NCBI GenBank assembly: GCA_002483865.1
Contig: DLIT01000081.1
Location: forward strand, 18,130 to 46,302
Direction: 5' to 3'
Length of the DNA: 28,173 bases
Source: Brevundimonas sp. UBA7635
GTDB lineage: Bacteria > Pseudomonadota > Alphaproteobacteria > Caulobacterales > Caulobacteraceae
Positions 1 through 28,173 of this stretch are shown in pieces. Below the pieces are notes generated by a model, which saw nothing but the letters and a program-made list of their open reading frames with translations, did not search any database and was not told the DNA's origin. How positions within the stretch are numbered: the stretch's first letter is position 1; every line of letters begins with the position of its first letter. The position numbers and the translations under genes are program-made.

Positions 1-182
1 GCTATATGAGCCTGGGCAATCGCATAGGGGGCGTTCTTCAGCACATTGCCGCCCGTGCCCAGGCTGACATTGGCGCTGGCCACCAGGCCAAAGCTCAGCA
101 GGAAGAAAAGGATTGAGATGACCCAGAAGGCCGGTTGTCGGAGCTGGTAGCGCAGCTCGAACGCAGCGACTTTTGCAAACAT
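1..182 (-). CDS. ABC-2 type transporter permease, N-terminal fragment
   Basis: This CDS runs off the left edge, so only its first 60 codons are visible. Translation from the ATG at 182 begins MFAKVAAFELRYQLRQPAFW and continues into a hydrophobic stretch (about residues 20-38), typical of the first membrane segment of an ABC-2 permease. It starts 10 nt after the stop of the ATPase gene on the same strand, so the two almost certainly form one transcription unit and one inner-membrane exporter. The 'LRYQLRQPAFW' beginning resembles large permeases that carry a C-terminal M1 aminopeptidase domain, but that part would lie outside the window. The substrate cannot be told. Confidence 0.75.
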   Translation of the reverse strand, partial: MFAKVAAFELRYQLRQPAFWVISILFFLLSFGLVASANVSLGTGGNVLKNAPYAIAQAHI

Positions 183-192
183 CGACGCGGCC

Positions 193-1080
193 TCAGGCGG
201 CTGCGGCCGGACGGCGCGAAGCCGCCAGGGTCGAGAAGTAGACGTCCTCCAGACCGCCGGAGGTCGGCTCAAAGCCCTCACCCGGCTGCTGGTCGGACAG
301 GACATGGATCACGGTGCGACCGGCGAACAGGCGCGTCGAGATGACCTCGTGACGGACGCGGGCGACCTCCAGGTCCTCCTTATCGATGGTCTTCTTCCAG
401 ACACGGCCCGACATCTGCTTCATCAGGTCCAGCGGGGCCCCTTCCAGCTGGATGCGGCCATTGGCCAGAACCGCCATGCGCGGGCACAGGTCGGCCACGT
501 CCTCGACGATGTGGGTCGACAGGATGACCACGACGTTCTCGCCGATCTCGGCCAGCAGGTTCAGGAAGCGGTTGCGCTCCTCGGGGTCCAGGCCTGCCGT
601 GGGCTCATCGACGATGATCAGGCGCGGATTGCCGATCAGGGCCTGGGCGATGCCGAACCTCTGGCGCATCCCGCCCGAGAAGCCGGCGATGGCCTTCTTG
701 CGCACGTTCCACAGGTTGACCTGGTTCAGCAGGGTCTCGACCGTTTCCTTGCGCTCTTTGCGGTCAGCAATGCCTTTCAGCACCGCCATGTGGTCGAGCA
801 TGTCATAGGCTGAGACGCGTGGATAAACGCCAAAGTCCTGGGGCAGGTAGCCCAGGGTGCGACGCAGCTGTTCGGGCTGGCGGGTCACGTCGATGTCGTC
901 AAACTGGATCTCGCCCGAGGTCGGGGTCTGCAGGGTGGCGATGGTCCGCATCAGGCTGGACTTGCCCGCGCCATTCGGCCCCAACAGGCCATACATGCCC
1001 TTCGGAATGGTCAGGTTGACGTCGTCCAGGGCGCGCGTGCCATTGGCATAGACGTGAACGAGATTCTTGATGACCAGCAT
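193..1080 (-). CDS. ABC transporter ATP-binding protein
   Basis: A 295-residue nucleotide-binding subunit that would power an ABC-2 exporter at the inner membrane. From the ATG at 1080: Walker A GPNGAGKS at residues 34-41, Q-loop Gln81, signature SGGMR at about 135-139, Walker B LIIVDEPTAGLD at about 154-165, and switch His190. The roughly 85 residues after the core domain are an accessory tail common in ABC-2 exporter ATPases. The frame is open a further 19 codons upstream, but the ATG at 1080 has a GGGGG-type ribosome site just before it and begins the conserved first beta strand (MLVIKNLVHVY), so it is preferred. The next gene on the strand is the permease fragment. Confidence 0.93.
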   Translation of the reverse strand: MLVIKNLVHVYANGTRALDDVNLTIPKGMYGLLGPNGAGKSSLMRTIATLQTPTSGEIQFDDIDVTRQPEQLRRTLGYLPQDFGVYPRVSAYDMLDHMAVLKGIADRKERKETVETLLNQVNLWNVRKKAIAGFSGGMRQRFGIAQALIGNPRLIIVDEPTAGLDPEERNRFLNLLAEIGENVVVILSTHIVEDVADLCPRMAVLANGRIQLEGAPLDLMKQMSGRVWKKTIDKEDLEVARVRHEVISTRLFAGRTVIHVLSDQQPGEGFEPTSGGLEDVYFSTLAASRRPAAAA

Positions 1081-1280
1081 GGAGGCCCCCTGAGCATAGT
1101 TTCGGCACAGGGTTGCTGCTGACAGTTCAGATCGCAAGTTAAGCTTAGGTCATGTAGGTCAAAGGGCGAAACAAGGACCAGCCTGGCCGTAACGGGTGGA
1201 CAGGAGCCTGAGCCTTGGCAAGATGGCATCTTCATTAGCCGTGACGCTTCCCCGCTTCGAAGCCCAGCGACAGGTAGGCC

Positions 1281-4067
1281 ATGTCCCTTCGTATCCGCTC
1301 TTCCTCGCGTCCTGTCCGTTCCATCCTGTGCGTAACGGCCAGTCTTGTGGCCCTGCTCGCGGCGGCCCCCACCCTGGCCACAGCCCAAAGCCCTGCGGCA
1401 CCGACTGCAGTCGCTACAGCCCCCGAGGCGGCCGCCATCACCTCTCCGCTCGAAGCCTTTGGCCACGAGATCGGGGCTGACTATCACCTGGTGAACTACA
1501 CCCAGCTGGAAGCCTGGCTGAAGACCGTGGCCGGCCAATCAGACCGGATGAAGCTGATCGAGATCGGTCGCTCGTCCGAGGGCCGCACCCAATACCTGGC
1601 GATTGTCTCAACGCCGCAGAACCTGGCCAATCTGGACCGCTACAAGCAGATTGCCGAACGTCTGGCCAAGGCCGAGGGCGTCAGCGAGGCCGAGGCCCGC
1701 GTCCTGGCAGCCGAGGGCAAGGCCGTGGTCTGGATCGACGGCGGCCTGCACTCCACCGAGACCGTCCCGCCTCAGGCCCTGATCGCCGCCATCCACGAAT
1801 GGCTGACGGCGGGCGACGAGGAAGCCCTGCGGGTCCTGGATGACACCATCATCCTGTTTGCGCCCCTGAACCCGGACGGCATGGAGCTGGTGTCCAACTG
1901 GTATATGCGCCACGAAGACCCGCTGAAGCGCGAGTTCAACTCAATTCCTGTGCTTTATCAGAAGTATGTCGGACACGACAACAACCGCGACTACTACCTC
2001 TCGGCCATGGCCGAGACGACCAATGTGAACCGCCAGTTCTTCCGCGAGTGGTTCCCCCAGATCATCTACAATCACCACCAGACGGCCCCCGCCGGGACGG
2101 TGGTGTTCATGCCGCCCTTCCGTGACCCGTTTAACTACAACTATGACCCGCTGGTCATGAGCACCCTGTCCGAGGTCGGCGCGGCCATGCACAGCCGCCT
2201 GATCGAGGAAGGCAAGCCCGGCTCGACCATGCGCAGCGGGGCCAGTTATTCGACCTGGAACAACGGGATGGAGCGCTCCATCACCTATTTCCATAATGCC
2301 GTCGGCCTCCTGACCGAGATCACCGGCCACCCGACCCCCACCCAGATCAGCCTGATCCCGCAGCAGCAGTTGCCGCGCAACGACCTGCCCATGCCAGTCG
2401 CGCCCCAGACCTGGCATTTCAGCCAGTCGATCGACTATTCCCAGTCCATCAATCGCGCCGTCCTGAACTACGCCAGCCGCAACAAGGACCGGCTGCTGTT
2501 CAACATCTGGCGCATGGGCCAGAACGCCATCGACAAGGGCAATACCGACACCTGGCGCATTACCCCGTCGCGCATCGACGCTCTCAATGCCGTAGCCGAG
2601 CAGGCCAGCCCGCGCCGCGGCGTGGATCCGGCCCTCTATGACCAGGTCCTGCGCGATCCGGCTCAGCGTGACCCGCGGGGCTACATCATTCCAGCCGACC
2701 AGGCGGACCTGCCAACCGCCGTGGCCTTCCTCAACAGCCTGATCAAGACCGGCGTGGATGTGGATCGCGCCACCCGTCCCTTTACCGTGGCGGGCAAGTC
2801 CTATCCGGCAGGCTCGTTCGTCGTGAAAACCGCCCAGGCCTATCGCCCCCACGTCCTGGACATGTTCGAGCCCCAGGACCACCCGCACGACCTGCAATAT
2901 CCGGGCGGCCCGCCCGCCCTGCCCTATGACGCGACCGGCTATACCCTGGCCCTGCAGATGGGGATCCAGTTCGACCGCATCCTGGACGGCTTCGAGGCTC
3001 CCACCGAGCGGGTCGCCGATGTTATGGCACCGCCGCCCGGCCGGATCGAGGGCACGGGCGGGGCAGGCTGGCTGATCGACCATGCCCCGATCAACGGCTT
3101 CATCCTGTCCAACCGCCTGCTGGCGGCGGGCCTTCCGGTCTTCTGGCAGGAGGCTGAACCCCGCGCTGGCCGCCCCCGCCTGTCCCCCGGTGCCCTGTGG
3201 GTGCCCGCCAGCGACCAAGCCCGGGGCATCCTCGCCCAGGCCGTGGCCGAGCTCGGCCTGACCGCCCATGCCGTGGCCCGCGCCCCTGGTGGCGAGCAGA
3301 TCGCCCTCAAGCCCGTCCGCATCGGCCTGGTTGACCGCTATGGCGGCTCCATGGCCTCGGGCTGGACCCGCTGGCTGCTGGAACAGTTCGAATATCCGTT
3401 CCAGGTCATCTATCCCCAGCGCCTGGACGCTGGTGACCTGGCGCGCGACTTTGATGTCCTGGTCTTTGCTTCGGACATGATCCCCGAGAATCTGGCGGCG
3501 TCCGCCCAGCGCCCCCAACCCTCGCCCGAAGATATCCCGGCCGACTATCACGCCATGCTGGGCCACATCACCACCGAGACAACCCTGCCCCAGATCGACG
3601 CCTTCGTGCGTGGTGGCGGTAGTATTGTAACCATCGGCTCTGCCCACCGCCTCGCCTCAGCCTTGGGTGCGCCGCTCGACAACGTCCTGGTGCAGGCGGA
3701 CGGCAAAGCCCTGCCCGGCACGGACTTCTTCATCCCCGGCGCGGTCGTGCAGGTCAAAACCGACGCAAGCCAGCCCCTGGCCTTTGGCACCACATCGCCT
3801 CTCAATGTCTTCTTTAACCGCAATGCAGCCTTCCGGGCCGAGGGTAGCAACGCGATTGTGCGCTATCCTGACGAGGTCAAGGTGGCCAGCGGCTGGGCCA
3901 TCGGTCAGGACCGCCTCGCCGGAACCCAGGCGGTTCTTGATATTCCCCATGGCGAAGGACGGCTCATCGTCCTTGGGCCTGACGTGGTCAACCGCGCCCA
4001 GGCCAGGGCCTCGACCCGGCTGCTGTTCAACGCACTCTTTTATGGACCTGCCGTCAGCGCAGAATGA
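1281..4067 (+). CDS. Secreted M14-family zinc metallopeptidase (carboxypeptidase-like)
   Basis: A 928-residue exported protein. The N-terminus has a basic start, a hydrophobic run (about residues 15-30) and a likely signal cleavage site near ATAQ (34-36). The M14 catalytic domain follows. Zinc ligands are His157 and Glu160 (HSTE) with a third His at 265/266 (NHH). NNRDY (about 234-238) resembles the substrate-binding Asn-Arg pair, and Glu344 in the LLTEITGHP segment is the likely general base. The long C-terminal part (about 400-928) has no motif I can name; comparable large proteins occur in Caulobacterales and Sphingomonadales. An AGGTAGG ribosome site precedes the ATG. The gene is divergent from the ABC pair and convergent with the Crp-like gene. 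The actual peptide substrate is unknown. Confidence 0.9.
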   Translation: MSLRIRSSSRPVRSILCVTASLVALLAAAPTLATAQSPAAPTAVATAPEAAAITSPLEAFGHEIGADYHLVNYTQLEAWLKTVAGQSDRMKLIEIGRSSEGRTQYLAIVSTPQNLANLDRYKQIAERLAKAEGVSEAEARVLAAEGKAVVWIDGGLHSTETVPPQALIAAIHEWLTAGDEEALRVLDDTIILFAPLNPDGMELVSNWYMRHEDPLKREFNSIPVLYQKYVGHDNNRDYYLSAMAETTNVNRQFFREWFPQIIYNHHQTAPAGTVVFMPPFRDPFNYNYDPLVMSTLSEVGAAMHSRLIEEGKPGSTMRSGASYSTWNNGMERSITYFHNAVGLLTEITGHPTPTQISLIPQQQLPRNDLPMPVAPQTWHFSQSIDYSQSINRAVLNYASRNKDRLLFNIWRMGQNAIDKGNTDTWRITPSRIDALNAVAEQASPRRGVDPALYDQVLRDPAQRDPRGYIIPADQADLPTAVAFLNSLIKTGVDVDRATRPFTVAGKSYPAGSFVVKTAQAYRPHVLDMFEPQDHPHDLQYPGGPPALPYDATGYTLALQMGIQFDRILDGFEAPTERVADVMAPPPGRIEGTGGAGWLIDHAPINGFILSNRLLAAGLPVFWQEAEPRAGRPRLSPGALWVPASDQARGILAQAVAELGLTAHAVARAPGGEQIALKPVRIGLVDRYGGSMASGWTRWLLEQFEYPFQVIYPQRLDAGDLARDFDVLVFASDMIPENLAASAQRPQPSPEDIPADYHAMLGHITTETTLPQIDAFVRGGGSIVTIGSAHRLASALGAPLDNVLVQADGKALPGTDFFIPGAVVQVKTDASQPLAFGTTSPLNVFFNRNAAFRAEGSNAIVRYPDEVKVASGWAIGQDRLAGTQAVLDIPHGEGRLIVLGPDVVNRAQARASTRLLFNALFYGPAVSAE

Positions 4068-4081
4068 CAGGCCCGATCTGT

Positions 4082-4106
4082 CCTGCCCGACCCCTCAACG
4101 GGCAGG
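4082..4106. terminator. Possible bidirectional hairpin between convergent genes
   Basis: A perfect 8-bp inverted repeat (CCTGCCCG / CGGGCAGG) with a 9-nt loop lies between the stop of the M14 peptidase and the stop of the Crp-like gene, which face each other. There is no T-run on either side, so termination is only suggested by position. Confidence 0.35.
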
Positions 4107-4113
4107 CCCCGCT

Positions 4114-4869
4114 TCAGCGCGGCTCCGGTCGCCTCCGAACCGGCCGACGGCGAAGGCGGCGCTCGACAGCGCCGTCTCGCAGATAGTCATCGCAGCCGCA
4201 ACTCACACCGGCCAGCCGTTCCAGATCCGGCACACAATGGCCGCCCGGTGCCCGTCGCAGGGCCTGATGCTCGATCAACACCCCACAGGCCTGGTCCATC
4301 TCCTCACCGGACAGATGCAGAAGTAGGGCAAACCGGCCTTTGTCGAGCGCCCTACCCTCCTCATAGCCGCCCGTGCGGGCCAGAAGAAGAATCCACTTGG
4401 CCAGACGCTCAGCGGGGGCGTGTTGTTGCTGGCAGGCAGCCTCGCAGCCGAGGATTCGCGCCCGCGAGGCTGTATGGGCTGCCAGGAATCTCCGGCTCCA
4501 GGCCGTGCCGAGCAGATCCTGGACGGCTTGGATCGGTGCGGCATATCCCTGACAATCCATGAGGGCGCGGGCGGTCTGGTCAGCCTGGCTCTTGACCGCC
4601 TTCTCCCATCCCAGAACGGTGCCGGGACCGACAACGCCGATGCAGGCTTGAGATGCCTTGCCAAACAGACCGATCGTCCCTCGCACCAGAAAATATAGGG
4701 ATCGCTCTGGCAGGGCTTCATCGGTCTCCAGCGCATGCCAGCGCGCCGTCGCACTCAGGGCCGAGCGCACCGCCGACGGCATGACCTCAAAGACCGGATG
4801 GTCCAAAAGCGCCGAGGTCCCATGCGGAACCAGACCGAGGTCGGCCTCGGGATCGGAGGATACAGCCAT
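4114..4869 (-). CDS. Crp/Fnr-family-like transcriptional regulator
   Basis: A 251-residue protein with the layout of a Crp/Fnr regulator. An N-terminal beta-barrel-like region includes YFLVRGTIGLFGK (around residues 59-71) and GPGTVLGWEKA. A central helical stretch follows, then a C-terminal winged-helix-like segment containing LLLHLSGEEMDQACGVLIEH, which would be the recognition helices. No Fnr-type cysteine cluster for an iron-sulfur centre is seen near the N-terminus. The tail is very Arg-rich (RRLRRRPVRRRPEPR). It is separated by 194 nt from the upstream MFS gene and ends against the M14 peptidase. The family call rests on fold-like features rather than strong motifs. Ligand and targets are unknown. 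Confidence 0.65.
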   Translation of the reverse strand: MAVSSDPEADLGLVPHGTSALLDHPVFEVMPSAVRSALSATARWHALETDEALPERSLYFLVRGTIGLFGKASQACIGVVGPGTVLGWEKAVKSQADQTARALMDCQGYAAPIQAVQDLLGTAWSRRFLAAHTASRARILGCEAACQQQHAPAERLAKWILLLARTGGYEEGRALDKGRFALLLHLSGEEMDQACGVLIEHQALRRAPGGHCVPDLERLAGVSCGCDDYLRDGAVERRLRRRPVRRRPEPR

Positions 4870-5063
4870 AACCTGTCCATCTTCGACGGTCCCGGGCGCA
4901 CGAAAGCGCCCTCCGCTTCCGATTTAAGTGCCCGGTTTGGCAAGGGTTCCGTAATCCATGACAGAATGAGGCAGAAAATGGGCAAAAACCCGAGCGGAGG
5001 AGGCTGCCCAGCAGACAGCTGGAAAGCTCTGCGGATCTGGGCGAAACGTGACCGATCTCTATT

Positions 5064-6326
5064 TCACGTCGTTGAAAGAGCTGCTCCGCGCCGTCGATCG
5101 CCATAGGGCCTTAGAAGGAGGACCAGGGCGATTGCGCCGACACAGATCGGGCCGCCCAGTGCCAAGATCGCTGCATAGGAACCGGTATGATCAAAGACCA
5201 GACCAAACACCAGTGGTGCCAGTCCCATAGCGACCATGATGGCCGAGAACATAACGGAGAATATCTGCGAAAAAGCCGCCAGGCCGAAGTAGCGGCTGAT
5301 CAGATAGGCCAGCATATCGACCTCGGCACCCAAGCTCCCCCCAAGCAGGATAGCGGCACCTATGAAGGCCCAATAGGGCAGCGGGAAGTTGAGGGAGAAC
5401 AGCCCGACCGCCGAGAGCGAGAAGAAAAGTAGCGCAATCTTCCGGGCGTCGAACTTGTCGAGCAGAAAACCGATGAGCAACCTTCCGCCGAAGGCCGCCA
5501 GACCGAACAGCGAGGCGATCGATGCGGCGGCCGTTTCGGTCAGCCCCCGCGACATCATCAAGGGCACAAGGTGCGGCATCAGGCCATAAAGTGCGAAGGC
5601 GAGGCCGACGAAGACGCTGCCAAGCACCCAGAAGTCGCGCGTACGCATAGCCTCGCCTAAACTCATGCCGCCCGCCGGTGCCGGGGTAGCAACCGTGGCC
5701 TCGGCACCGTCAGCCTTCAAGCCGACTTCTTCTGGCGTCTCCTTGAGCAGCACGTAAACAAGCGGCAAGGTCACCAGCAGCAGGATACAACCCAGGCCGA
5801 TGTAGTTGCCACGCCATCCGAACTCCGACACCAGCACCGCCGACAAGGTGGGTACATAGGCAAACCCCAACCCCGTTCCGCTGCCCGCAATACCGATAGC
5901 CAGGCCCCTCCGCTTGTCGAACCAAGAGGACAATATCCGCATATAGGCGACACTATTGGTGCCGACTGCCAGAGTTCCCATGACGAGATAGAGGGTCAGG
6001 AACTGCCAATAGGTTTGGATCAGCGGTGCCAGCAGAAACGCAACGCCCAGGATAACCAACGAAGGCACGAGGACCTTGCGCGGACCCCAGCGATCGACGA
6101 GACGGCCTGCAATGGGCATGCAGGCCGCCGTTGACAACATCATCAGCGACACGGCCCCACTGATTTGAGAGAGTGTCCAGCCGAACTCCTGGGCCAGTGG
6201 GCCGCTGACCAGGCCCATGGACGCCAATCCAAAGGCGGCGGGACCGGTCGATATGCCAAACAGGGCGACCACCACCACCAGCCAGCCTCGGGTGAAGGGA
6301 CGCGACGAAAGCGTGGAGGTGGTCAT
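5064..6326 (-). CDS. MFS transporter (monocarboxylate/oxalate-formate-antiporter-like)
   Basis: A 420-residue inner-membrane carrier with about 12 hydrophobic segments. The MFS loop 2-3 signature appears as GRLVDRWGPRKV (about residues 74-85), and a partial repeat, GRLLIGFLLDKFDARK, sits at the matching place in the second half. The SSWFDKRRGLAIGIAGSGTGLG segment is typical of the MCT/OFA-like branch that moves monocarboxylates and aromatic acids. It lies 82 nt downstream of the TonB-dependent receptor on the same strand, so the two may form one unit: outer-membrane uptake followed by inner-membrane import. The substrate is inferred to be an organic acid related to the catabolic cluster; the sequence does not specify which. 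Confidence 0.85.
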   Translation of the reverse strand: MTTSTLSSRPFTRGWLVVVVALFGISTGPAAFGLASMGLVSGPLAQEFGWTLSQISGAVSLMMLSTAACMPIAGRLVDRWGPRKVLVPSLVILGVAFLLAPLIQTYWQFLTLYLVMGTLAVGTNSVAYMRILSSWFDKRRGLAIGIAGSGTGLGFAYVPTLSAVLVSEFGWRGNYIGLGCILLLVTLPLVYVLLKETPEEVGLKADGAEATVATPAPAGGMSLGEAMRTRDFWVLGSVFVGLAFALYGLMPHLVPLMMSRGLTETAAASIASLFGLAAFGGRLLIGFLLDKFDARKIALLFFSLSAVGLFSLNFPLPYWAFIGAAILLGGSLGAEVDMLAYLISRYFGLAAFSQIFSVMFSAIMVAMGLAPLVFGLVFDHTGSYAAILALGGPICVGAIALVLLLRPYGDRRRGAALSTT

Positions 6327-6408
6327 GTGATAAAGCCTGAGCCCAAAGAACAGATAATCACAGGATCGGGGAACCGCATAGCCGCCGTCCCCGATCCCAT
6401 CGGCGCGT

Positions 6409-8646
6409 TTAGAATTCTCGGCTCAAGCGCACACCGACCGTCCGAGGACGTGTCGTGTAGACACGGAAACCATCCCCGGTGACCCGCAGACCGATTTCCG
6501 GCACCGCGTCCGCGACGTTGTCCACAAAGACACCACTGGTCCATCCTCTGTAGGTAACCCCACCCGACAAGTTCAGCAGGAAGTAATCGTCCAGCCGCGC
6601 CATGTTGGGATCCTGGCCGTTGAAACTGGTGTAGGAGGAGCCCCGATAGTTGAAGTTGGCACCAATGCGCCACGTCGCGTCCGATCCCAACGGTGCCTCA
6701 TAGGAGATTTGCCCGGCGTAAGAGATTTTTGGCGAATAGGGGATCCTGTCGCCTTTCTCACCCGCCGTTTCCGCAGTGCTCGGCAGGTCTGCGGTCAGGC
6801 GCGCATTGGTGTAGGTCGCGCCCAGGTTGATGAAGAGACCTTCGAATGGACGTGCCGTGATCTGGGCTTCGACGCCATCAACTGCGCTCTTGCCCGCATT
6901 GGCGATGAAGACGAATGTTCCGCCGGGATCAGTGACCGACACCTGCTGGTTGGACCAGTCGATGTGATAAGCCGCCATTTCGACATAGTAACGTCGATCA
7001 GCCAAGTAGGATTTCACGCCGATTTCATAGTTCCACAGGTCGTCAGACGTATAGGCCGCCGGGACGGTTACGCCGTATTGCGCCGCCCCTTCCGCATCAT
7101 TGACGCCGCCTGGACGGAAGCCGGAAGCGATCCGGGCATAGGCTGTTGTGTCTGGCGTCATGGCGTAGGACATGGCGAAGTTGTAGCTGATGTTGTCTTC
7201 GCGACTTGCCTGATCCAGCGAGATCCGATCGACGGTCTGCACCGGCGAGGTCGGGAATCTGAGCGCTTGAGATACCGATTTGAACTCGTCGATTTCCGCG
7301 TTGTAATAGCGGATGCCGCCAGTGACGTTGAGCTTGTCCGTAACCTCATAGACCAGCTCCGTGAACAAGGCGTACTGATCCACTGTCGACACCGTCCGGG
7401 CGGAGTTGATGTCAGAGGTAGCGAAGCCGTTCGAACGACAGTCCATCACGGTAATGCATGGAGGAAGGCCGGTGTCAGGATCGGCCAGGACGGCCATCGA
7501 ATAGGTATCCGACTCCTGCTTGCTGTAGAAACCGCCGATCACATACTGCAGCGGCCCGTCCAGATCAGAGGCATACCGAAGTTCCGTAGACAGATTGCTG
7601 AGTTCCTGGCCCTGGCTGTAGGCGAGAACGCCCGGAATGCCGAAACGGCGCGCCGTGGGCGTGCTGTCCCGCAGGAACGCCATGTCGCGTTTCAGCAGTG
7701 AAGCAGAGGCAGTCAGTGTGCCGTGACTTAGAAAAATGTCTGCCACGGCGCTGTAGATGTCTGTGGTGTCCTCGAAATTCTCCTGGGTCGGGACCGAGGT
7801 CCTGTACGGGCCCAGATCCTTTTCGAAATATTGGGATCCGTCCGCCTCCTGCGTCTGGCGCAACAGAGTGCCGGTCAGGGTGATGTAATCATTAGGTCGG
7901 GCCAAGGCCATGATACGGCCGCCCGTAACACGTTGATCATTGACGTTCTCGGCCTCCAGCGACCCGACGCGATCGATGTAGCCGCCGCCGCTATCCGCCC
8001 AGCCAACCGCCCGGATCGCCAGTTTATCCTGGACCAGCGGCAGGTTCAGATAACCCTCGCCCTGATAAAAAGGATTCCCGTCGGAAACGGCCGCGCCCGA
8101 GGCGGTGACACCGGCTGCGAAACCGGATGGATCCGGCTTGTTGGTGACGATCCGCATCGTGCCGGACATCGAGCTGGCACCGAACAGCGTCCCCTGCGGT
8201 CCCTTCAGAATTTCGACACGCGCGATGTCATGAAGCTGGATATTAGGCTGATTGTCGCTCCCGCCGTCGAGACCGATGCCGGTCATGACGGTTTCATCAA
8301 AGTACAGTCCCACCGTTGGTTTTCCCGACGATGATACCCCCCGGATAATGATCTGGTTATCGCCGATGCCGCGGTTGTTCGTCTGGACAGACGGATTCAA
8401 ACGGGTGACAGCATCCATGCTGAACGCCTGGGTTTCCGAAATCGCAGCCCCGGTCAGCGCCACGACGGCCACAGGCGTGTCCTTGGTGGCGGCTTCGCGT
8501 CGTGTCGCAGTCACGACAATATCGCTCACCTGAGCGGCACGTTGACCTTCGGCCTCTTCTGATTGGGCCATGGCCGCGCTCGACCATGCCGACATGGCTG
8601 CGACCGAGCATGCGGTCATGAGCATGAGCTTATGAGTCTTTTCCAC
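6409..8646 (-). CDS. TonB-dependent outer-membrane receptor
   Basis: A 745-residue receptor for energised uptake across the outer membrane. I place the start at the GTG at 8646: it has an AGAGGG ribosome site about 9 nt upstream and is followed at once by a signal peptide (KLMLMTACSVAAMSA...AMAQ). The frame stays open 69 codons further upstream, but that part does not look like protein. After the signal comes a TonB-box/plug start (SDIVVTATRREAATKDTPVAV), plug motifs such as VEILKGPQGTLFGASSMSG, and a long beta-barrel ending in an aromatic residue (VGVRLSREF). This matches the large TonB-receptor group that alphaproteobacteria use for aromatic and plant compounds as well as iron. The ligand is unknown. 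It is divergent from the IclR regulator. Confidence 0.92.
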   Translation of the reverse strand: MEKTHKLMLMTACSVAAMSAWSSAAMAQSEEAEGQRAAQVSDIVVTATRREAATKDTPVAVVALTGAAISETQAFSMDAVTRLNPSVQTNNRGIGDNQIIIRGVSSSGKPTVGLYFDETVMTGIGLDGGSDNQPNIQLHDIARVEILKGPQGTLFGASSMSGTMRIVTNKPDPSGFAAGVTASGAAVSDGNPFYQGEGYLNLPLVQDKLAIRAVGWADSGGGYIDRVGSLEAENVNDQRVTGGRIMALARPNDYITLTGTLLRQTQEADGSQYFEKDLGPYRTSVPTQENFEDTTDIYSAVADIFLSHGTLTASASLLKRDMAFLRDSTPTARRFGIPGVLAYSQGQELSNLSTELRYASDLDGPLQYVIGGFYSKQESDTYSMAVLADPDTGLPPCITVMDCRSNGFATSDINSARTVSTVDQYALFTELVYEVTDKLNVTGGIRYYNAEIDEFKSVSQALRFPTSPVQTVDRISLDQASREDNISYNFAMSYAMTPDTTAYARIASGFRPGGVNDAEGAAQYGVTVPAAYTSDDLWNYEIGVKSYLADRRYYVEMAAYHIDWSNQQVSVTDPGGTFVFIANAGKSAVDGVEAQITARPFEGLFINLGATYTNARLTADLPSTAETAGEKGDRIPYSPKISYAGQISYEAPLGSDATWRIGANFNYRGSSYTSFNGQDPNMARLDDYFLLNLSGGVTYRGWTSGVFVDNVADAVPEIGLRVTGDGFRVYTTRPRTVGVRLSREF

Positions 8647-8793
8647 CGCTTTACCCTCTGTGCGGCGGTCGAAAACATTCCCTGATGTCGACGTCCGTCC
8701 CGCCGTTCTATGCGGCGTTGAACAGTCGTCGGCAATCGGATCCCTCTCGACCCCGTTGCTGTTGAACACGCCTTGGGCGGACCCAATGACCTG

Positions 8794-8807
8794 CTTCTCA
8801 GGAGAAG
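8794..8807. promoter_or_regulatory. Perfect palindrome CTTCTC-AG-GAGAAG, candidate operator
   Basis: A 14-bp perfect inverted repeat lies in the 312-bp divergent region between the TonB-dependent receptor and the IclR gene. Location and symmetry suggest a binding site for the IclR protein or another dimeric regulator. No promoter elements were confirmed around it. Confidence 0.35.
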
Positions 8808-8808
8808 A

Positions 8809-8836
8809 CGTGACCAGCCCAAAGGTGAAGGTCACG
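8809..8836. promoter_or_regulatory. Inverted repeat CGTGACC-N14-GGTCACG, candidate operator
   Basis: Two perfect 7-bp half sites, CGTGACC at 8809-8815 and GGTCACG at 8830-8836, are separated by 14 nt, next to the palindrome at 8794. They are in the divergent receptor/IclR intergenic region, so they are candidates for IclR binding. The function is inferred from position only. Confidence 0.35.
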
Positions 8837-8868
8837 CTCATCCTGTCGCCCACGCTGTCCCCTCGACT

Positions 8869-8879
8869 TTGTGTGACGA
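8869..8879. promoter_or_regulatory. Possible FadR-type operator TTGTGTGACGA
   Basis: It matches the FadR-subfamily consensus TNGTNNNACNA but differs in the centre (GTG, not ATG) and in one flank from the five clear copies in the catabolic core. It would place the receptor/IclR promoter region in the same regulon. A single 11-bp match like this can arise by chance. Confidence 0.3.
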
Positions 8880-8900
8880 TATGACGAATAGGAGGTAGTC

Positions 8901-8933
8901 ATGACTTTTACATTAGGGCAACATTTCCTCTAA
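8901..8933 (+). CDS. Possible 10-residue leader peptide upstream of the IclR gene
   Basis: A very short reading frame, MTFTLGQHFL, is preceded by an excellent ribosome site (AGGAGG, 5 nt before the ATG). It ends 25 nt before the GTG start of the IclR regulator. The strong ribosome site is unusual for a chance frame and could indicate a translated leader or translational coupling. No run of identical regulatory codons and no clear attenuator hairpin were seen, so a functional role is unproven. Confidence 0.25.
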   Translation: MTFTLGQHFL

Positions 8934-8958
8934 GCCGGTTCTCAAGAGGTGAGAGTTC

Positions 8959-9732
8959 GTGACCCAGCTAAATTCGCGCACATTGGACAAGGCCCTCGAT
9001 CTCCTGCTGGCCTTGGGTGCCGATCGAGGCCAGCGCCCCTTCGCCCAGGTCGCCTGCGATGTGGGCCTACCGTTCTCGACCGCGCGCCGGTTCGGTGCCG
9101 TTCTTGAAAGTCGTGGTCTGATCATACGCCAGCAAGCTGGTCGATATCTTCCGGGGCCAGCCTTGCTGGAGATCGGAGAAGCAATGCCTCGTCGCCGCGT
9201 TTTCGCTGATCTGGTTCGTCCGATCCTCAGTCTTCTCTCGCGCCAAGCGGGGATGACCGCCCATCTCGGCATCCTCGAAGACCAGATGGTCACATACGTC
9301 TGCAAGGCGGGTGAAGGCGTGTTCACTCGCGAAGGCATGCAGTTGGAAGCCTATTGTTCAGGCGTAGGCAAGGTGCTGCTTGCCTCACTCTCGCAAGCCG
9401 AGTTGGATCAGTATCTGGCAGCTGGCGCGCTTGTCGCGCTCACGCCTCGAACAATCATCGATCCTGGACAACTACGCGACGAACTTTTCCAGGTTCGTCA
9501 GCAAGGTTGGGCGATTGAAGATGGCGAAGTGATCGAGGGTCTTGCCTGCATGGCGATTCCGGTGCGTGATCACGAGGGCCGGGTGTGGGCCGCCGTCTCC
9601 ATTTCTGGAAGCCAGCACAGGTTCAGTCCTCGCGTCCGAGCGCGCCAACTTCTACAACTCACCAAGGCAGCGGAAGCCGTGACCGATCTGCCCTTGGATC
9701 TTGTCCCCGGTAGCCCCGCAATCGCGCCCTGA
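8959..9732 (+). CDS. IclR-family transcriptional regulator
   Basis: A 257-residue regulator starting at a GTG with an AGAGGTGAGAG ribosome region. The N-terminal winged helix-turn-helix covers about residues 5-65 (ALDLLLALG...FAQVACDVGLPFSTARRFGAVLESRGLI). The C-terminal ligand-binding domain covers about 80-250, with the typical VLLASLSQAELDQYL and GWAIEDGEVIEGLACMAIPVRD segments. IclR proteins usually sense small carbon-source molecules, often aromatic acids, and control an adjacent divergent promoter. Here that promoter would be that of the TonB-dependent receptor. Two inverted repeats in the shared intergenic region are possible binding sites. Whether it activates or represses cannot be read from the sequence. 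Confidence 0.92.
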   Translation: MTQLNSRTLDKALDLLLALGADRGQRPFAQVACDVGLPFSTARRFGAVLESRGLIIRQQAGRYLPGPALLEIGEAMPRRRVFADLVRPILSLLSRQAGMTAHLGILEDQMVTYVCKAGEGVFTREGMQLEAYCSGVGKVLLASLSQAELDQYLAAGALVALTPRTIIDPGQLRDELFQVRQQGWAIEDGEVIEGLACMAIPVRDHEGRVWAAVSISGSQHRFSPRVRARQLLQLTKAAEAVTDLPLDLVPGSPAIAP

Positions 9733-9735
9733 TTA

Positions 9736-9757
9736 GCAAACCCCGCCGCAGGTTTGC
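9736..9757. terminator. Weak hairpin between convergent IclR and TauD-like genes
   Basis: The 7-bp inverted repeat GCAAACC / GGTTTGC with an 8-nt loop starts 3 nt after the IclR stop and precedes the stop of the opposing dioxygenase gene. No T-tract follows, so it is only a possible terminator. Confidence 0.3.
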
Positions 9758-9789
9758 GACGGGGGCTCCGAGCCGTTCCAGTTCTGGCT

Positions 9790-10593
9790 TCAGACGACGG
9801 TTTGCTCACCGTCCTCGATCTGCACCCGATATCCCGAGCGGACTTGAGGATAGTAGTCCCAGATCGCGAGGTGCTGCGTGCATCGATTGTCCCAGAAGGC
9901 GACCGAATGTGGCTCCCAGCGGAAACGCATCTGGAAGTATTCATTGGCGCAATGGTCGAAGAGGAATTTCAGGATCGCATCGCTTTCCGGTTGGTCCAAC
10001 TCATTGATGCGCGCCGTGAACCCCCGGTTCACGTAAAGCGCCTTGCGACCCGTGATCGGGTGGGTCCGGATAACCGGATGCACGGCGATCGGGAACTTTC
10101 CTTCCGGATCGAAGCGGCCGAAAGCCAGACGACCGTCGTGGGTCGCCGTCAGGCCTTCGAGATAGGCCTTCATGCGATCCGACAGCGCATCGTAAGCCGC
10201 ATACATCGAGGCGAAGGCAGTGTCTCCGCCGAGAGTCGGCAGGGTATGCAGATAGAGGATGCTGCCCATAGGCGGCACGGTGGCGCAGGACATATCCGTA
10301 TGCCATTCTTCGCCAGCCACGTGCTTGGAGTTCTCGTCCGCATGCAACTTGCGAACCTCGGGATGATCCGGCAAGCCTTTCAGCGCGTGAATCTGAAGCG
10401 GTCCGAAACGCTGTCCGACATTTTTCAAGGACGCCGGATCAAGCGGTTGATCTCGAAAGAAGATGACCTGGTGTTCGCCGATCGCCCGGCAAACCTCGTC
10501 GAACTGCTGATCGCTCATCGCTGTCAGATCGACATTACCGATGATGGCCCCGATGCGCGGCGTCAAAGGTTCGACCGTGATGCTCTTGTACAT
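9790..10593 (-). CDS. TauD/TfdA-family Fe(II)/2-oxoglutarate-dependent dioxygenase
   Basis: A 267-residue cytoplasmic dioxygenase. The family's iron ligands are visible: His98 and Asp100 (EWHTDMS) and His241 (QHLAIWDYYP). Arg252, 11 residues later, is placed to bind the 2-oxoglutarate carboxylate; this spacing matches TauD. The length is close to TauD (about 280). Enzymes of this family hydroxylate next to a heteroatom and so split off sulfite (taurine) or a phenol (2,4-D), or oxidise other substrates. The gene is divergent from the first GntR regulator and convergent with the IclR gene. Its place beside an aromatic cluster suggests side-chain or ether removal to expose the ring, but the substrate is not shown by the sequence. 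Confidence 0.88.
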   Translation of the reverse strand: MYKSITVEPLTPRIGAIIGNVDLTAMSDQQFDEVCRAIGEHQVIFFRDQPLDPASLKNVGQRFGPLQIHALKGLPDHPEVRKLHADENSKHVAGEEWHTDMSCATVPPMGSILYLHTLPTLGGDTAFASMYAAYDALSDRMKAYLEGLTATHDGRLAFGRFDPEGKFPIAVHPVIRTHPITGRKALYVNRGFTARINELDQPESDAILKFLFDHCANEYFQMRFRWEPHSVAFWDNRCTQHLAIWDYYPQVRSGYRVQIEDGEQTVV

Positions 10594-10653
10594 TCCGCCC
10601 TCTAAGAAAATGCGGCTTGCGGACGATGGCCCCGCAACACCGTTGATTTGTAC

Positions 10654-10674
10654 TGTATGCCGTATACCGTATGC
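10654..10674. promoter_or_regulatory. Three tandem heptamers YGTATRC, candidate GntR operator
   Basis: TGTATGC, CGTATAC and CGTATGC lie head to tail (10654-10660, 10661-10667, 10668-10674) with a self-complementary GTATAC at the centre. They occupy the 155-bp divergent region between the TauD-like dioxygenase and the first GntR regulator. They differ from the TTGTATGACAA sites further right, so the first GntR protein probably recognises this element. The assignment rests on position and repetition. Confidence 0.5.
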
Positions 10675-10748
10675 TGCGGCTCTCCAATCATGATCAGGGC
10701 CGTATGGCGAGCCAGACTCTCAAATCCTGATAACTTCGGAGCACCGTC

Positions 10749-11405
10749 TTGCCGCAAAGCGTTCGCATCCCTGCTCCCTTGCGCCTTCGTGATCAGGTCT
10801 ATGATCGCCTGCGCGCAGACCTTGAAGACGGTCTGCTGCCGCCTGATCATCGCTTCGTCGAGCTGGAGCTGGCCGCGCGCTACGGCGTTTCCCGCACCCC
10901 GGTGCGTGAAGCCTTGCTGCAACTCTCGCGCGAAGGCGTGCTCATTCCTCTGGATCGAGGCTACGCACTCAACAAGGCCGACCTGAAGCAGATTCTCGAC
11001 CGCCTGGAGGTTCGCCGGATGCTGGATGTCCAGGTTGCCCGACGCGCGGCGAAAGAAGCAACGCCGCACCACATTCGGCTGGCGCAGGCGGCCTTCGACC
11101 GGGCCAGAGCCGCGCACGAAGCTGGCAGCCACCGCGCCTTCGCGATCGCCCAGGGAGAATTTAGAAGCGCCCTTCAGGAGGCCTGCTCGAATGAGACCCT
11201 CCGCCGATGTTCGGCACTTGTAGACGACAGCTTCCGCTTTTTGCGTCTTCGCCTGTTTGAGGACCCAACCAACCGCGAACGCACGCTCGCAGCCACGCAG
11301 GAAATCCTCGAAGCGATACGCACTAAATCGCCCGATCATGCGGAAACGGCCACCCTGAGATTCCTGGAAGCCCTGGAAGAATTCCACAAGGCTGCGGCCG
11401 GTTGA
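10749..11405 (+). CDS. GntR-family (FadR/FCD-like) transcriptional regulator 1
   Basis: A 218-residue regulator with an N-terminal winged helix (about residues 12-75) whose recognition segment ELAARYGVSRTPVREALLQL is the GntR hallmark. A helical C-terminal ligand domain of the FCD type follows (FRSALQEACSNETLRR, and acidic/His residues that usually bind a metal and an organic acid). The only reasonable start is the TTG at 10749, preceded by CGGAG at 8 nt; no ATG occurs before the DNA-binding domain. It is divergent from the TauD-like dioxygenase, with heptamer repeats between them. It ends 31 nt before the aspartate-dehydrogenase-like gene, so read-through is possible. The ligand is unknown. 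Confidence 0.88.
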   Translation: MPQSVRIPAPLRLRDQVYDRLRADLEDGLLPPDHRFVELELAARYGVSRTPVREALLQLSREGVLIPLDRGYALNKADLKQILDRLEVRRMLDVQVARRAAKEATPHHIRLAQAAFDRARAAHEAGSHRAFAIAQGEFRSALQEACSNETLRRCSALVDDSFRFLRLRLFEDPTNRERTLAATQEILEAIRTKSPDHAETATLRFLEALEEFHKAAAG

Positions 11406-11420
11406 ACTTTATCCGTAATA

Positions 11421-11431
11421 TCGTCATACAA
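11421..11431. promoter_or_regulatory. FadR-type operator copy 1 (TCGTCATACAA)
   Basis: The reverse complement is TTGTATGACGA, one base from the consensus copy. It lies 5 nt before the ATG of the aspartate-dehydrogenase-like gene, overlapping the leader. A bound repressor could therefore block transcription start or ribosome access. It also precedes the second GntR gene, which suggests autoregulation. Confidence 0.6.
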
Positions 11432-11436
11432 GGTGC

Positions 11437-12249
11437 ATGACGCGAAACGCCCTGCCCCGCCTTGCCCTGATTGGTTTTGGTGCCATAGGCGCGGAAATCG
11501 CAGTCTGTCTGTCCCGCCTCGGCGAGACTGATCGGCTTGTCGCTGTCCTGGTGCGTCCGGGTCGATCCGCACCGGCTGCGGTTCATGATGTAAAGGACCT
11601 GATTGCGGCGCGCCCGGATGTTGTAATCGAATGCGCAGGTCATGAGGCTGCGCTCGCCTATTGCGGCCCCCTGCTGAGGGCCGGGATCGACGTCCTATTG
11701 TCTTCCATCGGCATTCTTTCGGACGACGCCGTCCTTGCCGACCTGGCCCGGGCGGAGACCGAAGGTGGCGGACGGCTCTTGCTGGGTGCCGGTGCCGTGG
11801 CCGGACTTGACGGACTGACCGCAGCGGCTTTGGCTGGCGTCGATACTGTGACCTACCTGTCCTACAAACCACCTCATGCGTGGCGTGGGACGCAGGCGGA
11901 ACAGACGGTCAATCTGAATCACGAAGCGGCTGAGGTGGTCTTTTTCGAAGGCTCCGCCCGACAGGCCGCGCGCAACTATCCAAAGAATGCCAATGTCGCG
12001 ATCGCTGTGGCGCTCAGCGCCCTCGGCCCCGACCTAACGAAGGTCAAATTGGTGTCATCCCGAAGGGTGACCGACCCCCTCGGGGTGATTGAGGCAGAGG
12101 GCACCTTCGGCCGGTTCAGATTCGAAGTCCTGGCGCTTGCAGCACCCAGCAACCCCAAGACATCCGCGCTGACAGCCTATAGTCTGCTTCAATGCGTCAG
12201 ATTGGACGCGAGTCTGCCCGTCCTGCGACTGCCGGGCGTAAAATACTAA
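11437..12249 (+). CDS. Aspartate-dehydrogenase-like NAD(P)-dependent oxidoreductase
   Basis: A 270-residue cytoplasmic oxidoreductase of the L-aspartate dehydrogenase/NadX type. The N-terminal Rossmann motif is G13-x-G15-x-x-G18 (LIGFGAIG). The C-terminal domain has family motifs KPPHAWRGTQAE (144-155), YPKNANVA (181-188) and NPKTSALTAYS (239-249). Known members oxidatively deaminate L-aspartate to oxaloacetate, or give iminoaspartate for NAD synthesis. From memory, the family has a conserved catalytic His in an N-x-H-E segment before the last motif; here the aligned segment reads DPLGV (213-217) with no His. The enzyme may therefore act on another substrate. It carries an operator overlapping its leader and is followed 53 nt later by the second GntR regulator. 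Confidence 0.8.
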   Translation: MTRNALPRLALIGFGAIGAEIAVCLSRLGETDRLVAVLVRPGRSAPAAVHDVKDLIAARPDVVIECAGHEAALAYCGPLLRAGIDVLLSSIGILSDDAVLADLARAETEGGGRLLLGAGAVAGLDGLTAAALAGVDTVTYLSYKPPHAWRGTQAEQTVNLNHEAAEVVFFEGSARQAARNYPKNANVAIAVALSALGPDLTKVKLVSSRRVTDPLGVIEAEGTFGRFRFEVLALAAPSNPKTSALTAYSLLQCVRLDASLPVLRLPGVKY

Positions 12250-12302
12250 AGATGTTGACCGATGCGGATCGGCCCGCCGAAAACCGCGCCTGAGAGAGCT
12301 TC

Positions 12303-12986
12303 ATGGAAACCGAAGACCTGCGCATCGAAGAAGGGCCGACCCTGGTCCGCGAGCACGCGGCGCGCAAACTGAGAGACGCGATCGCTGCCGGCCTCTACAA
12401 GCCTGGTGCCCGCTTGGTCGAGCGCGAACTCTGCGATGCCCTCGGCGTCAGCCGAACCTCAGTTCGCGAAGCCATGCGTCAACTCCAGGCAGAGAATTTG
12501 ATACGGGTCGGTCCGAGACGAAATATCAGCGTCGCAATCCTGACCTTGCAGGATGCCCAAGATATCTATGAGCTTCGGGAGATGGTCGAACCGGTCGCCC
12601 TGCGGCGCTTCATCGCTGTCGCAGACGCCACGGCCCTCAAGCAGGTCTCTGAATCCTGGTCTGTCATGCGCAAGAATTTCGCAAAACGAGATTCCCTTGC
12701 ATTGGCGAGAGAGGCAACCCGACTTTACGAGCATTTCCTGACTCACTGCGGCAGCCCGGTTTACCGGGATACGGGTGTACAGTTGCTCAATCGCGTCAGC
12801 TATCTGCGTCTTGCAGCCATGTCCTCGCCGGGTCGCCTTGAAAGCGGCATGGAAGAGTGGCGCGCCATCGTGGAGGCGACGGTTCAACGCAAAGCGGACG
12901 ACGCCGCCGAAGCCTATGTTGCTCATATCCGAAACGCCCGGGTTGCGATCGAGCAGAAACTGGCGACCGAGGATGACAAGGTCTAA
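12303..12986 (+). CDS. GntR-family (FadR/FCD) transcriptional regulator 2, probable cluster repressor
   Basis: A 227-residue regulator. The winged helix (about residues 14-80) contains ERELCDALGVSRTSVREAMRQL. The C-terminal FCD domain (about 85-220) has the acidic/His pattern usual for binding a metal and a carboxylate (ELREMVEPVALRR, LYEHFLTHCGSP, HIRNARVAIEQ). It lies between operator copies 1 and 2, and FadR-subfamily proteins recognise TNGTNNNACNA. It is therefore the best candidate for binding the five repeated sites. Known carbazole clusters of Sphingomonas are also controlled by a GntR-type repressor relieved by a pathway intermediate, which makes a similar role plausible here. Regulator 1 cannot be excluded as the partner of the sites. 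Confidence 0.9.
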   Translation: METEDLRIEEGPTLVREHAARKLRDAIAAGLYKPGARLVERELCDALGVSRTSVREAMRQLQAENLIRVGPRRNISVAILTLQDAQDIYELREMVEPVALRRFIAVADATALKQVSESWSVMRKNFAKRDSLALAREATRLYEHFLTHCGSPVYRDTGVQLLNRVSYLRLAAMSSPGRLESGMEEWRAIVEATVQRKADDAAEAYVAHIRNARVAIEQKLATEDDKV

Positions 12987-12996
12987 TATTTTATGA

Positions 12997-13007
12997 TTGT
13001 CATACAA
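12997..13007. promoter_or_regulatory. FadR-type operator copy 2 (TTGTCATACAA)
   Basis: An exact reverse complement of TTGTATGACAA. It overlaps the -35 hexamer of the likely promoter of the FAD hydroxylase gene, so binding should block RNA polymerase. Confidence 0.75.
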
Positions 13008-13025
13008 ACATAGGCTTCCTATCCT
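12997..13025 (+). promoter_or_regulatory. Sigma-70-type promoter of the FAD hydroxylase-cupin operon
   Basis: TTGTCA (12997-13002) and TATCCT (13020-13025) are separated by exactly 17 nt and lie 24 nt before the ATG at 13049. The -35 hexamer is part of operator copy 2. This is the clearest promoter match in the window. Confidence 0.55.
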
Positions 13026-13048
13026 GCTTCGAGCAGGAGGGTTTGAAG

Positions 13049-14272
13049 ATGTCTGTCGACGATCGCGTTCTAATCATCGGTGCCGGGCCGGTCGGCTCAG
13101 TGCTGGCGCTGGCCCTGCGCCAAGCGGGCGTCAAGGTCGCCCTGATCGAGAAGCTGCCACGTCCGGATCATGACTGCCGGGCCGCCAGCTGCCATCCGCC
13201 CACCATCGCCATGCTGGAACGGCTCGGGCTGCTGGAAGCTGGCCTCGATCAGGGCCTGATTTCACCGGTCTTCCACTATCTCGACCGGCTTTCCGGCCAA
13301 CTGGTCGGTCGCTTTGATCTTCGCGCCATGCAGACCCCGCCCAAGCACGCCTATGTCCTGCAATGGGAGCAGTGGAAGATCGCCGAAACAGTTCTCGAGC
13401 GTCTCCAGGCGGATGAAGGCGTCGAACTTCTCATGGGTCACGAACTCCTCAGCTTCTCCCAGGACGATGAGGGGGTGACGGCCGTCATCGGCGATCCGGA
13501 CGGGCGCCCCATCAGCCTGACCGGTCGCTATCTCGTCGGCTGCGACGGCGGGCGCAGCACCGTCCGCAAGCTCGCAGGCATAGAATTCGAGGGATTCACC
13601 TGGCCGGAGCGCTTCCTCAAGATCGATACGCGCCACGATTTTTCGACGCTCGGCACCCACATCTCCAATCGCAACTACTTCTCCGCGCCCAATGATTGGA
13701 TGAACCTCTTCATGGCGCGCGGCGAGGACGGCGAAGGCATGTGGCGCGCCGTCAGCCCCGTCGATCCCGTCATCACAGATGAGGCGGCGACCTCGACAGA
13801 GGCGGTCGAAGCCCGGCTGCAGCGTTTCTGTCCCAAGCCGGGTCCCTATGACATCGTCACCACCGCTATCTACCGGGTGCATCAACGAGTAGCCAAGACC
13901 TTCAATCTCGGTCGCATTATCCTCGCGGGCGACGCCGCTCACGTAAATAATCCCGTAGGCGGCATGGGCATGAACGGCGGCATCCACGACGCCGTCAACC
14001 TGGCCGACAAGCTGACTGCGATCTGGTTCGACAAGGCCGACGCCGCGGCGCTCCTTGATCGCTATACGCGCCAACGCCGCAAGGCTCAGATTGACGGCGT
14101 CCAGGCGCAGAGCATTGCCAATAAGACGCTCCTGGAAGAGCGGGATCCGGAAGTTCGTGCGGCCAAGCTCCAGGACATCCGCCGAGCTTCGGCCGACCCC
14201 GACCAACACGACGCCTTTATCCGCAGGTCTTGCATGATCGACAGCTTCGCGGCCGCTGAAGCCGTCCTCTAG
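13049..14272 (+). CDS. FAD-dependent aromatic hydroxylase (MhpA/PHBH-like)
   Basis: A 407-residue flavin monooxygenase expected to use NAD(P)H and O2 to hydroxylate a phenolic ring. From the ATG at 13049: the FAD-binding G11-A-G13-P-V-G16 with acidic Glu34, and the second FAD motif GDAAHVNNPVGGMGMNGG starting near residue 294. A TTG two codons upstream is also open, but the AGGAGG at 13035-13040 fits the ATG (8 nt) and is too close to the TTG. At about 410 residues it lacks the thioredoxin-like C-terminal domain of MhpA or phenol hydroxylase (about 550-650) and is closer in size to p-hydroxybenzoate hydroxylase. It heads an operator-controlled unit with the cupin and could make the catechol that the extradiol enzyme cleaves. 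Confidence 0.88.
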   Translation: MSVDDRVLIIGAGPVGSVLALALRQAGVKVALIEKLPRPDHDCRAASCHPPTIAMLERLGLLEAGLDQGLISPVFHYLDRLSGQLVGRFDLRAMQTPPKHAYVLQWEQWKIAETVLERLQADEGVELLMGHELLSFSQDDEGVTAVIGDPDGRPISLTGRYLVGCDGGRSTVRKLAGIEFEGFTWPERFLKIDTRHDFSTLGTHISNRNYFSAPNDWMNLFMARGEDGEGMWRAVSPVDPVITDEAATSTEAVEARLQRFCPKPGPYDIVTTAIYRVHQRVAKTFNLGRIILAGDAAHVNNPVGGMGMNGGIHDAVNLADKLTAIWFDKADAAALLDRYTRQRRKAQIDGVQAQSIANKTLLEERDPEVRAAKLQDIRRASADPDQHDAFIRRSCMIDSFAAAEAVL

Positions 14273-14285
14273 AGGAAAGAACGAC

Positions 14286-14813
14286 ATGGAACACATCGCC
14301 CGCCACGCCCGCCCGGCTCATCTCATCGAGGCTTCTCTGGAAGACATTATGGGACGGTACGTCAAACGTTTCCGTGACACCCAGGCTGACTGGAACGCGT
14401 TCTCCGACGCCAGTATCGAAGGTTATCACCGCGCCCAGCACCGTTTTGTCGGCGCTGGCGCGTCCGGAAAGCACGAAGACACGGGTATCATTCCCGCCGG
14501 GGCCTTCACTCTGTCGATCATGAACGTCCCTCCGGGTCAGGGAAACGCACCCCACACCCACGAGGTGGAGGAAGTCTTCTTTGTTCTCCAGGGCGAATGC
14601 GTCGTCTTCATCGAGGATGAGGCAGGCCGACGCCTCTCTCAAACGCTGAAACCCTGGGAAATGATCTCCTGTCCGCCCGGCGTCATCCACGGCTATGTTA
14701 ATGAAGCCGACGCGCCCTGCTTCCTTCAGGTCATGCTGGGCAAGGGGCGTCCCGATACGGCCGGATTCGCCGACAGCGCCCTGTTCGAACGGCGCGATGC
14801 CCATCTCGCCTGA
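14286..14813 (+). CDS. Cupin-domain protein
   Basis: A 175-residue single-domain cupin. Metal-binding motif 1 is visible as His90, His92 and Glu96 (HTHEVEEVFFVLQGE), and motif 2 supplies His135 (PPGVIHGY), the usual 3-His/1-Glu set. It starts 13 nt after the FAD hydroxylase stop, with AGAGGAAAG as ribosome site, so the two are co-transcribed. Cupins in aromatic clusters can be ring-cleaving or side-chain dioxygenases, isomerases or binding proteins, and the motif does not separate these. An enzymatic role on the hydroxylase product is a reasonable inference. Confidence 0.85.
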   Translation: MEHIARHARPAHLIEASLEDIMGRYVKRFRDTQADWNAFSDASIEGYHRAQHRFVGAGASGKHEDTGIIPAGAFTLSIMNVPPGQGNAPHTHEVEEVFFVLQGECVVFIEDEAGRRLSQTLKPWEMISCPPGVIHGYVNEADAPCFLQVMLGKGRPDTAGFADSALFERRDAHLA

Positions 14814-14834
14814 CGCAGGGCCTTAGAAAAAAGG

Positions 14835-14867
14835 AAGGCGGGCGGCGTAGAGAGCTCCGCCCGCCTT
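14835..14867. terminator. Strong bidirectional terminator
   Basis: An 11-bp perfect GC-rich stem, AAGGCGGGCGG (14835-14845) with CCGCCCGCCTT (14857-14867), and an 11-nt loop. TTTT-rich sequence follows on the plus strand and an A-run (T-run on the minus strand) lies on the other side. It separates the convergent cupin and extradiol dioxygenase genes. Confidence 0.85.
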
Positions 14868-14890
14868 TTCTCTCGCCGGTGATGTCCGCG

Positions 14891-15691
14891 TCAGGGCATG
14901 AGCGCCACGCCGCCCATACCGCTCGCCCATTCGGGGACAGCTTCGTAGAAGATGCGCTCTCCCCTACAGCCTGGCATGGTGCCAGCCAATGCGATCCAGG
15001 CGTTGACCTCCAGGCCACCGTTGCCCGCGTCCCGCAGGATCTCCGCGTTGGACAGCCGAGCGAGAGCTTCGCCCCGTCCCTCCACCAGATCGGCGATGAA
15101 GGCCTCGTCCCATTCGGCGTTGACGCGCCCCTCTTGCGGCACGCCGAGCCAATGGGACAGACCTCCGCCCGCAAGGACCACAGTCTTTTCCGCCGGCGGC
15201 CTCAAGGTCTCTACATAGGCGCGAAGACGACCGCCGAGCGCGTAGGACTGAGCAGGCTCCAACGCCTCGGCGAAGACCGTATTGAGGTAAAAAGGAACTA
15301 CCGCCAGGCCGTGCCCCGGATCGACAATGCCCAATGGGATCATCATCCCATGGTCGGGCCGTACGCCGCTGAGCGACGCCGCCTCGTCATCCAGGAAGGC
15401 GACCAGGCCTCTAGCAAAGTCCGGCGCGCCCTTCACAGGATCCAGGGGCAGGCCCATGTCGCCGTAAGGCGTAAAGCCATCGTCCACGCCGATCCCGACA
15501 GGTGTGGGTCGATCCAGGCTGAAGTTGTTGAGATGATCGCTGGAGATGATCACCAGGACATCGGGTTTGAGCGCACGCAAACGCGCACCAAGGCGCTTCA
15601 TGCCCTCGAACACCCGTTCGGATTGCGCTTCAACGCCCTGGGGGGCACCCAGAACATGCGACATGGCGAAGCCGCCGACGATGCGTCCCAT
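14891..15691 (-). CDS. Extradiol ring-cleavage dioxygenase, catalytic (LigB/CarBb-like) subunit
   Basis: A 266-residue class III extradiol dioxygenase subunit that would open a catechol-type ring next to the diol (meta cleavage) using Fe(II) and O2. From the ATG at 15691: iron ligands correspond to His12 (GGFAMSH) and His53 (SSDH), with a Glu around 193 (NAEWDEAF). His180 in GGGLSHWLG is the likely acid-base residue; this pattern follows LigB. Two ATGs in a row (15694 and 15691) overlap the stop of the upstream small-subunit gene. The AGGAGG spacing favours 15691, and translational coupling is expected. Being paired with a separate small subunit points to LigAB, CarBaBb or similar two-component enzymes rather than MhpB. 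The true substrate is unknown. Confidence 0.9.
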   Translation of the reverse strand: MGRIVGGFAMSHVLGAPQGVEAQSERVFEGMKRLGARLRALKPDVLVIISSDHLNNFSLDRPTPVGIGVDDGFTPYGDMGLPLDPVKGAPDFARGLVAFLDDEAASLSGVRPDHGMMIPLGIVDPGHGLAVVPFYLNTVFAEALEPAQSYALGGRLRAYVETLRPPAEKTVVLAGGGLSHWLGVPQEGRVNAEWDEAFIADLVEGRGEALARLSNAEILRDAGNGGLEVNAWIALAGTMPGCRGERIFYEAVPEWASGMGGVALMP

Positions 15692-15963
15692 CATGCCCTC
15701 CTGTCGAAATAGTGACTGATCGGGAAGAAGGGCATGGTCGGCCGCTTCGACCAGATCAGCCATTTGATCACATAGTTCCCGTGCACGCCGAGAGCCGAAA
15801 GCTCATCGCGAGAGCCCTGACGAAGGATCGGACGCTGCTCGAGCGGAATTTCGAAGCGATCCATGAGACCATCGATGTCCGTCTGAACCAGCGCCCGATC
15901 CCCAGGCGTCGCCACCAGGTGCTCAATCAGCGCGTGGACGGCTGCCGGCGCCTCCCTCCCCAT
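15691..15963 (-). CDS. Extradiol dioxygenase small (LigA/CarBa-like) subunit
   Basis: A 90-residue protein starting at the ATG at 15963, with GGAAGG as ribosome site. It resembles the alpha subunit of protocatechuate 4,5-dioxygenase. The middle reads FEIPLEQRPILRQGSRDELSALGVHGNYVIKWL, a helical cap whose pattern of leucines and a late G-V-H is typical. In LigAB the small subunit covers the active site of the catalytic subunit. It begins 2 nt after the hydrolase stop, and its TGA overlaps the start of the catalytic subunit, so a stoichiometric complex is likely. The order small then large subunit is the same as carBa-carBb. Confidence 0.82.
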   Translation of the reverse strand: MGREAPAAVHALIEHLVATPGDRALVQTDIDGLMDRFEIPLEQRPILRQGSRDELSALGVHGNYVIKWLIWSKRPTMPFFPISHYFDRRA

Positions 15964-15965
15964 GA

Positions 15966-16781
15966 TCAGCCTTCCCGTGCCAGGAAGCGTTCGACAGCGG
16001 CGTTGAAATCGTCCGGAGCCTCGATCATGGCCCAATGACCGCAGTGCGGGACGATATAGCCCCAGCTGTTCTCAAGAAGTTCGAGGAACCGGTAGGCGCG
16101 CGGCAGAATCGAGACGCCATCCTCCTTGCCGTTCACCACCAGAACCGGCTGCTTGATCGTGCGGAGCCGTTCCTCGGCGTAGTTCAGCGTGCCCTTGCGG
16201 GTTTCCGCATTGATTGCGGCCAGTGCCGCGCGTGAGGCCGGATCGTCAACAATGTCGAAACGATACCGCACCATCTCATCGGTCGGAACAAAGCCGGGTG
16301 CCGTCAGACCACCGATGACGCGACGCATGCCCTCCACAGTGAAGTCATACTGAAGATTGTGCATCAGCTGCGGCGACGGCTTTTCAGGGATGGGCAGGCC
16401 TGCGCTGCCCATCAGGACCATGCGGCCGATCAGATCGGGGCGATCCAGCGCCACCCCAATCGCGGTGGCCCCGCCCATGGAATTGCCCACGATGTCCACG
16501 CCGACCAACCCCATGTCGTCGAGGAAATCGGCCATGTGTCGGTTGCGGCCCGGCTGGTCATACACATAGCTGGCGGGATCCGGCTTATCGGTCAGGCCGA
16601 AGCCGATCATGTCCGGCGCGATGACCCGGCGCGTCCTGGAGAAATGAGCAATGGTCGCCGCCCAATTGCCACGGCTGTCCGCGCCCGCGCCGCCGCCGTG
16701 GACCAGAACCAGCGGATCACCCTCGCCGGCTTCCAGATAATGGGTCCGAACGCTTCCGGCCTGAATGAACTTCGAATGCAT
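15966..16781 (-). CDS. Meta-cleavage product hydrolase (BphD/MhpC/CarC-type alpha/beta hydrolase)
   Basis: A 271-residue alpha/beta hydrolase that would split the C-C bond of a 2-hydroxy-6-oxo-hexa-2,4-dienoate, giving 2-hydroxypenta-2,4-dienoate plus a carboxylic acid. The catalytic triad is readable: Ser101 (GNSMGG), Asp221 (GKEDGVS) and His249 (CGHWAMIE). The oxyanion segment HGGGAGADSRGNW (28-40) is characteristic of this C-C hydrolase subfamily. The start at 16781 has a GGGAGG ribosome site and lies 14 nt after the Rieske oxygenase stop. Neighbours on both sides of this operon are oxygenase genes of the same pathway. The acid released depends on the ring substituent and is unknown; in the carbazole route it is anthranilate. 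Confidence 0.93.
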   Translation of the reverse strand: MHSKFIQAGSVRTHYLEAGEGDPLVLVHGGGAGADSRGNWAATIAHFSRTRRVIAPDMIGFGLTDKPDPASYVYDQPGRNRHMADFLDDMGLVGVDIVGNSMGGATAIGVALDRPDLIGRMVLMGSAGLPIPEKPSPQLMHNLQYDFTVEGMRRVIGGLTAPGFVPTDEMVRYRFDIVDDPASRAALAAINAETRKGTLNYAEERLRTIKQPVLVVNGKEDGVSILPRAYRFLELLENSWGYIVPHCGHWAMIEAPDDFNAAVERFLAREG

Positions 16782-16795
16782 GTCGTCGCCTCCCC

Positions 16796-17956
16796 TTACC
16801 GAAGCTTCTCGGGTGTCTGGATGCCTCTTCCGTGCCGACTCGCCACGCGGCGCCACTCAAGCAAGGTGCTGTCAGGCTCGCACAGCATTTCATCGACCCA
16901 GCCGTAGTCGTCGGCGTAGAAGGGTTCCGTCACTTCGCGTGCCCAGATGTCATCGCCGTTGAAGCCGTCCAGGCCATGGGGCTTCCAGATGCTCTCGAAG
17001 TCGCTGGCGAAGCCTTTGCGGTCTTCCTCCGTCTGGACTTTCTTGCCGATGGTCTGGACATAGAGGTGACGCTTGGCGTCCAGCGGCACATACCACTCGA
17101 ACTGGGTCAGGCCGGGGTTCGGGAAACTATCGACCTTGAGCACGCCGGGCAGCCAGATCGAGGTGCCCACCGAGGCCGAAGTCCCGTGCACCTGCTCTGA
17201 TCGCGGCCCACTGATCACGACCTGACCGTCGATCACTCCGTCCCACACCGGGTCATGCTGGCTGAAGTCATCGGTGACGCCCTTGGGCCCCTCCTCATCT
17301 TCGACCGCCTGCACGGCACCCGGACGGGGCGTATGGCCGATGGGGAAGTTGAACGTGCGATAGTGGCGCAGCGTCGTGTCTTTATGGATGAAGATATGCA
17401 GGCCGTCGAAACCGTTCTCGGCACCCAGGCGCCAATTCGAATCGACCACGCGGTGCTTGCCCAGGACCATGAGGTCTTCATCGAGAAAGCCCGGCGGTAC
17501 ATCGCGGGCCAAGGGATGAACCATGTCCTCGTCGCCGAGGAAGATGAAGATCAGCCCCTGGGCCTCCTCAACCGGATAGGTGACGATCTTGCGCCGACCG
17601 ATCAGACGGCTGTCCGGAACCGCCAGGATGTTGACCAGATCGCCGGTTTGGAATCGGTAGGTATAGCCGTGGTACCAGCAGGTAATGGTGTCCTTGGTAA
17701 AGCAGTCCGGCTTTTGCGACAGCGGCACACCCCGGTGCAGACATCGGTCGCGCATCGAATACACCACGCCGTCGATCCGCTTGATCAGCAGCCGCTCGCC
17801 GAGCAGTTCAACGACCTGCAGCTGCCCCTCGCCCAGCTCGTTGGAGAAACGGACAGGGTACCAGTGGTTCCGGAAACCCAGCTTGGCCTCCACGTAACCG
17901 CGCCAGTCCCCGACCATTTCAGCAACGTCCTCCCGGACAATCGATTCCTCACTCAT
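16796..17956 (-). CDS. Rieske non-heme iron oxygenase, CarAa-like (carbazole 1,9a-dioxygenase family)
   Basis: A 386-residue terminal oxygenase. The Rieske cluster ligands are Cys72/His74 (CLH) and Cys93/His96 (CWYH). The mononuclear iron ligands are His187 and His191 (LHIFIH), with Asp335 or Asp336 (NGDDIWARE). Asp184 (ENGFD) is the bridging residue. From memory of CarAa (384 residues; ligands H183, H187, D333), long stretches agree almost word for word: AKLGFRNHWYPV, SIWLPGVLKV, QFEWYVP and DDIWARE. The region of about 195-265, which lines the substrate pocket, agrees much less. CarAa-type enzymes are homotrimers without a beta subunit, and none is present here. It heads the operon with hydrolase and ring-cleavage genes under operator copy 3. 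Related oxygenases act on other N-heteroaromatics, so carbazole itself is not proven. Confidence 0.93.
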   Translation of the reverse strand: MSEESIVREDVAEMVGDWRGYVEAKLGFRNHWYPVRFSNELGEGQLQVVELLGERLLIKRIDGVVYSMRDRCLHRGVPLSQKPDCFTKDTITCWYHGYTYRFQTGDLVNILAVPDSRLIGRRKIVTYPVEEAQGLIFIFLGDEDMVHPLARDVPPGFLDEDLMVLGKHRVVDSNWRLGAENGFDGLHIFIHKDTTLRHYRTFNFPIGHTPRPGAVQAVEDEEGPKGVTDDFSQHDPVWDGVIDGQVVISGPRSEQVHGTSASVGTSIWLPGVLKVDSFPNPGLTQFEWYVPLDAKRHLYVQTIGKKVQTEEDRKGFASDFESIWKPHGLDGFNGDDIWAREVTEPFYADDYGWVDEMLCEPDSTLLEWRRVASRHGRGIQTPEKLR

Positions 17957-18010
17957 GCCCTGCTCCCTCCGCGCACTACGGCCGACAACCGCGCCAGCTC
18001 TTGATTTCAG

Positions 18011-18038
18011 ACTATATGATTGTATGACAAAGTGGCAA
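18011..18038 (-). promoter_or_regulatory. Promoter of the Rieske oxygenase-hydrolase-extradiol operon
   Basis: On the minus strand TTGCCA (18038-18033) and TATAGT (18016-18011) are 16 nt apart and lie upstream of the oxygenase ATG at 17956. Operator copy 3 fills the spacer, a classic repression arrangement. Confidence 0.5.
18020..18030. promoter_or_regulatory. FadR-type operator copy 3 (TTGTATGACAA)
   Basis: An exact match to TNGTNNNACNA. It lies between the divergent oxygenase operon (minus) and the reductase gene (plus), so one bound regulator could control both. The surrounding 19 bp, TATATGATTGTATGACAAA, are identical to the site at 20033. Confidence 0.8.
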
Positions 18039-18054
18039 GATGCAGAGAGGCACC

Positions 18055-19047
18055 ATGTTTCACGCCCAGCTAAGGTTCCAGGACGGAGCCGCCCTTAGCG
18101 TTCCGGTAGAAACCGGAGAGGCATTGGCAGAAGCGGCGGCCCGCCAGGACCTGCCCATGCGGCATGATTGCCTGTCCGGCGACTGCGGAGCCTGCCTTTG
18201 TCGAGCGACATCGGGAAAAACCGAATCCGATCCGACCGGGCTCCTGTCATCCGAGGAGGAGGCCGAAGGCCTGAGGCTAGGCTGTCAGACACGCCTAGCA
18301 TCGGACGCGATCTTCGAATTGGATTATCCGCTTCATCCGACGCCGTCGGCGGCGGGCCGCTATGAGGCGCAGGTGATCGCCCTGGAACGGCTCAATCCGA
18401 CAACCAGCCGGCTCGTCCTGCATTTGGAGAACGCCGAGGATCTGACGTTCGCGCCGGGCCAGTATGTCCGCCTTCGGCCCCCAGGGCTGCGGGTCGCGCG
18501 GCCCTACTCCATTGCCAGTACGCCGGACGCCCTGCCCGAGATGGAATTACTGATCCGCCATGTCGCCGGCGGCACCATTTCCGGCTGGCTCGAGGATCAG
18601 GCCGAGGTGGGCCAGAAGGTCCGGCTTCAGGCACCCCTGGGCGGCTTTGCACTCGATGACCGCAGCCCGTGCCAGATTTTCATCGGCGGCGGAACAGGCC
18701 TCTCACCTCTTCTGTCGATGATCCGGGCGGCTCGCGGCCGATCTGGCCGTCGTCTGCTCTGTTTCGGCTGCACCGCGCCGCCCGACCTGTTCCATATGGA
18801 AGAGTTAAGGGCTCTGGAAGCCGAGCGACCGGACCTTGAAGTGAGGATTGCCGTGATGAGAGGCGCACCGACGGGCACCGAAACCGGCACGGCTGTGGAT
18901 CTCCTGCGGCAAGAAGACCTCGAACCGGGTTGCGCCGTGCACCTCTGCGGTCCGCCTGCCATGGTAGCTGCGGCGCAGCAGTTCCTGAGAGACGCTGGCG
19001 TGGCACCCCACGCCATTCGCGCCGAGCGCTTTGCGCCTCGAGCCTAG
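18055..19047 (+). CDS. Oxygenase electron-transfer reductase (plant-type 2Fe-2S, FAD and NAD domains; CarAd/BenC-like)
   Basis: A 330-residue reductase passing electrons from NAD(P)H to the Rieske ferredoxin or oxygenase. The N-terminal plant-type 2Fe-2S domain has Cys39, Cys44, Cys47 and Cys77 (C-x4-C-x2-C...C). The FAD domain has R149-P-Y-S152, and the NAD domain has GGGTGLSPL (about 211-219) and CGPPAM (298-303). Domain order and length match CarAd (about 329) and BenC/AntC. The ATG at 18055 has AGAGAGG just upstream; an in-frame ATG at 18040 has a poorer ribosome site. Transcription would start at the shared divergent region holding operator copy 3. Its stop shares the bases CTAG with the stop of the opposing asparaginase-like gene. 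Confidence 0.93.
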   Translation: MFHAQLRFQDGAALSVPVETGEALAEAAARQDLPMRHDCLSGDCGACLCRATSGKTESDPTGLLSSEEEAEGLRLGCQTRLASDAIFELDYPLHPTPSAAGRYEAQVIALERLNPTTSRLVLHLENAEDLTFAPGQYVRLRPPGLRVARPYSIASTPDALPEMELLIRHVAGGTISGWLEDQAEVGQKVRLQAPLGGFALDDRSPCQIFIGGGTGLSPLLSMIRAARGRSGRRLLCFGCTAPPDLFHMEELRALEAERPDLEVRIAVMRGAPTGTETGTAVDLLRQEDLEPGCAVHLCGPPAMVAAAQQFLRDAGVAPHAIRAERFAPRA

Positions 19048-20006
19048 TGGTCTTTCAGCCAGTCGATGATCAAGGCCGATGCCTCTGACGTCGTTCGGCG
19101 ATCGCCCAGGGCGCAGGCGAGCAATATCCGCGCACGGCGAGCATCAAGGTCCTTCATGAAGATTGCGCCCGCGTCAAACAACCGACGCCCTGAAGCATAA
19201 ACGGGCGCAGCCTTACCCTCGAAGCACCCCGCAACGAGCCCAACCAGTCGCCCCGCCTCAACAGCACTCTTCGTCGCATCAACGACGCTTTCCGACGCAT
19301 TGCCGCAGCCCAGGCCCTGGATCACCATTCCATCCAGACAGGACGCCCCCGCCTCCACCAGCCGACCGTCCGACCCCAGGCCCAGGGTGACGATCTCGAC
19401 CGCAGCCATTGGCGCGTCCGACAGCGGAAAGGCGGGTCGAGGGCTGCGTGCAGCGAGCGGCGTCGTCGCACCGCACCGACCCACCATGGCCGCATCGGGA
19501 CCAAAGGCCTGCACGGCCTGAGCGTGAACCTTGCGCGCCCGCGTTGCCGTCAGGACGCATCCGCCAAATACGATCAGGACGCCCGCTTCAGCGGCACCGG
19601 GCCTCATAGCTGTCAGCACCGCCTCTGTCAGATTTCGTACGCCGTCATAGCCGGATTCCGACGGCGCACGCTGGGCCCCCGTGAAAATCACAGGCTTGGA
19701 GGCCGGGACGATGAGGTCGCACAAGAAGGCAGTCTCCTCCATCGCGTCCGTGCCGTGGGCCACCAGCACGGCATCAACGGAGGGATCAAGGCAGGCCGCG
19801 CGGACCGCCCACGCCACAATCATGGCGTCGTCAAAGGTCATGGCTTCGCTCAAACCACGATAGACTGAGCGCGTCTCTATCGTCGCCCACGGCGCGGCCT
19901 CAGCCAGATGCGCCAGGACATCGTCGCCGAGAACGCCTCCATCGAAGCCCCGCCCACGGTCCACGGCGCTGATGGTGCCTCCCGCATCGAGCATCACCAG
20001 ATGCAT
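19044..20006 (-). CDS. Asparaginase/glutaminase-family amidohydrolase
   Basis: A 320-residue type-I/II bacterial asparaginase homologue without a signal peptide, so cytoplasmic. The ATG at 20006 has a GGAGGG ribosome site. Visible catalytic residues are the nucleophile Thr11 (AGGTIS) and the second triad Thr86-Asp87-Lys159 (HGTDAMEETA and ATRARK). These match E. coli AnsB T12, T89, D90 and K162. The mobile-loop tyrosine (Tyr25 in AnsB) has no clear counterpart; the loop reads AVDRGRGFDGG. TGAQRAP also replaces the usual TGAMRP. These changes suggest a different amide substrate, perhaps an aromatic or conjugated one. Transcription starts at a promoter holding operator copy 4, making it a member of the cluster regulon. 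Confidence 0.88.
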   Translation of the reverse strand: MHLVMLDAGGTISAVDRGRGFDGGVLGDDVLAHLAEAAPWATIETRSVYRGLSEAMTFDDAMIVAWAVRAACLDPSVDAVLVAHGTDAMEETAFLCDLIVPASKPVIFTGAQRAPSESGYDGVRNLTEAVLTAMRPGAAEAGVLIVFGGCVLTATRARKVHAQAVQAFGPDAAMVGRCGATTPLAARSPRPAFPLSDAPMAAVEIVTLGLGSDGRLVEAGASCLDGMVIQGLGCGNASESVVDATKSAVEAGRLVGLVAGCFEGKAAPVYASGRRLFDAGAIFMKDLDARRARILLACALGDRRTTSEASALIIDWLKDH

Positions 20007-20023
20007 TGCAATCCCTCCCAAGT

Positions 20024-20050
20024 TTTATATGATTGTATGACAAACTGCAA
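20024..20050 (-). promoter_or_regulatory. Promoter of the asparaginase-like gene
   Basis: On the minus strand TTGCAG (20050-20045) and TATAAA (20029-20024) are 15 nt apart; reading TTTGCA instead gives 16 nt. The layout mirrors the oxygenase promoter, with the operator in the spacer. The -35 match is modest. Confidence 0.4.
20033..20043. promoter_or_regulatory. FadR-type operator copy 4 (TTGTATGACAA)
   Basis: Identical to copy 3 including flanks. It lies between the divergent asparaginase-like gene (minus) and the Rieske ferredoxin gene (plus), where it can control both. Confidence 0.8.
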
Positions 20051-20063
20051 AGGGATTTCCAGC

Positions 20064-20378
20064 GTGAGCGCACTTACCCGTCTTTGTTTCGTCGACGATC
20101 TTTCGCCAGGCGAAATGCAGCTCATCGAACTTGAGGGCATGGACCCGCTTCTGCTCTGCAACAGCGAAGGCCGCTTTCATCTGGTGGACGACGAATGCAC
20201 CCATGCCATCGCCTCGCTCTCAGAAGGCCGGTTGGAAGGCCATACCGTCTTCTGCCCGCTGCACGGGGGAAGTTTCGACGTCCGCAGCGGCAAGGCCCTG
20301 ACCCTTCCCTGCAAGCAGGCACTACGCACATTTCCCGTTGTCGTTGAGGACGGCGCGGTCTTTCTGCGACGCGACTGA
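20064..20378 (+). CDS. Rieske-type 2Fe-2S ferredoxin (CarAc-like)
   Basis: A 104-residue soluble ferredoxin. The Rieske ligands are Cys45-x-His47 (CTH) and Cys64-x2-His67 (CPLH), followed by the usual GGSFD. Size and motifs fit CarAc/NdoA-type ferredoxins that shuttle electrons from reductase to oxygenase. I prefer the GTG at 20064 with AAAGGGA upstream. The frame is open to an ATG at 20037, but that codon lies inside operator copy 4 and would add nine unrelated residues. It stands apart from the oxygenase and reductase genes, yet is joined to them by the same operator. Its stop is 11 nt from the stop of the convergent GGT-like gene. Confidence 0.92.
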   Translation: MSALTRLCFVDDLSPGEMQLIELEGMDPLLLCNSEGRFHLVDDECTHAIASLSEGRLEGHTVFCPLHGGSFDVRSGKALTLPCKQALRTFPVVVEDGAVFLRRD

Positions 20379-20388
20379 ATCGTCGCGC

Positions 20389-22179
20389 TCAGCGCCCGAC
20401 GGCGTAAGCCTGCATCAGCCGGGGCGTGGCCGCCCCCCGCAGCACACCGCCGCGTTCCCGTAGCGCGGCCGTCAGACGCCCAGCCGTCCAGGCCGCTGTC
20501 GTCTGCACCTCGTGGCCTCGTCGCCGCAGATCGGCGATGAGATCGGGTCCATAGCTCTCCTCTACCACAGCCAGTCCAGGCAATGCTTCGCGCGGGAAGA
20601 AAGAGGAGGGGAAATGCAGGCTGTGGAAAAGCGGCTGATCGATCGCTTGCTGCAGGGTCTTGCCGCCATGCAGATACCGCAGCATCAGGGCCGCCTGCCA
20701 CTGGTCCTGTTGATCCCCGCCCGGTGTACCGCAACTCAGCCACTGCCCCTCGGGACCGCGCGCCAGAGTCGGTGTGAGCGTCGTTCGCGGCCGCTTTCCT
20801 GGTGCCAGCGAGCCGGGCAATCCGTCTTCCAACCAAAACATCTGCGCCCGTGTATTCAGAGCGAAACCCAGTTCTGGCACCATGGGAGATGACTGAGGCC
20901 ATCCCCCCGACGGCGTGGCGCTGACCACATTGCCCCACCTGTCGATCACATCGAGATGCACGGTGTCACCCGGCCGCCGGGTGGGTTGGAGATGGATCAT
21001 CGTCGGCTCTCCGACGCCGATCCCCCCGCTGAGATCAGAGGCTTCTCTCACCTGCCCCAAGGCCCTGTGCACCTGGCCCTCAAACCCCCCGATCAGGCCC
21101 GGTCGGATGACGCTCGAAGCTGTCGCCTCAATCAGCGCAGCCCGCTCCCGTCCATAGGCATCGGACAAGAGGGTCTTGAGGGGGACGTCAACAAACTTGG
21201 GATCGCCGTAGTAGGCCTCGCGGTCGGCGAAGGCGAGCTTGAGCGCTTCAAGGATCAGATGGACACCCTCGGCCGTCTCAAGATCGATCCCGTCGAGGTC
21301 AAACGCCTTGAGAATGGATAGCGTCTGAAGAAGCACCGGTCCCTGCCCCCAAGTATCCGTCTTATAGATTTGCCATCCAGCATAATTGATCGACACAGGT
21401 GTCTCGTAGGTCGATTCCCATTCGGCCATATCCTGGCCGGTGATCAGACCCTTATGGGGACGTCCGCTCGCGTCCATAAGCGGCGCGGCGGACGCGAAAC
21501 GGTCGATCGCCTCCGCGACGAAGCCCTGGCTCCAAGCTCGACGCATTCGATCGATGCGGGTTTCCCGGCTCCCACAGCCCTGCGCGCCCAACAGCCGATT
21601 CCATGTTTCCGCCAGAATGCAATTGCGAAACCAATCACCCGCCTCGGGCGGCCGGCCTCCCGGCAGCCAAACCGGCAGGGACGAGGTCCAATGAGTTCGC
21701 AGCGCGTCGGCCACATCCGAAAGCGCCGCGGCAGCACCAGCGCTCATGGGGAAGCCCTGCATCGCGTACCCCATCGCCGGCTCCAGAACCGTCGCCGGCT
21801 CAAGCGTTCCATAATCACGGAGCAGCTTCATCCAGGCATCGAAGGCACCCGGCGTAACTGCCGCAATCAACCCCGAGCCAGGGACCATGTCCAGGTTGAG
21901 GCGGGAGAACGCTTCAATCGTCGCCGCGCGTGGAGCCACGCCTTGACCGCAGAGCACCCGGGGCTCGTCCTCGCCAGCCGCACGGAAAAGAATCGGAACC
22001 TCCCCTGCCGGCCCGCAAAGGTGCGGCTCCACCACCAGAAGAGCAAACGCCGCCGCCACGGCACCGTCAAAGGCGTTCCCACCGCGCTCGAGCATGGCCA
22101 TTGCGGTCTGTGACGCGATCCAGTGCGTCGACGACGCCATTCCGAAGACGCCGTAGATATCCGGCCGCGTCGTGAACAT
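20389..22179 (-). CDS. Gamma-glutamyltransferase-family Ntn hydrolase
   Basis: A 596-residue homologue of gamma-glutamyltransferase, a self-cleaving enzyme whose small subunit starts with the catalytic Thr. The expected processing site is near residue 406 in GDTVHLDVIDRWGN. Typical GGTs have two threonines there (TTH), while this one has TVH. Other family landmarks are present: ERGGNAFDGAVAAAFALLVVEPHLCG near the N-terminus and SATPSGGW after the nucleophile. No signal peptide is seen, so it is probably cytoplasmic, unlike periplasmic E. coli Ggt. The start at 22179 has GGGGTGGG just before it; an in-frame ATG at 22191 has no ribosome site. Operator copy 5 lies in its upstream region. It may hydrolyse a gamma-glutamyl or other acyl amide. 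Confidence 0.88.
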   Translation of the reverse strand: MFTTRPDIYGVFGMASSTHWIASQTAMAMLERGGNAFDGAVAAAFALLVVEPHLCGPAGEVPILFRAAGEDEPRVLCGQGVAPRAATIEAFSRLNLDMVPGSGLIAAVTPGAFDAWMKLLRDYGTLEPATVLEPAMGYAMQGFPMSAGAAAALSDVADALRTHWTSSLPVWLPGGRPPEAGDWFRNCILAETWNRLLGAQGCGSRETRIDRMRRAWSQGFVAEAIDRFASAAPLMDASGRPHKGLITGQDMAEWESTYETPVSINYAGWQIYKTDTWGQGPVLLQTLSILKAFDLDGIDLETAEGVHLILEALKLAFADREAYYGDPKFVDVPLKTLLSDAYGRERAALIEATASSVIRPGLIGGFEGQVHRALGQVREASDLSGGIGVGEPTMIHLQPTRRPGDTVHLDVIDRWGNVVSATPSGGWPQSSPMVPELGFALNTRAQMFWLEDGLPGSLAPGKRPRTTLTPTLARGPEGQWLSCGTPGGDQQDQWQAALMLRYLHGGKTLQQAIDQPLFHSLHFPSSFFPREALPGLAVVEESYGPDLIADLRRRGHEVQTTAAWTAGRLTAALRERGGVLRGAATPRLMQAYAVGR

Positions 22180-22207
22180 GTCCCACCCCATCGTGTTGCT
22201 ATTATTT

Positions 22208-22218
22208 TTGTATGACAA
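22208..22218. promoter_or_regulatory. FadR-type operator copy 5 (TTGTATGACAA)
   Basis: An exact copy in the 71-bp divergent region between the GGT-like gene (minus) and the BASS-type transporter (plus). The flanks are AT-rich (TAATAG on the minus strand could be a -10), but promoter hexamers are less clear than at copies 2-4. Confidence 0.75.
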
Positions 22219-22250
22219 TATTACAGACAATACGCAATCGGAGGTGAGTG

Positions 22251-23255
22251 ATGCGTCGCGTTCTTTCCTACATCGACCGCTACAGCCTTGCACTGATGGG
22301 CACAGTTGTCCTCGCCTCCCTGCTGCCAGCGCGGGGCGCGTTCGCCGAGGGCTTGGGCCTTGTGACCACGGCGGCTATCGCCCTTCTCTTCTTCCTGCAT
22401 GGAGCTAAGCTTTCGCGCGAGGCCGTTGTGGCTGGCCTCCTGCACTGGCGGCTTCATCTGATGGTGCTGGCGGCAACCTTCGTCATCTTTCCGTTGGCCG
22501 GGCTCGCGCTTCAGCCGCTCGCGGCGGTCCTGCTGGGAAGCGCCTTGGCGGGAGGGTTGCTGTTTCTCACGCTGTTGCCCTCGACCGTACAATCGTCGAT
22601 CGCCTTCACCTCCATGGCCGGGGGCAATGTGCCCGCGGCGGTCTGCGCCGCCTCTCTGTCCAATATTCTGGGCGTGTTTCTGACCCCGTTGCTGGTGGCC
22701 GTGCTGATGTCCGCCGGGGGAACCGCCGGCGTCTCGATCGACGCCATCTGGAAAATTATGCTGCAGCTCCTGGCCCCCTTCGTAGCCGGTCAGTTGCTTC
22801 AGCCCTGGGTCGGAGCCTGGATTCGCAAGCACAAGGCCCTGACCACGCAGGTCGATCGGGGCTCCATTCTGCTCGTCGTCTACGGCGCTTTCAGCGCCTC
22901 AGTCGTCGAAGGCCTCTGGTCTCAGGTGTCAGCGCTCGACCTCGGTATCCTGATCGGCCTTTGCTGCGCCCTCCTGGCCTTCATCATGGGCCTGACGACC
23001 TGGATCGCCCGACGCGCCGGTCTTTCTCGCGCCGACGAAGCCGCCTTGGTGTTCTGCGGCTCCAAGAAGAGCCTGGCCTCCGGCGTGCCGATCGCCGGGG
23101 CCATCTTTCCGGCCGCCCAGGCGGGCGCGATTCTCCTGCCCCTGATGATCTTCCATCAGATCCAGTTGCTGGTCTGCGCCGTCATGGCCCAACGCTACGC
23201 CGCACGTCAGGACAACGAGGCACCCGATCGGCTTCCCCAGGACGCCCCGGCCTGA
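22251..23255 (+). CDS. BASS/SBF-like membrane transporter
   Basis: A 334-residue inner-membrane protein with about nine or ten hydrophobic segments, of the bile-acid:sodium symporter-like (SBF/YfeH) superfamily. Typical segments include ALLFFLHGAKLSREAV (about 45-60), FLTLLPSTVQSSIAFTSMAGGN and LVFCGSKKSLASGVPIAGAIF. Relatives carry organic anions with sodium, although many in this branch are uncharacterised. The ATG at 22251 has GGAGGTGAGTG before it; the overlapping GTG at 22248 is less well spaced. The gene is controlled from the shared region with operator copy 5 and ends at a strong terminator. Import of the cluster's aromatic acid, or export of a product, is inferred. Confidence 0.87.
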   Translation: MRRVLSYIDRYSLALMGTVVLASLLPARGAFAEGLGLVTTAAIALLFFLHGAKLSREAVVAGLLHWRLHLMVLAATFVIFPLAGLALQPLAAVLLGSALAGGLLFLTLLPSTVQSSIAFTSMAGGNVPAAVCAASLSNILGVFLTPLLVAVLMSAGGTAGVSIDAIWKIMLQLLAPFVAGQLLQPWVGAWIRKHKALTTQVDRGSILLVVYGAFSASVVEGLWSQVSALDLGILIGLCCALLAFIMGLTTWIARRAGLSRADEAALVFCGSKKSLASGVPIAGAIFPAAQAGAILLPLMIFHQIQLLVCAVMAQRYAARQDNEAPDRLPQDAPA

Positions 23256-23304
23256 GGCTCCCACGGCTAGAGCGCCTGCGCCGGAAGCCGGCGTCAAGAA
23301 ACAA

Positions 23305-23332
23305 AAAAGCCGGGGCCTGAACCCCGGCTTTT
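23305..23332. terminator. Strong bidirectional terminator
   Basis: An 11-bp perfect stem, AAAAGCCGGGG (23305-23315) with CCCCGGCTTTT (23322-23332), and a 6-nt loop. T-runs follow on both strands. It separates the convergent transporter and tannase-like genes. Confidence 0.9.
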
Positions 23333-23351
23333 GGCCCCAGAAACGGCGACG

Positions 23352-24938
23352 TCAGTTACGCGGTGCCCAGTTCCAATCGACCCGCTCGTCCGCCTGTGCG
23401 GCTTGGGTGGTCGCCCCCGTCCAGTTGGCCGCGTCGTTCACGTCCCCCTGTCCCGTGTAGCGCGGCAGTTGCGGATAAGGCGTGAGCGGCAGCGTGCGCC
23501 TGACCTGACCATCGGCGATCTGCGTCGCCACGATGCGATCCGGTGCCTGATCGCGCTCGACCCAGGCCATGATCGGTTCCAGCATGTCAAACTGATTGGG
23601 CGCGTCACCCCCGCGACAGTGGAACATGCCGGGGACCATGAACAATCGCGCCCAGTCCCCCACGGCGTCGGTGCCCTGATGATGCCGGATGTGAGCATAG
23701 AAATCGATCATGTTGACCGGGGACACCGTCGCGTCAGCGAAACCGTGATAGATGATCAGCTTGCCGCCGCGCGCTTCAAACGCCGTCAGATCGGGCGCTG
23801 CATAAGGCGCGACGGAGTCATAGACGGCGGCCCACGTCTCAAGCCGCTCCACATCCCGATCGAAGTCGAAGTCCCAGATCGTGTAGTCGGGCCCGGGATT
23901 TTGATCGAACGCCAGGAAGCGGACGTAGCCTTCGGCCAGACCCGCACGCGCCTTGGTCTCCCAAGACAGTTCACTGCCGAACATTCGCCCGCTCGGGGCC
24001 AGGCGCCGTCCTGCGCTGTTACGTGGTCCGTCATAGAGCCTCTGAACCGCGAGAACCTGTTCAGCGTCCAGACAGTCCGCCTGCCCCTCGCCCGCGCAGG
24101 CCAAGGTCCGCACGTCGAAATCGCACATCCGCGGATCCGTCAGAATGCCGTCCGCCGTCCCGTCCAGCGTGTCGCATCGATCCATCACCGCCTTGTGCAG
24201 CAGCGTCAACGAAGGGACCGGAAGGACCTCCGATCCATCTCGCCGCAGTAACTGGCGCGTGTCCCAGAGGTTGGCGATGCCTCCCTGGCGGGCCGGGAAG
24301 GCCGGGTCGCCGGCGATAACGCCATCGAAAGCTTCGGGCAGATACTGGGCGATGCTCAGGGCTTCACGACCGCCCGTGGAACACCCCCGGAAATAGCTGT
24401 ACGCTGGCGCTCGCCCATAGAAGGCCTCCACCACCTTCTTCGCCGTCACGGCGACGACCTCAGAAGAGCGACGTCCGTAGTCGCGGCGCATCTGCGGGCT
24501 CTCTCCCCAAAGCGGATCGTTGAGCACGGAGCCGACATGACCCATGTTCTGGGCCGCGACGGCAAATCCCATGCGCTGAGCGTCGGCGAAATTCTCAACC
24601 GGCACGGCACCGCAGAAGCCGCCGCAGCCGGTCTGGAAATAGCGCCCGTTCCAAGCCTCGCCGAGGGGCAGTCGTACTTCGAACTGAATCTGCGGCATGA
24701 TCACGCCGTTGACCTTGCAGAAGGGCTTTCCGCCGTTCGCCACCTCGTCCAGCGTCGCGGACAGGATGGTGGCGGGCGCATCAGCAGTTCGGGTCAGATC
24801 CAACCGCGCCAGGGCAGAGCAGGCGGCGGCCCGATCGGTCGACGCGCCCGAGGGCTCGATCGCTTGCGCCAGCGCGCTGGTCGACACTGCGCCCATCCAG
24901 AAGGCAGTTCCCACAAGGCCGGTGATCCAACGGCGCAT
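23352..24938 (-). CDS. Secreted tannase/feruloyl-esterase-family hydrolase
   Basis: A 528-residue exported esterase. The ATG at 24938 has a GGAGGGG ribosome site and leads into a signal peptide (MRRWITGLVGTAFW...ALAQA). The family's CS-D-HC pattern is present: Cys186-Ser187 (GCSTGG) with the nucleophile, Asp402 (YHGFADATVSP), and His440-Cys441 (FHCRGG). In the family the two cysteines form a disulfide that holds Ser and His together. A Cys/Asp-rich loop (about 256-276, RCDTLDGTADGILTDP) matches the calcium site. Such enzymes cleave esters of gallic, ferulic or similar aromatic acids outside the cytoplasm. It is the last gene of the lower-pathway operon, 24 nt after the aldolase, so it may release the aromatic substrate from a conjugate. 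Confidence 0.9.
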   Translation of the reverse strand: MRRWITGLVGTAFWMGAVSTSALAQAIEPSGASTDRAAACSALARLDLTRTADAPATILSATLDEVANGGKPFCKVNGVIMPQIQFEVRLPLGEAWNGRYFQTGCGGFCGAVPVENFADAQRMGFAVAAQNMGHVGSVLNDPLWGESPQMRRDYGRRSSEVVAVTAKKVVEAFYGRAPAYSYFRGCSTGGREALSIAQYLPEAFDGVIAGDPAFPARQGGIANLWDTRQLLRRDGSEVLPVPSLTLLHKAVMDRCDTLDGTADGILTDPRMCDFDVRTLACAGEGQADCLDAEQVLAVQRLYDGPRNSAGRRLAPSGRMFGSELSWETKARAGLAEGYVRFLAFDQNPGPDYTIWDFDFDRDVERLETWAAVYDSVAPYAAPDLTAFEARGGKLIIYHGFADATVSPVNMIDFYAHIRHHQGTDAVGDWARLFMVPGMFHCRGGDAPNQFDMLEPIMAWVERDQAPDRIVATQIADGQVRRTLPLTPYPQLPRYTGQGDVNDAANWTGATTQAAQADERVDWNWAPRN

Positions 24939-24962
24939 TCTTGTCCCCTCCACTCCGAAACC

Positions 24963-26003
24963 TTAGACCTTCGCCATGGCGTCGTCGCCGCTGGCCAGAT
25001 CCAGGGCGACATCCACGATCATGTCTTCTTGACCGCCCACCATCCGCCTGCGCCCCAACTCGAGCAGAATCCGCCGCACGTCCAGACCATGGTCTGCGGC
25101 CGCCTTTTCAGCGTGGCGCAAGAAGCTGGAGTAGACCCCCGCATAGCCGAGACTCAGTGTCTCCCGATCCACACGAACGGGCCGATCCTGGAGCGGGCGC
25201 ACAAGATCCTCCGCCGCGTCCATCAATTTGAACAGGTCCGCGCCGTGATCCCATCCGTAGAGGTCCGCAGCGGCGATGAAGACCTCAAGCGGCGCATTTC
25301 CCGCTCCAGCCCCCATGCCGGTCAGGGAGGCGTCTACCCGGACGGCACCGTTCTGTACCGCCGCGATCGAGTTGGCGATGCCGAGCGACAGATTGTGATG
25401 GGCGTGGATGCCGCGTTCCGTCTGGGGCTTTAAGACCCGATCATAAGCCTGAAGGCGCGCGGCCACGTCGTCCATGGTCATCGCGCCACCTGAGTCCGTC
25501 ACATAGACGCAATGGGCACCGTAGGCTTCCATCAGCGCAGCCTGGGCGGCCAGCGGTTCCGGCGCGCTCATGTGACTCATCATGAGAAAGCCCGCGACGT
25601 CCATGCCGAGATTACGGGCGTACTCGATATGCTGCTTCGAAACATCCGCTTCGGTACAGTGCGTGGCGATGCGAACAGAGCGAACGCCAAGATCATAGGC
25701 GCGCTTCAGGTCGTGGACCGTGCCGATCCCTGGCAGAAGCAAGGTGGTCAACCGCGCATGACGGACCACCTCGGCGACGGCTTGGATCCAGTCCCAATCC
25801 GTATGGGCGCCAAAGCCGTAGTTGAAAGAAGAACCCGACAGGCCGTCGCCATGAGCGATCTCGATCGCGTCGACCCCGGCCTCGTCCAAGGCCCGCGCGA
25901 TCGCTCTGACATGGTCCAGTCCATAGCGGTGCCGGATGGCGTGCATGCCATCGCGCAGGGTAACATCCTGGATATAGAGCTTGTTCACGGGGGCGGTCGT
26001 CAT
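24963..26003 (-). CDS. mhpE: 4-hydroxy-2-oxovalerate aldolase
   Basis: A 346-residue aldolase splitting 4-hydroxy-2-oxovalerate into pyruvate and acetaldehyde. From the ATG at 26003: catalytic Arg17 and His21, with metal-binding Asp18 (TLRDGMH); metal ligands His200 and His202 (GIHAHHN); a Tyr near the end ([10 protein letters not shown]). These positions match BphI/DmpG closely. AGGAGG precedes the start. The gene begins one nucleotide after the dehydrogenase stop (TAAGATG). In known systems the two proteins form a complex that channels acetaldehyde, and the tight spacing fits that. The carbazole-pathway equivalent is CarE. Confidence 0.95.
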
Positions 26004-26004
26004 C

Positions 26005-26946
26005 TTACGCAGCCTCCTTTTCGGCACGCGCCAGCACGATGCGCTCGGCGGTCTTCAGGGCGGCCGATGTCATGATGTCCAGATTCCCGGCGTACGCGGG
26101 CAGGTAGTGCGCCGCACCTTCTACCTCCAAGAAGACCGTCACCTTCAGACCGGCGAAACGCGCGTCCAGATCCGGGATATAGAGCGGATCATTGTCGCCG
26201 ATGGCCTCGAACTGCACCGCCTGCTTCAGACGATAGCCTGGCACATAGGTCTGGACCTCGGCGACCATGGCCTCCACCGAGGCGCGAACCTGCTCGGCGT
26301 CAGCGGCGTCGCACAGACAATAGACGGTGTCGCGCATGATCAGAGGCGGTTCGGCCGGATTCAGAACGATGATGGCCTTGCCTCGCCCGGCTCCTCCCAC
26401 CGCCTCGATGGCACGAGAGGTCGTCTCTGTGAACTCGTCGATATTGGCGCGCGTACCCGGCCCGGCCGATTGGGAGGCAATCGACGCCACGATCTCGGCG
26501 TAGCGCACGGGACTGACCCGATTGACTGCCGCGACAATCGGGATGGTCGCCTGGCCGCCGCAGGTGACCATGTTCACATTCTTTGCGTCCAGATTGGCGT
26601 CCAGATTAACGGGGGGGATGGTGTAGGGGCCGATGGCCGCCGGCGTCAGGTCGATGACGGTCTTGCCCAGAGCCCTCAACTTGCAATCATGTTCGGCGTG
26701 GGCACTCGCCGAAGTCGCGTCGAAAACAATCTTGATCTCCTCGAAGCCCGGCATGGCGATGAGGCCGTCAACCCCGTCTGCCGTCGTCGGCACCCCCAGA
26801 CGTTCGGCGCGCTTCAGACCGTCGGACTCCGGATCGATGCCCACCAGTGCCCCCATCTCCAGAACTTTCGACAGCCGCAGTATCTTGATCATCAGATCGG
26901 TACCGATGTTGCCTGATCCTATAATGGCGACCTTGGTCCGGTTCAT
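26005..26946 (-). CDS. mhpF: Acetaldehyde dehydrogenase (acylating)
   Basis: A 313-residue dehydrogenase converting acetaldehyde, NAD+ and CoA to acetyl-CoA. The N-terminal NAD-binding motif is G10-SGNIG ([11 protein letters not shown]). The catalytic Cys129 sits in [11 protein letters not shown], as in BphJ/DmpF. The length equals the family norm. The ATG overlaps the stop of the hydratase gene by 4 nt (ATGA), and the next gene is the aldolase partner. It is the last step of the lower meta-cleavage pathway and sends carbon to central metabolism. Confidence 0.95.
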
Positions 26947-27737
26947 CCTGCTACTCCCACCCGAAATTCCACGGACCCCAGCCCTTCGATCGTCGCCTTG
27001 ACTTGCATGCCTGGGGCCAGGGTGACCATTGGCCCCAGCGCTCCGGTCATGATGAGATCACCAGCGCGCAATGGTTCACCACGTTCAGCAAGCGTCCGCG
27101 CTAGCCAGGCCGCGGCGTTCAACGGATGGCCCAGGCAGGCCGCACCGACGCCCTTGGAGGCGACCTGTCCGTCAACCTCCAGCGTCATGGCAGAGGCGGC
27201 GAGATCCAGCCCGTCGAGAGGCCTGACCTGCTGCCCCAGAACAAAGAAGGCGGAAGACCCGTTATCCGCTACCGTATCGGCGAAGGTGATTTTCCAGTCC
27301 GCGATACGGCTGTCGACGATCTCGATCGCCGCCACGACGCCTCCGACGGCCTCCGCGACCTGTTCAGGTGAAGCGTCGGGCCGATTCAGGTCACGCGCCA
27401 TGATCAGCGCCACTTCAGCTTCGGCTTTGGGCTGGATGACCCGGTTCCAGTCCAGGGCAGCGCCGTCGTCGAGCTGCATATCTGCAAACAGGACGCCGAA
27501 ATCCGGCCGGTCCACGCCAAGTTGCTGCTGGACGGCTTCGGCGGTCAGGCCGATCTTGCGCCCCACCGTCCTGCGGCCCTCTGCGCGCCATAGCCGGGTA
27601 TTGATCGACTGGACCGCATAGGCCCCTTCAATGTCCGTGGGTGCCAGAATGTCCCGCAACGGTGCCGTCGGCGAACCTGCATAAGCGGCCCTCAACCGCG
27701 CCGCAGCCACATCATAGGGTGTCGGCATTGTTCTCAT
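26943..27737 (-). CDS. mhpD: 2-hydroxypenta-2,4-dienoate (2-oxopent-4-enoate) hydratase
   Basis: A 264-residue hydratase adding water to 2-hydroxypenta-2,4-dienoate to give 4-hydroxy-2-oxovalerate. Family segments seen are [41 protein letters not shown], the metal-site acidic residues in that stretch and in [14 protein letters not shown], and [11 protein letters not shown]. The length fits MhpD/DmpE. Two in-frame ATGs (27737 and 27728) are possible and neither has a strong ribosome site, so the first is kept. It is the first gene of the lower-pathway operon and overlaps the next by 4 nt. No TTGTATGACAA site occurs upstream. Confidence 0.93.
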
Positions 27738-28091
27738 ATCTCGCGCAACTTCTGCGAACCGTTATCGCGCCCCTGGATCGGATAAGCGATGGCGGGACCG
27801 ACTCAGCCTCTCATGCCTTGGGAGTTCTTCGCGGCCAGGCTTGAACCTGTTCCTCGCGAGTCCATCCATCGCGCGAAAGACAGGTCGGCAAGCAGAGGTT
27901 CCTGACCTCGCCCGGGCCGTCGCCGTGGCGGTGACGCGCTATCAATAGGCCAGCGCCCTGGTGGTTGTTTTTGACAGGCAGGGGCTGGAAGACCTGGCCA
28001 AGGTTCCTGAACGCCACCTGCCGGCAGGGCTTTCCGCCCAGATTGAGATGGCCCGCGTCGGCTGATCGGCTGTCGGACCGCCGGACAGCAT
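27738..28091. other. Gene-poor region between the catabolic operon and the tRNA
   Basis: About 350 bp without a convincing gene. It should contain the promoter of the hydratase operon, but no good -35/-10 pair and no TNGTNNNACNA site was found. One short minus-strand frame (27811-28017, 68 codons) has no clear ribosome site or recognisable family. No integrase, IS end or long direct repeat was seen. Confidence 0.5.
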
Positions 28092-28122
28092 AAAGCCCTG
28101 CGGCTTTGGGCAGCAGGGCTTT
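28092..28122 (-). terminator. Terminator downstream of tRNA-Met
   Basis: A perfect 9-bp inverted repeat, AAAGCCCTG (28092-28100) with CAGGGCTTT (28114-28122), extendable by one inner pair. The minus-strand stem ends in TTT. It lies just after the 3' end of the tRNA gene and probably ends its transcript. Confidence 0.6.
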
Positions 28123-28128
28123 GTGATT

Positions 28129-28173
28129 TGGGTGCGGGAGCAGGATTTGAACCTGCGACCTTCAGGTTATGAG
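28129..28173 (-). tRNA. tRNA-Met(CAT), 3' part, probably initiator tRNA
   Basis: The window edge cuts the gene; 45 nt of the 3' part are visible. On the minus strand the anticodon loop CTCATAA (anticodon CAT) is followed by the anticodon stem half CCTGA, a variable loop, a perfect T-arm (GCAGG-TTCAAAT-CCTGC), the acceptor half TCCCGCA, and an encoded CCA at 28131-28129. The acceptor half ends in A at position 72, which would suit the C1xA72 mismatch of initiator tRNA, and the whole agrees with alphaproteobacterial fMet genes as remembered. The discriminator reads C rather than the usual A. The 5' half is needed to prove the initiator identity. Confidence 0.85.

Follow-up and report, generated by a model that had tools for sequence, protein, structure and literature searches.

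Five near-identical FadR-type sites probably mark a jointly controlled gene set in a carbazole-dioxygenase-like cluster of Brevundimonas

We analyzed a window of 28,173 nucleotides from Brevundimonas sp. UBA7635 whose central part encodes oxygenases, ring-cleavage enzymes, amide- and amino-acid-related enzymes, and two FCD/GntR regulators (12303 and 10749). The genes and sites considered here are as follows (coordinates, strand, feature):

10655-10674, plus: TauD-10749 intergenic word GTATRCNGTATRC, palindromic and distinct, as two overlapping copies; candidate 10749 site
10749-11405, plus: second FCD/GntR regulator (Pfam) in head-to-head arrangement with TauD; unlikely to own the operators
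11421-11431, minus: putative operator 1, TTGTATGACGA, one mismatch, 5 bases 5' of the AspDH-like start codon
11437-12249, plus: aspartate-dehydrogenase-like (AspDH-like) protein, Pfam Asp_DH_C
12303-12986, plus: FCD/GntR regulator (Pfam GntR and FCD), proposed operator owner
12997-13007, minus: putative operator 2, exact TTGTATGACAA, before the flavin monooxygenase-cupin pair
13043-14272, plus: flavin monooxygenase, closest to PnpA and HspB among solved structures
14286-14813, plus: cupin protein
14891-15763, minus: LigB-type ring-opening dioxygenase (PF02900), kept in 14 of 14 loci
15966-16856, minus: meta-cleavage product hydrolase, alpha/beta fold; best solved relatives are meta-cleavage hydrolases
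16796-17956, minus: Rieske oxygenase, carbazole 1,9a-dioxygenase type
18020-18030, plus: putative operator 3, exact TTGTATGACAA, between the Rieske oxygenase and reductase genes
18040-19047, plus: ferredoxin/flavin reductase
19044-20021, minus: asparaginase-like amidohydrolase
20033-20043, plus: putative operator 4, exact TTGTATGACAA, between the asparaginase-like and ferredoxin genes
20060-20378, plus: Rieske-type ferredoxin; GTG start at 20060 chosen, open frame from 19908
20389-22293, minus: gamma-glutamyltranspeptidase-like (GGT-like) protein; likely start near 22194
22208-22218, plus: putative operator 5, exact TTGTATGACAA, between the GGT-like and SBF-type transporter genes
22248-23255, plus: SBF-like transporter

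The enzymes resemble those of carbazole degradation. The Rieske oxygenase is of the CarAa type, with 53% identity to a Rieske protein of the Pseudomonas resinovorans plasmid NC_004444, and among solved structures it matches carbazole oxygenases best (E 7e-135). It is accompanied by a CarBb-like LigB dioxygenase and a CarC-like hydrolase, and a candidate CarBa reading frame (15691-16035, minus) had no Pfam match at E ≤ 1. The car cluster of Sphingomonas XLDN2-5 is described as a single operon in the order carRAaBaBbCAc (PMC2848856), whereas the window holds several divergent units; the cluster was therefore not classed as a car operon. Relative to the car order, the window adds the GGT-, asparaginase-, and AspDH-like genes and the monooxygenase gene. 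No description of this gene set (carbazole-dioxygenase-like oxygenase, LigB cleavage, hydrolase, and GGT-, asparaginase-, and AspDH-like genes) was found among the papers listed from one open-licence library, and guesses at a meta-tyrosine-like, oxindole-acetate-like, or beta-carboline-like substrate found no support.

The initial annotation had proposed that five sites, at 11421, 12997, 18020, 20033, and 22208, form one regulon across the catabolic core. All five are present at these positions, each in front of a cluster gene or gene pair as claimed. Operator 1 lies ahead of the AspDH-regulator gene pair (11437 and 12303). Allowing up to two mismatches, the window contains eight matches to TTGTATGACAA (shuffled sequences: mean 1.94, largest 7); the two-mismatch matches at 8869, 11857, and 16555 are no more than shuffles yield. 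The catabolic core is marked as proposed, but the marking does not extend to the lower meta-pathway genes (23352-27737), which are not preceded on this contig by any site with up to two mismatches.

The exact word is rare. Its four copies in the window are the only ones in the 2.16-Mb assembly, against first-order expectations of 0.002 and 0.15, respectively; with up to one mismatch the assembly has nine sites, five of them in the window. The assembly is 66.9% complete, and additional sites may therefore be missing. Among 299 genomes drawn from the same order, the Rieske oxygenase ortholog occurs in the window's own genome only; in the remaining 298 the exact word is present 93 times, spread over 69 genomes, an average of 0.31 per genome. 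Counted in the assembly, the cluster genomes, and these 298 genomes, the word is not frequent at random positions; such frequency had been named at the outset as one of two outcomes that would refute the proposal. Fit to the loose consensus TNGTNNNACNA, which is the FadR-type consensus of Rigali et al. 2002 (cited via PMC2230225 and PMC9145765) and the operator form of the FCD subfamily, had also been offered as evidence. All five sites do fit, but the assembly has 147 fitting sites, and the window has four further ones (5914, 6947, 8869, and 14024); the fit is consequently weak evidence, and it is the whole 11-mer that counts. Three other 11-mers have four copies in the window as well, and some 11-mer is present at least four times in 12 of 30 simulated windows. 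Fourfold repetition alone is therefore not striking, and the weight rests on the genome-wide and comparative tests, by which the five-site pattern is far from chance.

A query with the Rieske oxygenase gave 40 loci, of which 14, from several proteobacterial genera, are orthologous; the others, L025-L050 (35-53% identity), were left out of the orthologous set, and none of them carries exact TTGTATGACAA. We searched 13 cluster genomes whole (those of L011-L022 and L024), excluding L023, a 3.8-kb contig. Exact TTGTATGACAA is present in 12 of the 13, in 42 copies, and 41 of these adjoin homologues of cluster genes, the other lying inside a catalase gene. When unique exact sites were mapped, 43 of 45 lay between -40 and 350 bases from a cluster-gene homologue's start, and the other two (L012 and L024) stand where ORFs begin that fall into one group with the ferredoxin ORFs; sites at L063 and L115 were mapped separately from the 45. 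The flavin monooxygenase gene has an exact site in all 13 loci. Ahead of the AspDH gene, a site with zero or one mismatch lies at most 300 bases upstream in 6 of 13 loci and is lacking within that distance in the other seven. In related genomes, the word also stands at MFS transporter, TonB receptor, TauD, and tannase-like genes, which are unmarked or absent in the window. In Pusillimonas, the cluster is present together with a 12303 orthologue of 50% identity, yet the genome contains no exact TTGTATGACAA anywhere; its locus (L020) has no TTGTNNNACAA near the cluster, inspection of its intergenic stretches by eye gave no clear common word, and direct repeats were uninformative. Because the same operator and the same regulator recur in distant bacteria, we conclude that the five sites very probably represent a real, jointly controlled gene set under a repressor of an ordinary type; the comparison thereby supports the proposal of one regulon.

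Most of the sites also coincide with predicted promoters. Of six sigma-70-like promoters predicted between 8600 and 23500, five overlap an operator, one of them by a single base, and four of the five operators are involved. At operator 2 (12997), the TTGTCA of the site is itself the -35-like hexamer of the flavin monooxygenase gene; operators 3 (18020) and 5 (22208) lie within the spacers of the minus-strand elements TTGCCA-16-TATAGT and TTGTCT-18-AATAAT, respectively, and operator 1 (11421) has no promoter-like match. A role of TTGTCA as the -35 box at every promoter was rejected: it takes that place on 11 of the 39 sides with this orientation, every one of them a monooxygenase promoter, and on 0 of 22 sides of the opposite orientation. 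Activation does occur among GntR proteins of aromatic pathways, BphR1 of KF707 being an example (PMC10282184), and 12303 might likewise act mainly as an activator at these sites. We consider this rather unlikely, as GntR regulators generally repress (PMC10282184) and the overlap with promoter elements fits blocking better.

One of the closest known systems is E. coli YieP, with the ChIP-exo motif atTTGTaTGAcaAAT (PMC7642389). Like 12303, YieP is a GntR protein with an FCD domain, and its motif has an 11-base core identical to that of the sites in the window, including the asymmetric center, although the proteins are only about 25% identical overall and 42% in the DNA-binding part. The operator type is therefore already known. 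A regulator encoded elsewhere, for example a YieP-like global FCD protein, might read the sites in the window; in another genome (G306), four exact copies stand in about 15 kb around a gene set that is unrelated and has an FCD protein of its own. Sites scattered over the genome would be expected of a global regulator, as for YieP (33 genome-wide, PMC7642389), whereas almost all copies in the cluster genomes (41 of 42) sit at the one local cluster; control from elsewhere is accordingly very unlikely. Three further systems share features with 12303. AnsR of Corynebacterium glutamicum, a FadR-subfamily repressor of the asparaginase operon, binds the inverted repeat ACCTGTCTGACAGCT and is released by L-asparagine, but it belongs to an actinobacterium, controls one operon with no aromatic-pathway genes, and has its site downstream of the transcription start (PMC9145765). 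Atu1419 of Agrobacterium fabrum, in the VanR group of FCD proteins, is a repressor of a hydroxycinnamate pathway with palindromes on or between promoter boxes; it differs in its palindrome ATGTATACAT, given without a three-base center, and in acting as a DNA-looping tetramer (PMC7797058). CarR, a GntR-family protein of 226 aa in the XLDN2-5 carbazole car cluster, adjoins a CarAa-type oxygenase gene, as in the window (PMC2848856). At the car-type loci L032 and L034, where an FCD-like gene lies beside CarAa, TTGTNNNACAA was not found. The CarR operator of Janthinobacterium J3 reportedly has a similar word; a literature search did not find that operator.

Which FCD protein in the window owns the sites has two candidate answers. 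A FadR/FCD regulator had been placed between operators 1 and 2, and 12303 does carry an N-terminal GntR helix-turn-helix (PF00392, E 1.2e-17) and a C-terminal FCD domain (PF07729, E 3.7e-18). The FCD label holds but is not distinctive, since 10749 has this domain too. Moreover, 10749 ends 15 bases before operator 1, and in Caulobacter RHG1 the word stands side by side with a 10749 orthologue, between it and TauD; this arrangement disproves mutual exclusion of the two at TauD, and 10749 may have a role at some sites. That the sites belong to 10749, with 12303 controlling something else, is nevertheless highly improbable: a 10749 orthologue is absent (E ≤ 1e-20) from 7 of the 12 word-bearing genomes, and four of five TauD-10749 intergenic regions (the window, L019, L020, and L089) share a different palindrome with at most two mismatches, L088 having it with four. 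Orthologues of 12303 occur in all 13 cluster genomes and those of 10749 in 6 of 13, so the comparison favors 12303, as first suggested, as the likely owner. Outside such clusters, among the best 3 of 821 plasmid-record relatives of 12303 (39-41% identity), the word is exact at one, reads TTGTCTGACAA at another, and is present as two copies of TTGTCTGATAA at the third; all these sites are intergenic and at or beside the regulator gene. Among the loci of 18 more distant homologues (32-39% identity), TTGTNNNACAA lies within about 1.5 kb at only 2, and the notion that every 12303-like protein reads this word was rejected. A last reading, that the repeats are chance or a mutational artefact, for which the three other fourfold 11-mers speak, is already contradicted by the rarity of the word in the assembly and the 298 genomes, its promoter positions, and its conservation at orthologous genes in 12 genomes, and has virtually no chance of being right.

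We therefore return to 12303 and think it highly likely, from sequence comparison, that this protein controls one local regulon with the five sites as its operators. A 12303 dimer would bind TTGT-ATG-ACAA, often extended to ATGA-TTGT-ATG-ACAA-TCAT. Without inducer, the bound protein would exclude RNA polymerase, as the sites lie over the -35 box, spacer, or -10 box; a pathway substrate or intermediate would then free it from the operators. Through the one-mismatch site at 11421, the AspDH-regulator operon would itself be controlled, but less strongly. The products of the genes tied together in this way would attack the ring in the manner of carbazole dioxygenase and then open it by meta cleavage, and the added enzymes probably act on a portion of the substrate that is an amide or amino acid.

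What appears new here, in the literature covered, is the gene set linked by the operator, not the operator type. We see about an even chance that 12303 and its orthologues govern an undescribed, horizontally spread pathway, with an operator word unchanged between alpha- and gammaproteobacteria, in which a nitrogen-bearing aromatic natural compound is degraded by carbazole-dioxygenase-type attack and aspartate or a similar amino acid is recovered, the operator map telling which genes belong. The word serves as a label for members of the pathway and would make a convenient reporter in the search for the inducer; it also links the core of the E. coli YieP operator to what is very probably a second, separate FCD regulon.

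As judged from sequence, the regulon that the initial annotation drew around five copies of an operator word, TTGTATGACAA, is real; its operator is of a kind already known, and we found no description of this gene set in the open-licence literature searched. The one-regulon reading was borne out in the main by the rarity of the word and by its conservation at cluster genes. Four exact sites and one with a single change lie at the positions first claimed, and their places relative to cluster genes are also as first described:

10749-11405, plus strand: second FCD/GntR regulator gene
11421: operator with one mismatch, immediately ahead of the aspartate-dehydrogenase-like (AspDH) gene, then regulator gene 12303
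12303-12986, plus strand: FCD/GntR regulator gene, proposed owner of the operators
12997: exact operator, ahead of the flavin monooxygenase-cupin pair
18020: exact operator, divergent intergenic region
20033: exact operator, second divergent intergenic region
22208: exact operator, third divergent intergenic region

Rather than being frequent at random positions genome-wide, the exact word occurs four times in the host assembly (2.16 Mb, 66.9% complete), always inside the window, with 0.15 copies expected under a first-order model; a one-mismatch search finds nine sites, five of them in the window. The sites also fit the FadR consensus, TNGTNNNACNA, as initially stated, but this loose pattern is much less telling (147 assembly sites, 9 in the window). 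By itself, the four-fold repetition in the window is not telling. Among 299 genomes drawn from the same order, the oxygenase (E <= 1e-100) is found in the host genome alone (1/299), and 69 of the remaining 298 genomes carry the exact word, with 93 copies between them.

We searched genome contigs with the oxygenase and obtained 40 loci, of which 14 are orthologous (L011-L024, 74-83% identity) and belong to Sphingomonas, Croceicoccus, Novosphingobium, Pacificimonas, Niveispirillum, Caulobacter, Phenylobacterium (with one Caulobacteraceae), Steroidobacter, Peristeroidobacter, and Pusillimonas. The exact word is present in 13 of these 14 loci and in none of the 26 remoter ones. When the 13 cluster genomes behind L011-L022 and L024 were searched whole, 12 had 2-6 exact copies each (42 in total, versus 9 for a reversed control pattern). 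All but one of the 42 adjoin homologues of window-cluster genes, also on separate contigs (L088 and L051, the latter with a ferredoxin homologue alone beside the site); the other (L063) lies within a catalase gene. Pusillimonas has the cluster and regulator and lacks the exact word. Taken together, the 43 unique exact sites point to an imperfect palindrome of greater length, ATGA-TTGT-ATG-ACAA-TCAT, with an asymmetric ATG centre; 12997 is the one window site that departs from this 19-base form at a single position, and 20033 departs from it at three. Four related clusters (L014 3116-6451, L011 742-4022, L018 710-4012, and L021 274-3544) also enclose a trio of MFS transporter, luciferase-type monooxygenase, and alpha/beta hydrolase genes with an operator ahead of the transporter; no such trio was seen in the window.

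The oxygenase belongs to the carbazole 1,9a-dioxygenase type, and genes at 24963-27737 resemble a hydratase, an aldolase, and an acylating dehydrogenase; together with the LigB-type dioxygenase and meta-cleavage hydrolase, they plausibly form a meta pathway. The nearest solved structures to the flavin monooxygenase are PnpA and HspB. The GGT-, asparaginase-, and AspDH-like enzymes hint that the substrate may contain an amide or amino-acid part. Because the assembly is incomplete and the contig stops at the window end, the lower-pathway promoter region is only partly judgeable. By eye, the contig end (28137-28173) resembles part of a minus-strand tRNA gene; ARAGORN found no tRNA there.

A consensus scan of 8600-23500 gave six promoter-like sites versus a shuffle mean of 2.4, weak evidence taken alone; five of the six overlap four operators, with a one-base overlap in one case, and none falls at 11421. 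The stretch at 8869-8879, flanked by the TonB receptor and IclR genes, reads TTGTGTGACGA, with two mismatches. This may be a weak sixth operator, as TonB-type genes in several related loci have one, but two-mismatch matches arise by chance in the window.

The sites are predicted to overlie -35, spacer, or -10 elements, and promoter blocking would be the simplest reading of these positions. At monooxygenase promoters, the gene strand carries TTGTCATACAA at 13/13 exact sites, and TA follows TTGTCA at a distance of 17-18 bases. TANNNT at that spacing occurs at 11 of these 13, which are not independent because they are orthologous, and at no other side of that orientation (11/39 overall; shuffles mean 1.4, largest 7). 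Atu1419 is described as sitting on the -10 box or between boxes (PMC7797058), and the AnsR site as downstream of the start (PMC9145765). Whereas the monooxygenase sites are exact in 13/13, AspDH has a 0-1-mismatch site within 300 bases in 6/13 loci, the nearest carrying one mismatch in five of the six. Weaker control of the AspDH operon, in which the regulator is often encoded, would account for this.

Both window GntR proteins carry an FCD domain. The 10749 protein has orthologues in 6/13 cluster genomes (42-54% identity), five of them among the 12 with the word. Its gene is head to head with TauD, and the intergenic region holds two overlapping GTATRCNGTATRC words (10655-10674), a palindrome unlike the operator word that recurs with <=2 mismatches in 3/4 other TauD-10749 intergenic regions examined and probably belongs to 10749. 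Every one of the 13 cluster genomes has a single orthologue of 12303 at E <= 1e-20 (50-59% identity). FCD proteins encoded away from the cluster also favour 12303 as the operators' regulator: the three plasmid relatives inspected (39-41% identity) have sites in intergenic regions at or close to the regulator gene, namely the exact word in Mariluticola, TTGTCTGACAA in Methylobacterium, and TTGTCTGATAA twice in Rhizobium tropici. Counted against this, 18 more distant homologues have TTGTNNNACAA at two loci alone, both exactly TTGTCATACAA; at L099, it lies 130 bases ahead of the matched region of an FCD protein, by eye between TTGACA and TATGTA, 17 bases apart.

The word is also found in other systems. 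E. coli YieP is an FCD protein (Pfam) with a reported ChIP-exo motif of atTTGTaTGAcaAAT (PMC7642389). G306, a genome of the same-order sample in which neither the oxygenase (E <= 1e-100) nor 12303 (E <= 1e-40) finds a match, has four exact TTGTATGACAA copies in about 15 kb (L085 1-20000, G306:C12) and two more elsewhere; the neighbours are thiolase, short-chain dehydrogenase, AMP-binding, MFS, and TonB-receptor genes, along with a GntR/FCD protein of their own. The L085 gene set, unrelated to the window cluster, is apparently a regulon in its own right that shares this operator word. Since the YieP motif and the G306 copies match it, the word is, on these comparisons, an operator type common to several FCD proteins.
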